This document shows positions 1 through 64,000 of a DNA stretch of 64,000 nucleotides, piece after piece. The DNA lies in NCBI GenBank assembly GCA_026416815.1, contig JAOAEJ010000080.1, forward strand, positions 1 to 64,000, written 5' to 3'. Within the stretch, counting starts at the first letter, position 1, and every line of letters begins with the position of its first letter. Under the pieces are notes generated by a model. That model had not been told where the DNA came from. It searched no databases and saw only the letters and a list, made by a program, of their open reading frames with translations. This stretch comes from Clostridia bacterium. GTDB lineage: Bacteria > Bacillota > Clostridia > Acetivibrionales > DSM-2933. The translations under genes were made by a program, and so were the position numbers.

Positions 1-3000
1 CAATAACTGGAAATACTCAAGGTGGAATATTCCTGGATGGTATAGGCTCAAGCATAACATCAATAGAGAATAACACTATTACAAACAATTCATCCCATGG
101 TATATACATTAATAGATATGGTACAGGTATGCTTACTATGCAAGACAATACTATCACTGACAATGTAGGCTACCCTATATGTATAAATATGGGTGGAATT
201 AAGTTCCCTGTACTTGATTATATATCAAATAATATATTTGCTAGAAATATAAATTCCGGTATAACCTACGATGGAATAGCATTGTATGGTAGCCTAGCAT
301 TAGATACTACAATTAAAAACAACAATAAGTATATTAATGGTGGTATTACAGTTCCTGGTGGAAGGATATTAACTATACTTGAAGGAGTAGTAATAAAAAG
401 TATAGTTAATACGGGGATATCAGTAAGCGGTAAGTTAATAGCAGTAGGTAATGCCACTACTAAACAATCTGTAGTATTTACTACAATAAAGGACCCTGAT
501 TATGGAGGCAGTGGGATACCAACTACCAGTGATTATTGGGGTGGAATAACTGTATCATCCACAGGAGAATTTTATGGAGATGTCATAAAGATAAAATATG
601 GCAAAAGTACTAATGGAAGCGCTGTGAACGTATCAGGTAAGCTTAACCTTGTGAATTCAGAGATAAGCTTTTCGGGAACCTATGGCATTTATTATAATAG
701 TACTATTGATCCTATACTGGCAGGTCTCACCTTTAATAAAAACAACTATGGGCTATACAATGCCAAGTATTCTACTAAAAATATATTTGCTCAATACTGC
801 TATTGGGGGACTGTTGAAGGCCCTTCAACCTATAATAGTTTAACAGGTAAATGGAGTGGTACAGGTGACAAGGTAAGTTCAGGTGTGATTTATGGTCCTT
901 GGGTTGGAAGCGAAATTTTAAAGAAGTTTCACTTTGGTGCACCGGGTATAAACACTGCAACAGGTAACTTTTCACGAAACTATACCGATTTGAATGTACC
1001 AGCTCCAGGTTTTGATATTACATTTACCAGAACGTACAATTCTAGTGATGAAATGCAGAATGGATTATTCGGGAAAGGATGGACATTTGGATACCAGGGT
1101 AGCATTAAAGACTATAGTGAAAAAATAAAATTACCTGATGGCTCTATAAAAGAAATCACTAATGCTGACTTTACAGGTCCAGATCAAAAACCCAAGAAAG
1201 TAGTTAAGCTGCCGAATGGAAGCGAGTTATTGTTTGATTTTACAGTTGATGCAAGTGGTAACAAAACGTATAAAGCTGTTAACTCTCGTAATACACTGAT
1301 TGAGCAAGGTAGCTATCATATACTTACAACTAAAGACCAGGTTGTCTATAAATTCAACCCAGGTGGTTACCTGGAATCAATTACTGACAGGAATGGAAAC
1401 TCAGTAACAATAAATGTAGACTCCAGTGGTAAAGTTCTAAGTGTTACAGACCAGGCAGGAAGGGTATATTCAATTACTTACGAAAATGGATTTATTAAGA
1501 GTATTAGAGACTATGCAAACAGGGCAGTAACCTACGAGTATGTAAATGGTAATTTGGTTAAAGTAGTAGATCCTACGGGAAGTGTTACTACCTATGTTTA
1601 TGATGCTGCGGGCTATCTAACTGAAGTAAAAAATCACTACAGTAAACGATTAGAATCGGTAGTATATGATCACCGTGAAGGTGAAAATCAGCACAAGGTA
1701 CTGAACACAACTGATGCGAATGGTAATACATTTAGCTATACATATGATAATAATTTCGGTAAGACTACGATTACTGACGTTAACGGAAAGCAAACCATCA
1801 AATGGCATGATGATTCCTACAGGATTACTAATACAATATATCCTGATGGCAAATCCACAGTTATTGATTACGAGCTTTACGGTGATAGTAAAAATATGTT
1901 CGGCGAGGAAAAATCGGTAACAGATCGTAATGGTGCTAAGACTCAGTACGTCAGAGACGCTAATAACGGGAATATTATTACCGTAATAAACCCTGATACA
2001 AGTACGAACAAAAAAGAATTTAAATACGACAGTAAAAACAACTTAGTAAGTGAGAAAGACGAAAACGGAAAGTATACCTACTACATTTATGACACGGAAA
2101 TGAAAAACCTTGCAAAGAGGGTTCAGCCGTTAAACGGAACGGACGTATATAGTGCAACTGCAGACCAAACAAAGTTTGCAATAACAACATACACCTATTA
2201 CACCGAAGCGGAGCGTCTACAGATTGGTTATAAGGCAAAAGGTCTTTTGAAAGAGGTCAAAGACCCTGAGAACAATGTTACAAAATACGAGTATGATACT
2301 AATGGTTACTTAAGTAAGGTAACAGACTCGGAGAATCATACAACAACACATGTGTATGATGTTATCGGGCGTAAAAAAGAAGAAATATCCCCTGAAGGCT
2401 ATAAGACCCAGTACTATTATGACAACAATGGCAGGTTGGAAAAGCAGGTCCTTCAAGGTGGGGAGACTACTCGTATAACCTATGATGCAGTAGGACGGAA
2501 AACGCTAGAGGTATCTCCGAAGCTATATGATTCCAGTTTGGAAGATGCTCTAACCAAGACATACATCGGAGCTCTTGGATACAGGTATACCTACCATGAC
2601 AGTGGAAAACTGAAGGAAGCTATAGATCCAAACGGTAAGGTGACAAGCTATACATATGATTTGTACGGAAATATACAGACTGAGACAAAGCCTAGTGGTG
2701 CGGTATACCGGTATGTGTATGATGATGTGAACAGGCTTAGCAAAGTTTACTTCAAAGAAAGTGCAAGTGCGACAGAGGAACTTCTAGAAGAGTATGCTTA
2801 TGCTGCATTAGCAGGAGCTAAGTCTCAAAAAGTACATACAAAGTATCTGAATAATACCGAAACAGTGGTAACGGTTTATATCTACGATTATGCCGGTAGA
2901 CTTCTAGAGCAGCAAAACCCGGAGGATAGTTCAAAAGTGGTCATGGTATACAATGCTAACGGTACATTAAACACATATACCGACGCAAGGGGCAGCATAA

Positions 3001-6000
3001 CATACTATAAATATGATGGGCTCAACAGACTTACCGAGCAGTGGATGCCTTTTGAAAATGTAAGCGGTACTGTAAAATACTCTTACACAGCTTTTGAATA
3101 CGATAAGGCAGGTAAAAAGGTAAAAGAAAAGTATGGTAAGGATAAAGTATCCTACAACTATATCCCTACTCAGTTTATAACAAAAACTTATACATATTAT
3201 AAAAATGGGAATTTGAAATCAGTTGTAGACAACGAGGGTAGAAAAACCGAGTACCAGTATGATGCCGGTGATAACGTGATAAGGGAAGATGTATACCTTG
3301 ACACATTAAAGAAGAATACTACCGAATACATTAACAACTACCTTGGCAAGCCTACCGTAAAGAAAGTACATATTATGGCGGGTGACATCTATGTTAATGA
3401 CTTCAACAGTAATTTGCCGGCACAATTAGTTACTACTTATTTCTATGATGATAATGGTAACTTGGAAGCAGTAACTACTGCCGACGGTATTACTACTACC
3501 TATACTTATGACAACATGGACAGACAAACGGGTACAAGCCAAGAGGGGCAGGACGAATACGGCAATCCGGTGACAATAACCACTTCTACTACATACACAT
3601 GGGACGGTAAGGTTGAAACCTCCACCGACGCAAACGGGAATGTGACAAGATACCACTATAACAACAGGGGATTGCTTGTAAAAGTACAAGACGCTCAAGG
3701 CGGTATAACAGCTTACTACTATGATAAAGCAGGAAGAAAAACAGCTGAGGTATCACCTAAATATTATGATCCTACCAAGACCTTGGAGCAGATGAACAGG
3801 ACAGAATACACCTACGATAGAATGGACAGGGTGAAAACAAAGGTAGAAAGATATATAGACCCTATTTCGAAGCTCTGGGTAGCTGTAACAACAAATGCCT
3901 ATACTTATGACAAAAATAGCAATGTTACAAAAGAACAGGACGCTTTAGGGTATGAACTCGGATATGGTACCGAATATACATATAACCTTGCTAACAAAGT
4001 AGTGACTGTGTTAGACCCCGTAAGCAAAGAAAGGCTGCTTGCCCATACTACAAAGTACGATTATGATGCTCTGGGAAGAAAGGTGTCCGAAACCAATGCA
4101 GTAGGTGCTGTCACCGTATATAGTTATGATGATGCAGGAAAAGTAAAGTCTGTCACCGTTAAGAAGTCAACAAGCGACCCAGGGCAGGTAATACAAACAA
4201 ATATATATGACCTAGCAGGCAACTTATTGAGTCAGACTGACGGAAACGGTAATGTAACAATATATGAATACAATGCTCTATATAAACTGAGAAAGGCAAC
4301 ATACCCTCAAGATAGCACTATACCTGAAAATATTATAAAGTATCAGTATGATGTCATGGGTAACCTTAGAAAACAGCAGGACAGCATGGGAGGTGTAGAT
4401 ACCTATACCTACGATAACCAGGGAAGAATGTTATCTCATACGAGGGGGAAGCAGGATGGAACAGAAAGTATTACTACCTCAGTAAGGTACGATAAAAACG
4501 GCAACAGCAGGTTTGAAGTTGATGGAAATGGCGTAGTAACAGAAAACGTCTATGACAGTCTGGATAACCTTGTTGAAACAAAAGTAGTTGTAAACGGCGT
4601 GGAGCAAAAGACAATATACGGATATGACAGAAACGGCAATCAGACTACTGTTACTGACTGGAGAGGAAATACATATACAAACATATATGACGCTCTGAAC
4701 AGGCTTATAGAAAAGAAAGACCCATACCAGAAGGTGATACAGAAGTTTGAATACAACAAGAATAATGCCCAGATAGCTTCGTATGACGCTCAAGGAAACC
4801 AGACCAGGTATGAGTATGATAAAAACAATAGACTGCTAAAGACAATTGATCCGGAAAATCATACTACAAGCCAGACCTATGACAATGTAGGCAAGATAGA
4901 GAAAAAGATTGACGGAAACAATAATACAACAACCTATGCCTACGATGAATTTAACAGGCTGGTAAAGGTAACAAATGCCAAGGCCGAAGTAACAAGCTAC
5001 ACCTATGATAAAAACGGCAATATGCTTACGCAGACCGATGGTAAGAAAAATACTACAACCCTTGAGTACAACGCAGCAAATAAAGTAATAAGGCGTATAG
5101 ATCATAATGGAAGAACCGGAACGGCGGGCAGCTTTACCTACATGCCTGCAAAAACAGTAAGCTATACCTATTATGCTGACGGCAGCCTTAAAACTCAGAC
5201 GGATAGAAACGGAAACACTACAAACTATACCTATGATATACATGGCAGAGTACTGTGTAAAACTACCGGAGATGTGACAATCTCATACACCTATGACAAC
5301 AACGGCAACCAGCTCACAGTGACCGACAGCACAGGGACTACTACACGTACTTACGATGACCTCAACAGGGTAATTACAAAAGTGGTGCCGGGAATAGGGA
5401 AAACAACATTCTCCTATGATATAATTAGCGGAGTAGAGGAAGGCTATGTAGCAGAGACTTCCAAAGACCCTAGAGACAACCTTACAATAAAAGTATATGA
5501 TAGGGTAGGAAGACTTTATAAGGTAATTGCTGATAATAAAATTACTACCTATAACTATTATGATAATGGCAATAGGCAGAGTGTGGTGTATCATGATGGG
5601 TTGAAAGAGGAGTATACCTACTATAAAGATAACCTCGTCAAGACTTTGACAAATACAAAGGCAGATGGAACTGTTATTGACACCTACAGCTACACCTACG
5701 ACGCAGCTCACAACCAGGTATCAAAGACAGACGCAAAGGGTGCTACCTCCTATAGCTATGATGTACTGAACAGGCTGTTGAAAGTAACCGAGCCTAACGG
5801 AAGGGTAACGGATTATACCTATGATGCAGCAGGTAACAGGTTGACCGAGACCATAACGGAAGGAACAAATAAGACTGTCAATACCTATACGTATAATGAG
5901 CAAAACAGGTTGACAGAGATAGTTACAAGTGTAAATAGTGTTATCAAGGAAAAGACAATTTACAGCTATGACAACAATGGTAACCAGTTGACAACAGCAA

Positions 6001-7835
6001 GGGCTCAGTATATAAGCGGTGCATATCAAACCCCGGTTGTGGTTGTAACAAATACATACGATAAACTCAACCAGTTGATTACGACGGTATCGGCTGGTAC
6101 AACTGTAGTAAATACCTATAATGGTGAGGGCTACAGGGTTGCCAAATTTGTTGACGGTTCTTTGACGAAGTATTTATATGAGTATGACAAGGTAGTGCTG
6201 GAGGTTGATGAACAGGGCAACCAGATAGCAAAGAATGTGTATGGTACTAACCTGTTAGCAAGGACAGTAGGTAATGAGACTTACTTCTACATGTATAACG
6301 GTCATGCAGATGTAACGGCTTTAATTACTACTATTGGAGAGGTAGCGGCTACGTACTATTATGACGCATTTGGTAATATAGTTGAGCAGACTGGAAGTGT
6401 AAATAATAACATCACATACGCTGGATACCAGTATGATAAAGAGACTGGGTTATACTACCTAAATGCTCGTATGTACGACCCGAAGGTAGCTAGGTTCTTG
6501 CAGGAGGACACCTACTATGGAGATATTAATGACCCTCTAAGCCTCAACCTCTACACCTACTGCCACAACGAGCCAATAATGTATGATGACCCGACAGGAC
6601 ATAAGCGTAAGGGTGTTGTAATTAGCTACAACCCTAATGAATATAGTCTAGATGTAGAAGTATTACAAAAAAGTCTTAGGGAATTAGGCTATAAGGGTAA
6701 AGATGGAAATAGCTTAAAAGCTGATGGATACTTCGGAGACAACACACTATATGCTGTAAATAATTATAAAAATGCTGTGGGTATAGAGAATCGTGTTGTA
6801 AGACGGGACTTGATAGGTGATGTAGTAAGAGATACCTATGGTAAAGTCGGGGATACTACTTGGGAAAGCCTAGGTTTAGTCCTTGATGACAAATATATTA
6901 TGACAGCTGATAAATCAGACCTTGGCCATATGACTTTAGTACAGGGAGTTACGACAAGGACTACAAGTACTCCTGTCATTAGTACTGCAAATACACCAAT
7001 TAGCATTGATAAGGGTAGACATTATGGTCAGCTGGATGAACTAAAAGCCATATTAATGGGAACCTTAAAATCCATTGATACACTTAGACGAGTGTATATT
7101 GAAGAATCCTCAAGTTCGTACGTAGGATGGGTTAAAAGAAACGCGCCGTTTTTGGTAAATGAATCAGACTTTATAACTGAATTTAAAAATGGAGCTATGG
7201 TGAATAGGCCAAACGAATTTGGGTCTAGGCTAGCAACACAAATTGGTTTTGAGGTAATGACAGGTAACTTCGTGAGTGCATTTGCTACACCATCATACTC
7301 TAGCACTGTAAGTAGGTATGGTGTTTATAATAATGGTACTAGTGGTCTTGCTAAATCCAATGTTATGCCTCAAACTGGTGTAGAGCGATTTGATAATCTG
7401 GTTGTAGGAACAAAGAAGTTTGATATTTGGAAATCGAATTTAGAGAGACGAGGCTATACAGTAGATTTAAAAGAACTACCAAGTGGTAATCCTGCAAATA
7501 TCACTAATCGTGGAGTTGTAGAAATTGACCCTAACCAGTTTAGATATGTTGATATGCTCCATGAAAAACGACATATCTTCCATAACCTTGTTGCAGAAAG
7601 TAAAACTGGAAGGACGGTTCTAAACCAGAAAGGGTCATTAAAGCGAGATTTTGCTGCAATTGCAGAAATAGACGCTTATCGTTATGAGGTATCATTGGCA
7701 AACAAGTATGGGTTCAGCAAAGAATATACTAATTATCTTAAAGGAATGATAGGAGATTATTCAAGCCAATGGATTAGACCCAACCTAACGGTAAACAGCT
7801 TTATTGATTCATTGAAGTATTATAATAACAAATAG
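1..7835 (+). CDS. Giant Rhs/YD-repeat wall protein with C-terminal metallopeptidase-like toxin tip (5' partial)
   Basis: The frame is open to base 3, so the true start lies upstream; the first in-window ATG is at 129. Residue numbers count from that ATG. Residues 1 to about 260 form short G/N-rich strands of a NosD-like right-handed beta-helix. About 270-345 is a DUF6531-like entry (ATGNF, then FTRTYNS). About 410-2090 are tens of YD repeats (YTYD, YEYD, YDxxGR). About 2090-2155 is the Rhs core ending in DDPTG, where toxin tips are normally joined. About 2160-2250 resembles a peptidoglycan-binding repeat. The end carries HEKRH (H2478, E2479, H2482), an HExxH zinc motif, with E2513 in AEIDAY as a candidate third ligand. 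Rhs proteins of this kind are surface-displayed contact toxins. That the tip is a metallopeptidase toxin is inference. Confidence 0.9.
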   Translation, partial: ITGNTQGGIFLDGIGSSITSIENNTITNNSSHGIYINRYGTGMLTMQDNTITDNVGYPICINMGGIKFPVLDYISNNIFARNINSGITYDGIALYGSLALDTTIKNNNKYINGGITVPGGRILTILEGVVIKSIVNTGISVSGKLIAVGNATTKQSVVFTTIKDPDYGGSGIPTTSDYWGGITVSSTGEFYGDVIKIKYGKSTNGSAVNVSGKLNLVNSEISFSGTYGIYYNSTIDPILAGLTFNKNNYGLYNAKYSTKNIFAQYCYWGTVEGPSTYNSLTGKWSGTGDKVSSGVIYGPWVGSEILKKFHFGAPGINTATGNFSRNYTDLNVPAPGFDITFTRTYNSSDEMQNGLFGKGWTFGYQGSIKDYSEKIKLPDGSIKEITNADFTGPDQKPKKVVKLPNGSELLFDFTVDASGNKTYKAVNSRNTLIEQGSYHILTTKDQVVYKFNPGGYLESITDRNGNSVTINVDSSGKVLSVTDQAGRVYSITYENGFIKSIRDYANRAVTYEYVNGNLVKVVDPTGSVTTYVYDAAGYLTEVKNHYSKRLESVVYDHREGENQHKVLNTTDANGNTFSYTYDNNFGKTTITDVNGKQTIKWHDDSYRITNTIYPDGKSTVIDYELYGDSKNMFGEEKSVTDRNGAKTQYVRDANNGNIITVINPDTSTNKKEFKYDSKNNLVSEKDENGKYTYYIYDTEMKNLAKRVQPLNGTDVYSATADQTKFAITTYTYYTEAERLQIGYKAKGLLKEVKDPENNVTKYEYDTNGYLSKVTDSENHTTTHVYDVIGRKKEEISPEGYKTQYYYDNNGRLEKQVLQGGETTRITYDAVGRKTLEVSPKLYDSSLEDALTKTYIGALGYRYTYHDSGKLKEAIDPNGKVTSYTYDLYGNIQTETKPSGAVYRYVYDDVNRLSKVYFKESASATEELLEEYAYAALAGAKSQKVHTKYLNNTETVVTVYIYDYAGRLLEQQNPEDSSKVVMVYNANGTLNTYTDARGSITYYKYDGLNRLTEQWMPFENVSGTVKYSYTAFEYDKAGKKVKEKYGKDKVSYNYIPTQFITKTYTYYKNGNLKSVVDNEGRKTEYQYDAGDNVIREDVYLDTLKKNTTEYINNYLGKPTVKKVHIMAGDIYVNDFNSNLPAQLVTTYFYDDNGNLEAVTTADGITTTYTYDNMDRQTGTSQEGQDEYGNPVTITTSTTYTWDGKVETSTDANGNVTRYHYNNRGLLVKVQDAQGGITAYYYDKAGRKTAEVSPKYYDPTKTLEQMNRTEYTYDRMDRVKTKVERYIDPISKLWVAVTTNAYTYDKNSNVTKEQDALGYELGYGTEYTYNLANKVVTVLDPVSKERLLAHTTKYDYDALGRKVSETNAVGAVTVYSYDDAGKVKSVTVKKSTSDPGQVIQTNIYDLAGNLLSQTDGNGNVTIYEYNALYKLRKATYPQDSTIPENIIKYQYDVMGNLRKQQDSMGGVDTYTYDNQGRMLSHTRGKQDGTESITTSVRYDKNGNSRFEVDGNGVVTENVYDSLDNLVETKVVVNGVEQKTIYGYDRNGNQTTVTDWRGNTYTNIYDALNRLIEKKDPYQKVIQKFEYNKNNAQIASYDAQGNQTRYEYDKNNRLLKTIDPENHTTSQTYDNVGKIEKKIDGNNNTTTYAYDEFNRLVKVTNAKAEVTSYTYDKNGNMLTQTDGKKNTTTLEYNAANKVIRRIDHNGRTGTAGSFTYMPAKTVSYTYYADGSLKTQTDRNGNTTNYTYDIHGRVLCKTTGDVTISYTYDNNGNQLTVTDSTGTTTRTYDDLNRVITKVVPGIGKTTFSYDIISGVEEGYVAETSKDPRDNLTIKVYDRVGRLYKVIADNKITTYNYYDNGNRQSVVYHDGLKEEYTYYKDNLVKTLTNTKADGTVIDTYSYTYDAAHNQVSKTDAKGATSYSYDVLNRLLKVTEPNGRVTDYTYDAAGNRLTETITEGTNKTVNTYTYNEQNRLTEIVTSVNSVIKEKTIYSYDNNGNQLTTARAQYISGAYQTPVVVVTNTYDKLNQLITTVSAGTTVVNTYNGEGYRVAKFVDGSLTKYLYEYDKVVLEVDEQGNQIAKNVYGTNLLARTVGNETYFYMYNGHADVTALITTIGEVAATYYYDAFGNIVEQTGSVNNNITYAGYQYDKETGLYYLNARMYDPKVARFLQEDTYYGDINDPLSLNLYTYCHNEPIMYDDPTGHKRKGVVISYNPNEYSLDVEVLQKSLRELGYKGKDGNSLKADGYFGDNTLYAVNNYKNAVGIENRVVRRDLIGDVVRDTYGKVGDTTWESLGLVLDDKYIMTADKSDLGHMTLVQGVTTRTTSTPVISTANTPISIDKGRHYGQLDELKAILMGTLKSIDTLRRVYIEESSSSYVGWVKRNAPFLVNESDFITEFKNGAMVNRPNEFGSRLATQIGFEVMTGNFVSAFATPSYSSTVSRYGVYNNGTSGLAKSNVMPQTGVERFDNLVVGTKKFDIWKSNLERRGYTVDLKELPSGNPANITNRGVVEIDPNQFRYVDMLHEKRHIFHNLVAESKTGRTVLNQKGSLKRDFAAIAEIDAYRYEVSLANKYGFSKEYTNYLKGMIGDYSSQWIRPNLTVNSFIDSLKYYNNK

Positions 7836-7874
7836 TCAACAAAATCAAAATAGGTAAATAGGTAGGTAAGGGAT

Positions 7875-8321
7875 ATGGACAAAGTAAAGAACAATAAACC
7901 TCTTTATTGCTCTAATTGTGGCGAAGAGTTTCCAGTAGAACCTTTTGGCGAAAAACTTGAACAAATTATTGATTTTTGTTCAATGCAAGAGCTAAAGGAA
8001 GAACTGAATATATTACACAAAGTTGAAGAAATGTATCTTCAATATCCAGAATCGAAAAGTAAAATGGTTCCTTTGTGGAAACTTGGGAGTGAACTAGTGC
8101 CAACTGACGAAGAAATTGTGAAGTGGACGCAAGGGGATAAAGCTCTGGCAGAATTTTTGTTAACGAAATCATTTGATTTAAATGCAAGAAAGAGGTTTGT
8201 TGAAAAGAGTTTGGTAGATGATGAAAGTATAGAACCTTTAAGTTGTCCCCAATGTAGTGTAGGAATAGTACATTTTAAAGATGGTCGGTTAAGAGAGTTT
8301 GAACCGAAGCTCTCAAGGTAA
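7875..8321 (+). CDS. Small zinc-ribbon protein, candidate immunity protein for the Rhs tip
   Basis: This 148-residue protein starts 39 bases after the Rhs stop, behind a TAAGGGA ribosome binding site. It has two CxxC pairs, C12/C15 (YCSNCGEEF) and C124/C127 (LSCPQC). They could pair into one zinc ribbon across a charged helical middle. I do not recognise a named family. Position is the main clue: genes directly downstream of Rhs toxin tips usually encode the cognate immunity protein, which would bind the HExxH domain in the cytoplasm. It ends just before a hairpin, so it probably shares the Rhs transcript. Immunity is inferred from context only. Confidence 0.7.
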   Translation: MDKVKNNKPLYCSNCGEEFPVEPFGEKLEQIIDFCSMQELKEELNILHKVEEMYLQYPESKSKMVPLWKLGSELVPTDEEIVKWTQGDKALAEFLLTKSFDLNARKRFVEKSLVDDESIEPLSCPQCSVGIVHFKDGRLREFEPKLSR

Positions 8322-8337
8322 GACCTGATGCAGAAGT

Positions 8338-8381
8338 AAGCCTTAATAAGAAAAGATTTTATCATTAACTTATTAAGGCTT
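8338..8381 (+). terminator. Hairpin terminator after the Rhs/immunity pair
   Basis: Perfect 13-bp inverted repeat: AAGCCTTAATAAG at 8338-8350 pairs with CTTATTAAGGCTT at 8369-8381. The following bases are AT-rich but not a clean T-run. Confidence 0.6.
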
Positions 8382-8597
8382 ATTATTAGTCCAAACCTAT
8401 AACTCAAAATATGTAAAATTAATCTACAAATGTGTTGATTTACAATTAAAACTGACCCCTAATTTGAACAGAAAATTGGCCCTATGTCGAGGTGACGGTT
8501 CTATTGACAGCCGAGTAACCCTTCTCTAGCAAAACTTCAAGAAGTAAACGTTCTTGTATAGCATTTCACTCAAAAAGGCCACCAATATGGTAAAAAT
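8382..8597. other. Intergenic DNA without a recognisable gene
   Basis: No credible coding frame. At 8441-8478 there is a TTAAAACTGACCCC-like stretch that recurs loosely near 9272 (TTAAAATTGACC). This resembles the ends of some IS21-type elements, but no transposase is present and the match is weak. Confidence 0.4.
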
Positions 8598-8629
8598 AAA
8601 CCAAGCCGGGATCAATCCCAGCTTGGTTT
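8598..8629 (-). terminator. Intrinsic terminator for the minus-strand gene at 8703-9155
   Basis: Fourteen-base arms, 8598-8611 and 8616-8629, around a 4-base loop. The single non-Watson-Crick position becomes a G-U pair only in the minus-strand RNA. On that strand the hairpin is followed by TTTATTTTT, so it is oriented to end the minus-strand gene. Confidence 0.75.
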
Positions 8630-8702
8630 ATACAGTAGAGGCGACATAATAACTTGACATTCAGTTATTCTCTTTTCCCTATCAATAATGTCACATTGTT
8701 TT

Positions 8703-9155
8703 TCATATTTGTATGAAATTAGGCATTTCAGGTTTTATAAGTTTTACTGGAGCATTTGTAATTTCATGCCATTGACCTTGAGCATCCAAATACTTATAGT
8801 TAGCTGTTCCAGACTTCCAATCTTCAGAAAGAACCATCCTCAATTCGGTATTCGGCTGAATAATTGGACCAACGCCACCACCAACCGGCCATTTGACTAT
8901 TGGGTATCCGGTAGCTGTAACCAAAATATGGCACACATTCGGCATTATACACATATATGTGTAGTGCCCATGGATATTTGTTGCTACATCTAATGGTGGA
9001 TTAGTTGCTTGTGTAATAAGTCCCATGCCGTCTACTTTTTCTTCAGGTGGATAGACGCTAAAGTGTATTTTGAACAAAGGTGCTCCTGGAATATCGCCGC
9101 CAATTTCATAACCAACAATAAACAACCCTGTTGCTTTTTCCAATTCAGCTTTCAT
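8703..9155 (-). CDS. Conserved hypothetical protein, possible DUF1842-type beta protein
   Basis: The ATG at 9155 is preferred because AGGAGAG lies just upstream on the minus strand, giving 150 residues; a longer frame to 9194 has no ribosome binding site. There is no signal peptide or membrane segment. The N-terminal half (GLFIVGYEIGG, then ITQATNPPLDVATNIHGHYTY) looks like an all-beta sandwich and recalls DUF1842 proteins from memory. The C-terminal half ends in KPEMPNFIQI. Function is unknown. It sits between the Rhs toxin gene and an Rhs relic, so it may be cargo of the toxin region. Confidence 0.65.
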   Translation of the reverse strand: MKAELEKATGLFIVGYEIGGDIPGAPLFKIHFSVYPPEEKVDGMGLITQATNPPLDVATNIHGHYTYMCIMPNVCHILVTATGYPIVKWPVGGGVGPIIQPNTELRMVLSEDWKSGTANYKYLDAQGQWHEITNAPVKLIKPEMPNFIQI

Positions 9156-9419
9156 ATTGAACACTCTCCTAAAAATTTTTAGATTAGTTAACACACAATG
9201 AATTACTACTACTCACCTTATGTATTTAGTTAGTATATTATGATTAAAGTTTACAAATTGTAGATTGTCGATTAAAATTGACCTTTAAACAAAAATTACT
9301 GTAAACTTACCACATGATCTTAGTGTGGAGGTTTTAGTGGGGTGAAGGACGTGCATGACTAGATACAACAGTTGCATTATATCATCCGATCAATAGCCGC
9401 AAGGAACATAAATTCATGA

Positions 9420-9659
9420 CGTAATGAGGACAAAGCTATAATATTTGATGACCCAACAGGGAATAAATTAAAGGGGCAAGTGCTTCAATATAACCCCGAC
9501 GTATATAGCCAAGCAGCAAAAAGTATGTACATCCAGAAAAGCCGGATAAAAAATAAAAACTTTGAAGTATGGTATTCTCTAAATATAGGCAAGAATGATA
9601 TAATGGGAATACAAAATTCTAAGGAAGTGTTTGCGTGGAAGAAAAGTTATTTGAATTAA
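9420..9659 (+). pseudogene. Rhs core/tip relic
   Basis: The frame after an in-frame stop at 9417-9419 reads RNEDKAIIFDDPTGNKLKG and continues VLQYNPDVYS. This closely matches the intact Rhs protein around its residues 2145-2175 (NEPIMYDDPTGHKRKG, ISYNPNEYS). Homology fades after about base 9530, and the frame runs on to a stop at 9657. No start codon or upstream repeats remain, so this is the truncated end of a second Rhs gene. The next small gene begins inside its degraded tail. Confidence 0.75.
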
Positions 9660-9907
9660 TGACTAAGATGTATTCAGATATCACAAGCAAGTTGGAAGCA
9701 ATGGACAAAAAGCTGGATAAAAAAGCGGATAAAAGTGACATTGTACATATAGAAAATAAATCGGATACTAATACCAAGGCTTTATTTGATGGATACAAAC
9801 AGTTTTATGAGAAACTTAATATCCTTGATAACAAGATTAATGAACTTTCATCAAAGGTAGAAAAGCAGGAAGTAGAAGTCAAAGTAATTAAAGGTGGGAA
9901 GTCTTAA
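9635..9907 (+). CDS. Small coiled-coil protein
   Basis: Ninety residues from a GTG start at 9635 with AAGGAAG seven bases upstream. The protein is highly charged and rich in K, E and D. Heptad-like spacing (MTKMYSDITSKLEAMDKKLDKKADK, split by eye into 3-4 steps, and again LDNKINELSSKVEKQ) predicts a long coiled coil. It has no membrane segment or signal peptide. Similar small coiled-coil proteins are common in Clostridia and their mobile elements, without assigned function. It is followed by its own terminator at 9978. Confidence 0.65.
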   Translation: MEEKLFELMTKMYSDITSKLEAMDKKLDKKADKSDIVHIENKSDTNTKALFDGYKQFYEKLNILDNKINELSSKVEKQEVEVKVIKGGKS

Positions 9908-9977
9908 CGTAATCAACATTTGACGATTTATACAACGTATTTTACTAAAAAGCAATAAGCATAACAGCAAGTCAACC

Positions 9978-9999
9978 TAGCCGGGAGCAATCCCGGCTA
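9978..9999 (+). terminator. Hairpin terminator after the coiled-coil gene
   Basis: A 9-bp perfect stem TAGCCGGGA/TCCCGGCTA with loop GCAA, followed by TAATTTTAC. Confidence 0.7.
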
Positions 10000-10030
10000 T
10001 AATTTTACTATAGGGGTGACAAAATCAAAT

Positions 10031-10063
10031 TTGCATTAGGAAGTAAGTTTACTTCCGATGCAA
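10031..10063. repeat. Imperfect inverted repeat (hairpin)
   Basis: TTGCAT (10031-10036) and GGAAGTA (10039-10045) pair with TACTTCC (10050-10056) and ATGCAA (10058-10063). It lies just downstream of the preceding terminator, in a gene-free stretch. Function unknown. Confidence 0.5.
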
Positions 10064-10080
10064 TGTAGGGGCAGAATAAT

Positions 10081-10305
10081 AGTTTGGGATTTATAAATCA
10101 AATCCTACAAGTTAAAGTACCAATATATTTTTGTGCCGGTAGATACGATTACAATACACCTTCTGAGTTGATTGAAAAATATTATCACAGTATTATAGTT
10201 CCAAAGAAAGGGTTTATATAGTTTGAAGAGTCTGCCCACTTCCCGCAATTTGAAGAAGTGAACAAATTCAATAATCTGATGGTAAAAATTAAAACGGAAA
10301 CCTAA
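10081..10305 (+). pseudogene. Relic of an alpha/beta-hydrolase C-terminus
   Basis: One frame reads VKVPIYFCAGRYDYNTP, then an in-frame TAG at 10219-10221, then FEESAHFPQFEEVNKF, ending at a TAA at 10303. This is the Asp and His end of a proline-iminopeptidase-like alpha/beta hydrolase. In intact relatives, as I recall them, the stop position is Trp (IWFE.SAHxP). The nucleophile half is absent, so this is a decayed fragment. Confidence 0.7.
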
Positions 10306-10523
10306 GAAATATTGAATTACTATTATCCACACAGGAAAACCTAATGAATGAGCAATGCAAAAAAAATATGATTATTTCCTCAATTAATATATTTAAACAC
10401 CAATACGTGTTAATTTCTAACAGAGGTAAAGCGGTGAAATACGAAGCAATTTGATGGATTTATGAGAAATCATCATAATACTATGCTTTTTTTCAAAAAA
10501 AGCCTGAATTTTTGTCATTTTTC

Positions 10524-10552
10524 TTGATTATTTAAAGTTTTTTTTGTATAAT
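10524..10552 (+). promoter_or_regulatory. Sigma-A type promoter for the carboxynorspermidine operon
   Basis: TTGATT (10524-10529), a 17-base spacer, then TATAAT (10547-10552). Transcription would start near 10559, giving a leader of about 34 bases before the ATG at 10593. Confidence 0.75.
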
Positions 10553-10592
10553 CATTTCTGATGATTTAGTAAAAGGAATTGGGGGTAGTGAT

Positions 10593-11792
10593 ATGGGAAA
10601 GGCTTTGATTATCGGCGCTGGCGGAGTTGCTAGTGTTGTTGTGCATAAATGTTGCCAGAATCCAGATGTGTTTGAAGAAATTTGTATAGCAAGTAGAACT
10701 GTTTCAAAATGTGAAGCTCTAAAAAGTAAATTGGCCGGTGGCCGCACGAAAATCCAAACTGCTCAGCTTGATGCTGATAATACCGACGAAATAATTGACC
10801 TGATAAATAGTTTTAAACCGGATATTGTTATTAACGTTGCTCTGCCTTATCAGGACTTGACAATTATGGACGCTTGTCTCGCAACGGGTGTTCATTATGT
10901 TGATACCGCTAATTATGAACCACCCGATACGCCTAAATTTGAATACAAATGGCAGTGGGCATATAGAGAAAAGTTTGAAAAAGCAGGCATAACAGCGTTG
11001 TTGGGAAGCGGATTTGACCCGGGTGTAACGGGAGTTTTCTGCGCATACGCTCAAAAGCATTATTTTGATGAGATTCATACAATTGATATAGTTGACGCTA
11101 ATGCAGGAGACCATGGATATCCTTTTGCAACAAACTTTAACCCTGAAATTAATATCCGTGAGATAACTGCCAACGGCAGATACTTCGAAAACGGTGAATG
11201 GATAGAAACAGCTCCTCTCTCTGAGAAAAGAGTATATGATCTTCCTGAGATAGGACCTAAAAACATCTATCTTTTGTACCATGAAGAATTGGAATCTTTA
11301 GCAGTTAATATAAAAGGTGTGACGAAGATAAGATTCTGGATGACTTTCTCAGATAATTATCTTAATCACTTACGTGTACTCGAAAATGTTGGTATGACTT
11401 CAATTGAGCCAATTGACTTTGAAGGACAGAAGATAATACCTTTACAGTTCTTAAAGGCTGTTCTTCCAGACCCAGCGTCTCTTGGACCAAGAACAAAAGG
11501 AAAGACCAATATCGGCTGTATCATACAGGGTGTTAAAGACGGAAAACCAAGGACCTATTATGTTTACAACGTATGCGTTCATGAAGAGTGTTACGCAGAA
11601 GTTGGTTCACAGGCAATTTCCTACACAACAGGGGTTCCTGCGATGATAGGTGCAATGATGATAATGAAGGGCATATGGAAAAAGCCTGGAGTTTACAATG
11701 TTGAAGAATTTGATCCCGATCCGTTTATGGAAGCTTTGAATAAATACGGATTACCGTGGAAAGAGGATTTTTCACCGACTCTTTTAGATTGA
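10593..11792 (+). CDS. Carboxynorspermidine/carboxyspermidine synthase (saccharopine dehydrogenase family)
   Basis: This 399-residue protein has an N-terminal Rossmann fold with GAGGVAS at residues 8-14 and the family's FDPGVTGVF segment near 150. The family condenses aspartate semialdehyde with diaminopropane or putrescine and reduces the imine with NADPH to carboxynorspermidine or carboxyspermidine. The start has a GGGGGT ribosome binding site and lies about 34 bases behind a good promoter. The next gene starts 11 bases after the stop and encodes the matching decarboxylase, which supports this role over lysine saccharopine metabolism. It gives the host an S-adenosylmethionine-independent route to norspermidine or spermidine. 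Which diamine is used cannot be read from the sequence. Confidence 0.93.
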   Translation: MGKALIIGAGGVASVVVHKCCQNPDVFEEICIASRTVSKCEALKSKLAGGRTKIQTAQLDADNTDEIIDLINSFKPDIVINVALPYQDLTIMDACLATGVHYVDTANYEPPDTPKFEYKWQWAYREKFEKAGITALLGSGFDPGVTGVFCAYAQKHYFDEIHTIDIVDANAGDHGYPFATNFNPEINIREITANGRYFENGEWIETAPLSEKRVYDLPEIGPKNIYLLYHEELESLAVNIKGVTKIRFWMTFSDNYLNHLRVLENVGMTSIEPIDFEGQKIIPLQFLKAVLPDPASLGPRTKGKTNIGCIIQGVKDGKPRTYYVYNVCVHEECYAEVGSQAISYTTGVPAMIGAMMIMKGIWKKPGVYNVEEFDPDPFMEALNKYGLPWKEDFSPTLLD

Positions 11793-11803
11793 GGTATAAT
11801 TAA

Positions 11804-12946
11804 ATGAAGAACATAGATTTTAATGCATTGCCATCACCATGCTATATAGTTGATGAAAGACTGCTTAAAAAGAATCTTGAAATACTACATTCTGTACAGG
11901 AACGTACAGGATGTAGTATTCTTCTTGCTCTAAAGGGATTTTCAATGCATTCGGTATTTCCTTTAGTGGGCAAATATTTAAAAGGCATAACTTCAAGCTC
12001 GTTGTTTGAGGCTAGGCTTGGCTATGAAAAGATGGGAAAAGAAGTTCATATTTATGCACCGGCTTACGTTGACAGGGATTTTGATGAAATCATGAAGTAT
12101 TGTGACCACATTGTTTTCAATTCCTTTGATCAATGGAACAAGTTTAAGGATAAGGTTAAGAGTGACACTTCAAAGAAAATTGAGTGTGGTATTCGTGTAA
12201 ACCCTGAGTACTCTGAAATTAAGACTCCTATTTACAACCCCTGCTATAAGAATTCAAGGCTGGGAGTAACCTTATCCAATTTCAGACCTGATGAGCTTGA
12301 GGGCATTGACGGGCTTCATTTCCATACAATGTGCGAGCAGAACTCCGACACCCTTGAACGTACCATTAAAGTGGTTGACGAAAAGTTCGGCGAATATATT
12401 AAGAAAATGAAATGGCTCAATATGGGCGGAGGTCATCATATCACCAGACCGGACTATGATATTGAGACTCTTATCCGTTCAATCTTATTCTTTAAGGATA
12501 AGTACGGAGTAGATGTATACCTGGAGCCAGGTGAGGCAATCGCTTTGAACACCGGATACCTTGTTTCCACTGTTCTTGATATTGTTGACAATGGTATGAA
12601 GGTAGCAATTCTGGATGCTTCAGCAGCATGTCACATGCCTGATGTGCTTGAAATGCCTTACAGACCGAATATTATTGACGCGGGAATGCCTGATGAATAC
12701 GCTTATACCTACAGACTGGGCGGAAACACCTGTCTTGCGGGGGATATCATAGGCGATTATTCATTCAAGCAGCCTTTAAAGCCCGGCGATAAATTAATTT
12801 TCTGTGATATGGCACATTATACGATGGTTAAGAATAATATGTTTAATGGGGTAAACCTTCCTGCAATTGCACTTTACAGTGAAGAAGAGGGCATAAAGGT
12901 AGTCAGAGAGTTTATGTTCGAAGATTACAGCTCACGTTTATCCTAA
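11804..12946 (+). CDS. nspC: Carboxynorspermidine decarboxylase
   Basis: The 380-residue protein is a fold-type III (alanine-racemase-like) PLP decarboxylase. The PLP lysine is K44 in LLALKGFS. MGGGHHITR and EPGEAIALNTGYLV are phosphate- and substrate-binding segments, and DMAHYTMVKNNMFNG is the C-terminal motif typical of NspC. It removes CO2 from carboxynorspermidine or carboxyspermidine made by the upstream gene, giving the free triamine in the cytoplasm. It lies 11 bases downstream in the same operon and is followed by a hairpin. Length and motifs are normal for the family. Confidence 0.95.
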   Translation: MKNIDFNALPSPCYIVDERLLKKNLEILHSVQERTGCSILLALKGFSMHSVFPLVGKYLKGITSSSLFEARLGYEKMGKEVHIYAPAYVDRDFDEIMKYCDHIVFNSFDQWNKFKDKVKSDTSKKIECGIRVNPEYSEIKTPIYNPCYKNSRLGVTLSNFRPDELEGIDGLHFHTMCEQNSDTLERTIKVVDEKFGEYIKKMKWLNMGGGHHITRPDYDIETLIRSILFFKDKYGVDVYLEPGEAIALNTGYLVSTVLDIVDNGMKVAILDASAACHMPDVLEMPYRPNIIDAGMPDEYAYTYRLGGNTCLAGDIIGDYSFKQPLKPGDKLIFCDMAHYTMVKNNMFNGVNLPAIALYSEEEGIKVVREFMFEDYSSRLS

Positions 12947-13007
12947 TTAGATATAACAGAAATTGGTATAGGATTAATTAAAAAAATAAATCTGTCTAAT
13001 CAAATGG

Positions 13008-13043
13008 CCAGCCGGCTCGGGTTTAAAAACCTGGGCTGGCTGG
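13008..13043 (+). terminator. Terminator of the carboxynorspermidine operon
   Basis: A GC-rich stem (outer CCAGCC/GGCTGG, inner GGGTTT/AAACCT-like) with an AAA loop, followed by TGTCGTTTTA. Confidence 0.7.
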
Positions 13044-13123
13044 TGTCGTTTTATCGGACTTATAAAAGTGTATAATATGATAAAGGATTAAATTTTATTT
13101 AGATATACAATGGAGGAGTATAC

Positions 13124-13654
13124 ATGTCTGGACAAAGAAAAATAGTTCTTTATATTGCAACAAGTTTAGATGGATACATAGCGACAAAGGATGACTCTTT
13201 AGAGTGGTTGTTTAAAGTAGAAGGGGATGGGGATAATGGGTATTCTGAGTTTTTAGAAACTGTAGATACTATTTTAATCGGGAGAAGAACTTACGATTGG
13301 GTTATGGATTATGAAAAGGGGAATTTCCCTTATAAGAATAAGAAGTGTTATGTTTTTTCTAAAACGCTAAGCGGAAAAAATGAAAATGTTGAGTTTGTAA
13401 ATGAAGATATAGCTGGTTTTGCGAAGAAGATTAAAGAAACTGAAGGCAAAAACATATGGATTGTAGGCGGTGGAGAATTGCTGCACTTTTTTATAAAGGA
13501 AAGGTTGGTTGATGAATTTATAATCACTATAGCACCAACTTTAATTGGCAGCGGAATTCCTTTGTTTAAAGAGAACAATTTTGAGTTAGAGTTAGAGCTT
13601 AAAAACATAAGGCGGTTCAATCAATTTGTTGAACTTCATTATGTTTTGAAGTAG
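13124..13654 (+). CDS. Dihydrofolate-reductase-like protein (RibD C-terminal family)
   Basis: 176 residues from an ATG with a GGAGGA ribosome binding site. It begins KIVLYIATSLDGYIA, the usual first strand of YyaP/YwjB-type RibD_C proteins, followed by LIGRRTYDW, then IWIVGGGELLHFF (the NADPH-binding GGG turn), then TIAPTLIGSGIPLF. These are small NADPH-dependent reductases with the DHFR fold. Their substrates are mostly unknown, and true riboflavin synthesis is unlikely without the deaminase domain. It is transcribed alone, with TATAAT at 13071-13076 upstream and a terminator behind. Confidence 0.9.
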   Translation: MSGQRKIVLYIATSLDGYIATKDDSLEWLFKVEGDGDNGYSEFLETVDTILIGRRTYDWVMDYEKGNFPYKNKKCYVFSKTLSGKNENVEFVNEDIAGFAKKIKETEGKNIWIVGGGELLHFFIKERLVDEFIITIAPTLIGSGIPLFKENNFELELELKNIRRFNQFVELHYVLK

Positions 13655-13717
13655 AAATGTATATCTTTTTGAATGTATATATTTAAAAGCAAAGCTATCA
13701 GATGTCAGAATAGGGCC

Positions 13718-13749
13718 AAAGCCTTATGGGGGGTACCCAAGGGCTTTTT
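13718..13749 (+). terminator. Terminator after the DHFR-like gene
   Basis: AAAGCCTTATGGG pairs imperfectly with CCCAAGGGCTTT, followed by TTTCCTGTTT. Confidence 0.65.
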
Positions 13750-14149
13750 CCTGTTTAATACAACTTTTCAATAATGCATCTTAGTGATTTTGAAGTTTTT
13801 AGTTTGTAGAATAAATCTTTTGCTGAATAAATTTGGAGTTTATATACAATTAAATTGAATTTTGGTATAATGTTATAAATCTATTGGTCTATCAACACAA
13901 TATCGCTAATATTTATTACGGACTTAGCTAGATAAAAATGAGATGAATGGATACGGGTATCAATACTTTACCAATAACTTCAGTGCAAACGCTATCAATT
14001 AAATGTAATTTAGTAACTTTATTTAGAAAGAATTCCATGCATAATCGATGGAGACTATTATATTTGTTTGTAGAAAACGGATATAAATAAAATACTACTT
14101 GGGGATAGGAATAACTGGCTTAATATCACTTTTATGGAGGTAATAAACA
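13750..14149. other. AT-rich intergenic region upstream of the NACHT gene
   Basis: No coding frame is credible. TGGTATAAT at 13864-13871 fits an extended -10 element, but no good -35 precedes it and the start is almost 280 bases further on. GGAGGT lies just before the ATG at 14150. Confidence 0.35.
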
Positions 14150-16036
14150 ATGGATGAACAAACTAAGCTATTAATAGATGCTTCAACAAAAATAGTTGCT
14201 CAAAATCTTGAGAAAATTTGCAAGTGTATTGTTAATTTAGGTAAAGACGCTATTAATAACTCAAGAATTGGTAATGGAGAAGCTTTTAGTAGATACTTGC
14301 AATCTGCTATTGAAAAATATAGTAAAGTAAAAACTATATTATACAAACACACACCAGTATATCTTTATGATTTTTATATAAATGTTGATTTAATTAGCGA
14401 TGGTAATGTGATAAGTACGGAGAATGTTCTAGATATATTGGAGAGAGATAGATATGTAATTATAACTGCGTCTGGTGGAGCAGGAAAATCAACACTATTT
14501 AAGCATTTATTTTTAAATACTATAGAAAAAACTACAAAGATACCAATCTTTGTTGAGCTAAAAGATTTAAACAATAACGAGTATACATTAAAGGAATGCA
14601 TTTATAATACGATTTCGAACTTAAAATTTGATCTTGAAGAAAAATATTTTTATGAAGCACTTGAAAGTGGATGTTTTGTGTTTTATTTTGATGCTTTCGA
14701 TGAAATACAAGAAAATAAAAAGAATTTAGTAGCCAAGGAGATAATTGATATTAGTGATAAGTATGATAATAATTACTACATTGTTTCATCAAGACTTAGT
14801 GACAGGTTTGTTGGATGGAATAGATTTAAAGAAATGAATGTAATTCCTTTGAGTAAAGAGCAGTCGGTTGAATTAATAAAAAAATTGAAATATGATGACA
14901 TGTCTAAAGAAAAGTTTTTAATTGAGCTTGACCAGAATTTATATGATAAGCATTCTTCATTTGCCTCTAACCCACTACTTTTGACTATAATGTTAATGAC
15001 ATTTGATCAGTATGCTAAAATTCCTGAAAAGGTGCATTTGTTTTATCAGCAAGCTTTTGAAACATTGTACTCGAAACATGATGCAACAAAAGGTGTGTTT
15101 AGCAGACAAATGGGAACTGATTTAGCTATTGATGATTTTACTAAAATTCTTTCTAGTTTTTGTACTTTAAGTTATATTGATTCAAACACAACTTTTGATA
15201 ATGGCACTGTTATAGAATATTTAAGTAATGCTAAAAAACTTGAAGGTATTAAGTTTAATGTGGAAAATTTTAAAAGAGACTTGATTGAATCCGTATGTAT
15301 TTTAATTCAAGATGGTTTAGGATACGCCTTTACACATAGATCCTTTCAAGAATATTTTACCGCCAGATTTATATCTAATTTATCTTCAGAAGAGCAACAG
15401 GATTTACTAAAAAAGCTTTTTTATAAAAAACCAGCAAGTATAAATATAGATATTGTTTTTGATATCTTATTTGACATAAAAAAAGAAGCGCTAGAAAAAA
15501 ACTTTATAATACCCTTATTAGATGAATTAAAAACGATAACGTCATCCACCTGTATTGAGGGGCAGTACTTCAAATACTTGAAATTAATCTATAATTCAAT
15601 TGAACTTGATTATGTTCCTGATGATATTAATGGCAAGTACTATGATGAAGAACAAATTGTATATTCAGTTCGACTTGCAGGAATAAAGTATTATGAATTG
15701 GTGAATTTCGTAAATAGGAAATATGTTGGATATCCATCCTCGGATGTTTGCTTGCCGTTCTCTTCTAAATCTAACGATAAAGAATTCATTAGAAAACATG
15801 GGATTTCTGATGAACACAAACCTATCCCAAGTATAAACTTTGCCACAGTAAAATTTAAGTCTGAGATATTTTATAAGATTTTAGAACTAGCATTTTCGGA
15901 AGTAGAAAGTTTTCACTTCTGCTTATCTATATTGGAATTCTTGGAAAACGAACATGTTGAAAAAAAACAGACAAGAGATTTATTGTTTACTTTCAAAGAT
16001 AGTACTGGGCAGTTTAGGTTCAGCAATAACCTATAG
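14150..16036 (+). CDS. NACHT-domain NTPase, probable anti-phage protein
   Basis: 628 residues. The N-terminal 80 residues are helical. The NACHT core follows: Walker A ASGGAGKST at about 107-115, Walker B FYFDAFDE at about 178-185 (the DxxDE form), sensor YYIVSSRLSDRF, then NPLLLTIMLM, and the winged-helix motif FTHRSFQEYFTARF near 395. About 200 C-terminal residues have no evident repeats and may be a short sensing domain. Bacterial NACHT proteins (STAND NTPases) commonly act as abortive phage defence, oligomerising when they sense a phage product. The gene is clearly more AT-rich than the flanking biosynthetic genes and stands alone beside toxin genes, which suggests horizontal gain. No separate effector gene is adjacent, so the effector could be the N-terminal region. 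Confidence 0.85.
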   Translation: MDEQTKLLIDASTKIVAQNLEKICKCIVNLGKDAINNSRIGNGEAFSRYLQSAIEKYSKVKTILYKHTPVYLYDFYINVDLISDGNVISTENVLDILERDRYVIITASGGAGKSTLFKHLFLNTIEKTTKIPIFVELKDLNNNEYTLKECIYNTISNLKFDLEEKYFYEALESGCFVFYFDAFDEIQENKKNLVAKEIIDISDKYDNNYYIVSSRLSDRFVGWNRFKEMNVIPLSKEQSVELIKKLKYDDMSKEKFLIELDQNLYDKHSSFASNPLLLTIMLMTFDQYAKIPEKVHLFYQQAFETLYSKHDATKGVFSRQMGTDLAIDDFTKILSSFCTLSYIDSNTTFDNGTVIEYLSNAKKLEGIKFNVENFKRDLIESVCILIQDGLGYAFTHRSFQEYFTARFISNLSSEEQQDLLKKLFYKKPASINIDIVFDILFDIKKEALEKNFIIPLLDELKTITSSTCIEGQYFKYLKLIYNSIELDYVPDDINGKYYDEEQIVYSVRLAGIKYYELVNFVNRKYVGYPSSDVCLPFSSKSNDKEFIRKHGISDEHKPIPSINFATVKFKSEIFYKILELAFSEVESFHFCLSILEFLENEHVEKKQTRDLLFTFKDSTGQFRFSNNL

Positions 16037-16135
16037 ATGGTGTCTATATAAAGTTTGTTGGTAATATGAGGAATTTTGCGTATATTTTCGGTTATCCCTG
16101 GGGAGGGGCGAAAAAGGCCAACAATCTTTTCCTCC

Positions 16136-17887
16136 CTACACAGCTTCCTCTTCCATATACTGCTCCCTAAACAGCTGCCTGTAATACTCACAGCTTTCCA
16201 ACAGCTTGAGGTGGTGGTCGAAGGATACTATTTTACCCTCGTGAAGGACTGCTACCCTGTCGGAGCTAACTATTGTGGACAGGCGGTGAGCTATACTTAT
16301 GGAAGTCCTGCCTTGTCTGAGTTCGTCACAGGCTTGCTGGACTGTCTTTTCCGACTCATAGTCCAGGGCTGAGGTAGCTTCGTCAAATATTAGAATCCTA
16401 GGGTTTTTGAGAATTATTCTGGCTATGGCAAGCCTTTGTCTTTGTCCGCCGGACAGATTTACCCCACCTTCACCGATGACCGTATCAAAGCCTTGGGGGA
16501 GAGTCCTGATAAAATCGGCAATACTTGCTTTGCTACACGCTTCCCACATATCTGCTTCGTTGCAATGGGGATTACCTAGCTTGAGGTTGTAGCTGATTGT
16601 ACCGTCAAACATCAGGGCCTCCTGTTGGACTATGCCTATGCTTCTTCTGAGGGACTTTAAAGAATACTTTTGTATATCCTGCCCGTCTATTTCAATACTG
16701 CCTTTTTGAGGCTCATAGAATCTGAGCAGCAGGTTCAGTATCGTGCTTTTACCCGCACCGCTTTTTCCTACTATGGCGATTTTCTCGCCGTTCTTTATAC
16801 TAAGGTCTATATCCTCCAGTACATTGCTTTGCTCATTGTAGCGGAATGCAACACCCTTAAATTCAATATTTCCGGTGGATACCACGATATCGGGAGCTGA
16901 GCTTTCTTGAGGTTCCATATCCTGTTCAAGTATTTCAAAGACCTTATTGATTGATACCATATTATTCTGCAGCCTTATATTTGTCTCACTGAGGAACTTC
17001 AGCGATTCTCTGGCTATCCCGAAATATCCCGCAGCAGCTATAAAGCCCCCGACAGTCATTTCACCCTTGATGATAAGCAGGGCAGAGACAGCGTAAAGAC
17101 TTACATCGGACAGCAGCGATACAAAAGCGTTTGTCCGTTCGGAATATAACTCTATAAGACTGGACTTGATTTTCAAATTAATCAGTTTGGAACAATAGCG
17201 TACAAAATGACGGGTAACATTTCTTTCGCCCGCAAGTAGTTGGATTTCTCTCACTCCGCTTATCATCTCGTATACCCACCCGATATATCTTCCGTAGTTT
17301 TCCCTGTATGCCTCAAACTTGGTCCTGACCTTCTTCCCGAAGTATAATGCTATAAATACCGATAGGGGAACAGCAACAAACATCAATAAAGCAATTTTTA
17401 CACTGACTGTTATTACAAACACTACTGCAGCAAGTATTTTCATAAAATTGCTCAGCATAAAAAGGACGCTCCATAGTATGAGGTTCATTACCTCATCGGC
17501 ATCCTTGTTTGTACGGGTAATGAGGTCACCGGTCTGTGAGCTGCTTAAGTAGCTTGCTTTTAAGGTGAATATCTTTTCGAATATCTTCCTTTTGACATCA
17601 AACATAAACCTTGCATAGATATAGGTTCCTACTGAGGTTTGTACAAAGGACAGCAAAGCCTGTCCCACAAATAATATCCCATAACTGATGACAATGGTTT
17701 TAAAAAAGTCCATGTTTTTGTGGTAGAAGACCTCATCTATAAGCAAGCCAAAAATAAACGGATATAAAATGTTTATAAAATCCGCAACGGTATGACAGAA
17801 AAAAGAATTAAAAAAGCTAAACTTATATGGCTTTGCAAACTGCCATATAAGTTTTAATCTATTTGTAGTCAGGTTGTTTGCACTCAT
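16136..17887 (-). CDS. ABC exporter, fused permease-ATPase half-transporter
   Basis: About 583 residues from the ATG at 17887; in-frame GTG (17893) and TTG (17896) codons lie between it and the AAAGGA site, so the start is uncertain by three residues. Six membrane helices occupy roughly residues 20-300. The ATPase has Walker A GKSGAGKST near 370, signature LSGGQ near 478, Walker B ILIFDEATSALD and the H-loop AHRLST. There is no C39 peptidase domain. Such MsbA/LmrA-type half-transporters dimerise to export lipids or peptides. It is the third gene of a minus-strand unit behind an acyl ligase and an ACP, suggesting export of the NRPS/PKS product or self-protection. It may pair with the similar exporter at 20177. 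Confidence 0.92.
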   Translation of the reverse strand: MSANNLTTNRLKLIWQFAKPYKFSFFNSFFCHTVADFINILYPFIFGLLIDEVFYHKNMDFFKTIVISYGILFVGQALLSFVQTSVGTYIYARFMFDVKRKIFEKIFTLKASYLSSSQTGDLITRTNKDADEVMNLILWSVLFMLSNFMKILAAVVFVITVSVKIALLMFVAVPLSVFIALYFGKKVRTKFEAYRENYGRYIGWVYEMISGVREIQLLAGERNVTRHFVRYCSKLINLKIKSSLIELYSERTNAFVSLLSDVSLYAVSALLIIKGEMTVGGFIAAAGYFGIARESLKFLSETNIRLQNNMVSINKVFEILEQDMEPQESSAPDIVVSTGNIEFKGVAFRYNEQSNVLEDIDLSIKNGEKIAIVGKSGAGKSTILNLLLRFYEPQKGSIEIDGQDIQKYSLKSLRRSIGIVQQEALMFDGTISYNLKLGNPHCNEADMWEACSKASIADFIRTLPQGFDTVIGEGGVNLSGGQRQRLAIARIILKNPRILIFDEATSALDYESEKTVQQACDELRQGRTSISIAHRLSTIVSSDRVAVLHEGKIVSFDHHLKLLESCEYYRQLFREQYMEEEAV

Positions 17888-17990
17888 AATCACCAAGTTC
17901 CTTTTAAGGCTGAGTAAAGATTAATATAGATAAAGCCTAGCACCTTGTAACAGAATTTGTTTCTAGCGGCAAGGCACAACAATCAAGGAA

Positions 17991-18040
17991 GTGCATTTTT
18001 AACATTGGAATCAATAGTAATTTGTAATGTTAAAAAACAC
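17991..18040 (-). repeat. Stem-loop directly after the ACP stop codon
   Basis: GTG-C-ATTTTTAACATT (17991-18006) pairs with AATGTTAAAAAACAC (18026-18040) around a 19-base loop. There is no T-run on either strand, so it is more likely a 3' stabilising or processing hairpin between the ACP and exporter genes than a full terminator. Confidence 0.5.
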
Positions 18041-18291
18041 TAGGCTATTTTGTCAACAATATAATCCTTAAGCTTTTTGTAATTTACCAATACATCCAGG
18101 ATTTCGCCTTCATTTTCAAACTTGATATCGAATTCTATTTCTATATCTACCATTATCTTAACAACTTGTAGAGAGTCGAGAGCGAAGAGCTTGATGATGT
18201 TTACATCATCAGTAATATCCTCTTGTGGCACACTCATTTTCAGATTTTTAATAATAATTTTTTTTAGCTTTTCATCAATATTTGCTGGCAT
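18040..18291 (-). CDS. Stand-alone acyl carrier protein
   Basis: 83 residues from the ATG at 18291, which has GAGGTGG at good distance; a GTG three codons upstream overlaps that site. It is a four-helix carrier with LFALDSLQ, whose Ser receives phosphopantetheine, and an acidic helix II (KIMVDIEIEFDIKF). It lies 20 bases downstream of an acyl-AMP ligase, and that pairing normally loads a carboxylic acid starter onto the ACP. With the first NRPS protein opening with a condensation domain, the likely role is to hand an acyl or aryl starter to the glycine module. The identity of the acid is unknown. Confidence 0.9.
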   Translation of the reverse strand: MPANIDEKLKKIIIKNLKMSVPQEDITDDVNIIKLFALDSLQVVKIMVDIEIEFDIKFENEGEILDVLVNYKKLKDYIVDKIA

Positions 18292-18311
18292 GTTTTCCAC
18301 CTCGTATAAAA

Positions 18312-19649
18312 TTAAATTCTAACTCTTTTGAATCTTGCATTAAATAGTTCATCGTCTACAATCTGGACTTTTATAGGAATTTTATGAGGCTCTAGCTTAT
18401 CCTTGCAAAATTCCTGTATCCTGTCCCTTAGTGACGATAAATCCTCTTTTTCAATAAGGTTCACTTTGGCGGTTACGATGTTGCCCAGTATGATGTTGGG
18501 TTCTCCTTTTACAGCAACATCTTTGATTCCCGGCATTTGGAGCAGTATCTCCTCAACCTCGGCAGGGTAGACCTTTTGTCCTCCTACATTAATTATCTCG
18601 GATTTTCTTCCGAGAATTTTGACATAATCTCCATCAACTACAACCTGGTCCTGTGTATTGAACCAACCCTCCTCATCAAAAGGGCTGGGGGCATTGAGGT
18701 ACCCAAGCATTGCTGAGTCGGCTTTAATGTACAAAATATCGTCAACAATTTTTGTTTCAAACCCTTCACCGCCTATTTTGACCCATAAGGAATCGGAGCT
18801 TTTGGATTTTGCCCGCATTATTCCTAGCTCGGACAGGCCGTAAGTTTGTCTCAAATGCACGTTGGGAAAAACTTCGTTTAATTTCTTTAATACGCTTTCG
18901 GGCATAACTTCGGTGCCATAGGAAATTATCTTCAATGATGTAAGGTCATAATTTTTGTACTGCTCTGACAACAGCAGCAGGTTTAAAAATGTGGGGGAAG
19001 CTGGCAGAAGCTCTACTTTATGCTTTTCTATTACCTCACAGATGTCTTCCGGCTTCCGGCTCCCGGATGTTATTACGGTACCGCCATTGGACAGGGTGTG
19101 AAATAGAGTGTTGATTCCGCCTATATGGTCAAGCAGCAGAAAAGTCAGTGTTCTGAGAGGATCCCTATTAATCTTGTACTTTTCAAGAAGTTTTGTGAAG
19201 TTGTGTATGACTCCCTTCGCTTTTCCGGTGGAACCGGAGGTAAACAGGATAAGACCAGGCTCGTCCATTGTGTTTAGCTTCCTTATCAACTCGTTTTCCT
19301 TAGACGAGCTAAATTGTGATGATTGATGTCCATCATCACCTAAGATATACAGCCTATCGGCCTCGGCTATTTTTAGAAACTCTTCTTTTTGACCGCTGGT
19401 AGCTGAAGATAGAGGCACAACAATATTTTTGTTTTCTATAAGTGCAAGGATGACCGCACACATCTCAGGGGAGTAATCACCTTCAACAGCTACTACCTCT
19501 CCAAACTTTACATTGTCTGCTGCTACTATTTGCGTCCATTTATGGTAATACTCAAGTATGTGCCTGTATGTAAAAGACTGATTATTATATACTATAGCCT
19601 CAAGATCGGAAAAGTCATTAAACCTTTCGATCAACCAGGAAATCGACAT
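18312..19649 (-). CDS. Acyl-AMP ligase (AMP-binding, stand-alone)
   Basis: 445 residues, short for the family because the N-terminal subdomain is compact. A3 is LILFTSGSTGKAKGV, A5 is QTYGLSE, and the hinge region is ILGRKSEIINVGGQKV. The C-terminus ends FNARFKRVRI, which keeps a KxxR pattern where the catalytic A10 lysine belongs. It activates a carboxylic acid with ATP and passes it to a thiol, most simply to the ACP encoded 20 bases downstream. This resembles starter-loading ligases of lipopeptide and PKS clusters more than a housekeeping acyl-CoA synthetase. The ATG follows GGGAGGG. Confidence 0.9.
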   Translation of the reverse strand: MSISWLIERFNDFSDLEAIVYNNQSFTYRHILEYYHKWTQIVAADNVKFGEVVAVEGDYSPEMCAVILALIENKNIVVPLSSATSGQKEEFLKIAEADRLYILGDDGHQSSQFSSSKENELIRKLNTMDEPGLILFTSGSTGKAKGVIHNFTKLLEKYKINRDPLRTLTFLLLDHIGGINTLFHTLSNGGTVITSGSRKPEDICEVIEKHKVELLPASPTFLNLLLLSEQYKNYDLTSLKIISYGTEVMPESVLKKLNEVFPNVHLRQTYGLSELGIMRAKSKSSDSLWVKIGGEGFETKIVDDILYIKADSAMLGYLNAPSPFDEEGWFNTQDQVVVDGDYVKILGRKSEIINVGGQKVYPAEVEEILLQMPGIKDVAVKGEPNIILGNIVTAKVNLIEKEDLSSLRDRIQEFCKDKLEPHKIPIKVQIVDDELFNARFKRVRI

Positions 19650-20176
19650 GCATATCCCTCCCAGAAAATGATTAAATGCAAATTAAAAATTTTATACAGA
19701 AATACGGCTGTAAAGATTGAAGAAGCATAAATTGAAAAATTACAATGATGAATTAATCAATGTGGATATGCGACTTTTCAGGATAGCTAAGCCTTATCCG
19801 TCAGGCTGTCCGGCCAGTATTTATTGGTAAGCCTGTCTTTGCAGTCACTAATCTATATAGAAATGGCTATCAATACCAATATAACAGTTTATAGAATCAA
19901 CGTCAATTTGGTGTGTAAAATTTAAAAAAATTGTTTGTGCACATGTTATATAAACAAGACTATGGAATTTATTGACTTTAAATGGTGGGTGGTGTAGTAT
20001 AATTTATAAATATGTTTTATAAAAAGTGAAAATTAATCTTAATTAGACACAAATGTGTTATTTTTTTAACCATGATATACATAAAATTGATTTTTGTCAA
20101 AATCTGATGACTTATTGGATAAAGATAGTTTTCACAGTCTTTTTATAATAATTTGTGAGGCACGAGGAACTGCCCA
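19650..20176. other. Divergent control region of the biosynthetic cluster
   Basis: 527 bases between the minus-strand ligase unit and the plus-strand exporter/NRPS unit. A possible structured leader for the minus strand lies at 19770-19848: stems GGATA/TATCC and CAGGCT/AGCCTG inside a short GACT/AGTC closure. It matches no riboswitch I can name. TATAAT at 20144-20149 lies 28 bases before the exporter start but lacks a convincing -35. Confidence 0.4.
19972..20000 (+). promoter_or_regulatory. Possible promoter for the plus-strand cluster operon
   Basis: TTGACT (19972-19977), 17 bases, then TAGTAT (19995-20000); TATAAT also overlaps at 19998. It would give a leader of about 170 bases before the ATG at 20177. 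Confidence 0.4.
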
Positions 20177-21931
20177 ATGATAAAGAAATGGATAACCGAT
20201 CGCAGGGATATATATAAAGTAATTGAGCCATACATAAGTAAGTTTACTAAGCAGATACTTGCGCTCGGGGCAATAAAAATCCTTGTGGTTGTTACCGGAA
20301 TGGCAACTCCATATTTGTTTAAGCTTCTTATTGATGATGTAATGATAGAAAAAGATCTTTCTATATTAAAGTGGATATGTGTAGGCTATATTACCCTATA
20401 CTTCCTTGAGGCTGCTCTTTTATCACTCCAGAAAGTTATAGGTAATCGCCTGTTCAATAAGCTTACCTTTGATATCAGATTTAAGGTGTGGACAAATTAC
20501 TTGAAAATGCCCGCTAATATATACTCTGATTACAACGTTGGAGACCTGAAAAACAGGATTGATTCCGATATCAACGCTTACGAGAATTTTTTAGGTCAGC
20601 AGATTATAGAATACATATCGAGTTGGATTATGACAGTTTCTATAGGAATTGTGGTTGCCATGATTAACTGGAAGCTGGCTTTAGTCGGATTCGTTATGGT
20701 TCCGGTTTCCTTCTGGATGACAAAGCGTTTTGGTAGTGGCATCAGGAAATCATCGGAGGCGGTGAGGAATACCTGGGGAAGGTATGAAAGTTATTTGCAA
20801 AACAGTATACAGGGCTGGAAGGAAGTTAAAGCTCTGACAATTGAGAAAAGAGTTATCAGGACGTTTACAGCTTACTGGCATAGCTTCAGCAAGCACTTTT
20901 TTACAATGCAGATGTGCATTTGCGGAAACAGGAACTTTATTGCAATAAAAGATATTTTTGTTACTAAGATGAATCTATATTTTATAGGCGGTTTTTTGAT
21001 TATTAATGGGGAGCTGACTATAGGCGCACTATTGGTATTTATGCAGTACTATGAGAAGTTTACAAATACCATTGGAAATATAAACAATCTTGATATACAG
21101 CTAAGCAGTGACATCCCGGCTTTGATGAGAGTACAGGAGATACTGAAGCAGCCGGAGAACATCTGCAATCCGGTGCCTAAAGGCGTAGAATTTAAAGGCG
21201 AGATTGAGTTTTGCAATGTTGACTTTAAATATAGCAGAAGTGAGAGCGAGACGCTAAAGGGGATAAACCTGAGGATAAGGCCGCAGGAGCGTATAGCTGT
21301 TGTGGGTAGGAGCGGCAGCGGTAAATCCACTCTGATTAAATTGATTTTAGGCCTGTATGCACCGCAGAATGGAGCAGTTTTGATAGATGGAAAGGATATT
21401 CAAGGTATGAATTCCCGGTGTCTGCACCGCAACATAGGGGTGGTTATGCAGGACAGTATACTTTTTAATATGACTATCAGGGAAAACCTGCTTATGGCAA
21501 AGCCTACAGCTACTGATGAAGAAATCAGGGAAGCCTGTAGGATGGCGTATATAGATGAATTTATTGAGACCTTGCCTGACGGATATATGACCATGGTGGG
21601 AGAAAAGGGAGTCAGATTGTCCGGTGGACAGAAGCAGCGTATTGCTATAGCAAGGGCTTTATTATCCAAGCCGAGTATTATAATTTTTGATGAGGCTACT
21701 TCATCCCTTGACTACGAATCGGAAAAGATGATTCACAAGGCTATAGAGAATATAGCGAAAGGAAGGACTGTTATCACTATAGCTCACAGGCTGTCTTCCA
21801 TATTGTCCAGTGATAGGGTGCTGGTGGTGGATGGCGGAAAAATAGTAGAGGAAGGTCACCATAAAGAATTGTACGGCGCCGGAAGGGTATACGATCAGCT
21901 CTTTAAGGAGCAGTATGACAGGGTTTCATAG
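20177..21931 (+). CDS. ABC exporter, fused permease-ATPase half-transporter
   Basis: 584 residues with six predicted membrane helices in the first 300 and a complete ATPase: Walker A VVGRSGSGKST near 375, signature LSGGQKQR near 482, Walker B SIIIFDEATSSLD, H-loop TIAHRLSS. It has no N-terminal peptidase. It is the first gene of the plus-strand operon that carries the NRPS/PKS genes, 34 bases ahead of the BtrH-like gene. It is therefore the best candidate to export the product, alone or as a heterodimer with the exporter at 16136. Both ATPase sites look intact, so no degenerate-site heterodimer signature is visible. Confidence 0.93.
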   Translation: MIKKWITDRRDIYKVIEPYISKFTKQILALGAIKILVVVTGMATPYLFKLLIDDVMIEKDLSILKWICVGYITLYFLEAALLSLQKVIGNRLFNKLTFDIRFKVWTNYLKMPANIYSDYNVGDLKNRIDSDINAYENFLGQQIIEYISSWIMTVSIGIVVAMINWKLALVGFVMVPVSFWMTKRFGSGIRKSSEAVRNTWGRYESYLQNSIQGWKEVKALTIEKRVIRTFTAYWHSFSKHFFTMQMCICGNRNFIAIKDIFVTKMNLYFIGGFLIINGELTIGALLVFMQYYEKFTNTIGNINNLDIQLSSDIPALMRVQEILKQPENICNPVPKGVEFKGEIEFCNVDFKYSRSESETLKGINLRIRPQERIAVVGRSGSGKSTLIKLILGLYAPQNGAVLIDGKDIQGMNSRCLHRNIGVVMQDSILFNMTIRENLLMAKPTATDEEIREACRMAYIDEFIETLPDGYMTMVGEKGVRLSGGQKQRIAIARALLSKPSIIIFDEATSSLDYESEKMIHKAIENIAKGRTVITIAHRLSSILSSDRVLVVDGGKIVEEGHHKELYGAGRVYDQLFKEQYDRVS

Positions 21932-21965
21932 TATAATACAATGTACATGAGGGGGCAGAAGCCGA

Positions 21966-22943
21966 ATGCTTGAAGATATAAAATCTATTCATCATGAATT
22001 GCATAACTGTATTGAGGATACACTGGCGTCACTCGCTTTGACGTTGGAACGGGAATACATACTGATGTTTGCGGAGGCGTGGAATTTTTCATATAACCCC
22101 AGAGCACGCAGAGCTTTGGGTACATTTGGCAACAGTGTGGATTATGGAGAGTATAAGGTCTTTGGGTGTATCGACAGATATCACGGTATAGGTACCGAAT
22201 GCAATTACAAAGGGGATATTAACAACCAGCTTGAGGTTATGAAAAAAGAGTTTCAACAGGGAAAGGCAGTAATTCTATGGATGGATGCGTTCTTTGTACC
22301 ATGGACTCCTGTGTTTAATAAGTATCATCGTCCCCACTATTGTATCGGTATAGGGATAGATGAGGCCGAGGGCGTAATAAAATGTGATGATCCATTCTGG
22401 AATAAGCACCAAGAGAGTATTCCGTTTAAGAGTTTTGAGGATGGAAATGGAAAATGCTTGTCTGTTAATCTCTCGGATAGGGGTGAGACGGATTTAGACT
22501 GGCATGAGGTTGTGACAATTGCTGCTCAACAGGTTCTTGGAGATGGTGAGAAGGGTAATATATTTAGTGCTATGTGCAAATTTGCAGATGATGCAGAGGA
22601 GTCGCTGGACTTGGCAGCAGAAATTAAAGGATATGAAGAAAAAATGTTCCTTGCCCCGTTATTTATGCATATGACTCAGATAGGCTCTAGCCGGGGGAAT
22701 TTCGCGAGGGTTTTAGTTTACCTTTCGGAGAAGTTTGAAGTAGAACAGCTCCTTTTACTGTCCCGGGAAATGGAGAAGGCAGGAGCAAACTGGATTGAGA
22801 TGAGGAATACACTTATGGGAGCTTACCATAAGGGCGATAGGGGTATGGTAATAAAGGTCATGGATGAGATCCGTGCAATGGCCGACCATGAAGAGAGTAT
22901 CGCTAAGCGGTTAATTGAGGTGAGTAATGAGTATAAAGAATAA
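21966..22943 (+). CDS. BtrH N-terminal-like cysteine acyltransferase/peptidase-fold protein
   Basis: 325 residues. The first 190 resemble the BtrH_N domain (butirosin acyl-ACP:aminoglycoside acyltransferase, papain-like fold). A cysteine sits early (C15 in HNCIEDTLAS), H124 is in RPHYCIGIGID, and D141/D142 are in KCDDPFW, consistent with a Cys-His-Asp triad. The remainder is helical. In butirosin the protein moves an acyl chain from an ACP to an amine; here it could transfer the ACP-bound starter or process the peptide. The stop overlaps the next gene by 17 bases, indicating translational coupling. The family call comes from memory of motifs and layout. Confidence 0.7.
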   Translation: MLEDIKSIHHELHNCIEDTLASLALTLEREYILMFAEAWNFSYNPRARRALGTFGNSVDYGEYKVFGCIDRYHGIGTECNYKGDINNQLEVMKKEFQQGKAVILWMDAFFVPWTPVFNKYHRPHYCIGIGIDEAEGVIKCDDPFWNKHQESIPFKSFEDGNGKCLSVNLSDRGETDLDWHEVVTIAAQQVLGDGEKGNIFSAMCKFADDAEESLDLAAEIKGYEEKMFLAPLFMHMTQIGSSRGNFARVLVYLSEKFEVEQLLLLSREMEKAGANWIEMRNTLMGAYHKGDRGMVIKVMDEIRAMADHEESIAKRLIEVSNEYKE

Positions 22944-24261
22944 GATGAACTGTGAAGATATTGGAATAAAATTGGATGAATATGTTGACTCATACACGCA
23001 GAGGGGGTATTTCAGCGGAACTGTGTTAGTTGCCAACTATGGGAATATTGTGCTTAGTAAGGGCTATGGGATGGCAAACTATGAGCATGATATCCCCAAC
23101 ACACCACGTACGAAGTTTCGCATAGCGTCTGTCACAAAGCCTTTTACTGCAATGGCTGTAATGCTGCTTTATGAGAGGGATATGCTGGACGTAAACGACA
23201 GCATATCCAAATACTTGCCTGATTACCCCGGCGGAGAGGCTATAACCATACACCACTTATTAACCAACACTTCGGGGATACCGGATTTGAAAACAATGCC
23301 AGAGACTTTGCAGGTGGCAAGAACTTATGCCTCTGTTGATAGGGTAGTGGAGATTTTTAAAGATAAGCCGCTGTTATTTAGCCCGGGGGAAAGATTTGAG
23401 TATACCAATTCAGGATATATCCTGCTGGGGTACATTATAGAGAAGGTTTCGGGAAAGCCCTATGATGTATTTCTGGATGAGAATATATTCAAGAAGCTTA
23501 ACATGAAGGACACCGGGTACGATTATCAAGCTTCCATACTTAAAAACAGGGCATGTGGGTATTCTATTTCCGGCAATGGGCTTGTGAATACCGACTTTAT
23601 CGATGTCTCCATTCTTCACAGTGCCGGAGCGCTTTATTCTACGGTAGAAGACCTGTATTTGTGGGACAGGGCTTTATACACCGAGCAATTGGTTAGCAGG
23701 GCTACCATTGAGAAGGTTTTTACACCCTTTGCAAAGGGTAAAACTGGGGGAAGCTACGGATATGGCTGGTATGTAGACGATAAGCTTGCTTATCACGGGG
23801 GATGGATTAACGGCTTTAGCTCACACATTGGCAGGTACATAGACCAGGACGCTGTAATTATTATGCTTGGCAATAACGACATGGCGTCGACTGTGGATAT
23901 GGTTCAAGGGCTTGAGGCAATTGTGCTTGGGAAAGAGTACGAACTTCCAAGGGCTAGGACAGCTATTGATATGGATTTCAACAGGTACGGAGATTATGCC
24001 GGACAGTACAGGTATGCGGATGTGGACCATATTGCTTTCAGTATTTTTGCTGAAGATAACCGTATGTTTATTGAGTACGTGGATATAGCAAGGTATCAGA
24101 GGATAGAAATTTATCCTGAGGCTGACGAAAAGGAGTTTGCAAGCTTTTTCGCACAGGTAATTGACTTGAAGGTAACCTTCAAAAAGAATAGAGCAGGCAA
24201 TATAGAAGAGGGCATACTGTATCGTCATAATTACGAATTTAAAGGTAAGAAAGTGAATTAG
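22927..24261 (+). CDS. Beta-lactamase/PBP4*-like serine hydrolase
   Basis: 444 residues, with all three motifs of the class C beta-lactamase/D-aminopeptidase fold: S68-V-T-K71, Y159-T-N161, and HGG near 288. There is no signal peptide, so it acts in the cytoplasm. A smaller C-terminal beta domain follows after about residue 330. It overlaps the BtrH-like gene and precedes the first NRPS gene by 55 bases. In NRPS systems lacking a normal thioesterase, PBP-type hydrolases can release or cyclise the peptide in trans; others cleave D-amino-acid peptides for maturation or resistance. No standard thioesterase is encoded in the cluster, so release is plausible but unproven. GAGGTG supports the ATG at 22927. 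Confidence 0.85.
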   Translation: MSIKNKMNCEDIGIKLDEYVDSYTQRGYFSGTVLVANYGNIVLSKGYGMANYEHDIPNTPRTKFRIASVTKPFTAMAVMLLYERDMLDVNDSISKYLPDYPGGEAITIHHLLTNTSGIPDLKTMPETLQVARTYASVDRVVEIFKDKPLLFSPGERFEYTNSGYILLGYIIEKVSGKPYDVFLDENIFKKLNMKDTGYDYQASILKNRACGYSISGNGLVNTDFIDVSILHSAGALYSTVEDLYLWDRALYTEQLVSRATIEKVFTPFAKGKTGGSYGYGWYVDDKLAYHGGWINGFSSHIGRYIDQDAVIIMLGNNDMASTVDMVQGLEAIVLGKEYELPRARTAIDMDFNRYGDYAGQYRYADVDHIAFSIFAEDNRMFIEYVDIARYQRIEIYPEADEKEFASFFAQVIDLKVTFKKNRAGNIEEGILYRHNYEFKGKKVN

Positions 24262-24316
24262 TAAATATAAGTATGGAGTTATACATACTTCCATAACTAC
24301 TGACAGGTGACGACTT

Positions 24317-27300
24317 ATGAATACAAAACAATACTACCCTTTGACCCACCCACAGAAGAATATTTGGTATACAGAAAAGGTATACCCCAATACTGGGGTG
24401 GCAAACATTGCATTGACATTAAAGTTTGAGGGACAGTTGGACTGTCTGCTGCTAAACAAGGCAGTAAATGAAGTGGTACGCCTTAATGAAGGTATGCGGC
24501 TCAGAGTAGTAGAGATTGACGGTGAGCCCATGCAGTATGTTGCGGAGTACAGGCAAGCAGGGTTGGAAACTATAGAATTTTCAGGATTTCAGGCACAGGA
24601 AAATTATAAGATTTGGGTTGACAATCAGACAAGGGCACCTTTTGAGTTTATTGATTCGGATTTATTCTATTTTGCTATTGTCAGGTTTGAGAATAACGAA
24701 GGCGGCTTGTATATAAAGCTGCACCATATGATAACCGACGCATGGGGAATGGGACTTATAGTTAACCGGATAAATGATTTGTATGTAAAGTTAAAAAGTG
24801 GTGCTGATGTTTTATATACACAAAATCCATCCTATATTGAGTATGCTTTAAAGGAGCAGGAGTACAAGAAATCCCATGGTTTGTGGAAGGATGAGGGATT
24901 TTGGAGTGAGAGATTCGCCACTGTACCTGAAGTTGCAGGTTTAAAGACGATAGGCACTAATTACGGCAGTATAGATGCCAATAGGAAGGTTTTCCTGCTG
25001 TCCGATGAACTGACATCGGAGATTAAAGCGTTTTGCAAACAGACAGGTGTTTCGGTGTATGGATTGTTTCTCTCTATTATGTATGTATACATAGCTAGGA
25101 TGACTTCCAAGGAAGATATGACTATAGGGACGATTATTTATAACAGGTCTGGTGTGAGAGAAAAGGACACTGCCGGCATGTTTATCAGTACTGTACCTTT
25201 TAGAATAACTGGGGGAAGTGATTGGGGTTTTAGTTCCTTATTACAGGCTGTTGCTAAAGACCTTAGAGGAGTACTTAAACACCAGAGATATCCTTACGAT
25301 TTGCTGCTGCAAAAGTTAAGGGAGAAAAACAATAAGCTGGACAGGCTTTTTGATGTTATAGTGTCCTATCAGAATATAGTATTTGATGTTGAGGAAGAGT
25401 GGCATTTTAATGGGTATGAGGTCACTCCTCTTGCTATGCATATAAGCGATAGAGGTGATAAGGGGCAGCTGAAGCTGGAGGTTGATTACCGGGCTGAATT
25501 GTTTTCCGATGAAGAAATAGGCCAGATATTGAAGCACTTGTTGAACCTTACTCGATGTTCGATAAAGAATCCGGTAAAACCTATATCAAAGTTGGAGCTG
25601 CTGACTGAAGAGGAAAGAAAACAGGTTTTATTTGAATTTAACGATACGAAAGTGCAGTACGACAGCACTAAGACTATACAGAAGTTGTTTGAAGAACAGG
25701 TGGAAAGAACACCGCATAATACGGCTTTAGTTTTCCACGATACACTGATGACATACGAACAATTGAATCAGCGTTCCAATCAGCTTGCAAGGGCTTTGAG
25801 GAAAAAGGGTGTCAGACGGGATAGTATTACAGGTATTATGGTTAACCGCTCAACTGAGATGATGATTGCCATAATGGGTGTTTTGAAGGCTGGAGGAGCA
25901 TACCTGCCCATAGACCATGAGTACCCGGCCGACAGGATAAATTACATGCTGGAGGACAGCGAAGCAGGTGTTTTGCTGACAGACCGAAAGTTCGCTGGTG
26001 GGGTTGATTTTAACGGAGAGTTTGTCTATCTTGATGACGAAGAGATTTTTACCGGGGACTCGTCAAATCTGAATATAATCAATGATTCCGGAGACCTTGC
26101 CTATGTGATATATACATCAGGTTCAACAGGCAAGCCCAAAGGGGTTATGCTTGAGCATAGGGCGGTTGTTAATTTTATCAAGGGGATAACTGACAGGATA
26201 GAATTCCTGCCTCATAAGACAATACTGGCTTTAACTACTATTTCCTTTGATATATTTGTTTTGGAAACGCTACTTCCACTTACAAAAGGTCTTAGAATTG
26301 TAATAGCTGACGAAAGTCAATATAGAGATCCAGAGCTGCTAAATGAGCTGATTATAAAAAACAATATTGATATGCTGCAAACTACTCCTTCAAGGATGCA
26401 AATGCTGGTGAATTACCCGGACAGCCTGGGCTGCTTTGCAAACCTGAAGGATATTATGATAGGCGGTGAAGCCTTCCCGCAAGCACTGCTTGAGAGCATA
26501 AAAAAACTGTGTAGTGCACGCATTTATAACATGTACGGACCTACCGAGACTACAGTATGGTCGACAATAAAGGAACTCACACACGCCGATGAGGTAAACA
26601 TAGGCAAGCCCATAGCAAACACCCAGATTTACATACTGGATAAACACAACAACTTACAGCCCCCAGGCATACCCGGAGAACTCTGCATAGGCGGAGACGG
26701 CTTAGCCCGAGGCTACTTAAATAGACCCGAACTAACAGCAGAAAAATTCATACCGATACCGTTTACTAACGAACAACTGATAATTGATAATGGAGAATTG
26801 GAAGGTGATAACTGTAAATTGTCATCTGTCAATTGTCAACTGCTCTACAAAACTGGTGATCTTGCAAGGTGGCTCCCTGATGGCAGTATTCAATGCCTTG
26901 GGAGGATGGATTATCAGGTTAAGGTAAGGGGCTTCAGGATAGAGCTAGGGGAGATTGAAAGTCAGCTTCTGAAGCATGAGTTGGTTCGTGAGGCAGCTGT
27001 AACTGCCAGGGATGACGGAAGTGGCAACAAGTATATCTGTGCATATTTTGTTGGGGAAACAAGTTTAGCTGTGGATGAATTGAGGGAGTTTTTGTCTTTG
27101 GAGTTGCCGGACTATATGATACCGTCATATTTTGTACAGCTTGAACGGCTTCCGGCGACGCCTAACGGAAAGATTGACCGGAATGCGCTTCCCGAGCCTG
27201 TGGCTGATGTGGTTACAGGAATTGAGTATGTACCGCCGAGGAATGATGTGGAGGAAAGACTTGTAGAGGCTTGGCAGGAAGTACTTGGCAGGAGCAGAGT

Positions 27301-27595
27301 AGGGATAAATGAAAGCTTCTTTGCACTTGGGGGAGATTCTATAAAGGCTGTGCAGTTGATATCTTATCTTCAGAGGTACAATTTGAAGGTGAGAACCAGG
27401 GATATTTTCCGGTGTGCTACCATTGCGGGCTTGAGTGGTTGCGTGGAAGTATGTGGGGATGTGAAGGAGAGTACTAAGGAGTCCGGCTCGTGTAGTGTTG
27501 GGATGGAGAATACTATTGGGAGCGGTTTGAAGGGGTTGGATTCTGAGGATATAGATGATATTTTTAGTGCGCTGGAAGATTGTTTTGGGGATTGA
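24317..27595 (+). CDS. NRPS module 1: C-A(Gly)-T with C-terminal COM-type donor
   Basis: 1092 residues. The condensation domain covers about 1-430 with HHMITDAW, an altered HHxxxDG (A for G). The adenylation domain covers about 455-950, with A3 VIYTSGSTGKPKGV and A5 NMYGPTE. The pocket residues read by alignment to GrsA are D-I-L-Q-M-G-M-V-W(-K), close to the glycine code. The carrier domain has GGDS with S1008. The C-terminal tail EDIDDIFSALEDCF resembles the TycA-type communication donor, matching the next protein's N-terminus. Because a C domain opens the line, it likely acylates Gly with an ACP-bound starter. The A domain carries an in-frame DNA repeat at 26771-26842 between the LTAEKF and LYKTGDLARW segments. 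Confidence 0.94.
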   Translation: MNTKQYYPLTHPQKNIWYTEKVYPNTGVANIALTLKFEGQLDCLLLNKAVNEVVRLNEGMRLRVVEIDGEPMQYVAEYRQAGLETIEFSGFQAQENYKIWVDNQTRAPFEFIDSDLFYFAIVRFENNEGGLYIKLHHMITDAWGMGLIVNRINDLYVKLKSGADVLYTQNPSYIEYALKEQEYKKSHGLWKDEGFWSERFATVPEVAGLKTIGTNYGSIDANRKVFLLSDELTSEIKAFCKQTGVSVYGLFLSIMYVYIARMTSKEDMTIGTIIYNRSGVREKDTAGMFISTVPFRITGGSDWGFSSLLQAVAKDLRGVLKHQRYPYDLLLQKLREKNNKLDRLFDVIVSYQNIVFDVEEEWHFNGYEVTPLAMHISDRGDKGQLKLEVDYRAELFSDEEIGQILKHLLNLTRCSIKNPVKPISKLELLTEEERKQVLFEFNDTKVQYDSTKTIQKLFEEQVERTPHNTALVFHDTLMTYEQLNQRSNQLARALRKKGVRRDSITGIMVNRSTEMMIAIMGVLKAGGAYLPIDHEYPADRINYMLEDSEAGVLLTDRKFAGGVDFNGEFVYLDDEEIFTGDSSNLNIINDSGDLAYVIYTSGSTGKPKGVMLEHRAVVNFIKGITDRIEFLPHKTILALTTISFDIFVLETLLPLTKGLRIVIADESQYRDPELLNELIIKNNIDMLQTTPSRMQMLVNYPDSLGCFANLKDIMIGGEAFPQALLESIKKLCSARIYNMYGPTETTVWSTIKELTHADEVNIGKPIANTQIYILDKHNNLQPPGIPGELCIGGDGLARGYLNRPELTAEKFIPIPFTNEQLIIDNGELEGDNCKLSSVNCQLLYKTGDLARWLPDGSIQCLGRMDYQVKVRGFRIELGEIESQLLKHELVREAAVTARDDGSGNKYICAYFVGETSLAVDELREFLSLELPDYMIPSYFVQLERLPATPNGKIDRNALPEPVADVVTGIEYVPPRNDVEERLVEAWQEVLGRSRVGINESFFALGGDSIKAVQLISYLQRYNLKVRTRDIFRCATIAGLSGCVEVCGDVKESTKESGSCSVGMENTIGSGLKGLDSEDIDDIFSALEDCFGD
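26771..26842 (+). repeat. Palindromic/heptad repeat inserted in frame in the Gly A domain
   Basis: The segment runs from GAACAACTGATAATTG through TCTGTCAATTGTCAACTG. It encodes a linker (IDNGELEGDNCKLSSVNCQL) absent from ordinary A domains, which go almost directly from the NPF region to (L/M)Y(R/K)TGDL. Copies sit at the same protein position at 30508 and 36951. Confidence 0.85.
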
Positions 27596-27607
27596 GGTGC
27601 TTGTTCC

Positions 27608-27756
27608 GGCTGTGAAAGAGTTTGCCTACAGAAAGCTTCAAAGCCAGGGGAAAAATCCTTCAATTGGCTAAGGTATTTCCGAAAGCCGGATTTTTCCCCT
27701 GGGAGCTGGGCTTCGTGGGTCGGTGAAGCTTTCTTCCGACAAACTATTTCACAGCC
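27608..27756. ncRNA. 149-bp nested-palindrome element A (structured RNA or MITE-like)
   Basis: Three nested arm pairs. Outer 17-bp arms (27608-27624 and 27740-27756) match at 16 of 17 positions. Middle AGAAAGCTTCA (27630-27640) pairs with TGAAGCTTTCT (27724-27734). Inner 15-bp CCAGGGGAAAAATCC (27644-27658) pairs perfectly with 27688-27702. The left side has a 3-base gap between the inner stems while the right has 21 bases containing GGGTC. Element B at 38260 has the same length and layout. Whether it acts as RNA or DNA is unknown. Confidence 0.6.
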
Positions 27757-27985
27757 TGCTGCTGGTTGTAGATAGGACTGGGGATGTGGTGCAAATGCCT
27801 CTAGAGTTGGCTGCCTTTTGCCTAAATAGAGGTTATTCATAAATAGGGGTGCAGGGGGCGATAGCCCGCCTGCTGGCCGCAACGCGGCCAAATAACAATT
27901 ACCTTCCCTCGGGGAGGGGCAGGGGTGGGGGCAAATAATTTAACTTCGCCTTAATTTAAATCCATACATTTTATGGGGGTCACAC
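27757..27985. other. GC-rich spacer before the second NRPS gene
   Basis: Holds a small hairpin TGGCCGC/GCGGCCA (27874-27880, 27884-27890) and a G-rich tract at about 27909-27934. No gene is seen. GGGGGT before the ATG at 27986 is the ribosome binding site. Confidence 0.45.
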
Positions 27986-30900
27986 ATGCAAACTTTTAAA
28001 AAGGAAGACGTACAGGATATTTATTTTTTATCACCTATGCAGGAAGGGATGTTGTTCCATTCGCTGCTTAACACTGATTCTGAGGCTTATTTCCAGCAGC
28101 TTTCGTTTGATTTGACTGGAGATTTGGATATTGAACTCTTTGAAAAGAGTTTTAACTATATTGTTCAAAGATATGACATTCTCAGGACGGTGTTTGTGTA
28201 TGAAAAGGTTAAGAGAAGCGTTCAGGCTGTTTTGAAAACACGTCGTTCAAGTATATGCTTTGAGGATATATCACATTTAGACACTTGTAGTAAAGCGGAG
28301 TTTATTGAGGAGTTTAAGAGAAAGGACAGGGAAAAGGGCTTTAACCTGTCCAAGGATATGCTTATAAGGCTTGCGGTATTGAAAACATCCCCGCAGGCCT
28401 ACAGTGTTGTATTAAGCTTTCACCATATAGTTCTGGATGGCTGGTGTATTGGAATTGTTGTGAGGGAGCTTTTTGAAGCGTATAGGAGCTATAGGGACAA
28501 CAGGCCTGTGGAATTTGGAGCGGTACCTTCCTACAAGCAGTTCATAAACTGGCTGGAGGCAACGGATAAGAAGTCCGCTGCCCTTTACTGGGAAAAGTAC
28601 CTTGAGGGATATGCGCAAAAGGCTGCGCTGCCAAGGTTTAAGAAGTCGGGAGAGAGTGGAGAATATGTCCAGGACGAGATTAGCTTTATGCTTGAGGAAG
28701 GCTTGACAAAAGGGCTGGAGGGTATTGCAAAAGATAGCTTTGTAACCTTAAATACCGTATTTCAAGCAATATGGGGTTTGATACTCCAGAGATACAACAA
28801 TACCCGTGATGTAGTATTTGGTGCGGTTGTGTCGGGAAGACCTACTGACATAAGCGGCTTTGAAAAAATGGTGGGGCTGTTTATAAATACAATTCCTGTA
28901 CGTATAAGCTGTGATGGCGGAGAAAGCTTTGCTCAATTGATAAAAAGTGTGCAGCAGCAGACTTTAGCTTCGGAGGAATACAGTTATTTTCCCCTTAATG
29001 AAATACAGGCAAAAACGGAATTGAAACAGGATTTGATTGAAAACATTGTTGCTTTTGAAAACTATCCTCTGGATAAAGAGGTTATATCTTTGACGGGAGG
29101 AAAGGCTTCTGGGCTTGATTTAAGCAATGTCCAGATGTTTGAACAGACTACCTACGACTTGAATGTTCAGGTTATTCCAGGCAGCGAGTTGATGGTAAAA
29201 ATCAAGTTCAACTCCTCTGTCTATGAAAGAGAGACCATAGAAGCTGTAGAAGGTCATTTCAGGAAAATAGCCCGGACTATTATTGCGAATCCTGCTGCAG
29301 CTATTAAAGATATAGAGATTTTACAGGAAGAAGACAAAAGAAAATTATTGGTGGAGTTTAACGACACAGCTGCGGACTATCCGAGGGATATGACTATCCA
29401 CGGCATTTTTGAGCAGCAGGTGAGGAAAACGCCGGACAACATTGCAGTGGTGTTTGAGGACACTTATTTGACATACATGGAGCTGAACGATAAGGCCAAC
29501 AGCCTTGCCCTTATTCTGAGGGAAAAGGGAGTAAAGGCAGACAGTATCGTAGCTATTATGGTTGAGCGTTCGGTTGAGATGATATTGGGTATCATAGCCA
29601 TATTGAAGGCGGGAGGCGCATACCTGCCGGTAGACCCTACCTATCCGACTGATAGAATAAAATACATGATCGAGGACAGCGGCACCGGGATACTGCTGAC
29701 TCAAACCGAGTTGAAAGGTAGAGTAGAGTTTAACGAAATAATGATAGACCTGAAGGATGAAAGCCTGTACAGTGGCGTGTGTTCAAAAATTGAACATATA
29801 AATAAGCCCTCCGACATGGCCTATATAATCTATACCTCCGGTACAACAGGCAAACCCAAAGGAGTAATGATAGAACATGGAAACGTAGTCAGACTGATGT
29901 TTAATGACAGGATACAGTTTGATTTTAATGACAATGACGTTTGGACATTGTTCCATTCAATGTGCTTTGATTTTTCGGTATGGGAAATGTACGGCGCACT
30001 GCTGTACGGCGGAAAGCTTGTGGTAGTTTCCAAACTGACCGCAAGGGACACTGGGGAATACCTGAAGCTCTTGAAAAAGGAAAAAGTAACGGTATTAAAC
30101 CAGACCCCTACAGCATTTTATAACCTGATAGATGAAGAACTGAAATGTAGTGATAAAGAGCTTAGCGTAAGATACGTAGTATTCGGGGGCGAGGCATTAA
30201 AGCCTGTAAAGCTCAAAGCATGGAGACAAAAATATCCTGCGGTGAAGCTCATAAACATGTACGGCATTACTGAGACAACAGTACACGTCACATACAAGGA
30301 AATAACAGAACACGAAATAACCTTTAATATTTCAAACATAGGTAAGCCCATACCAACATTAACTACTTACATAGTAGACAGCGATATGAACCTGCTCCCA
30401 ATCGGTGCTGCTGGTGAAATGTGCGTAGGCGGCGACGGCGTAGCCCGCGGCTACTTGAACAGACCCGAACTAACAGCTGAAAAATTCGTCCAAAACCCAT
30501 TTATTAATGGAAAATGGAAAATTGATAATGGAGAATTGGAAGAAAGCAACTGTCAATTGTCCTCTGTCACCTGTCAACTGCTTTATCGCTCCGGTGACCT
30601 TGCACGTATGCTGCCTAATGGTGAAATGGAGTACCTTGGGAGGATAGATCATCAGGTAAAGATAAGAGGCCACAGAATAGAGTTAGGGGAGATTGAGACT
30701 CGTATTTTAAAGCACGTCTCAATAAAAGAAGCTGTTGTAATAGCCAGAGAAGATAAGGATGGAAACAAATACCTCTGTGCATACATTGTGTCTGAAGTAA
30801 GCATGACGGTTTCCCAGCTCAGAGAGTATCTATCGAAGGATTTGCCTGAGTACATGATACCGTCCTACTTCATACAGTTGGATAAAATCCCTATGACCTC

Positions 30901-33900
30901 AAACGGTAAGGTGGACAGGAAAGCCCTGCCTATTCCCGATGGAAGCATAAATACCGGAACCGAATACAAGGCACCGGGAAACGAATTGGAAGAAAAGTTC
31001 GCTAAAATATGGGCTGAGGTTTTGGGTGTTGAAAAGCTTGGGGTTAATGAAAACTTCTTTGATTTGGGCGGAGATTCTATAAAGGCTATAAGCCTTATAA
31101 GCAGGATGAACAAGGCTCTTAACTCCAATATCCAGATGAAGCATATCTATACCAGCCCAACTATAGAACAAATTGCAGCATTAATGGACACGGCGGCTCA
31201 GCCGGAGGTTGAGTACGACTTAAAGCAGGGCTTGAAGCTTATTGAAGATGTAAAGCAGGGTATTCTTAAAGATGAAAAACAAGCTGTGTTATTGCCGGAA
31301 GGTTATGAGGATTTTTACCCTTTAAGCCAGATACAGCAGGGTATGATTTTCTATTCAAAGCTAAAGCCTGAAGAGCCGATATACCATGACCAGTTTGTAT
31401 ATAATATAAAATTCAAAAAGTTTGACTTGAAGGTTTATCTTGAGACACTGGATTTACTTACTCAAAGGCACCCTATAATGAGGACGGTTTTTAATAGTGA
31501 ATGCTTTAGCAGGGATATCCAGATAGTTCACAAAAGGCTGCTTCCTGAGGTGGTTTTGGAAGATATATCGTGTATGTCCTATGAAGATAGGGGAATGTAC
31601 ATTAAGAACTACCTTCAGAAGGATTTGAAAAACAAATTCAAGTTTGACAATGATCTGATGTGGAGAATGAGAGTATTCAAGCACGATACCGAAAGCTACA
31701 GTATAGTGCTGTGCTGTCAGCATGCTATTCTTGACGGGTGGAGTGTGGCTACCTTTATCAGTGAGCTTCTTGAGATTTATAATACATTGATAGAAGGCGG
31801 AAAGTATGAGGTCACGAAGCTAAAAAGCAGTTATAAGGATTATGTGGCTATAAACCTAAGCAGGAGAATAGCACCGAAAAGTCAGGAGTTCTGGAAGGAT
31901 ACTTTAAAGGGATTTACACGCAACAAGCTGCCCTTTAATATTTCCAGCAAAAAAATTGACGATGTAAGAGGAAGTAAGATATTTAGAAGAAACTTAAGCA
32001 AAGAGCTGCTGCATTCGTTGGAACAGCAGGGGAAGAAGTACGGGTGTACTCTTAAGGAGCTTTGCCTGAGTGCTTACATATACCTGCTAGGTATTATTAC
32101 TATCGAAAATGATATTGTAACAGGGGTGGTAACCCATGACAGGCCGGTTATTGAGGATGGAGAGAGGATTTTAGGCTGCTTCTTAAATACTGTGCCTATG
32201 AGAGTTCGTCTAGGTGAAACTATACATAAGCTGGAACTGCTAAAAGGCGTAAAGGACTTCCTCGTCAAATCTAAAAGCAATGAGCTGTTCTTGGCTGATA
32301 TAGCTGCAATTGTAGGAGAAGTTAATACCGGCACCGGCAATCCGATTTTTGATACGTTGTTTAACTTCATTGACTTCCATGTCTTGAAGAATGCTCAAAT
32401 AAAGAATGCAATAAGTTCAGCGGATGAAAGCCTGCAAATGGATTCAAATGAGATGACCAATACACTGTTTGACCTTGAGGTTTCAAGGACTTTGGACAAT
32501 TTCGGTTTGCAGATTAAGTATTCGCCCAACTACTTTTATGATAATGATATTGAAACAGCCTTCAACCTGTACGGCAGGATTCTTGAAAAATTCGCCGATG
32601 ACAGGTGTGAGGTGTTTGAAGTTGAAACTCTGATAACTGACGAAGAGAAACAAAGTATTTTATATGATTTTAACAATACCGATGTTGAGTATGCTTACCA
32701 CAAGACAATGCACCAGTTGTTTGAAGAGCAGGCAGAACGGACTCCCGATAACGTAGCGCTGGTATTTGAAGGCAAGAAGCTTTTATACAGGGAATTGAAC
32801 GAGAGGGCAAACCAGCTGGCAAGGCTCTTAATTGATAAGGGGGTCAAATGCGGCGACAATGTGGCATTGATTGCGGACAGAAGCTTTGAGATGATAATAG
32901 GAATGCTGGGAATTCTGAAGGCCGGAGGGGCGTATGTTCCGGTAGACCCTGCATACCCTGCAGCAAGGCGGGAGTATATAGCAAACAACTCAAATGTATC
33001 GGCTGTTGTGGTTGATAAGGAATATGACATAGATTTTGAGAATGTAGTTAAGATAGATTACTCGGTGATGGATGGGTACTCTGTTGAGAACACAGGACTC
33101 CACAAGGATTCCACCGACCTGGCGTACATAATTTATACTTCAGGTTCCACAGGGCTGCCCAAGGGTGTAATGATTGAGCACCATTCGGCTGTAAACCTTA
33201 TTAGCTGGGTAAACAAAGAGTTTAATGTGGGTGAAAAGGACACTCTGCTGTTTATTACTTCCATGTGCTTTGACTTATCGGTGTACGACATCTTTGGTAT
33301 GCTTGCGAGCGGCGGCAGGATTGTAATAGCAAGGAAAGAGCAGGTACAGGACCCTGATGAACTGAAGAAGCTGTTGAAAGACGAAAGGATTACCTTCTGG
33401 GATTCAGTGCCTTCAACCATGAACTATATAGTAAATACACTGGAAGATAGCCGCGAGGCGTATATCCAAGAGGATTTGAGATTAGCTTTCATGAGCGGTG
33501 ACTGGATTCCTGTTAAACTGCCCGACAGGATAAAGAAATACTTCCCCAACTGCAGGGTTATAAGTCTCGGCGGTGCGACTGAGGGAACTGTGTGGTCTAT
33601 TTATTATCCTATTGAAAAGGTGACAGAATATCAGACCAGCATACCTTACGGCAGGCCTATGGATAACAACTATTTTTACATACTGGATGACAATAAAAGC
33701 ATTGCGCCTTATGGAGTGGCTGGGGAGCTTTACATAGGCGGCGTGGGTGTTGCCAGGGGATACGCCAATGACCCTCAGAAGACTGAGGCTTCATTTGTAA
33801 AGGATAGGTTTGCAAGACGTAATAATGCAATGATGTATAAGACGGGAGACCTTGGAAGGATGCTCCCTGACGGTAATATTGAGTTTTTGGGAAGAAAGGA

Positions 33901-36900
33901 CCATCAGGTAAAGATAAGAGGCTACAGGGTGGAGCTTGGAGAGATTGAGAACCAGCTTCTCAAGCACCCTTCCATAAAGGAAACGGTTGTCATCGACAGG
34001 GCAGATTCAAGCGGCAATAAATATCTGTGTGCCTATATGGTGTCCGACAGGGAATTGACTCCAACCGAGCTAAGGGACCACCTCTCGAAAGAGCTGCCCG
34101 ACTATATGATACCTTCATATTTTATCAGGCTGGATAAACTGCCGCTGACCCCTAACGGAAAGATGGACAGAAAAGCTCTGCCTGAGCCGTCGGAAAGCGT
34201 CAATACCGGGACGGAATACGTAATGCCTGCCAACTCTACCGAGGAAAAGCTCCAGAAGGTATGGCAGGAGATACTTGAAATAGAAAGAATCGGTGTGACT
34301 GATAACTTCTTCGAGCTTGGAGGGCACTCCTTGAAGGCCACTTCCATGGCTTCAAGGATACACAGAGAACTTGATGTTGAGATTCCTTTGAGAGAGGTGT
34401 TCAGGCTTACCACTATAAGAGAGCTTGCGGAATATATAGACGAAGCTAACAAGAATATCTACTCATTGATGGAGCGGGTAGCGGAAAGAGACTATTACCC
34501 TGTATCGTCAGCTCAGAAGAGGATGTTCCTGTTAAACAGGATAGACAGCACCGGCACCAGCTACAATCTGCCTAATGTAATGACGGTTGAGGGAATGTTA
34601 AGCAAGGAACGTTTTGAGAAGGTGTTTAAAGCACTTATATCCAGGCATGAGGCCCTAAGAACCTCCTTTGAGATTGTAGAAGGGGAGCCTGTACAGAGGA
34701 TACACAAATGTGTGGATTTTGAAGTGGAGTATGATGAACTGTGCAGTGGTGAAAGGGAAGCTATAAAGGAATTCATACGCCCATTTGATTTGAGCAAAGC
34801 TCCTTCGATGAGGATTAAGCTTGTAAAGCTGGCACAGGACAGGCATTTGATGTTGTTTGATATACATCATATTGTTTCTGACGGTATGTCGGCGGGGATT
34901 CTGGTAAAGGAATTTACCGAGCTGTACAACGATAGAGAGCTTCCTGCTTTGCGGATACAATACAGGGATTTTGCTGTGTGGCAGAATAATATTCTCAAAT
35001 CAAATGCTATTGAGCAGCAGGAGCAGTACTGGCTTGATGTGTTTAAAGAAGAAGTGCCTGTACTCAATATGCCTACCGATTACCCAAGGCCGTCGGTTCA
35101 GAACTTCGATGGAGACAGGATTAGGTTTGAGATAAACAAAGACCTGACGGAAGGGCTACACAATATATGCTCTAAGACCGGGGCAACAATGTATATGGTG
35201 CTGCTGGCGGCATATAACGTTTTACTGTATAAATATACCGGACAAGAGGATATAGTAGTAGGTTCACCTATAGCAGGAAGGAATAATACCGAGCTCGACA
35301 ATTTAGTTGGAATGTTTGTAAATACTCTTGCCATGCGGAATTGCCCTCAGGGTACCAAAGCATTTTATGAGTTCTTAGAAAATGTAAAAGAGAATTCACT
35401 AAAGGCATATGAAAACCAGGATTACCAGTTTGAAGAGCTGGTGGACAAGCTGGATTTAGCCAGAGATTTGAGCAGAAATCCATTGTTTGATACTATGTTT
35501 GTGCTTCAAAACGCCTATGCTCAGCCTATAGAGGTTGAAGGGCTCAAACTGCTTCCTTATGAGTTTGAAAACCCTACAGCTCAGTTTGACCTGAAGCTAA
35601 GTGCAGTGGAAAAAGATGGTACTGTAGAATGTGAACTGGAATTCTGTACAAAGCTCTTTGCTGCTGAAACAATGGAAAGGCTGGCAGGACATCTGGTGAA
35701 CATAGTAAGAGCAGTGGTTGATAATCCTGCAATAAGGCTGTATGAAATAGACATGCTTTCGAAGCAGGAGAAAAGGCATATTCTTGTTGACTTCAATAAT
35801 ACAGAGGCTGTTTATCCGAAGCATAAGACGATTCATGGGATGTTTGAGGAACAGGTCTGCAAGGTTCCTGACAACACGGCGGTTATTTTTGGTGAGAGCA
35901 GTCTTACATACAGTGAATTGAATGAGAAGTCCAACCAGCTTGCAAGGGTTCTGAGGGAAAAGGGTGTAGGGGCAGAAAGCATAGTAGGCATAATGTTGGA
36001 ACGTTCTGCCGAAATGATGATTGGCATAATGGCTATATTGAAAGCCGGTGGCGCTTACCTGCCCATAAGTCCTTCATACCCTGCTGATAGGATACAATAC
36101 ATGCTGGAAGACAGCGGCACAGCAGTGCTGCTGGTACAAAACCGCTTGCAGGACAAGGTGGAGTTTGCTGGTCATGTAATAGACTTGAACGATACTAGTC
36201 TGTACAGGGGTGAAGGCTCAAACCTTGGTCCAATAGCTGGACCTAACAATCTGGCTTATGTGATATACACCTCCGGCTCGACAGGAAAGCCTAAGGGTGC
36301 GATGATAGAGCACTATTCGGTAATAAACAGGATTAACTGGATGCACAAAAGCTATCCTATAGGGTATGAGGATGTAATTCTGCAGAAGACTCCGTTTACC
36401 TTTGACGTATCGGTGTGGGAGTTATTCTGGTGGTCGTTTATCGGGGCAAAGGTATGCTTCCTTGAACCGGGAGGGGAAAAGGAACCGGCTAAAATTGTTG
36501 AAGCCATATATAAACATAAAGTTACTACAATGCATTTTGTACCGTCTATGTTAAGTGTATTTTTAGAATACGTAGAAGGATTGGATGATTATGATAAACT
36601 GGCAAGCCTGCGGCAGGTATTTGCCAGCGGTGAGGCGCTAAGCCTCCAGCAGGTTTACAAGTTCAACAGGCTGCTTAACAAAAACTGCGGTACCAAGCTG
36701 CACAACCTGTACGGACCTACCGAAGCTACTGTGGACGTATCCTATTTCGATTGCTCAACAGGGGAGGATTTAAGGTGTGTACCTATAGGAAAGCCTATTG
36801 ACAATATAAAGCTCTACATAGTGGACAAGAACAACAAACTCCAACCAATAGGAGTCCCCGGTGAACTATGTATCTCCGGCGATGGCGTAGGCCGCGGCTA

Positions 36901-38239
36901 CCTGAACAGGCCGGAGCTGACCGCAGAAAAGTTTGTACCAAACCCGTTTGCAACTGGAAAATTGCAACTGGAAAATGGAGGATTAGATAACTGTCAATTG
37001 TCAACTGTCAATTGTCAACTGATGTATCGGACCGGTGATCTTACAAGGTGGCTCCCCGATGGAAACATTGAGTTCCTGGGCAGGATAGACCATCAGGTTA
37101 AGATAAGAGGCTTCAGGATTGAGTTGGGTGAGATTGAGAGGCAGCTTGCGGCTTATGAAGGTATTAGGGATTGTGTGGTTGTTGTGAAGGAACGGGGCTC
37201 CGATGACAAGTATCTTGCTGCATATTATGTGGCGGATGAGGAGATTAAGGTGCCGGAACTTATGATGTACCTGTCCCAAAGCTTGCCTGACTACATGGTT
37301 CCGGGGGTTTATGTGCATATGTCACAATTACCTCTGTCTCCTAATGGAAAGGTTGACAGAAAGGCTTTGCCGGAGCCGGAGTTTAACCGCTCAGGTATGG
37401 AGCTGGAGTATGCGGCACCTTCTACTGATATTGAAAAGGTGTTGGCGGGTATATGGCAGGATGTATTGAAACTCGAGCTGATAGGGGTGAATGACAATTT
37501 CTTTGAGCTTGGAGGAAACTCTCTGAAGCTGGTTACTATGCATATGCAGCTTGAGAAGCATTATCCGGGAAGGGTGAAGGTGACAGACCTGTTTGCATAC
37601 TCTACGGTTTCAAAGCTGGCTCAGTTTATTGAGAAGGGTCAGGGTGGTGAGCAGGTTGAAGTAGTAATTAAGACGCAGGAGTTTCCTTCGGAATACTTCA
37701 CGCAGGTAGGTGAAAGCAGCGAAGGCAGTGTGCTTAAGCTCAAGCTGGATGACGCTGCGTATCAGGGGCTTATGTCAATGTGCGGTGCAAATGATGTTGA
37801 ACTGCATGATGTGCTTGTTGGGGCGTTTATGTACCTGATGTCTGAGATTACCGAGAAGCAGGGTGTTGCTTTACAGACCACAACCGGGTATGGGAGAGTT
37901 GTACCTGTTGAGGTGGATTTTGAGGGTGTTGAGGATTTGGGGCAGTTGTACAGGTTGGTTAGAGATAGGCGTATGACTGGGGTGGATTCTCACGAGGTAC
38001 AGGTTCTAGATACTGTGATTGCGGGCAAGAGGGATAGTGAAGCTGCTGTTCTGGTGTGTGGTGATATTGGGGTGTCTAGTTCTATGCGTACGGTGTTTGA
38101 TGTTATTCTTAGGTTTAGTGAGGATGGCGGAGTTACGTTTGCTTGTGAGTATGATGGTGCCAGGGTTAGGAGAAGGAAGGTTGAGGAGCTGCTGTACGCT
38201 TATGTTAAGCTGATTAGGATTATGTTGGAGAATGATTAG
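27986..38239 (+). CDS. NRPS modules 2-4: C-A(Thr)-T, C-A(Cys-like)-T, C-A(Ser)-T, plus half C domain
   Basis: 3417 residues. The N-terminus (KEDVQDIYFLSPMQEGMLF) is very like the TycB acceptor for NRPS1. Module 2: C with HHIVLDGW; A pocket D-F-W-N-V-G-M-V-H, the Thr code; carrier S1031. Module 3: C with QHAILDGW, first His replaced by Gln; A pocket D-L-Y-D-F-S-L-V-W, nearest Cys types but uncertain; carrier GGHS near 2110. Module 4: C with HHIVSDG near 2294; A pocket D-V-W-H-F-S-L-V-D, the Ser code; carrier GGNS near 3175. Residues about 3215-3417 resemble only the C-terminal half of a condensation domain (LHDVLVGAFMYLM, DLGQLYRLVRDRR, FDVILRFSE) and lack the HHxxxDG half. No epimerase or thioesterase is present, so the chain must pass to the downstream KS. 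A domains 1 and 3 carry the in-frame repeat. Confidence 0.95.
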   Translation: MQTFKKEDVQDIYFLSPMQEGMLFHSLLNTDSEAYFQQLSFDLTGDLDIELFEKSFNYIVQRYDILRTVFVYEKVKRSVQAVLKTRRSSICFEDISHLDTCSKAEFIEEFKRKDREKGFNLSKDMLIRLAVLKTSPQAYSVVLSFHHIVLDGWCIGIVVRELFEAYRSYRDNRPVEFGAVPSYKQFINWLEATDKKSAALYWEKYLEGYAQKAALPRFKKSGESGEYVQDEISFMLEEGLTKGLEGIAKDSFVTLNTVFQAIWGLILQRYNNTRDVVFGAVVSGRPTDISGFEKMVGLFINTIPVRISCDGGESFAQLIKSVQQQTLASEEYSYFPLNEIQAKTELKQDLIENIVAFENYPLDKEVISLTGGKASGLDLSNVQMFEQTTYDLNVQVIPGSELMVKIKFNSSVYERETIEAVEGHFRKIARTIIANPAAAIKDIEILQEEDKRKLLVEFNDTAADYPRDMTIHGIFEQQVRKTPDNIAVVFEDTYLTYMELNDKANSLALILREKGVKADSIVAIMVERSVEMILGIIAILKAGGAYLPVDPTYPTDRIKYMIEDSGTGILLTQTELKGRVEFNEIMIDLKDESLYSGVCSKIEHINKPSDMAYIIYTSGTTGKPKGVMIEHGNVVRLMFNDRIQFDFNDNDVWTLFHSMCFDFSVWEMYGALLYGGKLVVVSKLTARDTGEYLKLLKKEKVTVLNQTPTAFYNLIDEELKCSDKELSVRYVVFGGEALKPVKLKAWRQKYPAVKLINMYGITETTVHVTYKEITEHEITFNISNIGKPIPTLTTYIVDSDMNLLPIGAAGEMCVGGDGVARGYLNRPELTAEKFVQNPFINGKWKIDNGELEESNCQLSSVTCQLLYRSGDLARMLPNGEMEYLGRIDHQVKIRGHRIELGEIETRILKHVSIKEAVVIAREDKDGNKYLCAYIVSEVSMTVSQLREYLSKDLPEYMIPSYFIQLDKIPMTSNGKVDRKALPIPDGSINTGTEYKAPGNELEEKFAKIWAEVLGVEKLGVNENFFDLGGDSIKAISLISRMNKALNSNIQMKHIYTSPTIEQIAALMDTAAQPEVEYDLKQGLKLIEDVKQGILKDEKQAVLLPEGYEDFYPLSQIQQGMIFYSKLKPEEPIYHDQFVYNIKFKKFDLKVYLETLDLLTQRHPIMRTVFNSECFSRDIQIVHKRLLPEVVLEDISCMSYEDRGMYIKNYLQKDLKNKFKFDNDLMWRMRVFKHDTESYSIVLCCQHAILDGWSVATFISELLEIYNTLIEGGKYEVTKLKSSYKDYVAINLSRRIAPKSQEFWKDTLKGFTRNKLPFNISSKKIDDVRGSKIFRRNLSKELLHSLEQQGKKYGCTLKELCLSAYIYLLGIITIENDIVTGVVTHDRPVIEDGERILGCFLNTVPMRVRLGETIHKLELLKGVKDFLVKSKSNELFLADIAAIVGEVNTGTGNPIFDTLFNFIDFHVLKNAQIKNAISSADESLQMDSNEMTNTLFDLEVSRTLDNFGLQIKYSPNYFYDNDIETAFNLYGRILEKFADDRCEVFEVETLITDEEKQSILYDFNNTDVEYAYHKTMHQLFEEQAERTPDNVALVFEGKKLLYRELNERANQLARLLIDKGVKCGDNVALIADRSFEMIIGMLGILKAGGAYVPVDPAYPAARREYIANNSNVSAVVVDKEYDIDFENVVKIDYSVMDGYSVENTGLHKDSTDLAYIIYTSGSTGLPKGVMIEHHSAVNLISWVNKEFNVGEKDTLLFITSMCFDLSVYDIFGMLASGGRIVIARKEQVQDPDELKKLLKDERITFWDSVPSTMNYIVNTLEDSREAYIQEDLRLAFMSGDWIPVKLPDRIKKYFPNCRVISLGGATEGTVWSIYYPIEKVTEYQTSIPYGRPMDNNYFYILDDNKSIAPYGVAGELYIGGVGVARGYANDPQKTEASFVKDRFARRNNAMMYKTGDLGRMLPDGNIEFLGRKDHQVKIRGYRVELGEIENQLLKHPSIKETVVIDRADSSGNKYLCAYMVSDRELTPTELRDHLSKELPDYMIPSYFIRLDKLPLTPNGKMDRKALPEPSESVNTGTEYVMPANSTEEKLQKVWQEILEIERIGVTDNFFELGGHSLKATSMASRIHRELDVEIPLREVFRLTTIRELAEYIDEANKNIYSLMERVAERDYYPVSSAQKRMFLLNRIDSTGTSYNLPNVMTVEGMLSKERFEKVFKALISRHEALRTSFEIVEGEPVQRIHKCVDFEVEYDELCSGEREAIKEFIRPFDLSKAPSMRIKLVKLAQDRHLMLFDIHHIVSDGMSAGILVKEFTELYNDRELPALRIQYRDFAVWQNNILKSNAIEQQEQYWLDVFKEEVPVLNMPTDYPRPSVQNFDGDRIRFEINKDLTEGLHNICSKTGATMYMVLLAAYNVLLYKYTGQEDIVVGSPIAGRNNTELDNLVGMFVNTLAMRNCPQGTKAFYEFLENVKENSLKAYENQDYQFEELVDKLDLARDLSRNPLFDTMFVLQNAYAQPIEVEGLKLLPYEFENPTAQFDLKLSAVEKDGTVECELEFCTKLFAAETMERLAGHLVNIVRAVVDNPAIRLYEIDMLSKQEKRHILVDFNNTEAVYPKHKTIHGMFEEQVCKVPDNTAVIFGESSLTYSELNEKSNQLARVLREKGVGAESIVGIMLERSAEMMIGIMAILKAGGAYLPISPSYPADRIQYMLEDSGTAVLLVQNRLQDKVEFAGHVIDLNDTSLYRGEGSNLGPIAGPNNLAYVIYTSGSTGKPKGAMIEHYSVINRINWMHKSYPIGYEDVILQKTPFTFDVSVWELFWWSFIGAKVCFLEPGGEKEPAKIVEAIYKHKVTTMHFVPSMLSVFLEYVEGLDDYDKLASLRQVFASGEALSLQQVYKFNRLLNKNCGTKLHNLYGPTEATVDVSYFDCSTGEDLRCVPIGKPIDNIKLYIVDKNNKLQPIGVPGELCISGDGVGRGYLNRPELTAEKFVPNPFATGKLQLENGGLDNCQLSTVNCQLMYRTGDLTRWLPDGNIEFLGRIDHQVKIRGFRIELGEIERQLAAYEGIRDCVVVVKERGSDDKYLAAYYVADEEIKVPELMMYLSQSLPDYMVPGVYVHMSQLPLSPNGKVDRKALPEPEFNRSGMELEYAAPSTDIEKVLAGIWQDVLKLELIGVNDNFFELGGNSLKLVTMHMQLEKHYPGRVKVTDLFAYSTVSKLAQFIEKGQGGEQVEVVIKTQEFPSEYFTQVGESSEGSVLKLKLDDAAYQGLMSMCGANDVELHDVLVGAFMYLMSEITEKQGVALQTTTGYGRVVPVEVDFEGVEDLGQLYRLVRDRRMTGVDSHEVQVLDTVIAGKRDSEAAVLVCGDIGVSSSMRTVFDVILRFSEDGGVTFACEYDGARVRRRKVEELLYAYVKLIRIMLEND
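30508..30580 (+). repeat. In-frame palindromic/heptad repeat, copy 2 (Thr A domain)
   Basis: TGGAAAATTGATAATGGAG and GAATTGG are followed by heptad-like CAACTGTCAATTGTCC, then CTGTCAACTG. It encodes IDNGELEESNCQLSSVTCQL at the same linker as the copies at 26771 and 36951. Confidence 0.85.
36951..37021 (+). repeat. In-frame palindromic/heptad repeat, copy 3 (Ser A domain)
   Basis: Contains the cleanest heptads: CAATTGT, CAACTGT, CAATTGT, CAACTG, preceded by GGAAAATTG-type units. It encodes NCQLSTVNCQL at the same A-domain linker as the other copies. Confidence 0.88.
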
Positions 38240-38259
38240 GTTTTTTGTGTGCTGTGGAC

Positions 38260-38408
38260 GCGGAAAATAAATTCCTTCCAAAGAATTTCAGATAGCATCG
38301 GGAAAATATCTTGCGGGGAAACGTCTTTAGGGTTTAGCATACGATATTTTTCCTCAGAGGTATTCCTTACGGGTCAATGAAATTCTTTTACAGGAATTTG
38401 TTTTCCGC
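38260..38408. ncRNA. 149-bp nested-palindrome element B (structured RNA or MITE-like)
   Basis: Outer 17-bp arms (38260-38276 and 38392-38408) match at 16 of 17 positions. Middle AAGAATTTCA (38281-38290) pairs with TGAAATTCTT (38378-38387). Inner GGAAAATATC (38301-38310) pairs with GATATTTTTCC (38343-38353). The right side again has a long bulge ending in GGGTC before the TGAA arm. It has the same total length and layout as element A, with different arm sequences. Confidence 0.6.
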
Positions 38409-38441
38409 TGGTGGTGCGGATTGTTGGTTAAAGATTAAGTG

Positions 38442-38462
38442 GCAGAGGGCTTTGCCCTCTGC
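38442..38462. repeat. Short perfect hairpin before the PKS gene
   Basis: GCAGAGGGC (38442-38450), loop TTT, GCCCTCTGC (38454-38462). There is no T-run, so it is not a clear terminator; similar hairpins are dispersed repeats in many genomes. Confidence 0.5.
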
Positions 38463-38504
38463 GCACTTTGAATTTTATTAAGCCCGGGGAGGGTGTTTAT
38501 ATAG

Positions 38505-41500
38505 ATGGTGAAAAAACTTCTGGATTTAAAGGGAATAAAGCTTACTGAGTTTTCAGGTGAAGATGGTATAAGGATTGAGAATATTTCTAATAAGGATATT
38601 GCTATTATAGGTATGTCGGGGAGGTTTGCGGGGACGGCTGATATAGGTGGATTCTTAGATATACTTATGAATGGGCAAGACTGTATTAGGGATATTCCGA
38701 AGGGAAGAAAAAGGGATTCGGATAATTTTTTGCATATCCGCGGTATGGATATTGAAAAACTGGAGTACAGCAAGCTTGGATATATGGATGAGATAGATAA
38801 GTTTGACTGTAAGTTCTTCTCCATTTCTCCACGGGAGGCTAGTTTGATGGACCCTAGCCAGAGGATATTGCTGGAAACTATCTGGAAGAGTATAGAGGAC
38901 GGGGGCTACGGCGGAGGGAAACTGGCAGGAAGCAAGACGGGGGTTTATATAGGCCATAGCGGTGATATTCAGGAGGATTATAGAAACCTTATCAGCGAGA
39001 TTGACAGTTCTTTGCTGGGGCTTTCAATTCCCGGTAATATCAGGTCGATAATAGCCAGCAGAATATCCTATATACTGGACTTGCGCGGTCCGGCTATGAT
39101 TGTGGATACTGCTTGTTCGTCGTCATTGGTTGCAGTACATTTGGCGTGCCAGTCTATAAGGAGTGGTGAGTGCGAGCTGGCTGTGGCAGGTGGAATAAAT
39201 ATAAACCTGCTTCCTTATAAAAGGGAGTTTCAGGGCGATGTTGGTATTGAATCGGCTGATGGCAGGGCAAAGACCTTTGATGACAGTTCTGACGGTACGG
39301 GAGGAGGCGAAGGTGTTGCTGCAATTCTTCTTAAGCCTTTGAGCAGGGCTATTGACGATGGTGATAACATTTACGCTGTAATTAAAGGCAGTGCCTCCAA
39401 CCAGGACGGAAGCTCTATTGGTATTACGGCTCCCAACTCGGCTGCACAGGAGGATGTGGTTTTAACTGCATGGAAGGACGCAGGGATTGATCCTACTTCA
39501 ATATCGTATATTGAGGCTCATGGCACCGGGACAAAGCTTGGTGACCCTATAGAGATTGACGGCATTGAGAGAGCTTTTAAGAAGTATACCAAGCGCAGGC
39601 AGTTTTGCGGGATAGGGTCTGTAAAGACCAATATAGGACATCTGGATAGTGCGGCTGGTATAGCCAGTCTTATAAAGGCAGTGCTGTCTTTAAAATATAA
39701 AAAGCTGTTTCCAAGCCTTCACTTCAAGCAGCCGAATAGAAAGATAAACTTCGAGGAGTCTCCCGTATACGTAAATGATAGGCTTAGAGATTGGGAAACA
39801 GACGGAGCAGCTAGACGGTGCGGTGTAAGTGCGTTTGGACTGAGTGGAACAAACTGTCATGTTATCTTGGAGGAAGCTCCAAAGTCAGACGTTAAAGTAC
39901 AAGGGTCAGATAAGCTGCAGGTACTCACACTATCAGCTAAGAGTGAAAGTTCTTTAAAAGAGCTTGTATCAGCTTATAAGAGCTTGGCAAACAGTGATAG
40001 GGCATTGGATATTTCCGATATGTGCTTCACAGCCAATACCGGCAGAGGGCATTATAACTACAGAGTAGCAATGATAGTAAGTGATTGGAGCAGTTTTAAA
40101 AGGAAGATTGAAGCACTTGATTATACAAACATTAAGGATTCTACCCGAGAGGGTTTATATCTAGGCAGGTATACGGTAGTGCCGGTAAATAAAGCCGATA
40201 GAGAAGAGTGGGAAATCACAGAAGACGAAAGAAGGCTTTTGAGCAAAGTTGCTGAAGAAAAACTGGCCCAACTTCTCCAAGCAAAAGAAGAGGAATATAG
40301 GGAAGCCCTTCAAGAGTTGTGCCGCCTTTATGTGCAAGGAGCAGATGTACAGTGGCAAAAGCTGTATGAAGACCGGAAACACAGGCGAGTCAGCCTTCCT
40401 ACATATGCCTTTGAGCGTGAAAGGTGTTGGCTCGACCTTCCTGATGCAAATTCAGGGGATGAAAATACCTACCACACTATCACGTGGAGACCTGAGCAGC
40501 TTGAAAAAAGGACGGATGAAGTCTGCAATAACGGCGGAGTGCTGGTGTTCAAGGATGATAGGGGCATAGGTGAAGAGTTAGCCAAAAGGTTGAGGGCAAA
40601 AGGCAGAAATGTCATTGAAGTTGACTGGGGTACAGAGTTTGGTTGGGATGGTGAAAACAAGTATACAGTAGGTTCGGCTAAGGTAGATTACACACGGCTG
40701 TTGGATGAGATAAGGAAATATAGTGTATCCACTATATACCATATGATGTCAATAGGCAGCGAAAGCGGTATTAATAATGTTGAGGAGCTGGATACTACCC
40801 AGAAAAGAGGAGTACACAGCCTGTTTAACCTGGTAAAGGCATTGACTTCGAGCAAGCTTACACAAAAGATTGACATTTTACTGGTGTCTAAGCTTGTACA
40901 TAAACTAACAGGAGAGGAACCGGTAATAAATCCTTACAATGCTACTTTATTTGGTCTGGGAAAGGTGATAGGGCAGGAATACCACAATCTAAACTGCAAG
41001 TGCATAGACATAGATGAAACGACGGCAGTGGATTGTATCCTGGCTGAAGAAGCAGCAAAAGGCTCGTATTTTGCTGCCTATAGGAACTCCAGGAGGTACG
41101 TGGAAGAGTTGGATAAGCTGGAGCTTGCCAAAGAAAGCGAAAAAGAAATACAGATAAAACATAAAGGTACATATATAATAACAGGCGGTACAGGAGGTAT
41201 AGGGCTTGAGATAGGTAGGTTCCTTGCTTCAAAAGACAAAATTAACTTGGTACTAATTAGCCGTACGGGATTACCGGAGCGTGAAAGCTGGGATTCAATT
41301 ATTGAATCGGATAAAGGCAGTAAGCTTTGCAGCAAGATACAAGCAATCAGGGATATGGAAGCCCAAGGTTCAAGAATTTACTGCTATAAAGCTGACGTCT
41401 CAGACCACAGTAGTATGGAAAAGTTATTGGAAGAAATAAGGTTGAAGTTTGGCTCTATAGACGGCATTATCCACGCAGCTGGTATTGCCGGAGATGGATT

Positions 41501-42386
41501 TATTATAAATAAAGATGAAAAAACCTTTGGAGAGGTATTATCGCCCAAGGTTTATGGTACATGGATACTCGATAGCCTGACACATCGGGATAATCTTGAT
41601 TTTTTTGTTATGTTCTCCTCGTTAACATCGGTGGCAGGAGCAGCAGGGCAGGGGGATTATACGGCAGCAAATTGCTACATGGATGCCTTTGCCCATTATA
41701 GAAGCAAACAGGGTAAGCGGACGTTGACAATAAACTGGCCTGCATGGAAAGAAACTGGAATGGCAGTTGACCATGGAGTAAAAACCGACAATGGGTTTGT
41801 AAAGCCTATAGATACCGATAAAGCGGTAAGAGTATTTGAAAAAGCTCTAAATAGTGGCGTAGAGAGGGTAATCATAGGAGAGTTTAACTACGATATGTTG
41901 GCTGGATTAACCGATAATACACAATTAAGATTATCTGCACAAATAAAAAGCGAAGTGAAAAAGCCACAGTTAAACACTATAGAAAAAGGGCATAAGAAAC
42001 CTTTAGAGGTTGAAATAACAGGCGGGCAAAAAGGCGGTTATACCCCAATACAGCAAAAGCTTGCTCAAATATGGGCAGAGGTTCTGGGGGTAAAAGCGGT
42101 CAGTATTTATGATAATTTCTACGAATCCGGAGGGGATTCCATACTGGCTACGCGCCTGCTAAGAGAGATGGAAAAGGAATACCCAGGTTTGCTGAGCATA
42201 TCCGACGTGTTTTCATACCCAACTATAGCTGAAATGTCTGCTTATATTGAGAAAGAACTAACGCCTAAAGAAGAGGCCATTGAAGATGATGACTCAGAAC
42301 TTGATGACATACTGGACAGGCTTGCAGACGGTAGTTTGTCGGTAAGTGAAGTGGCGAAGCTTATGGGCGATGAGGATGATTTATGA
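38505..42386 (+). CDS. Trans-AT PKS module: KS-KR-ACP
   Basis: 1293 residues. The KS covers about 35-460 with triad C204 (DTACSSS), H339 (EAHGTGT) and H379 (NIGHL). The post-KS linker ends LPTYAFERERCW, typical of trans-AT systems, and no acyltransferase domain follows. The ketoreductase covers about 885-1120 (GGTGGIG, then MFSSLTSVAG and GDYTAANCYMDAF with the Ser, Tyr and Asn set). The ACP has GGDS with S1212. The acidic C-terminus LDDILDRLADGSLSVSEVAKLM is a docking tail for the next PKS. It takes the peptide from NRPS2, adds one malonate unit loaded by an acyltransferase encoded elsewhere, and reduces it to a beta-hydroxyl. The GGGGAGGG site is 12 bases from the ATG, a long spacing. Confidence 0.93.
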   Translation: MVKKLLDLKGIKLTEFSGEDGIRIENISNKDIAIIGMSGRFAGTADIGGFLDILMNGQDCIRDIPKGRKRDSDNFLHIRGMDIEKLEYSKLGYMDEIDKFDCKFFSISPREASLMDPSQRILLETIWKSIEDGGYGGGKLAGSKTGVYIGHSGDIQEDYRNLISEIDSSLLGLSIPGNIRSIIASRISYILDLRGPAMIVDTACSSSLVAVHLACQSIRSGECELAVAGGININLLPYKREFQGDVGIESADGRAKTFDDSSDGTGGGEGVAAILLKPLSRAIDDGDNIYAVIKGSASNQDGSSIGITAPNSAAQEDVVLTAWKDAGIDPTSISYIEAHGTGTKLGDPIEIDGIERAFKKYTKRRQFCGIGSVKTNIGHLDSAAGIASLIKAVLSLKYKKLFPSLHFKQPNRKINFEESPVYVNDRLRDWETDGAARRCGVSAFGLSGTNCHVILEEAPKSDVKVQGSDKLQVLTLSAKSESSLKELVSAYKSLANSDRALDISDMCFTANTGRGHYNYRVAMIVSDWSSFKRKIEALDYTNIKDSTREGLYLGRYTVVPVNKADREEWEITEDERRLLSKVAEEKLAQLLQAKEEEYREALQELCRLYVQGADVQWQKLYEDRKHRRVSLPTYAFERERCWLDLPDANSGDENTYHTITWRPEQLEKRTDEVCNNGGVLVFKDDRGIGEELAKRLRAKGRNVIEVDWGTEFGWDGENKYTVGSAKVDYTRLLDEIRKYSVSTIYHMMSIGSESGINNVEELDTTQKRGVHSLFNLVKALTSSKLTQKIDILLVSKLVHKLTGEEPVINPYNATLFGLGKVIGQEYHNLNCKCIDIDETTAVDCILAEEAAKGSYFAAYRNSRRYVEELDKLELAKESEKEIQIKHKGTYIITGGTGGIGLEIGRFLASKDKINLVLISRTGLPERESWDSIIESDKGSKLCSKIQAIRDMEAQGSRIYCYKADVSDHSSMEKLLEEIRLKFGSIDGIIHAAGIAGDGFIINKDEKTFGEVLSPKVYGTWILDSLTHRDNLDFFVMFSSLTSVAGAAGQGDYTAANCYMDAFAHYRSKQGKRTLTINWPAWKETGMAVDHGVKTDNGFVKPIDTDKAVRVFEKALNSGVERVIIGEFNYDMLAGLTDNTQLRLSAQIKSEVKKPQLNTIEKGHKKPLEVEITGGQKGGYTPIQQKLAQIWAEVLGVKAVSIYDNFYESGGDSILATRLLREMEKEYPGLLSISDVFSYPTIAEMSAYIEKELTPKEEAIEDDDSELDDILDRLADGSLSVSEVAKLMGDEDDL

Positions 42387-42844
42387 ATATAAGCAAAAAG
42401 AAGAATAAGTTGTTTGTTTCTATGGTCAGGACACCATTAGCTGCAATTATTATTACCCTACTGATAACAGTAAGTCTGGTGCTGATAACCTATAACTCAT
42501 TTGTAGGTGTTTATGTACAGGCAAAAGGTGAGATGGTATACGATATAACTGCTCAAGAGACATATATCCAGGCGTATGTAAGCGACGAGTTTTACAATAG
42601 TATAGGCAAAAGCAGCCGTGTGTTGTGGTTTACTGCCCAGCAGGGAAAAAGATATGAAGGTACTATCTTTGAAATTCAAAATCAAAAAGAAAAAAAAGCC
42701 CTATTGATTAAAATCAGACCCAATCAGGATGAAATCAGGAAAGAAGTAGGGGTTGACCGTTCACAAAAGAGCGACTCTATTTATCTGGACATATTGTATA
42801 GGAAGGATAGAGCTATTAGCAAGATACTCGACTACTTGACATAA
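42383..42844 (+). CDS. Small single-pass membrane protein inside the PKS operon
   Basis: 153 residues. Its ATG overlaps the PKS stop (ATGA), so the two are translationally coupled. One hydrophobic helix at about 17-42 (LAAIIITLLITVSLVLIT) follows a basic N-terminus, placing about 110 residues outside the membrane. That part is mostly beta (VYVQAKGEMVYDI, YIQAYVSDEFYNSIGKSS, GKRYEGTIFEI) and loosely recalls the barrel of HlyD-type membrane-fusion proteins. It lacks the coiled-coil hairpin of a full adaptor. A role as an accessory of the exporters or a membrane tether for the assembly line is speculation; I do not recognise the family. Confidence 0.8.
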   Translation: MNISKKKNKLFVSMVRTPLAAIIITLLITVSLVLITYNSFVGVYVQAKGEMVYDITAQETYIQAYVSDEFYNSIGKSSRVLWFTAQQGKRYEGTIFEIQNQKEKKALLIKIRPNQDEIRKEVGVDRSQKSDSIYLDILYRKDRAISKILDYLT

Positions 42845-42878
42845 TGCGTCATACACTCACGTTTTTGGGAGGAAAACA

Positions 42879-45800
42879 ATGGAGTTAATAAAAAATTATA
42901 TTTATTCGCAGGTTGCCTCAAAACAGCTTGAAAAAGACGCTGCAAAGGCAATGTTAAAGAAAATACAGGAATTCTCCGAACAGCAAAACAAGAAAGCTGA
43001 CGATATAGCAGTCATTGGTTTGGCGTGCAGGTTTCCGGGCGCTCAAAATGCCGAAGAATACTGGAATGTACTAAAGGACGGTATTAACTGTATCAGCACA
43101 TTTCCCGAGAATAGAAGGAAGGATACCGATAAGCTGCTCCCTGAGAATTTGGACACTTCCGGCGATGTATACAGCCGTGGCGGTTATCTGGATGAGGTTG
43201 ATAAGTTTGATGCCGGATTTTTCAGGATATCACCGAAGGAAGCTGAGCTCATGGACCCAACTCAGAGGCTGTTTCTTGAAACAGCATGGGAGGCGATTGA
43301 AGACGCAGGCCTTGGGGGTAGGAGAATTTACGGAACCAAAACAGGAGTGTATGTAGGTAAGGACACTACCAACGGTGTAGGTTATACAACCCTGATAGAC
43401 GAAGACGATCCCTTAAAGCAGACAGGAGCAACAACAAGCATTCTTGCCAGCAGGCTGTCCTATATACTTGATTTGAAAGGGCCGGGGATTGTACTGGATA
43501 CTGCATGTTCCTCCAGCCTTGCGGCAATGCACATGGCAGTCAATGCTATGAAAAACGGTGAAATAGATATCGCTGTAGTCGGTGGAGTTTCGGTATCGCT
43601 TTTACCTGTAAGGGGCGGTATGGTTGACTCCCCTGATGAAATGATACGTGCCTTTGATAAGGATGCAAACGGGACAGTATGGGGAGAAGGTGCCGGTGCT
43701 GTAATATTGAAGCCTTTGAAGAAAGCACTAAGAGACAGGGATAATGTTTACGCAGTAATAAAGGGAAGTGCGTTAAACAACGACGGTTCGTCCAATGGTA
43801 TAACTGCGCCAAGCGCTGAAGCCCAGGCTGAGGTAATACAGCAGGCGTGGAAGAGTGCAGGGGTGGAGCCCAAAACCATATCCTATATAGAAGCCCACGG
43901 CACAGGGACGAAGCTGGGAGATCCTATTGAAATAAAGGGAATTACCATGGCTTTCAAGCGTTTTACAGCCGAAAAGCAGTTTTGTGCCATAGGGTCGGTA
44001 AAGACAAACATAGGTCACCTTGTTGGGGCAGCGGGGATATCTTCATTTATAAAAGCAGTATTGTCTCTTAAAAATAAAAAGATACCTGCAACCTTGAATG
44101 TCAAGGAGCCAAACCCCTTAATCAACTTTGTTGATTCTCCTGTGTATTTAAATAATTCATTGTCGGAATGGAAAACAGAAGGCTTCCCAAGAAGGTGCGG
44201 AGTCAGTTCTTTCGGTTTCAGCGGGACCAACTGCCACGTAATTCTTGAAGAAGCTCCCGAAGCTTCAAAGGCACCCGCAGGAGAATTGAACAGGCATGTA
44301 TTTACCCTTTCGGCTAAAACAGAGGAATCAATACATGGACTGATAAAAAAATACATAGAATTCCTTGATAGAAACCAAAGTAATGATATAGGAAATATAT
44401 GCTATACCCGGAATGCAGGAAGAAACCATTACAGCTATAGACTTGCAGTTACAGCAGCAAGTACTGATGAATTAAAACGTAAGATTAAAAAGGCCTATGA
44501 GGCTGGTCTGGGAAAAAACGGACTTGAATTGGATGGTATTTATTTCGGAAAGCATAATATTGTCCTGAATAAAGAACAAAAGGCAGCAGGTGAGCTGTCG
44601 GAAGAAGAAAAAATTGCCCTTTCCTCCAGAGTAAATGAAGCAATAACACAGCACATTGAAAGCGGCAAGGAGTTTGGCGATCTAATAGAAAATGTTTGCA
44701 AGCTGTATGTTGAAGGCGCGGATATAGAGTGGAGCAGGATTTACAAAGAGGGGTTATACAGCACCTTAAACCTCCCTGCATACCAGTTTGACCGCAAAAG
44801 GTACTGGGCTGAATTGCAAAAGCCGCAGGCTTCAAACAAAGTGTCAAACGCTTCTGATGAAGAGCCTTGCAGCTCCTTAATTGACAAGTGCCTTGTAAGC
44901 ACTATGGGAGAATGTATATTCACCACTGAGTTCAGCGTGGACAAACACTGGATTTTAAATGAGCACTTAATCTCAGGGCATAGTGTAATTCCCGGCACTA
45001 CATATATTGAAATGGTCATGCAGGCTGGGAAGGAGTACTTCAAGAGCAGCTTTTTAGGCTTGAGAAACATACAATTCTATACTCCTCTGGTGTTTAACCG
45101 GGCAGATGTAAAAACCGTACATACGATACTAAGAGAACAGGATGGTAAGGTTCTTTTCACAGTGGCAAGCTGTGCTGATGGAAATAACTCAATAGGACAG
45201 ACCCAGTGGACATTGCATGCTACTGGAGAGTTAGTAAAAGATGAGTTTGGCACTCCAGAGAGATACGATATAAAAGCCCTTAAGGAGCAGTTGGGTGAAT
45301 CCAAGGAGATAAACCTCATAGAAGGGGGAGTAATGTCCTTTGGCCCAAGGTGGAAATGTGCAAGAAATGTTAGGGTAGGCCAAAACGAAGCGTTGGCATA
45401 CCTTGAGCTTCTACCTGAGTTGGCGGAAGATGTAAAGGAATACACACTCCATCCAGCGATCCTTGATATTGCCACCTCAATAGGCTACAGTCAGGTTGCG
45501 GATAAAGGGCTGTACCTGCCGTTCTCATACGGGGAGATTAATGTTTACAGGCCCATACCGGCAAAATGCTACAGTCGCATAAGCCCAATGCTGGAGCTGG
45601 GTAAGGAATATGAAATAATCAAATACAATGTAGAGATACTAGACGAAAACGGTGAAATTGCCGTAGATATAAAGGACTTCTCCTTAAAAAGGGCTGGAGA
45701 TATACACAACAGGATACGTACTCTATCCCAAAAGGAAAGCTCATTCTATAACACCGTATGGAAAACGGAAGAATTGACCTTAAGCAATACGCTTCCTGAG

Positions 45801-48800
45801 GGTATTCTGATATTTAAAGACGGAAAACAAATAGGTGAAACAATAGCACAAAAACTGCAAAACAGCGGAAAGAAAGTCATAGCCGTTGAGCTAGGCAAAG
45901 AATTCAAGAGGCTTGACGAAAACAAATATGCCATCGGCGGAACTCAAGCTGACTATGACAGGCTGCTGGAGCAAATTAATGACACTAATATATCGCTCAT
46001 AATTCATATGCAATCAATAACAGGAGAAACAGTAATTGATACTGTTGAGCAGTTGGAAAGGCAGCACCAAACAAGCGTATCAAGCTTATTCTACCTTGCA
46101 AAAGCAGTGTTAAAAAGCAAGTTTAAAAATGGAATTGATATAGTCCTTGCAGCGGAAAATGCAAATGAGGTAACAGCAAGAGAAAGCACAATTAATCCCC
46201 ATGGCGCCGCATTATTCGGCCTTGGAAAGGTTATAGGGCAGGAATACCCCGACATAAAGGTCAGGTGTATTGACATAGATGAAAACACCTCTTCCGAAAG
46301 CATAATGGACGAGCTTAAGGCGGAGAACAGCAGGTATGTAAACGCATACCGTGAAGGTAAGCGTTATGCCGAGGTTCTGCAAAAGGTGGAACTCGTTAAT
46401 GAAGAAACAAAAGAACCGGAAATAAAGGACAGCGGCGTTTATATAATCACAGGGGGAACCGGGGGAATAGGGATTGAGATATGCAGCTTCCTTGCCTCAA
46501 AAAACAAGGTGAACCTTGCTCTAATAAACCGTTCCAAACTTCCGGAGCGTTCAGAATGGGCCGCGATTGTAGAGAAAAATGAAGATAAAAAGTTAGCCAG
46601 CAAGCTAAGCAAAATAAAGCAAATAGAAGATACAGGCTCAAAAGTTGATTTATACAGCGCAGACGTTTCAAACTACAGTGAAATGAGCAATTTGGTAAGC
46701 CAGCTAAGGCAAAAGTATGGAAAAATCAATGGTATAATCCACGGTGCCGGAGTAGCTGGGGATGGCTTTATCGTAAGAAAAGATGAAGAGGTGTTTAATA
46801 AAGTCCTGGCTCCTAAAATATACGGAACATGGATACTTAACGATGTTACTAAGGGTGATAATCTGGACTTCTTTGTCATGTTTTCCTCCCTTGCCTCACT
46901 AATGGGTGGAAACGGACAGGGTGACTATACTGCGGCAAATGCTTTTATGGATGCCTTCGCTGCCTATAGGAGCAAATCGGGCAAAAGAACCGTGACAATC
47001 AATTGGCCAGCCTGGAAGGAAACAGGAATGGCCTATGACTATGGAGTGAACCATGACACCATATTTAAGGCGCTAGGTACACAGGAAGCAGTTTACGGCT
47101 TTGACAAAGCATTAAACAGCTCATACAACGGAATCATAATAGGAGAATTAAACTACAGCAACAAGATTCTTGCAGGAGACCAGTCCATTATATACTTATC
47201 CGATGAGATAAAAGCCGCTGTGCAGGGATGGAAAAGAAAATCCGCTGCAAAAGCCAGCGGGGAAGCTCATAAAAAGGGTTACAGCGTTGAAATCAGCGGC
47301 AGGGAAAACGGAGAGTATACTGAAGCAGAAAAGCAAGTAGCTCAAATATGGGCTGAAGCCTTTGGCTTACAAGCGATTAATATATATGATGACTTTTATC
47401 AGCTGGGTGGAGACTCAATACTAGCAATAAAGATATCCAACAGCATTACGCAAAGAATGAATACAAAGGTTGATATAGTTGAGCTTCTTGAACACTCCAG
47501 TGTGTCAGACCTTGCTAGTTATCTTGGAGAACAGAAGGGCGAGGAAAAGGCACAGGGAGCTAAGACCGAAGTTGATGAATTGCTTGAAGATAAGAGCTAT
47601 GAGCTGTCCAGCGCACAAAAGCGCATGTGGTTTTTACAGAAGTACGATCCTTCCATAACCGCTTACAACCTTCAGGGGACGCTATTTGTAGATTTGGAGC
47701 TTAATATCGAAAAGTTCAACTCCGCATTAAGCACAGTATTAGAGCGCCACAGCGCCCTCAGAACTGTAATAACGGAAAATGCCGGAGACCCTAAACAGGT
47801 TATTTTAAATAAGCTGGACCTTAAGGTGGAATTTCAGGATATATCATCGGAAAAGGACAGGGAAATAGTGCTGAAAAACCTGCTCCACGAAGAAAACAAA
47901 TATGTATTTGACCTTTCAAAGCCGCTTATTAGAGTAAGTGTTTATAAGCTGGAGGCTAAAAGGTACTGCATACATGTAAACATGCACCATATTATTACCG
48001 ATGGATGGAGCTCAAAAATATTCTTTGATGAGCTATCAAAGGTCTACTTTGCCTATTCACAGGGCAAAGAACACGGACTGGAGCCATTAAAACTAAGGTA
48101 TGCAGATTTGGTTGAACGGCAGATAAGCTGGCTGAAAAGCGAAGAGGCCCAAAGGGCGGAAGAATACTGGCTCAAGGAGTTGGACAAGCCGCTGCCGGTA
48201 TTAAATTTGCCCCTGGATTTCAACAGGCCTCAAATGCAGACCTACAACGGAAGCTTTATAAAATTCAGTATTCCGGCGGAAAATGCCCGCAGACTGAAGG
48301 AAGTATCCAGGCAGTTGAATTCAACGCCATATATGCTGTTCCTCTCAGCCTATTTCCTGCTGCTTAAAAAGGTTACTCTAGACAACGATATAATAGTAGG
48401 GTTCCCTATAGCAGGCAGGGACAGTCGCGAGCTGGAAAACGTCATCGGTATGTTTATGAATACTGCATGTATAAGGGTTAATTTTGACGGTATAAATGAA
48501 TTTAAGCAGCTTGTAACCTATGTAAAGGAAAAATGCCTTACTGCCTATAAAAACGGTAAATACCCCTTTGACCTGCTTGTAACAAAAGTAAACCCTGAGC
48601 GTGACCTTAGCAGAAGCCCGATATTTTCTACTATGTTCCAGTTCTTTGAGGCTATACCCCAGGAAAATGAGGGAGTAAGCCAGTATGAACTGAGTGTATT
48701 ATGCAGGGAAGCGGGAGATGAAATAGAAGTCAGGCTGGAATACAACAGTGACCTGTTTAAAAGGGAAACTGCCGAGCTTTTTGCACGGTATTTCCTCAAC

Positions 48801-51800
48801 ATACTTGAGCAGGTTAAAGAAGACAGCAGTAAAAACATAGATGATATGGCTCTTCTGTCAAAGGAGCAGCAAAAGCAGCTGATAGCCCGCTTCAGCAATT
48901 TTGGGGAACTGGATATAGGCAATATGCCTACTCACCAGTTATTTGAGCAGCAGGTTGAAAATAATCCAATGCACATAGCGGCGGTCTATGAGAACGAAAG
49001 CATTACATATGGCGAGCTGAATAAAAAGGCTAACCAGCTGGCCCATTTGATAAGGAAGCAGGGTATAGTAAACAACGACCCTGTGGGAATCATGGTAAAC
49101 AGAGGCATAAACACACTGATAGGAATACTCGGAATATTAAAAGCCGGGGGAACCTATGTGCCTATAGACCCAGGATACCCCGACGCAAGGGTTGGCTACA
49201 TGCTCAAGCACAGTGAAACAAAGGTACTCGTGACGGAAAGCACTTTGTTTGAAAAGGTCACCAAGCTGGCAGAAGGTGAAAACAGCTTAAATGCTCTGAT
49301 AGACCTTGCAGGAGAAACTATCATTCCGGTAAAAGGCATAAGCCGCAGCTTTAACCTAAATGATATAAGGAGCCAGGATACGTCCAACCCAGAAAATGTA
49401 AACGCTATGGACGACCTGATGTATATAATCTATACCTCAGGCTCTACAGGACTGCCTAAAGGCGTAATGGTAACCCATTCAAATGCAGTTAACTATACAA
49501 AATGGAGCATAAGTGATTCCAGGCTTTGCAATAACGACAGGATGATGCTGGTTACATCCATAAGCTTTGATATATCGGTATTTGAGATATTTGGAGCACT
49601 TTTAAGCGGTGCCACCCTGTATATAGTATCAGCAGACAGGCTTAAGGACTCACAGCTTTTGGAGGAGTATATCAAGGACAACTCAATAACCATATGGCAC
49701 TCGGTACCTACATTGATGTCTCAAATGCTTTTAACGTTAGAAAGTGGAAATCTTCCATCAGTAAGAAGAATTATGATTGGGGGAGAGGCATGGAGTATAG
49801 AGCTTGCAAAAGGAATAAGGGAGAACTTCCCCAAAGCTGAAATCGTCAACATGTACGGCCCTACCGAAGCAACCATTTGGGTAAGCAGCTATGTGATAGG
49901 TGATGAGTTGGATACGATTACCTCAATACCTATAGGGAAACCAATAGCAAACAACAGCATTATCATCCTTGATTCCGACAGGAAGCTGTGCAGTATAGGA
50001 ATACCCGGAGATATCTATGTTAGCGGTTCAAACATCACAAAGGGCTACTACAAGGACGAGGCAAAGACGAAAGAGGTATTCATAAAGGATGAGACAACAG
50101 GTGAAATAATTTATAAGACGGGAGATACCGGAAGATATCTGTCCAATGGGAATGTAGAATTCCTCGGCAGAAAAGACGGAATGGTAAAGGTAAGGGGCTA
50201 CAGGATAGAAGTAGGGGAAATAGAAAACATAATGCTCACCAGCGAAAGAATCAGTCAGGCTGCGGTAATAGCAATGAAAGATGGTGATACAAGCAAGCTT
50301 GTGTGCTTCTATGTATCAGACGATGAGATAGCTGCAGCAGAATTGAGGGGTCATTTAAAGTCAAGGCTTCCCGACTATATGATTCCTTCCCAGTTTGTCA
50401 GAGTTGAAAAAATGCCGCTAACTCCAAACGGCAAAATAGATAGGAAGGCTCTTCCTGCACTGTGCAAAAATATAAGCGTAGAGGTAGAATATGAAAGTGC
50501 TTCTACCCCTATAGAAGAAAAATTAACTGCTATATGGCAGGAAATGCTGGATATCAAAAACATAGGAGTAAACCACAACTTCTTTGATATTGGGGGCAAT
50601 TCCTTCCTGATAATAAAAATGGTTGTGGAAATGCAAAAAAGAGGGCTGGAAGTAAAGGCCTCGGATATGTATCTCTATAAGACCATAAGAGAACTGGCAG
50701 CATATATCGAAAGTAAGGGTACCAAGGTTGAAGGCAGTAAACCCCAAAGTGCAAAGGCTGAAAGCATTAAAAAGGCTGAGAGTATAGCTGTAACGCCTGT
50801 GAGTGCCGCTACCTCTGTTGCAAAGGATATAAGCTCTGCAAACGCGCTGCATGAGTACTTGAAGGGTATGAGCATTACATGCGGTCACCCGGTAATTTTC
50901 TCTGCAAGCAGATGGGTTGTATTAAACAGATGGCTGATTAAGAGTGAGCCCTTCAAAGCCTATGACCTCGACAGTGTAATGCCTTACTTTGATACCGGTG
51001 CGAGGGTACTAAGCGAAAATGAATGCTTCTCCCTTTCAAAAGAAGAGGCTGAAAACAACTGGAGATACTATATTTCAAACTTCAAGGAGAGGTTTAACCA
51101 GTCGTGTACCGTAGAAAAGGCCTTCACAAGAGGGGAAGACAGGTATATATACTGCCTGAGCGATGTGTACTGTACAAAAGCCCAGGACGTGCTTATAAAT
51201 ATAAATACCTTCATGCCTGTGCCTATGAGGGTGTGGATAAACGGACAGCTTGTGTTTAAGGGCAGCAGCAAATACTTCTGTTCCTTTGACCACTTTATCA
51301 TATTCAGGCTTAATGAGGGCTACAACACCATACTCATAGAAAGAATGATGACCTCCGAGACTACCGCTCAGACGGAATTCATAATAATATTGAGGCCATG
51401 TGAACATCTGCTGGACGAGGGTATGGCATATACCTTCTTTGACAGAAGCTTTCTTGATAGTATTGAGAATTCATACAGCATTATCCCGGATACGGCATTC
51501 TTCCAACAGGAAGAAGAAATGGGGGTGGTAGTTTTACCTCAATGCTTCAGAAGCGGCGAAGAAGAATCCATAAAAGTAAGTATATCCGATTCAAGCGGCA
51601 GGCTACTCGATACAACAAATACCACCACAGCAAAAAGGTTTGTACTAAATGTGGATACGGGTATAAACGGAGTGGTGAGAGTTGAAGCAGAAAGCATGGT
51701 AAACCCTGCAAAACGCTCCCAGGCATATGTATTCAAAGGAGATTTCATAACTGTAAGGGACAGAATGATTAAACAAGCGCTGCAAAGGCAGGACTGCACC

Positions 51801-53516
51801 AGTGAAATCATAACTTCCTTAATGAGGCTGTCGGAGATTCCCGATGTGGGAACAGGGCTGATAAAGGGAACTCCGGAGATTATGAACCAGTACCTTTACG
51901 ATAAAGTGTTTGATAAATACTTGAAGTTTGAAAACTATTTGAGTTCTCCTGACACCGGGGAAAAGAAAACCCTGTTTGATGTGTATACAGGTAGTGCAGC
52001 TGTATTTAAAAACAGTGAGATAGATGAAGCCTTTACACCATACAGCGTATACCTGCCCGAGGGCTACACTCCTGAAAATAGATATCCTCTGCTGGTATTC
52101 TTCAATAACGGAGCAGGACTGCCCGATACCATGAACTATGTAAAAAAGGGAAGGTTTAGCGAAGCAATCATTGTAAACCTGGTGGGCAGGCCAAACAGCA
52201 GCGATTTTATTGATGAAATAAATACCACCAATATAATAAGGGATACGCTAGAGAAGCTAAGTGTAGACAGGGACAGAATCTATATAATGGGCTACTGTGC
52301 CGGGGGTATAAAATGCTTTACAACTGCACTAAGGCAGCCGGGATTGGCAGCAGCTATGGTAAATGTGGTAGGTGCTCCCGAGTTTGACATAAACAGCCCT
52401 GAGCTGGAATACTTAAAGAATATTGAGTCCACAACAGTCTACAACCTGTGCAGTATAGACGATTGGTTCTATCCGGGACAGATGGCCTTAAGCACAGTGA
52501 AGGAACTGAAGAAGCTTAAAAACTATGCCTACTGCGATTTTAGCCACAATGAGTTTAATGACATACATAACTCAAGGGTGCTGCTAAAGACGCTGACAGA
52601 GGAGAAGAGAGAAAAATACCCTAAAAAGCTGTATTTTACAGTCTATGAGCCTGCTTATAACAGGTCATACTGGCTGACAGTGGAGAGGACAGAGGAGTTA
52701 AAACAGAAGGCAGTGATTGAAGCTGAAATAATAGCTTCAAATCATATAAGTATTAACTCAAAGAATGTAAAATCCTTTAGCGTCCTTGTTGACACTGAAG
52801 CAATGGATCTTGATGAGGACATTGAGATATGCGTAAATGGCTTAAGCAGGAAGATAGCACTGCACAGCTACTCAAAGGTATGGGTAACAATAGAGGAAAG
52901 CAGCTTGGATGTAAGTACAGCAGCTATGTCACAAGACAATTTCCACACTGAATATGATTATATTGGCTTTGATGAAAAACTGCTGGGAATCAAGCAATTG
53001 TACCTGAAGAAGTGTGTTATAGTTAAACCCGATAATTATAAAGCTGCAAGTGAATCTATTGCTAACGAGATTGTCTATAGACTGTGCAATCCTCTAAAAG
53101 CCAGTGCTAGGGCATATAAATATGCAGAGGTGTTTGAGGGTGAAACAAACTCTGCAAAGCTTGCACAAAGCAACTTCGTGTATTTGATTGATGTTAGGGA
53201 TATAAGCAGTATTCAGGAAGAAGTAATGGCCTTAGCAGGAATTACAGCAAAGGTTGGCGGGTTAGAATATACTAATATAGAGTTTATGGGTGAATATTTT
53301 GCCTTGATAAAACGCCCAAATCCTTTTAGTGGGGAAAAGTTTGCACTGTTTGTTGTCTACAATAGTAACGCAGTACAGCATGAACTGTTGAACCTTCTGA
53401 ACTCCTTTGACACAAATCCTTTATTCTACAGTGAGGCTGTAGTGTTCAATGAGGGAAGCTATCGCTGCTTTAGAGAGCAAGATAATCGGGGAGCAGATTT
53501 GGTGAGGAATCCATAA
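42879..53516 (+). CDS. Hybrid PKS-NRPS: KS-DH-KR-ACP-C-A-T with fused ~900-residue Cys-hydrolase region
   Basis: 3545 residues. The N-terminal helical docking segment (LEKDAAKAMLKKIQEF) is followed by a KS (C210, H340, H380). The DH has HLISGHSVIP at 696-705 and D863, with Ser at the position usually Gln/His. The KR is at about 1185-1400, and the ACP has S1513. There is no AT. The C domain has HHIITDGW near 1703. The A pocket D-I-F-H-M-G-M-I-W gives no safe prediction, perhaps a small residue. The carrier has S2575. From about 2605 the protein leaves NRPS architecture: a jelly-roll-like region (MRVWINGQLVF), then an alpha/beta hydrolase at about 3030-3240 with GYCAGG (C3140) where GxSxG is expected, D3194/D3195 and H3223, then about 300 residues beginning TVYEPAYNRSYWLTV. 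This is the likely terminal and release module. Confidence 0.94.
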   Translation: MELIKNYIYSQVASKQLEKDAAKAMLKKIQEFSEQQNKKADDIAVIGLACRFPGAQNAEEYWNVLKDGINCISTFPENRRKDTDKLLPENLDTSGDVYSRGGYLDEVDKFDAGFFRISPKEAELMDPTQRLFLETAWEAIEDAGLGGRRIYGTKTGVYVGKDTTNGVGYTTLIDEDDPLKQTGATTSILASRLSYILDLKGPGIVLDTACSSSLAAMHMAVNAMKNGEIDIAVVGGVSVSLLPVRGGMVDSPDEMIRAFDKDANGTVWGEGAGAVILKPLKKALRDRDNVYAVIKGSALNNDGSSNGITAPSAEAQAEVIQQAWKSAGVEPKTISYIEAHGTGTKLGDPIEIKGITMAFKRFTAEKQFCAIGSVKTNIGHLVGAAGISSFIKAVLSLKNKKIPATLNVKEPNPLINFVDSPVYLNNSLSEWKTEGFPRRCGVSSFGFSGTNCHVILEEAPEASKAPAGELNRHVFTLSAKTEESIHGLIKKYIEFLDRNQSNDIGNICYTRNAGRNHYSYRLAVTAASTDELKRKIKKAYEAGLGKNGLELDGIYFGKHNIVLNKEQKAAGELSEEEKIALSSRVNEAITQHIESGKEFGDLIENVCKLYVEGADIEWSRIYKEGLYSTLNLPAYQFDRKRYWAELQKPQASNKVSNASDEEPCSSLIDKCLVSTMGECIFTTEFSVDKHWILNEHLISGHSVIPGTTYIEMVMQAGKEYFKSSFLGLRNIQFYTPLVFNRADVKTVHTILREQDGKVLFTVASCADGNNSIGQTQWTLHATGELVKDEFGTPERYDIKALKEQLGESKEINLIEGGVMSFGPRWKCARNVRVGQNEALAYLELLPELAEDVKEYTLHPAILDIATSIGYSQVADKGLYLPFSYGEINVYRPIPAKCYSRISPMLELGKEYEIIKYNVEILDENGEIAVDIKDFSLKRAGDIHNRIRTLSQKESSFYNTVWKTEELTLSNTLPEGILIFKDGKQIGETIAQKLQNSGKKVIAVELGKEFKRLDENKYAIGGTQADYDRLLEQINDTNISLIIHMQSITGETVIDTVEQLERQHQTSVSSLFYLAKAVLKSKFKNGIDIVLAAENANEVTARESTINPHGAALFGLGKVIGQEYPDIKVRCIDIDENTSSESIMDELKAENSRYVNAYREGKRYAEVLQKVELVNEETKEPEIKDSGVYIITGGTGGIGIEICSFLASKNKVNLALINRSKLPERSEWAAIVEKNEDKKLASKLSKIKQIEDTGSKVDLYSADVSNYSEMSNLVSQLRQKYGKINGIIHGAGVAGDGFIVRKDEEVFNKVLAPKIYGTWILNDVTKGDNLDFFVMFSSLASLMGGNGQGDYTAANAFMDAFAAYRSKSGKRTVTINWPAWKETGMAYDYGVNHDTIFKALGTQEAVYGFDKALNSSYNGIIIGELNYSNKILAGDQSIIYLSDEIKAAVQGWKRKSAAKASGEAHKKGYSVEISGRENGEYTEAEKQVAQIWAEAFGLQAINIYDDFYQLGGDSILAIKISNSITQRMNTKVDIVELLEHSSVSDLASYLGEQKGEEKAQGAKTEVDELLEDKSYELSSAQKRMWFLQKYDPSITAYNLQGTLFVDLELNIEKFNSALSTVLERHSALRTVITENAGDPKQVILNKLDLKVEFQDISSEKDREIVLKNLLHEENKYVFDLSKPLIRVSVYKLEAKRYCIHVNMHHIITDGWSSKIFFDELSKVYFAYSQGKEHGLEPLKLRYADLVERQISWLKSEEAQRAEEYWLKELDKPLPVLNLPLDFNRPQMQTYNGSFIKFSIPAENARRLKEVSRQLNSTPYMLFLSAYFLLLKKVTLDNDIIVGFPIAGRDSRELENVIGMFMNTACIRVNFDGINEFKQLVTYVKEKCLTAYKNGKYPFDLLVTKVNPERDLSRSPIFSTMFQFFEAIPQENEGVSQYELSVLCREAGDEIEVRLEYNSDLFKRETAELFARYFLNILEQVKEDSSKNIDDMALLSKEQQKQLIARFSNFGELDIGNMPTHQLFEQQVENNPMHIAAVYENESITYGELNKKANQLAHLIRKQGIVNNDPVGIMVNRGINTLIGILGILKAGGTYVPIDPGYPDARVGYMLKHSETKVLVTESTLFEKVTKLAEGENSLNALIDLAGETIIPVKGISRSFNLNDIRSQDTSNPENVNAMDDLMYIIYTSGSTGLPKGVMVTHSNAVNYTKWSISDSRLCNNDRMMLVTSISFDISVFEIFGALLSGATLYIVSADRLKDSQLLEEYIKDNSITIWHSVPTLMSQMLLTLESGNLPSVRRIMIGGEAWSIELAKGIRENFPKAEIVNMYGPTEATIWVSSYVIGDELDTITSIPIGKPIANNSIIILDSDRKLCSIGIPGDIYVSGSNITKGYYKDEAKTKEVFIKDETTGEIIYKTGDTGRYLSNGNVEFLGRKDGMVKVRGYRIEVGEIENIMLTSERISQAAVIAMKDGDTSKLVCFYVSDDEIAAAELRGHLKSRLPDYMIPSQFVRVEKMPLTPNGKIDRKALPALCKNISVEVEYESASTPIEEKLTAIWQEMLDIKNIGVNHNFFDIGGNSFLIIKMVVEMQKRGLEVKASDMYLYKTIRELAAYIESKGTKVEGSKPQSAKAESIKKAESIAVTPVSAATSVAKDISSANALHEYLKGMSITCGHPVIFSASRWVVLNRWLIKSEPFKAYDLDSVMPYFDTGARVLSENECFSLSKEEAENNWRYYISNFKERFNQSCTVEKAFTRGEDRYIYCLSDVYCTKAQDVLININTFMPVPMRVWINGQLVFKGSSKYFCSFDHFIIFRLNEGYNTILIERMMTSETTAQTEFIIILRPCEHLLDEGMAYTFFDRSFLDSIENSYSIIPDTAFFQQEEEMGVVVLPQCFRSGEEESIKVSISDSSGRLLDTTNTTTAKRFVLNVDTGINGVVRVEAESMVNPAKRSQAYVFKGDFITVRDRMIKQALQRQDCTSEIITSLMRLSEIPDVGTGLIKGTPEIMNQYLYDKVFDKYLKFENYLSSPDTGEKKTLFDVYTGSAAVFKNSEIDEAFTPYSVYLPEGYTPENRYPLLVFFNNGAGLPDTMNYVKKGRFSEAIIVNLVGRPNSSDFIDEINTTNIIRDTLEKLSVDRDRIYIMGYCAGGIKCFTTALRQPGLAAAMVNVVGAPEFDINSPELEYLKNIESTTVYNLCSIDDWFYPGQMALSTVKELKKLKNYAYCDFSHNEFNDIHNSRVLLKTLTEEKREKYPKKLYFTVYEPAYNRSYWLTVERTEELKQKAVIEAEIIASNHISINSKNVKSFSVLVDTEAMDLDEDIEICVNGLSRKIALHSYSKVWVTIEESSLDVSTAAMSQDNFHTEYDYIGFDEKLLGIKQLYLKKCVIVKPDNYKAASESIANEIVYRLCNPLKASARAYKYAEVFEGETNSAKLAQSNFVYLIDVRDISSIQEEVMALAGITAKVGGLEYTNIEFMGEYFALIKRPNPFSGEKFALFVVYNSNAVQHELLNLLNSFDTNPLFYSEAVVFNEGSYRCFREQDNRGADLVRNP

Positions 53517-53580
53517 TAAAAGGTTTAGAGACAATGGTCAACATAGCTAAGTTATACCCTAGTTGGTAGTGTGAAAAGAT

Positions 53581-53618
53581 AGAAAGAGATATCAGGTGTG
53601 TACCTGCTATCTCTTTCT
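53581..53618. terminator. Bidirectional terminator between the PKS-NRPS and AraC genes
   Basis: AGAAAGAGAT (53581-53590) pairs with ATCTCTTTCT (53609-53618), with an inner AGGT/ACCT stem. T-rich bases flank both sides, which suits two convergent genes. Confidence 0.75.
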
Positions 53619-53640
53619 ACTTAACTTTCTTCGGCTTATA

Positions 53641-54633
53641 TCATAGAGGCTTTATAGGAACATATATATCAACAATATGTTTCTTTTCAGGATGTTCTTC
53701 CGGGGCATTCAAATACATCTCGAAGCACGCACCATCATCAGGTTGATAGCCGCTTTCGGGAAGCCATTTGCCATACATGGAAGCCCATGCGTCCTGATAC
53801 TGGTCTTCATTCAATTCGAAATGCCCTATGGCGTACTTTCCGCCCGGAATAGTCATTTTACCAATCTCCCCATCCACTTCAGTATCTTCAGGAACAGTGA
53901 GGCACACGCTGATTCTTAGCTTATCTTCCTCGGTTATTTCCGGACTGTCATGGTACAAAGTAAGCGTTTGCGTTTCAGGAAAATGTATAAGGTCTCTTGC
54001 TCCCGCCCATTTGAAAAGCTTGTCAAAAAGCTTTGAGAATAGAGTAGAATCACCCTTGTACGGGCCGATATGCCGGACATATGCTACGCACATTTCATTT
54101 ACTTCCTTTACCTCAATACTATAAGAGATATTTGTCATAATATAATTCCTCCATACAATATTTTTTCTTACATTATTATTGTAAAGGAAGATATCTAAAG
54201 AAACTTTTCCTTGACTGCTATCCGCTTTTCCTATTTTGCTATCCACTTTGCAATTCTTGCTTTCTTGGATATTATCCAGTTTAGTCCTCCATTTACTGGC
54301 GCTTATATTAAAATACTTTTTAAATGCCTTGGCAAAGGAAGCTTGGTTTGAAAATCCACATTCCAGGGAAATTTCAGTAACCGATTTTTTAGGGTTTGCA
54401 AGGAGGAGAAATGCGGCTTTTTCCAGACGGATTCTCTGGATATACTGAAATAAAGGTTCACCCACCATGGTGCTAAAAATCCTATGAAAATGATAGGGAG
54501 AGAAGTTTGCCACCTGGGAAAGAGTTTCAAGCCTCAATTCTTCTCCAAGGTTGGCTTCTATATAATCCTGAACCCTGTTAATCCTTGAGGTGTATTCTTC
54601 CAGTAAAATCTCTTTTCTGTAATCCTCTTGCAT
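53641..54633 (-). CDS. AraC-family regulator with GyrI-like effector domain
   Basis: 330 residues from an ATG with a strong GGGAGGAAAGG site. Residues about 15-120 hold two helix-turn-helices (LETLSQVANFSPYHFHRIF and VTEISLECGFSNQASFAKAF). About 170-330 is a GyrI-like/SOUL-type small-molecule domain (YSIEVKEVNEMCVAYVRHIGPY, ending HIVDIYVPIK). Rob/SoxS-like fusions of this kind sense lipophilic or amphipathic compounds and activate efflux or stress genes. It is last in a run of minus-strand genes, 58 bases behind the GH13 gene, and convergent with the PKS-NRPS gene. It could respond to the cluster product, but nothing in the sequence proves this. Confidence 0.92.
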   Translation of the reverse strand: MQEDYRKEILLEEYTSRINRVQDYIEANLGEELRLETLSQVANFSPYHFHRIFSTMVGEPLFQYIQRIRLEKAAFLLLANPKKSVTEISLECGFSNQASFAKAFKKYFNISASKWRTKLDNIQESKNCKVDSKIGKADSSQGKVSLDIFLYNNNVRKNIVWRNYIMTNISYSIEVKEVNEMCVAYVRHIGPYKGDSTLFSKLFDKLFKWAGARDLIHFPETQTLTLYHDSPEITEEDKLRISVCLTVPEDTEVDGEIGKMTIPGGKYAIGHFELNEDQYQDAWASMYGKWLPESGYQPDDGACFEMYLNAPEEHPEKKHIVDIYVPIKPL

Positions 54634-54691
54634 ACCTTTCCTCCCGGTTAAAAATCCATTGCTATAGTAAATTTTAAGATATGCTTAATCG

Positions 54692-55984
54692 CTATCTTAT
54701 TTCAAAAATTACCGGTCTCGTTCCCAATTTGAGATTGCCATCAGCTACAACAATATCCTCACCGGTAATGAGGTTTTTGTAAATACCATCGTTACAATCT
54801 ACTTTAAGTACTCCTTCTTTTCTTTCAACGTTAAACACTCCAAAGACCTTTTTAACACCGTCTTCATAAGACGCTAGAATGACACCTTGCTTATCAGTTT
54901 TATGCAGAATATATTTACCCTTTGCAAAAATAGGGTCTTTTTTAAGCTGCCCAAGTACTTTCATGTACGAATCAAATCGGTGCTCCATACCGCTCCAGTT
55001 AACTATGTCCTTATCAAACAAACTTGGGGTTTTGTCATCCATAGCCTCCTGCCCTGCATATAGTAAGACAGCTCCTTTTTGGAAGTATAAGAATGCAGTC
55101 CACATAGCCAGATCTTCTTTTACAGGGAATAGTACTCTAGCCCTTTCGGTGTCATGGTTTTCTATAAAGCGTAACTTCACATAGTTGGCAGGGTAAACAA
55201 ACTCATGTGTACGCAGTCTTTCTATATATGTTTCAAGGCTAGCATCGCCCTTCAGGTAGGGGCGGAAGGCAAAATCATATTCATAATCATAGGTCATATC
55301 AAAGGCCTGATACATCTCGCAATCGGAAGTTGCATTAAACTCTTTTTCACGCAAGTAAGCTATAAACTCCGGGCTGATACTGTCTGCAAGCCAGATAATG
55401 TCATCCTTGACCTTTGATACCTCCTCTCTTGCTTTCAACCAGAACTCAAGGGGAACAAGCTGTGACAAGTCACATCTGAAGCCGTCCACACCAAGGTTTG
55501 CCCAATACTTTAGTGACTCTATCTGATACTCCCAAAGGTCCATATTTGAATAATCCAAGTCAATTACGTCATCACAATGTTCAATTTTGCTTCCTATGCA
55601 ACCGTCAGCTTTACGGTAAAACCAATCGGGATGGTTTTTATGCAATTCTGACTCATAAGAAGTAAAGTTATAAACTACGTCTATCATGATCTTTAAGTCT
55701 TTACTATGTATACTATCAATAAGGTGCTTGAATTCTTCAAGAGTGCCATACTCTGGATTGACTTCGCGGTAGTTCTGTACCGAGTAAATGCAGCCAAGTG
55801 TTCCTTTTTTATTTGTTTGGCCTACTGGATGAATAGGCAAAAACCATAGGATATCCACTCCAAGGTCTTTGATTCTGTCGAGATCCTTTTCTATACCTTT
55901 AAATGTAGCATTTTCACTATAGTTTCGCAGATATACTGAATATATAATCTTATTTCTAAGGTCTGTAGTTGTGTATTTAGCCAT
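54692..55984 (-). CDS. GH13-family protein with substituted catalytic residues
   Basis: 430 residues covering an alpha-amylase barrel and a short C-terminal beta domain, without signal peptide. Region II is intact (GFRCDL, nucleophile D172) and so is region IV (FIENHD, H277, D278). In region I the His of DxxxNH is Phe (DVVYNF, F107). The acid/base Glu expected in the WLAES-type segment is Asp (WLADS, D201). Family knowledge says these two residues bind substrate at -1 and protonate the leaving group, so ordinary hydrolysis is probably weak or lost. Intact length and good codon structure argue against simple decay. It lies between a zinc alcohol dehydrogenase and an AraC regulator. The GGAG site supports the ATG. 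Confidence 0.88.
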   Translation of the reverse strand: MAKYTTTDLRNKIIYSVYLRNYSENATFKGIEKDLDRIKDLGVDILWFLPIHPVGQTNKKGTLGCIYSVQNYREVNPEYGTLEEFKHLIDSIHSKDLKIMIDVVYNFTSYESELHKNHPDWFYRKADGCIGSKIEHCDDVIDLDYSNMDLWEYQIESLKYWANLGVDGFRCDLSQLVPLEFWLKAREEVSKVKDDIIWLADSISPEFIAYLREKEFNATSDCEMYQAFDMTYDYEYDFAFRPYLKGDASLETYIERLRTHEFVYPANYVKLRFIENHDTERARVLFPVKEDLAMWTAFLYFQKGAVLLYAGQEAMDDKTPSLFDKDIVNWSGMEHRFDSYMKVLGQLKKDPIFAKGKYILHKTDKQGVILASYEDGVKKVFGVFNVERKEGVLKVDCNDGIYKNLITGEDIVVADGNLKLGTRPVIFEIR

Positions 55985-56040
55985 AGTAACACTCCATTTT
56001 TATATTAAAAAAATTAAATACAGAGATAAGTTTGTTTTGA

Positions 56041-57108
56041 TTAGTCAAAGCAAATTTGAGTCTTAATAGATTTAAAGGCATCTTTCTCAAAAACGTCAAC
56101 AGACTCCATTTCCGAGACATTTACCTTCTTTGTTATCATCCAGGAAACAAGGTCTTGGTGATCGTTGAGGAATGATATAACTTCTTCAAAGGAGCCTGTT
56201 CCTCCAATGCTTCCTCTAACTGATAATGCTTTCAGTACAATCTTATTTGCCTCAATTTCTCCATTAGGGTACATTCCGAGGAGTACAACCGTACCACCAG
56301 CTTGAACCAGACTAAGAGAAGTATTTAGAGCTTTAGGACTCCCACTTACTTCAAAAATTATATCGTAAATTGAAGTGCTCAATAAACCTGCATAATTACT
56401 GCTGTCTCCTGCAGCCTCAAGCTCAGCAAATTCAAGTTCGGGATAAACGGATTTTATAAAATCAATGCGTTCTTTTGCAAGCTCATAGACTTTAACATTT
56501 TGTTTCTTAAACATATGCTTCAATAATATATACACAGCGATACCCAATGGACCGGCACCAATTATAAGGATGCTGTCATCCGAAGATTTATGCAGGCATT
56601 TGCTTGTATTGTCAAAGGCAGCCAATGACTTTTTAATACCATTTAAGGCAACAGAAAACAACTCGGCCAATGCAAGGATATCAAGGGACATATTAGCTGG
56701 AGCTGCGTATAAATGCTTTACAGGTACTTTGACATACTCCTGGGCAAACCCGTCAATAGTTATACCGAATTTTTCAATTCTTGTACAAATGTTCTTATCC
56801 CTTTGACAGTCAAGGCAGAATGAGCAGTCAGTACCCCACTTTGAGCAATCCCCGGTTACAATATCCCCAACTTTAAGCTTGGAGTCGGGGGAGTTTATTT
56901 CTACGATTGTCCCAGACCATTCGTGACCAAAGACCAGGGGATAATTGGAAGGTCCCGAATAGTTACCGTTATATAACTTATAATCGGAGCCGCAGAGACT
57001 TACGTGGCTTATCTTTACAATAGCTTCTTCGGGCTCTACTTGTAGGTGTTCGTGAGGGGAATTTATCACTTCCAAATTATTTTTGCCGACAATTGTTAAT
57101 ATCTTCAT
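56041..57108 (-). CDS. Zinc-dependent alcohol dehydrogenase (MDR), possibly cyclitol-specific
   Basis: 355 residues from the ATG at 57108, preferred over an earlier ATG because AGGAGA lies six bases before it. Catalytic zinc residues are C39 (CGSD) and H62-E63 (GHEWSG). Structural-zinc cysteines are C95, C98, C101 and C108. NAD(P) is bound by GAGPLG. The GHEWSG block and layout recall sorbitol/threonine dehydrogenases and the zinc type 2-deoxy-scyllo-inosamine dehydrogenases of aminoglycoside pathways. A cyclitol substrate is suggested by the TIM-barrel isomerase upstream and the inosose-synthase-like gene at 59402, but this is inference. It belongs to the minus-strand unit 58063-53641. Confidence 0.9.
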   Translation of the reverse strand: MKILTIVGKNNLEVINSPHEHLQVEPEEAIVKISHVSLCGSDYKLYNGNYSGPSNYPLVFGHEWSGTIVEINSPDSKLKVGDIVTGDCSKWGTDCSFCLDCQRDKNICTRIEKFGITIDGFAQEYVKVPVKHLYAAPANMSLDILALAELFSVALNGIKKSLAAFDNTSKCLHKSSDDSILIIGAGPLGIAVYILLKHMFKKQNVKVYELAKERIDFIKSVYPELEFAELEAAGDSSNYAGLLSTSIYDIIFEVSGSPKALNTSLSLVQAGGTVVLLGMYPNGEIEANKIVLKALSVRGSIGGTGSFEEVISFLNDHQDLVSWMITKKVNVSEMESVDVFEKDAFKSIKTQICFD

Positions 57109-57232
57109 ATGTATTCTCCTGTTCATAAAAGCTGATTATAATAGATTGTTTACTGCAAAGCTTTAATTAGGCGTGCAGGGGAGGGGGTGGCAAAAAAATC
57201 CAACTGCCATTACATCTGTATATTATCAAAAT

Positions 57233-58063
57233 TTAGTAAATTTCCTTATCTATAGCTTTAAGGTATTTTATACTCTCGCTCAATGCCTGCTGCCAGACAT
57301 CTGCATGGTGGAAAAGCTCTACAGAAACAAAATTATTATAGCCTTTAGCTTTAAGTATTTTAAATACCGAAGAGAAGTCAATATCAGCAGTTCCCGGTAT
57401 CTGGTGGTGGTGTATGCGGTTCTTTATATCTTCAATGTGGCAGTGAACCGTATAGTCTAGAGCTTTTTCTATTTTGTTGAGGTACTCATCCTCAGAGCAA
57501 TATACATGACCAATATCAAGATTGAGCTTAAAATATGGGGAATTGACTTCCTCTATAGCCGATATGGCAGCTTCGGTTGTACCAATGAACATATCCGGTT
57601 CTGGTTCTACTGCCAGGATTAATTCTTTGCAATCGTCAAGAAGGATTTGAACGCCTTCAATAAAATACTTTCTAGCGTCATCAGCAGCCATTTCCTTATT
57701 CTTAAATCCGCTTGCAAAGTTCATCACCGGGCTGCCTAGATATTTGGCTATCTCAATACTTCTTTTCAAGAGTTCAATCCTTTTTTTTCTTCCTTCTTTG
57801 TCTGGAGTAATCAAAGATGGTTCATAGGGAATATCACTTAATAAATCAGATCCACCGGTAGCTAGACATGCAATTTTTATACCACTATCGGCAGCAACAT
57901 TTTTTATGCTGTTCAATTGCTTGTCATTCACAGTAAACGGAAACAATTGATTTTTAAGAAGTGAAAGCTCAATACCGTCATATCCGTTAAGTGCAACATT
58001 TCTTATGGCATCTTCAATACTTATATTACGTAACCCATTGCCGTTGTAAGAAAACTTAATCAT
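57233..58063 (-). CDS. Sugar phosphate isomerase/epimerase-like TIM barrel
   Basis: 276 residues from the ATG at 58063, which has GAGGTGG at good distance. It is an AP-endonuclease-2/xylose-isomerase-like barrel. Metal-binding candidates are the Glu in AVEPEPD, the Asp and His in NLDIGHVYC, the His pair in HCHIEDI, and the Glu in VSVELFHH. Relatives act on sugar phosphates or inososes, such as IolE and IolI. It leads the minus-strand unit followed by the zinc dehydrogenase, 124 bases away. The divergent unit carries the O-methyltransferase and inosose-synthase-like genes, so an inosose or related ring ketone is a reasonable substrate guess. Confidence 0.88.
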   Translation of the reverse strand: MIKFSYNGNGLRNISIEDAIRNVALNGYDGIELSLLKNQLFPFTVNDKQLNSIKNVAADSGIKIACLATGGSDLLSDIPYEPSLITPDKEGRKKRIELLKRSIEIAKYLGSPVMNFASGFKNKEMAADDARKYFIEGVQILLDDCKELILAVEPEPDMFIGTTEAAISAIEEVNSPYFKLNLDIGHVYCSEDEYLNKIEKALDYTVHCHIEDIKNRIHHHQIPGTADIDFSSVFKILKAKGYNNFVSVELFHHADVWQQALSESIKYLKAIDKEIY

Positions 58064-58370
58064 TTTATCCACCTCGATAACTGTTATTTATTTTAAAGTA
58101 TACATTACATTGAGAAATAGATAGTTTACCATAGCCTATCCATCCACCTCATTTGCCTGGACTGGAGGAGCTTTATGAAATTAGTACATATAAAAACTTA
58201 TAGGTACTGATTAAAAAGTTTTTAGAAATACCAGCCTGCATAAAAGTCGATAAACACAAACAAATGGTATTTATATCTAATACAAGTTTAGCTTTTAATG
58301 ATAGCTATTTCAAGTCCATGACAAAATTTTACTTAGATTTATTTAATCTGATATATAATGGAGAATGCTG
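58064..58370. other. Divergent intergenic region
   Basis: AT-rich spacer between the minus-strand isomerase unit and the plus-strand methyltransferase. No gene or strong inverted repeat is seen. Confidence 0.4.
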
Positions 58371-58399
58371 TTCAAAAGTAGGATAAACTGTGATATAAT
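58371..58399 (+). promoter_or_regulatory. Probable promoter of the O-methyltransferase gene
   Basis: TTCAAA (58371-58376), 17 bases, TATAAT (58394-58399) with TGA directly before it (extended -10). The ATG lies 73 bases downstream behind GGAGGA. Confidence 0.55.
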
Positions 58400-58472
58400 A
58401 ATTTATCTCACCAAAAATTTACAAATATTTATATAGAGAAGATATTTGAAATAACATTTACAGGAGGATATT

Positions 58473-59099
58473 ATGAACAAAGTGGCTGAATATATAAACA
58501 GTTTTATGACATTTGACAATCCCCAGTTACCCGAAATTTTAAAGCAGGAGCAAACAATAAAGGATATTCATATTGAGCCAAGCGTAGGACTGGAGGTTGG
58601 AAAATTTCTAAGCCTGTTAGTGCGGATGACTAACGCCCAAAGAGTACTGGAGCTGGGTACATGCCTGGGGTACTCAACCATATGGATTGCTGAAGCACTG
58701 CGTCAGACTGGCGGAAAGTTAATATCGGTTGAACATAATGTAAATCTTTATAAGGTAACAAGCCAGAATATCAACGAGGCAGGATTATCGGATGTGGTGG
58801 AGGTCATTTGGGGCGATGCGAGTAAAGTAATAGATCAAGTAGAGGGGCCATTTGATATAATTCTACAGGATTCAGGCAAACACTTGTACCCTGTAATGCT
58901 TGAGAAATGCATAAATTTGGTACGTAAAAATGGAATTATAATTGCAGATGATGCCCTTTTCAAACCCATGGGTTTTCCAGAAGAATACAGTGAACCGGTA
59001 CATGACTATAATAAAAGGGTATTCGAGGACAACCGCCTTTACAGTACACTGCTCCCAATCGGACATGGAATTGTTGTGAGTACAAAACTATGTGATTAA
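58473..59099 (+). CDS. Class I SAM-dependent O-methyltransferase (caffeoyl-CoA OMT family)
   Basis: 208 residues. Motif I is VLELGTCLGYSTIW, the SAM-ribose acidic residue is in ISVEHN, then FDIILQDSGKHLYP and the metal-site Asp pair in IIIADDALF. Such metal-dependent enzymes methylate vicinal hydroxyls of small molecules, usually catechols. It is followed by the inosose-synthase-like gene, which has its own promoter, and lies opposite the isomerase/dehydrogenase unit. A hydroxylated ring, either a cyclitol or an aromatic, is therefore a likely substrate. It could equally tailor the NRPS/PKS product. Confidence 0.9.
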   Translation: MNKVAEYINSFMTFDNPQLPEILKQEQTIKDIHIEPSVGLEVGKFLSLLVRMTNAQRVLELGTCLGYSTIWIAEALRQTGGKLISVEHNVNLYKVTSQNINEAGLSDVVEVIWGDASKVIDQVEGPFDIILQDSGKHLYPVMLEKCINLVRKNGIIIADDALFKPMGFPEEYSEPVHDYNKRVFEDNRLYSTLLPIGHGIVVSTKLCD

Positions 59100-59143
59100 G
59101 ATACATAAATAAATTGTATTTAATAAGAGAGAGCAGTATATTA

Positions 59144-59173
59144 TTGACATAATTAACCACGGACTGATATAAT
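59144..59173 (+). promoter_or_regulatory. Strong promoter upstream of the inosose-synthase-like gene
   Basis: TTGACA (59144-59149), 18 bases, TATAAT (59168-59173) with TGA before it. It would give a leader of about 220 bases to the ATG at 59402, spanning the inverted repeat at 59323-59376. Confidence 0.7.
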
Positions 59174-59322
59174 TTACTGTGGAATTTGCCAAAATAAGTA
59201 GTTATATGTATTGAAATTTAACAATCTTGTTGTAAATTAAGACATAGATAAGAATTATTTTACTCAATAATGTTAACTATTTAACAAAGCGATTACGACA
59301 TTAAAAATTCAGACTGAACTAA

Positions 59323-59376
59323 TACTACTTTGTTATTTTGGAATTTGCTATTATTATGGTAAATAACAAAGTAGTA
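59323..59376. promoter_or_regulatory. Large inverted repeat flanking a second possible promoter
   Basis: TACTACTTTGTTATTT (59323-59338) is repeated inverted and perfect at 59361-59376, and CTAATAC flanks both sides. Between and across the arms, TTGTTA (59330) and TATTAT (59352) are 16 bases apart, so a repressor on the arms would cover -35 and +1. Alternatively, as RNA, a 16-bp stem would end nine bases before the AAAGGAGGG ribosome binding site. Confidence 0.65.
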
Positions 59377-59401
59377 CTAATACGTGAAAGGAGGGAAGTC
59401 T

Positions 59402-60544
59402 ATGCATGTGACAGAAAAACTTCCTGATGGTGTGAAATGCCTGCCTTTAAATCTTGCTCATAAAGTCGACCTCCTTTATGGGATAGACATAGTCGATAAA
59501 TTTACATACTTCTTAAATATGCTTTCGTTTGATAAAGTGTTTTTTATATCTGAGGAGACTATTTATAATTTACATGGGCGACGTTTATTTGAATTGTTGA
59601 GAGAAGACGACATAAACTGTGAGGTTATTTTAATTCCCGGAAAAGAGAAAAACAAATCCTTTGAAAATTTAGAGTTCTTATGTAACTTGCTTGTTGAAAA
59701 AAACATCTCAAAAGATAGTATAATAATAGCATTTGGCGGAGGGCTCATCGGTAATATTGTAGGAATGGCTGCTGCGTTGATTTACAGGGGTATAAGATTT
59801 ATTGAGGTGTCAACAACTCTGATGGGCCAAAGTGATAGCACCCTCAGCAATAAGCAGGCTATAAACGGAAGAACCGGGAAAAACCAGTTTGGTACATATT
59901 ATTCGCCAGAATTCGTATGGGCAGATATTAAATATCTTGAATCGGAAAGCCCAAGACATATAAAAGCCGCTCTTGTAGAAGGAATAAAAAATGCTTTTAT
60001 TTCAAATGCAGATTTGCTTATAGAGTTTGAAAGGCTGCTTTCCAAGAAACTGATTACACAAGATGAATTATTGGAGATATATGAAATAATTATAAAATCA
60101 AAAAATGCTATACTTGAAAAAGATCCTTCAGAACGGTATTATGCAATTATCCTTGAATATGGTCATACTTTCGGACATGCCATAGAATTTTTAACAGATG
60201 GAAGAATAATTCACGGTGAAGCTGTTGCCATAGGAATGTGCATAGCTGCTGAGTTAGGCTGCTTATTGGGCACAACCAGCTGTCAAGTTCTAGAAACCCA
60301 TTATCGCTTCTTCAAAGATATAATGGAAATTGATATGAAATTGCCGCAGGAACTAAGTGCACAGAAAATATTTGAGGCAATCCAAAAAGATAATAAACGC
60401 GTTTATTCGGGAATTAAGTATATACTTCTGGATGGTATAGGCAAATGTATGAACCCAGATGGTGATTATCAGGTATATGTACAACCTGAAATGGTTCTTG
60501 AAGCTGTTAACCGTTTTATAAAAAGGACTGTTTGTGAAATATAG
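59402..60544 (+). CDS. 2-deoxy-scyllo-inosose synthase-like sugar phosphate cyclase
   Basis: 380 residues from the ATG five bases after AAAGGAGGG; an upstream GTG overlaps that site. It is dehydroquinate-synthase fold, with NAD-binding GGGLIGN at about 112-118 and zinc ligands E193, H255 and H271. Two features fit the butirosin BtrC type rather than dehydroquinate synthase: SDSxLSxKQAxN at about 144-155 where DHQS has DSSVGGKT, and EYGHT (E252) where DHQS has a neutral residue. DOI synthase converts glucose 6-phosphate to the cyclitol ketone. No aminotransferase of the BtrS type is in the window, so the ketone may meet another fate via the dehydrogenase, isomerase and methyltransferase nearby. 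Other cyclases of the family remain possible. Confidence 0.85.
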   Translation: MHVTEKLPDGVKCLPLNLAHKVDLLYGIDIVDKFTYFLNMLSFDKVFFISEETIYNLHGRRLFELLREDDINCEVILIPGKEKNKSFENLEFLCNLLVEKNISKDSIIIAFGGGLIGNIVGMAAALIYRGIRFIEVSTTLMGQSDSTLSNKQAINGRTGKNQFGTYYSPEFVWADIKYLESESPRHIKAALVEGIKNAFISNADLLIEFERLLSKKLITQDELLEIYEIIIKSKNAILEKDPSERYYAIILEYGHTFGHAIEFLTDGRIIHGEAVAIGMCIAAELGCLLGTTSCQVLETHYRFFKDIMEIDMKLPQELSAQKIFEAIQKDNKRVYSGIKYILLDGIGKCMNPDGDYQVYVQPEMVLEAVNRFIKRTVCEI

Positions 60545-60569
60545 TCTAAAATATAGATTTCGGTACAAA

Positions 60570-60606
60570 AAGGGGCTGTCGCACTAAGTAATGAGACAGC
60601 CCCTTG
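60570..60606. terminator. Terminator between convergent cyclase and L,D-transpeptidase genes
   Basis: An 11-bp stem AAGGGGCTGTC/GACAGCCCCTT. The minus strand has a T-run after it (TTTTTGTACC), so it best serves the minus-strand gene, but it may act both ways. Confidence 0.75.
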
Positions 60607-60666
60607 AGTGGGCACAATTATTGAATCAATCAATAAAACCTACACGACAATACTCTCTAGCAAACA

Positions 60667-61497
60667 CTAAGTACCGGGCGTTGGCTGAGGCTTTGCCTCA
60701 GCTGGCTTTTGCTTTTGCATAAGCAAATTATAAGTCTGCCTGTTTACTATACCGCTGGCTGTTAGTTTATTATCTTTTTGGAATTTCTGTATGCTGTACT
60801 TCAGGCCCGTTCCAAACCTACCGTCCGCACCTCCACGGTAATAGCCGGCATTTTTCAAGGCCTTCTGAACTTCTTTCACATCAGAGCCGACGTCTCCGCT
60901 TTTAAGCGTGCGGAATACCGGGTTGTTGTGGACTATAGTAACAGTGGTGCCGTGGGGTACGATCTTATAAAGTTCCTTTACGTCCTTATTTTTCATCCTG
61001 ATACAGCCTTTGGAGGAGTTTGACTTACCGATAAACCAAGGGTAAACGGTGCCGTGAATACCATATTTCCCCCAGGGGACGTTAAAGCCCATCCATGCGC
61101 CTCCAAAACCCTCTCCCCAGGTATCCTTGCTTATTATCCTCCAAGTACCGAGAGGACTAGGGGTACTTGCTTTTCCACCCGAAACAGGATAGGTCTTAAT
61201 AAGCTGTCCGTCCTTATACACATATGCGGTAAATGCATCAAGGTTGATATGTATGTGATAACCTTTAGGAGGAGTAGGATTACTGGGTCTTTGAGGCTCA
61301 GTATTTGGCTGGGGTGTTGGGCTGGTGGCTTTATTATTTTGAGTATTATCCTGCTGAGGTGTTACGCAGGGAGTAGGCTGAATTTCCTCAAAGGTTGGGT
61401 GATAGTCATCAAGTATAAGGATATTTGACCATAGATAGGTTGCACCCAGCAAAACTGCTATGGTGCATAGTGATATAATAAATCCCTTTTTAGTCAA
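60667..61497 (-). CDS. L,D-transpeptidase (YkuD) with C-terminal peptidoglycan-binding domain
   Basis: 276 residues. An N-terminal membrane anchor (about 5-24) is followed by a Pro/Thr-rich linker (about 40-78). The YkuD domain (about 80-192) has H148 in GIHGT and catalytic C165 in SSKGCIRM. A PG_binding_1 repeat follows at about 198-262 (LKSGDVGSDVKEVQKAL, then GRFGTGLKYSIQKFQ). It makes 3-3 cross-links or attaches proteins to peptidoglycan outside the membrane. This order, catalytic domain then PG-binding, is common in Clostridia. It is transcribed alone, divergent from the rhomboid gene, behind a GGAGG site. Confidence 0.93.
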   Translation of the reverse strand: MTKKGFIISLCTIAVLLGATYLWSNILILDDYHPTFEEIQPTPCVTPQQDNTQNNKATSPTPQPNTEPQRPSNPTPPKGYHIHINLDAFTAYVYKDGQLIKTYPVSGGKASTPSPLGTWRIISKDTWGEGFGGAWMGFNVPWGKYGIHGTVYPWFIGKSNSSKGCIRMKNKDVKELYKIVPHGTTVTIVHNNPVFRTLKSGDVGSDVKEVQKALKNAGYYRGGADGRFGTGLKYSIQKFQKDNKLTASGIVNRQTYNLLMQKQKPAEAKPQPTPGT

Positions 61498-61573
61498 TGT
61501 AATACCTCCATCCGTTATATATATCTGTAATTGCTTACAAACATTGCGGGAAATATTTCTTAGTAATTATATG

Positions 61574-61596
61574 AACCTGACAGGTTGTATTATAAT
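61574..61596. promoter_or_regulatory. Palindrome next to a -10 box in the divergent region
   Basis: AACCTGACAGGTT (61574-61586) is a perfect odd palindrome. TATAAT follows at 61591-61596 on the plus strand, so a bound regulator would sit in the promoter spacer of the rhomboid gene. No regulator is identified. Confidence 0.4.
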
Positions 61597-61710
61597 AGAT
61601 AATTGAAAATACTCATAAAAAACAGCGTGCTTTATTGTAGAATTGTGTGCAATACTTTATTATTTAAGTATAGAAAGTAGTTTGATTATTTGTATAGAGT
61701 GTTTAAATAA

Positions 61711-63297
61711 ATGTACGATTGGGGAATCAAACTTATGACTAGTGTTATTAGAAATATACTTGCTGCACAATTAATTACTAGAAAAGGATATATGCCTATA
61801 ACGGACGAAAATGGTCAAATACCTGTTTTTGACAATATGACCATACTGCAGAAAAGTAATGCCGGGGCATATACGTTGTTGGAACTGATAGATGGGGATG
61901 AGTTGACTAAAGACCAAATAAATAGCAAGATGGAAAACAGCCTTTCCTTTTTACAATCTATAGATGGGAATTTCTCCAGTATAAACGTAGAGGTATTTAT
62001 TTTTAAGAACGGTATACCTCTCGATAAACTAGAAGTAATAAAAGCACTGCAACGAAGGAATCTCCTTGGTAAGAAATATCTTGTTACATTCACAATAGAT
62101 TTAAAAAATAGTAAAGTAAATAAACACTTCAAGGGTCCACTATTTATTGATGGCCTATATAAGTTCTTTGATAATACTATAAAAGATGGGCAAATAATGC
62201 ATTCAGAACCTATAGAAATGGATGAACTGCTAAATAGAATTGAACTGCAGCGAAAAGAAAATGAAATCCCTGTACAAGACCATAAGCCCATTGCGGCATA
62301 CACTTTCTTAGCCATAAACATACTTATATGGCTTTATGCAAAGTTTGTAGACGAGAGCATAATTGACTTGGGGCTTAAAGTGAACCCTTTAATAATGGAA
62401 GGAGAATATTGGAGGCTGATTACACCAGCGTTCTTACATGTTGATCCTATCCACCTGCTAATGAACTCATACTCGCTCTTTTCGGTAGGACCATTTGTGG
62501 AAAGGATACTGGGAACAAAGAAGTTCCTGGCTATTTATTTATTTGCAGGTTTGACAGGGTCTATAGCAAGCTTTGTATTCTCACAAACACCTTCATTGGG
62601 GGCTTCAGGAGCTATCTTTGGATTAATGGGAGCACTTATATACATTGGGCAAAAATATGGAAGAGCTTTTGGGAGCTCTTTTATTACCGGAATAGCTATC
62701 ACTATATTGCTTAACCTATCCTATGGTTTCACACACCCGCGTATTGATAACTTCGGGCATATAGGAGGACTTATCGGAGGATATCTTGCAGCAGTGTGTG
62801 TTGGTGTTGCAGGTGGAACTCAATCTCTGGGTAAAAGAGTTATAGTGGTAGCAGTGACTCTGGCTCTTACATTTGGTGGTCTATTCGGTGGATTTATCAA
62901 CCCAGCCAATGTTCAACTGAAAAAAAGTTATCAGATTGATTTACAAGCGGAGTCATACCTAAAGCAAGCTGAAGAAAGCTTTAAAAACAAGCAGTATCAA
63001 CAAAGCGAGGAACTGGCTAGGAAAGCATTATCCATTGGAAGCAACAATGCAAATATAAAAATCAATAGCACATTTTATGTGGCTGCGTCGTTAATAAACC
63101 AAAATAAGCCTGAGCAGGCTATGGAGCATGGAAAAACATTGGTTGACCTCGATCCTCAAACCGGGCATTTTATTCTAGGTTTCAGCCACTATATGTTAGG
63201 AAACAGAGAGCAGGCAAAAGAAGAATTGACAAAAGCCTATAAGCTTAATCCCAAGAATGAACAGACAAAGGAGCTATTAAAGGAATTAGAGAAGTGA
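61711..63297 (+). CDS. Rhomboid intramembrane serine protease with N-terminal domain and TPR tail
   Basis: 528 residues; the second ATG at 61735, behind GGGGA, is an alternative start. Residues 1 to about 190 are a soluble domain without a known name. The rhomboid core (about 195-390) has HLLMNSYSLFSVG, nucleophile S299 in GASGAIFG and H350 in NFGHIGG, giving the Ser-His dyad within about six helices. About 405-528 are two to three tetratricopeptide repeats (AEESFKNKQYQQSEELARKAL, then LGNREQAKEELTKAYKLNP). Relatives in Bacillus (YqgP/GluP) also carry a cytosolic N-domain and C-terminal TPRs and degrade membrane proteins. A terminator follows. Confidence 0.92.
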   Translation: MYDWGIKLMTSVIRNILAAQLITRKGYMPITDENGQIPVFDNMTILQKSNAGAYTLLELIDGDELTKDQINSKMENSLSFLQSIDGNFSSINVEVFIFKNGIPLDKLEVIKALQRRNLLGKKYLVTFTIDLKNSKVNKHFKGPLFIDGLYKFFDNTIKDGQIMHSEPIEMDELLNRIELQRKENEIPVQDHKPIAAYTFLAINILIWLYAKFVDESIIDLGLKVNPLIMEGEYWRLITPAFLHVDPIHLLMNSYSLFSVGPFVERILGTKKFLAIYLFAGLTGSIASFVFSQTPSLGASGAIFGLMGALIYIGQKYGRAFGSSFITGIAITILLNLSYGFTHPRIDNFGHIGGLIGGYLAAVCVGVAGGTQSLGKRVIVVAVTLALTFGGLFGGFINPANVQLKKSYQIDLQAESYLKQAEESFKNKQYQQSEELARKALSIGSNNANIKINSTFYVAASLINQNKPEQAMEHGKTLVDLDPQTGHFILGFSHYMLGNREQAKEELTKAYKLNPKNEQTKELLKELEK

Positions 63298-63320
63298 CAA
63301 TAATTTAAGTTTAATACAAG

Positions 63321-63370
63321 AAAAAGGCTGCAGACGTTTAGTATAGCCGCTAGACGTTTGTAGCCTTTTT
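63321..63370 (+). terminator. Rho-independent terminator of the rhomboid gene
   Basis: 21-base arms beginning AAAAAGGCTG and ending TAGCCTTTTT, with three G-U or mismatched positions and a run of five T at the end. Confidence 0.85.
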
Positions 63371-63541
63371 GTATTGAAAGTTGTTTGATAAAGTCCAAAT
63401 TATTATTTCATTTTTTGTTTATATAAGTTTATAAAATTTTTATATCTGATTTACTGGAGGTTTATAGTTGAAGTGTAAGATAAGATTGTGGAAAGCGATA
63501 AGACCTTTCTAAAAAAATATAAAATTCGGAGGAGATATATT

Positions 63542-64000
63542 ATGAACAAAAAACTAGTAACAATGGGAGTAAGTATTGCGGTGGGGAGTGTAATGCTATT
63601 TACAACAGCATTTGCAAGCATGACAACCGCAACAGGCTACGAAACCTACAAATCAGCGCTAAAGAGCACAGCAGCAGTAAAGAACTTTACAGGAGACTTT
63701 GAATTGACAGTAAAGGATAATGGAAAGACCCTTATTGATATTGATTCGGCGCTAAAGGCAGACTGTGAAAAGGAATTGATGAGTAATAGCACAATAGTTA
63801 AGTCAGATACCGAAGAAAAAAGAATGGAAATGTATGGACAGGATAAAAAGGCAATTATAAAAACCGATGACAGCGAAGTATACAATATAATTAGCACTGA
63901 ACACGACAAGAAGTTTAAGCACGGAAGAGCAAATAAAGAAAATATGAATCCCGAAGAAATTGAGGCGGTAGAAAAGGTTGTAGACGCACTGGTTGGAAAT
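63542..64000 (+). CDS. Secreted protein of unknown function (3' partial)
   Basis: The frame from ATG 63542, with GGAGGAG upstream, stays open for 153 codons to the window edge. Residues 1-25 are a signal peptide (MNKKLVTMGVSIAVGSVMLF, then TTAFA). There is no lipobox cysteine. The mature part is hydrophilic and beta/alpha mixed (YETYKSALKSTAAVKNFTGDFELTVKDNGKTL, written here in segments: strands alternate with Lys/Asp turns) and reads like an LolA/YcnI-style carrier or a surface stress protein, but I cannot name it. Complete sequence is needed for a family call. Confidence 0.75.
   Translation, partial: MNKKLVTMGVSIAVGSVMLFTTAFASMTTATGYETYKSALKSTAAVKNFTGDFELTVKDNGKTLIDIDSALKADCEKELMSNSTIVKSDTEEKRMEMYGQDKKAIIKTDDSEVYNIISTEHDKKFKHGRANKENMNPEEIEAVEKVVDALVGN

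Follow-up and report, generated by a model that had tools for sequence, protein, structure and literature searches.

A heptad repeat of non-coding DNA forms an in-frame loop in NRPS adenylation domains of a Clostridia bacterium

Heptanucleotide STRR repeats of heterocystous cyanobacteria are heptad arrays dispersed between genes, and the Rickettsia palindromic elements (RPE), about 150 bp long, have entered many unrelated genes and encode a conserved peptide. The latter are short, partly palindromic, interspersed DNA found between genes as well as in frame within genes (PMC10969869). The TAACTGA heptamer repeats of Beggiatoaceae, cyanobacteria and Bacteroidetes form mostly intergenic heptad arrays, including some in ribosomal protein operons (MacGregor 2015, PMC4679880). 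They are direct repeats without predicted structure, stop-free in one orientation with a peptide period of LSVISYQ, and the few copies inside ORFs lie mostly at protein ends (PMC4679880). In case of NRPS enzymes, recombination in the core of the adenylation (A) domains is well documented and the unit exchanged is the substrate-selecting core (PMC8097286). A search of the open-licence literature has found neither a non-coding heptad-hairpin repeat that recurs at the same loop in unrelated A domains of a single genome, nor heptamer repeats in Clostridium, nor in-frame insertions in adenylation domains.

In our study, a stretch of 64,000 nucleotides from a Clostridia bacterium (contig JAOAEJ010000080.1 of assembly GCA_026416815.1; hereafter the window) was analysed. 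It carries two NRPS genes (Table 1), after which come PKS and PKS-NRPS genes. Of the five NRPS A domains in the window, three have a loop from EKFxxNPF to YRTGD that consists of repeat DNA. These three inserts lie where the original prediction had placed them and, as it had claimed, they belong to one DNA repeat family, matching one another in a whole-genome search with E values of 1e-13 and 5e-11. As the original prediction rightly said, the insert is absent from the A domain of the PKS-NRPS protein and from the Cys-like one at 33.8 kb, the second A domain of NRPS gene 2 (about 32.8-34.0 kb). The carrier domains have open frames with no stops, match Pfam AMP-binding and score above the TIGR01733 cut-off; they are NRPS adenylation domains, with the AMP-binding fold and the core motifs intact despite the insert. 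Elsewhere in the window, a stand-alone adenylation-like gene with a weak TIGR01733 match of 84 bits adjoins the NRPS cluster (18510-19571, minus strand). Upstream of the cluster, a carboxynorspermidine synthase-like gene and an adjacent carboxynorspermidine decarboxylase gene (nspC) are present at 10593-12946, and a 628-aa protein encoded at 14150-16036 weakly matches the NACHT antiphage protein EruA, far under the cut-off.

Table 1. Coordinates of the NRPS genes, the repeat-made loops and their parts in the window, and of inverted heptad arms in related genomes.
Feature	Position	Strand	Remarks
NRPS gene 1, C-A-T, 1092 aa	24317..27595	+	ORF and Pfam Condensation, AMP-binding, AMP-binding_C, PP-binding; A domain 1 bears the insert
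NRPS gene 2, three C-A-T modules, 3417 aa	27986..38239	+	ORF and Pfam; A domains 1 and 3 bear the insert
Candidate recombination tract, 20 codons upstream of copy 1	26705..26764	+	Shared with the flank of copy 2
Repeat-made loop, copy 1, TNEQLIIDNGELEGDNCKLSSVNCQL, 26 codons	26765..26842	+	Profile E 5e-23; hairpin-forming
Left module of copy 1, TAATTGATAATGGAGAATTG	26781..26800	+	Same 20-mer at C62:47009 (intergenic) and C83:26896 (NRPS)
Right module of copy 1, 5 heptads	26808..26842	+	Unit is that of the rRNA spacers
Partner side of the candidate tract, 20 codons upstream of copy 2	30443..30502	+	
Repeat-made loop, copy 2, INGKWKIDNGELEESNCQLSSVTCQL, 26 codons	30503..30580	+	Profile E 4e-23
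Left module of copy 2, AAATTGATAATGGAGAATTG	30519..30538	+	
Right module of copy 2, 5 heptads	30546..30580	+	Has the CCTCTGTC unit of rRNA-spacer copies
Repeat-made loop, copy 3, ATGKLQLENGGLDNCQLSTVNCQL, 24 codons	36950..37021	+	Profile E 9e-20; no stable hairpin
Right module of copy 3, 5 heptads	36987..37021	+	Regular CAATTGT/CAACTGT heptads
Inverted arms in the rpmJ-rpsM gap	G009:C10:14769-14976		
Inverted arms in the rpmJ-rpsM gap	G020:C40:56094-56442		
Inverted arms in the rpmJ-rpsM gap	G023:C57:18478-18848		
Inverted arms in the rpmJ-rpsM gap	G027:C14:13690-13849		
Inverted arms in the rpmJ-rpsM gap	G029:C20:72137-72429		
Inverted arms in the rpmJ-rpsM gap	G026:C62:9111-9177		

Between NPF and (L/M)Y(R/K)(T/S)GD the three carriers have 26, 26 and 24 codons as compared to about 5 in ordinary domains, and from KF to Y they measure 32, 32 and 30 residues, against mostly 11 (at most 13, in a few fewer) in the ordinary domains of the genome. 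The predicted extra loop is real, although it adds a net 21, 21 and 19 residues and not the 20-25 originally given, and the whole loop from NPF to LY/MY is made of the repeat. Each insert is composed of two parts. The left one, of AATTGATAATGGAGAATTG type, is built of units resembling heptads (AAAATTG-ATAATGG-AGAATTG); in the right one, of ATAACTGTCAATTGTCcTCTGTCAACTGTCAACTG type, five heptads of about 35 nt follow the order ATAACTGTC-AATTGTC-CTCTGTC-AACTGTC-AACTG with variants. The heptads encode a peptide with a seven-residue period, NCQLSTV. The original prediction had described the seven-base units as running through all three frames of this strand without a stop; this nearly holds for the right part, which is open in the frame used and meets one TAA, at the left edge, in one of the other two, whereas the left part has stops in the other frames. 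Similarly, the TGA stops ascribed to the reverse strand are present in most frames and not in all. The term palindromic fits the copy at 26771-26842, where left and right modules pair in a hairpin of -19.4 kcal/mol (z -3.95), and hairpins are also formed by intergenic relatives of the repeat; on the other hand, the copy at 30508 folds weakly (z -1.7) and in the copy at 36951 the modules do not pair, leaving no hairpin.

The genome census by pattern, BLAST and profile searches has brought out further copies. The right-junction pattern occurs in six A domains of this genome and in none of 57 other genomes of the order. Besides the three window domains, the carriers are three domains of a second NRPS region on contig C83 (22270, 26863 and 44044, minus strand), which lie outside the window and beyond the claims of the original prediction. 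Their versions are shorter, lengthening the loop by 7, 12 and 7 residues respectively, and the right module counts two heptads (14 nt) where the window copies count five; the difference of three heptads equals 21 nt or 7 codons, and so the reading frame is kept. The genome has about 33 A domains, in which all six carriers bear the repeat at the same loop and the others have 5-7 residues there. All other convincing copies found in this genome are non-coding, and the searches gave no coding copy outside the A-domain loop. Right modules are present in rRNA operons, adjoining 5S and 23S genes (C31, C34, C36 and C68), at contig ends with a similar leader sequence (C22 and C69) and once in an intergenic region of C45, while C62 has an intergenic left module directly after a stop codon. 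Within this genome, left and right modules combined in this order were seen in A domains only. As several spacer copies lie at contig ends (C22, C31, C34, C68 and C69), the counts of rRNA operons and of repeats are probably underestimates. On C34 (8660-9000, minus strand), the spacer between 23S and 5S has two opposed heptad arms, one beside each gene, which pair over about 22 bp; the 341 nt fold at -86.4 kcal/mol (z -4.7). This stem may be a pre-rRNA processing stem or simply inserted repeats.

These copies bear on the idea that the heptads arose within the loop itself, by slippage and expansion of GGAAAA-like codons, the likeness to intergenic DNA meaning only that both are simple heptad arrays. 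The graded lengths of the six loops (+7, +7, +12, +19, +21 and +21 aa), in heptad steps, agree with such a local origin. However, the right module and the unit of the rRNA spacers agree in length (35 nt, 5 heptads), in the order of heptad variants and in the ATAACTGTC start, and an identical left-module 20-mer is intergenic at C62, which makes a local origin very unlikely.

The original prediction had suggested looking for copies between genes in the host and its relatives, and such copies were found in both. BLAST with one insert detected the repeat in 11 of 30 genomes and a profile built from four copies in 17 of 60, both counts including this genome; a single genome (G023) gave 46 profile matches. 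The relatives' copies that were examined lie between genes: beside tRNA genes, before rpsM, after rpmJ and before start codons. Near-full-profile matches with both arms are also intergenic in the relatives, and many of them fold as hairpins. Two weaker profile matches of G001 lie inside open frames, are unlike the repeat and are probably due to chance. In several genera of the order, the rpmJ-rpsM gap was observed to hold inverted heptad arms around interior sequence of differing length (Table 1). When 291 genomes of the class were searched with the translated heptads, the matches were mostly short, stop-broken frames. Four long frames with heptads were examined as possible coding instances and set aside, three of them as leaders preceding a plausible start codon and the fourth (39% identity) as an ordinary coiled-coil-like coding stretch.

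Like the Rickettsia palindromic elements, the present repeat is found both between genes (rRNA spacers, C45 and C62) and in frame (six NRPS domains), at a place which the protein tolerates. Unlike them, it belongs to another lineage, measures about 60-75 nt, has heptad arms, encodes no conserved peptide and enters NRPS A domains at one site instead of many unrelated genes; in hairpin formation the window copies range from clear through weak to none, and several intergenic relatives fold well. The proposed likeness to these elements thus holds for the outcome but not for membership, given one protein family, one site and much shorter heptad arms: the repeat is RPE-like in outcome and is not an RPE. 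The TAACTGA heptamers are the nearest known repeat type, just as the Rickettsia elements are the nearest known outcome. With the former it shares a mostly intergenic location, a stop-free orientation and a seven-residue peptide period. It differs in having AATTGTC/AACTGTC/CTCTGTC and AxAATTG units in place of a direct TAACTGA array, in its lineage, and in forming two-arm hairpin units inside a catalytic domain, recurrent at one homologous site. The STRR repeats are likewise dispersed intergenic heptads and, by description, are set apart by sequence and phylum; as regards MITEs, the arms are inverted in several copies here, and neither a target-site duplication nor a related transposase came to light.

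The site of insertion was further analysed in A domains generally. The A domains of relatives have long loops of 15 to 42 residues at the same site, unrelated in sequence to the repeat, and the site between the EKFxxNPF and YRTGD motifs is therefore an indel-tolerant loop. It was considered whether these long loops are copies of the same or of another dispersed repeat; this was ruled out, as each of the two that were tested occurs only once in its genome. They are L107 (G007:C1:3384972-3385262) and L150 (G021:C9:133175-133492), unrelated linkers of 33 and 42 residues respectively. The domain of this genome nearest to them (L087) has the ordinary 11 residues. The original prediction that the repeat is not part of the fold was borne out, because solved A domains aligned to the window domain have a gap at the insert point and the insert is a low-confidence coil in a model of the 30.5-kb domain. 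This AlphaFold model, made with an input of five window sequences, matches solved A domains with Z of 22-24, and the insert (residues 346-368) has pLDDT below 50; since the mean pLDDT of the whole model is only 60.7, exposure of the loop at the surface is indicated rather than proved. Homologous A domains without the insert are present in the same genome.

A peptide of this kind encoded by heptad codons was not found in A domains of 84,980 species genomes by an exact pattern scan ([C/Y]QL-[LMI]Y-[KR etc.]-TGD in heptad codons), a collection that may omit near relatives. Two matches, in Buttiauxella and Acetofilamentum, are not A domains and were taken as chance. The original prediction was to fall if distant genera showed these residues under unrelated codons and the genome had no further copies of the repeat; the scan gave no such A domain, and non-coding copies do exist.

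Comparison of the three window copies by codon position has shown that their differences are evenly spread in the loop (17/16/21 at first, second and third positions), as against 4/6/30 for the 20 codons upstream of it and 16/9/29 for those downstream. Judged from this even distribution against the upstream counts, the loop drifts without coding constraint, behaving as non-coding DNA, and is younger than the split of the domains. A functional peptide, with the (D)NCQLS-V-NCQL segment selected, for example, as a docking or regulatory loop, could explain why the frame is kept in six domains and the C-terminal CQL/YQL retained. It is hardly credible in view of the even codon-position differences, most of which change the amino acid (32 of 39 differing codons), and of the unrelated sequences of the relatives' loops. 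Position and shared sequence might also suggest that the loop was present in the common ancestor of these A domains and lost from the rest. This account, with its many losses, is effectively refuted by the codon-position comparison, as the loop DNA is more alike than are the flanks at third codon positions, where these approach saturation; moreover, no homologous insert was detected in related genomes or, by pattern, in any of the 84,980.

The relationship of the carriers was studied with trees of 83 domains, built separately from the parts upstream and downstream of the loop. The six carriers are scattered, requiring six changes on each half-tree, which is the maximum; well-supported branches force at least four changes on the upstream half-tree, and the poorly resolved downstream half-tree forces only one. 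The 30.5-kb domain is sister (support 99) to C26:19670, which has an ordinary loop. Third-codon agreement between carriers reaches 0.66 within the loop, falls to 0.46-0.47 over the 20 codons to each side of it and is 0.31-0.37 beyond these. When compared with 400 random sets of six domains, the carriers' value was reached by none in the loop, by none at -40 to -20 codons and by 10 at -20 to 0 codons, and downstream of the loop the sharing was not significant. When 378 domain pairs were ranked by similarity over the 20 codons preceding the loop, carrier pairs took the first three places (76-77, 85-86 and 77-92), whereas their core regions rank only 97th, 147th and 214th. The upstream flanks of copies 1 and 2 (Table 1) are 82% identical, synonymous sites included, and stand second to third among these pairs. 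Carriers with unrelated cores share some 60 nt before the loop, which is the pattern that short-tract recombination would leave; since this flank is a conserved motif, the sequence comparison gives moderate evidence for such tracts. Spread between A domains by recombination, as originally proposed, is the best fit to the scattered carriers, the third-codon agreement and the shared upstream flanks. The further suggestion that the insert marks domain-swap breakpoints is weakly supported, with carrier similarity raised just upstream of the loop but not significantly downstream.

As the upstream flank is a conserved motif, repeated insertion has also to be weighed, in which a mobile repeat reached this loop in several A domains by separate events, through target preference or because only this loop is tolerant. 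Two-arm units are dispersed between genes in the relatives, so that ready-made units could insert repeatedly into what are unrelated domains. Furthermore, the CCTCTGTC unit that marks the rRNA-spacer copies recurs in copy 2, whereas the heptads of copy 3 are regular, as though the two had come from different sources, and the downstream flanks are not common to the carriers. Against this stand the restriction of coding copies in this genome to one loop of one domain family, the confinement of the left-right combination to A domains, and the upstream flanks common to carrier pairs with unrelated cores. In the carrier loci of this one genome, target-sequence duplication was also not seen. On balance, independent insertions are a possible but rather unlikely explanation.

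We consider it probable that an intergenic heptad-hairpin repeat entered the indel-tolerant loop once or a few times and was then recombined between A domains. On this view, each insert is a copy, lying in frame, of a non-coding repeat that is interspersed in genomes of this bacterial order and has two arms of 7-bp units, the right arm being ATAACTGTC(AATTGTC-CTCTGTC-AACTGTC)AACTG, and some 60-75 nt in total. One or a few copies would have landed between A6 (..EKFxxNPF) and A7 (YRTGD), in a loop already tolerant of length changes in this order, and would have been retained because that orientation is stop-free in frame. We infer that the loop cassette, with a short upstream stretch, was then copied to other, unrelated A domains in two NRPS regions (C49 and C83), through homologous recombination over short tracts lying between conserved motifs, and this direction of spread belongs to the same reading. 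Afterwards, the cassette would have drifted as unconstrained sequence; slippage may have removed three heptads from full right arms to give the short ones in frame, and the loop is presumably harmless to the enzyme. As in the described recombination of A-domain cores (PMC8097286), unrelated A domains of one genome would exchange segments between conserved motifs, but here a short surface-loop cassette of non-coding origin would be the part that moves. It is quite unlikely that the cassette serves as a recombination handle, whereby identical heptad DNA at one homologous point promotes module exchange and helps to diversify the peptides.

The presence of repeat DNA in the coding frame is real and well supported. 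Our study reflects that non-coding repeat DNA has been built into a large enzyme, in six unrelated domains and each time at precisely the same homologous loop. Being recognisable and presumably neutral, the insert serves as a tag and can mark short A-domain recombination tracts that are otherwise hard to see. The A-domain site accepts 7-21 extra residues here and more than 30 in relatives, and these outcomes can help to trace the evolution of NRPS and to select sites for insertions in engineering work.

Follow-up and report, generated by a model that had tools for sequence, protein, structure and literature searches.

Several described systems resemble parts of the locus reported here. In Thermotoga, IolM and IolO act on inosose and on a later intermediate, within a catabolic inositol pathway that lacks a cyclase. 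The core of mycosporine and gadusol biosynthesis consists of DDGS, a sedoheptulose-7-phosphate cyclase, and an O-methyltransferase, while AsbF is an aromatising dehydratase. BtrC, the 2-deoxy-scyllo-inosose (DOI) synthase of PDB entries 2d2x and 2gru, is partnered by an aminotransferase and glycosyltransferases. In the ebo operon, as described in passages of PMC5133447, a sugar phosphate cyclase (EboD) placed near the sedoheptulose-7-phosphate cyclases is paired with a xylose-isomerase-like TIM barrel (EboE); IolO of Thermotoga inositol catabolism is treated in passages of PMC12632266.

Polyhydroxybenzenes enter the comparison through pyrogallol hydroxytransferase (PDB 4v4c), which requires 1,2,3,5-tetrahydroxybenzene according to passages of PMC13039779. 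Chemical elimination from a protected inosose yields this same isomer, and acid dehydration of myo-inosose yields 1,2,3,4-tetrahydroxybenzene (passages of PMC11467972). The open-access papers searched gave no answer as to the origin of the tetrahydroxybenzene primer.

Results

The window analysed, a stretch of 64,000 nucleotides from a Clostridia bacterium (contig JAOAEJ010000080.1), contains four genes for which the original prediction had proposed a cyclitol pathway; each is a full-length open frame, and Pfam confirmed the families. The minus strand encodes a Zn-dependent medium-chain dehydrogenase (ADH; 56041-57126; Pfam ADH_N/ADH_zinc_N) and a xylose-isomerase-like TIM barrel, listed with a GTG start (57233-58072; PF01261, AP_endonuc_2, 6e-44). 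Across a divergent intergenic region of 400 bp (58073-58472), the plus strand encodes an O-methyltransferase (OMT) of the metal-dependent catechol/caffeoyl-CoA type (58473-59099; Methyltransf_3, PF01596, 1e-32) and a DOI-synthase-like sugar phosphate cyclase (59384-60544; DHQ_synthase/DHQS_C, DHQ_synthase 1e-29) of a clade here termed group B. A gene for a GH13 alpha-amylase-family enzyme (54692-55984, minus strand) follows 56 bp past the ADH stop and is possibly co-transcribed with it, but its membership is doubtful because it is not conserved alongside the cassette elsewhere. Neither an aminotransferase nor a glycosyltransferase family was found among the eight proteins at 53.6-63.3 kb or the 13 proteins scanned leftward; with a BtrS-type aminotransferase and glycosyltransferases absent from the proteins scanned, an aminoglycoside (DOS) gene cluster was rejected, as the original prediction had held.

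The cyclase is 386 amino acids long as listed and 380 from the ATG at 59402, which is preceded by GGAGGG and is likely the true start. The BtrC-type signatures claimed for it read SDSTLSNKQAIN (SDSxLSxKQ) and EYGHT in the sequence, and GGGxxGN is present as well. The best PDB sequence match is BtrC (2d2x, 2.8e-47), and an AlphaFold model (pLDDT 89) has the dehydroquinate synthase (DHQS)/BtrC fold, with Z scores of 45.7 and 43.5, respectively; BtrC shares the EYGHT glutamate, GGGxxGN, SxKQ and the lack of a carboxylate-binding Arg. In an alignment referred to the residue roles and numbering of DHQS, the DHQS Arg/Asn pair is lost, E258 being the EYGHT glutamate and A254 occupying the carboxylate Arg position; residues for metal and base that the families have in common are retained. 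Glu replaces the Asn of the DHQS NxGHT motif in 51/51 group-B and 32/32 BtrC-side rows, and the position of the DAHP-carboxylate Arg is A, G, C or S in every one of them; Asn and Arg are both kept in the 23/23 DHQS rows with letters. N156 (50/51) and E188 (49/51) are typical of group B and set the window cyclase apart from BtrC.

General models score the cyclase as AroB-like: it reaches 243.1 bits against TIGR01357 (3-dehydroquinate synthase, AroB), under the cut-off of 305 bits. TIGR04425, an AroB-related putative phospholyase, was rejected at 196.7 bits against a curated cut-off of 400 bits. Two trees place the cyclase outside DHQS, in group B, sister to the clade with BtrC (group A), the branch dividing the two having support of 100/98 and 95/88; BtrC is represented in the tree only by a fragment (residues 64-344), and the first tree left out duplicates, four truncated genes (L081, L083, L084, L101) and L020. 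The genome has only three sugar phosphate cyclase genes, on C49, C26 and C71, the last being a separate, true DHQS. Residues, trees and this separate gene rule out a dehydroquinate synthase; the reading of a carbocycle-forming pathway with a DOI-synthase-like cyclase is supported, although the cyclase lies beside the BtrC clade and not inside it.

Group B spans Cyanobacteria, Actinomycetota, Planctomycetota, Fibrobacterota and anaerobes. Its cyclase was found in one of 398 sampled genomes of the window's phylum, that of the window itself, and a search for further cassettes in 120 genomes near Desulfosporosinus gave only its own. Given this rarity and the separate DHQS, the gene set does not belong to widespread primary metabolism. 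A TIM barrel lies within 5 kb of the cyclase at 39/52 group-B loci vs 0/36 BtrC-side loci. Detection relied on HMMs of the group-B TIM barrels themselves, which a divergent TIM barrel beside group-A genes could escape. The cross-detection of these HMMs is uneven (F2 misses all F11 members, and F11 all those of F2), and several of the 13 group-B loci without the partner are at contig ends. The 36 group-A rows include L101, a truncated relative (44%) outside the tree, and L109, L119 and L121, which, judged by the length of the contig and their place on it, repeat L038, L037 and L040; 32 rows are left. The window's TIM barrel is 44-50% identical to its counterparts in L045, L047, L070 and L061. 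An ADH partner occurs in the Lachnospiraceae, Desulfosporosinus, Bacillota and Desulfobulbaceae loci and, in Propionibacterium, about 3 kb from the cyclase. The cyclase and TIM barrel, joined by the ADH in several anaerobes, form a conserved module that does not depend on an NRPS.

The TIM barrel has E156, D186, H212 and E252 at positions presumed, from ketose 3-epimerases, to be the metal ligands, in agreement with the Glu-Asp-His-Glu site of the PF01261 superfamily; among 19 rows, H (12) alternates with Q (7) at position 212, and E (11) with D (8) at position 252. The top fold match of its model (pLDDT 96) is TM0416/IolO (Z 32.0, rmsd 1.9, 254 aligned, 26% identity). Its nearest relatives by sequence and fold are epimerases, not dehydratases; AsbF is a weak sequence match only (3.7e-4), and neither AsbF nor myo-inosose dehydratase is among the 50 fold matches listed, an absence that argues against neither. 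In the ADH, Cys45, His68, Glu69 and the cysteines at 101/104/107/114 are invariant in 5/5 aligned cassette copies. Its best profile is threonine 3-dehydrogenase and its third scyllo-inosose 3-dehydrogenase (IolM), both matched far below the cut-offs; the suggested inosamine dehydrogenase is one option only. Both proteins resemble, and share families with, the Thermotoga zinc dehydrogenase IolM and TIM-barrel epimerase IolO, at scores far under the thresholds of those families (109 vs 450 bits and 85.5 vs 300 bits); the NCBIfam score excludes the TIM barrel from the IolO 5-keto-L-gluconate epimerases, though this is its closest fold.

The OMT scores 113.3 bits against PF01596 (gathering score 22 bits), a catechol-OMT-like family, the known substrates of which are nearly all phenols. 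An OMT gene adjoining a cyclase recalls the mycosporine/gadusol core; DDGS (5tpr), however, is only 18% identical to the window cyclase in the fold alignment, and the window OMT is of the small catechol type. No counterpart was found in the other cassettes examined, and the tie of the OMT to the cassette is positional only. The gap between OMT and cyclase, 302 bp measured from 59402, contains on the plus strand a sigma-70-like, promoter-like site (TTGACA-N18-TATAAT with extended -10; 59144-59173; 12/12, a consensus match only) and, immediately ahead of the ribosome-binding site of the cyclase, an inverted repeat (59320-59379; 19-nt arms, 95% complementary, 22-nt loop; fold z -2.1) that is a candidate operator or leader hairpin. 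The cyclase leader matches no Rfam family at E<=1, and exact copies of a 15-nt arm sequence occur within the window only at the two arms. Ahead of the cyclases of L047 and C26, no inverted repeat of this kind was found; AT-rich inverted repeats precede the L070 cyclase, and the perfect hairpin at L045 resembles an upstream terminator.

At the Desulfosporosinus locus (L047), the cassette and a protein matching the pyrogallol hydroxytransferase large subunit (1297 bits) are divergently oriented, 346 bp apart, and at L070 a small-subunit match (420 bits) is located 1.7 kb past the ADH. Large-subunit homologues are present in 4/4 genomes of this related cassette subclade, beside the module twice, and in 5/398 Bacillota genomes; the homologue of the Desulfobulbaceae member stands at only 51%, and the enzyme is common among the relatives of this organism (21/144, itself included). 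The enzyme was found neither in the window's own genome nor in six other group-B genomes tested (0/6), including a Lachnospiraceae MAG. A fixed companionship was rejected: 5/5 other Bacillota carriers have no group-B cyclase, so the hydroxytransferase does not need the cassette.

Discussion

The cassette, which is rare, widely scattered and here adjoins an apparently unrelated peptide-antibiotic cluster, probably cyclises a sugar phosphate to a six-membered carbocycle, which may be finished as a phenol, a route to aromatics that would bypass the shikimate pathway. The gene identities, the retained catalytic residues, the clade, the recurring partner and the genomic association of the sister cassettes with the hydroxytransferase are observed; all substrates, step order, isomer and aromatic product given below are inferred. 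The NAD- and Zn-dependent cyclase would, with reasonable probability, form a keto-cyclitol of the 2-deoxy-scyllo-inosose type (C6H10O5) from a hexose 6-phosphate, of which glucose 6-phosphate is the likeliest. With somewhat less than an even chance, the Zn dehydrogenase would then oxidise one of the ring hydroxyls, yielding a diketone (C6H8O5), in the manner of IolM acting on scyllo-inosose. A little more tentatively, the metal-dependent TIM barrel might enolise the ketone and remove water, giving an aromatic tetrahydroxybenzene (C6H6O4); alternatively it might isomerise, the water leaving spontaneously, and these two steps could occur in reverse order. In the window organism only, the catechol-type OMT would cap the product as a methoxylated polyphenol.

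Cyclisation of a hexose 6-phosphate plus one oxidation and one dehydration balances to C6H6O4, the formula of the pyrogallol hydroxytransferase cosubstrate. Because of this match and the association of the sister cassettes with that enzyme, we tentatively favour a small stand-alone aromatising pathway, outside the NRPS cluster, whose polyhydroxybenzene is O-methylated here. By our reasoning, the simplest eliminations from oxidised DOI would yield 1,2,4,5- or 1,2,3,4-tetrahydroxybenzene, the 1,2,3,5 isomer needing oxidation at C4 or C6. As counterpoints, the hydroxytransferase was found neither in the window's genome nor in the six others tested and occurs without the cassette in other Bacillota, the nearest TIM-barrel relatives are epimerases, and the OMT is in none of the other cassettes examined, with the promoter-like site separating it from the cyclase. 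It is quite possible, if not our first choice, that nothing aromatic is made and that a DOI-type ketone is epimerised by the TIM barrel, reduced by the ADH and methylated by the OMT at a ring hydroxyl to leave a free, methylated deoxy-inositol, the polyol of the original prediction. Keto-sugar epimerases are indeed nearest to the TIM barrel in sequence and fold, the ADH family includes cyclitol dehydrogenases, and one group-B cluster, from Actinomycetota, includes genes of BtrH type and for AMP-binding proteins, which are typical of natural products. Between a methylated polyol and a methylated phenol, however, the OMT family and the tie of the sister cassettes to polyphenol metabolism favour the phenol.

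Other substrates and fates are less probable. That the cyclase uses, for example, sedoheptulose 7-phosphate, as proposed for EboD, with the TIM barrel acting on a C7 cyclitol, would fit the pairing in the ebo operon (passages of PMC5133447) and L183, where a DFGHT-type cyclase accompanies a TIM barrel 42% identical to that of the window; it is improbable given the DOI-synthase glutamate of EYGHT throughout group B. The cyclase is not EboD itself, as no eboB, eboC (UbiA) or eboF families occur among the eight proteins of 53.6-63.3 kb. A broken or relic aminocyclitol pathway from DOI to 2-deoxy-scyllo-inosamine, its aminotransferase lost, could account for the cyclase hallmarks and for an ADH readable as an inosamine dehydrogenase, but is very improbable: the trio recurs without an aminotransferase, catalytically complete, in several phyla, which is not decay, and the cyclase lies outside the BtrC clade.

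The proposed link to the neighbouring NRPS/PKS cluster found no support: cassette and cluster were not found to co-occur in relatives, parts of the cluster recurring without the cyclase and the module recurring in other phyla without NRPS genes. The C-terminal region of the last NRPS/PKS protein has homologues (36-38%) on contigs C57 and C81 of the same genome, neither of which bears a cyclase, and relatives in 3/59 other genomes; the C57 copy sits in a PKS region near a BtrH-like gene (33%). A BtrH-like protein, as predicted, is present in the cluster (21966-22943), though at 27.5 bits it falls below the Pfam gathering score of 29.7. It is unlikely that the cyclitol or phenol is built into the NRPS/PKS product or caps it, despite the proximity of the cassette, the genome's own paralogue on C26, which lies 60 bp downstream of an NRPS gene with a C domain as the last one detected, and the DOI-synthase-like genes that precede NRPS genes in Acetivibrio; the closest cassette relatives are without NRPS, and an AraC-type gene and the GH13 gene stand between.

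Conclusions

The analysis sets apart a clade of DOI-synthase-like cyclases, scored as AroB-like by general models, and gives it a frequent partner enzyme. More speculatively, and at rather long odds, the module might convert hexose 6-phosphate to polyhydroxybenzenes independently of the shikimate and polyketide routes, supplying the 1,2,3,5-tetrahydroxybenzene cosubstrate in Desulfosporosinus-type anaerobes and, in the window organism, a new methoxyphenol that is perhaps a redox carrier. This suggests a possible source of the tetrahydroxybenzene primer for the anaerobic breakdown of pyrogallol.

The cyclase is distinct from dehydroquinate synthase

All four genes of the original prediction are present and belong to the families named, as judged by gene calling and family profile searches, and the cyclase (59384-60544, + strand) carries both signatures ascribed to it, SDSTLSNKQAIN and EYGHT. 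BtrC is its top solved relative by sequence search. An AlphaFold2 model built from ten sequences of its own clade (group B, below; mean pLDDT 89) matched the dehydroquinate synthase (DHQS) 1nvd with a Z score of 45.7 and BtrC 2gru with 43.5, over approximately 355 residues. The full set of catalytic positions is found in the alignment, with roles assigned from the DHQS literature.

In the window cyclase, Glu258 replaces the DHQS Asn and Ala254 the carboxylate-binding Arg. This Glu is present and the Arg absent in 51/51 group-B and 32/32 BtrC-side rows of the alignment, in which Asn and Arg are retained by all 23 DHQS rows with letters. The host genome (4.78 Mb, 102 contigs; the window contig, C49, is 135 kb) encodes three sugar phosphate cyclases: that of the window, a paralogue on contig C26 (38% identity) and a copy on contig C71 (27%) bearing the DHQS signature NFGHT. 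The two substitutions, together with this separate NFGHT-type DHQS, rule out a DHQS identity for the window cyclase.

Scanning GTDB contigs with cyclase alignment A1 yielded 79 loci, from the best 80 of 169 confirmed stretches, and trees of 108 rows and, by a careful method, 49 rows were built. In both trees, with support values given for the 49-row one, group A (100/98) unites BtrC with Photorhabdus, Pseudomonas, actinomycete and several clostridial sequences; its sister, group B (95/88), holds the window cyclase and sequences from Cyanobacteria, Planctomycetota, Actinomycetota, Fibrobacterota, Desulfosporosinus, Desulfobulbaceae and Holophagaceae. The window cyclase is sister to that of a Lachnospiraceae MAG (L045; 99/98). 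Only a fragment of BtrC is in the tree, and it sits on a long branch, so that its exact place within group A is unsure. The predicted DOI (2-deoxy-scyllo-inosose)-synthase-like assignment is upheld, and the residues are not those of a DHQS, but the protein falls outside the BtrC clade in both trees.

A conserved gene cassette

Cyclase and TIM barrel are a conserved pair, often a trio with a zinc dehydrogenase (ADH). At 39 of 52 group-B loci, versus none of 36 in group A, a TIM barrel of the PF01261 type is encoded no more than 5 kb from the cyclase, although the HMMs were built from group-B barrels and could miss a divergent one beside group A. Both partners lie a few kb from the cyclase in L045, L047 (Desulfosporosinus fructosivorans), L070 (a Bacillota MAG) and L061, with 44-50% (TIM barrel) and 29-38% (dehydrogenase) identity to the window proteins; in the actinomycetotal locus L087 the barrel adjoins the cyclase and the ADH is about 3 kb farther. 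The window trio has a different order: TIM barrel (57233-58072) and ADH (56041-57126) are encoded on the minus strand, and 400 bp separate them from the O-methyltransferase (58473-59099, +) and cyclase, which run the opposite way. Alignments show the ADH zinc ligands and the TIM-barrel metal site to be kept in the window proteins, and the barrel model (pLDDT 96) is nearest in fold to TM0416/IolO (Z 32.0, 26% identity).

A search of the 59 further genomes in a 60-genome set returned one homologue of the window barrel (E ≤ 1e-20), beside a different cyclase type. At L183 (7851-8984 and 9077-10819), a DFGHT-type cyclase neighbours a TIM barrel whose two pieces, separated by an inserted stretch, have 42-50% identity to the window barrel; the barrel is a partner common to this cyclase type and group B. 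Cyanobacterial group-B cyclases (L050, L063, L066, L046, L048) are instead partnered by TIM barrels of either of two further families, one of which often comes with an SDR and an MFS-like gene.

The EboD/EboE pair, the sugar phosphate cyclase superfamily and DOI synthase are already known (PMC5133447). Searches of open-access papers, with most subscription papers outside their scope, found no account of the group-B clade, the cyclase/TIM/ADH trio or a biological source of 1,2,3,5-tetrahydroxybenzene.

Association with pyrogallol hydroxytransferase

In L047, a gene divergent from the cyclase and 346 bp away matches the pyrogallol hydroxytransferase large subunit over nearly its full length (1297 bits). 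The small subunit, assigned by position, comes next and is 44-55% identical to small-subunit genes adjoining other large subunits; UbiX- and UbiD-family decarboxylase genes also adjoin this cassette. In L070, a small subunit (420 bits) lies 1.7 kb past the ADH with a large subunit (66%) adjoining. Large-subunit homologues occur in the genomes of all four members of the subclade that includes L047 and L070 (best identities 100, the query itself, 66, 79 and 51%) and, by genome search, in none of six other group-B genomes; base rates are 5/398 in a Bacillota sample and 21/144 among relatives of the Desulfobulbaceae member, itself counted. The L061 cyclase carries a fused IclR-type regulator domain with additional scores to PcaR/PcaU/PobR. 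Two group-B cyclases, L061:1876-3795 and L053:4197-6119, are approximately 640 residues long, the IclR-type extension being identified in L061; this odd enzyme-regulator fusion is perhaps common to two phyla.

Pyrogallol hydroxytransferase requires 1,2,3,5-tetrahydroxybenzene (PMC13039779), and elimination from an inosose to tetrahydroxybenzene has chemical precedent (PMC11467972). Hexose 6-phosphate would give DOI (C6H10O5), removal of 2H would give C6H8O5, and loss of water C6H6O4, a tetrahydroxybenzene; each of these three arithmetic steps would be matched by one cassette enzyme.

Relation to NRPS/PKS genes

A BtrH-like protein (21966-22943) had been noted in the neighbouring NRPS cluster. 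The C-terminal ~840 residues of the last NRPS/PKS protein have homologues on contigs C57 and C81 of the same genome (36-38%); within the 60-genome set, 3 of the 59 remaining genomes also have homologues. Close to the one on C57 is a BtrH-like gene with 33% identity to that of the window, and a genome-wide cyclase search found none on C57 or C81; the window's BtrH-like protein is therefore better placed with the NRPS/PKS machinery than with the cyclitol genes. The ~840-residue region (50979-53513) also occurs as a stand-alone gene (L184:7054-9735, L185:7265-9919) and as four neighbouring matches in another genome (G029:C21:65665-75542).

On C26 (L034), an NRPS gene (3099-8261) in which a C domain is the last one detected is followed after 60 bp by the group-B-like paralogue (1899-3038; 38% to the window's), making this locus a better candidate than the window for a cyclitol-released peptide. 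Group-A DOI-synthase-like genes, without a TIM barrel, stand directly upstream of NRPS genes in L036, Acetivibrio mesophilus (L040/L121) and A. straminisolvens (L038/L109); cyclitol peptides are possible in Acetivibrio relatives. In L087 (940-16473), the genes around cyclase and TIM barrel are of BtrH, TatD-like, PLP-enzyme, radical SAM and AMP-binding types. Several of these recur in Streptomyces/Kitasatospora loci, and the clusters look like a natural-product family yet to be characterised.

Meaning for the host

The window O-methyltransferase is of the catechol type by family search, which fits a phenol substrate. Its membership of the cassette is positional only, because none of the other cassettes examined has a counterpart and a strong promoter-like site and a 19-nt inverted repeat lie between it and the cyclase. 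A genome search found no pyrogallol hydroxytransferase in the window's own genome, and the cassette product must therefore serve something else in this host.
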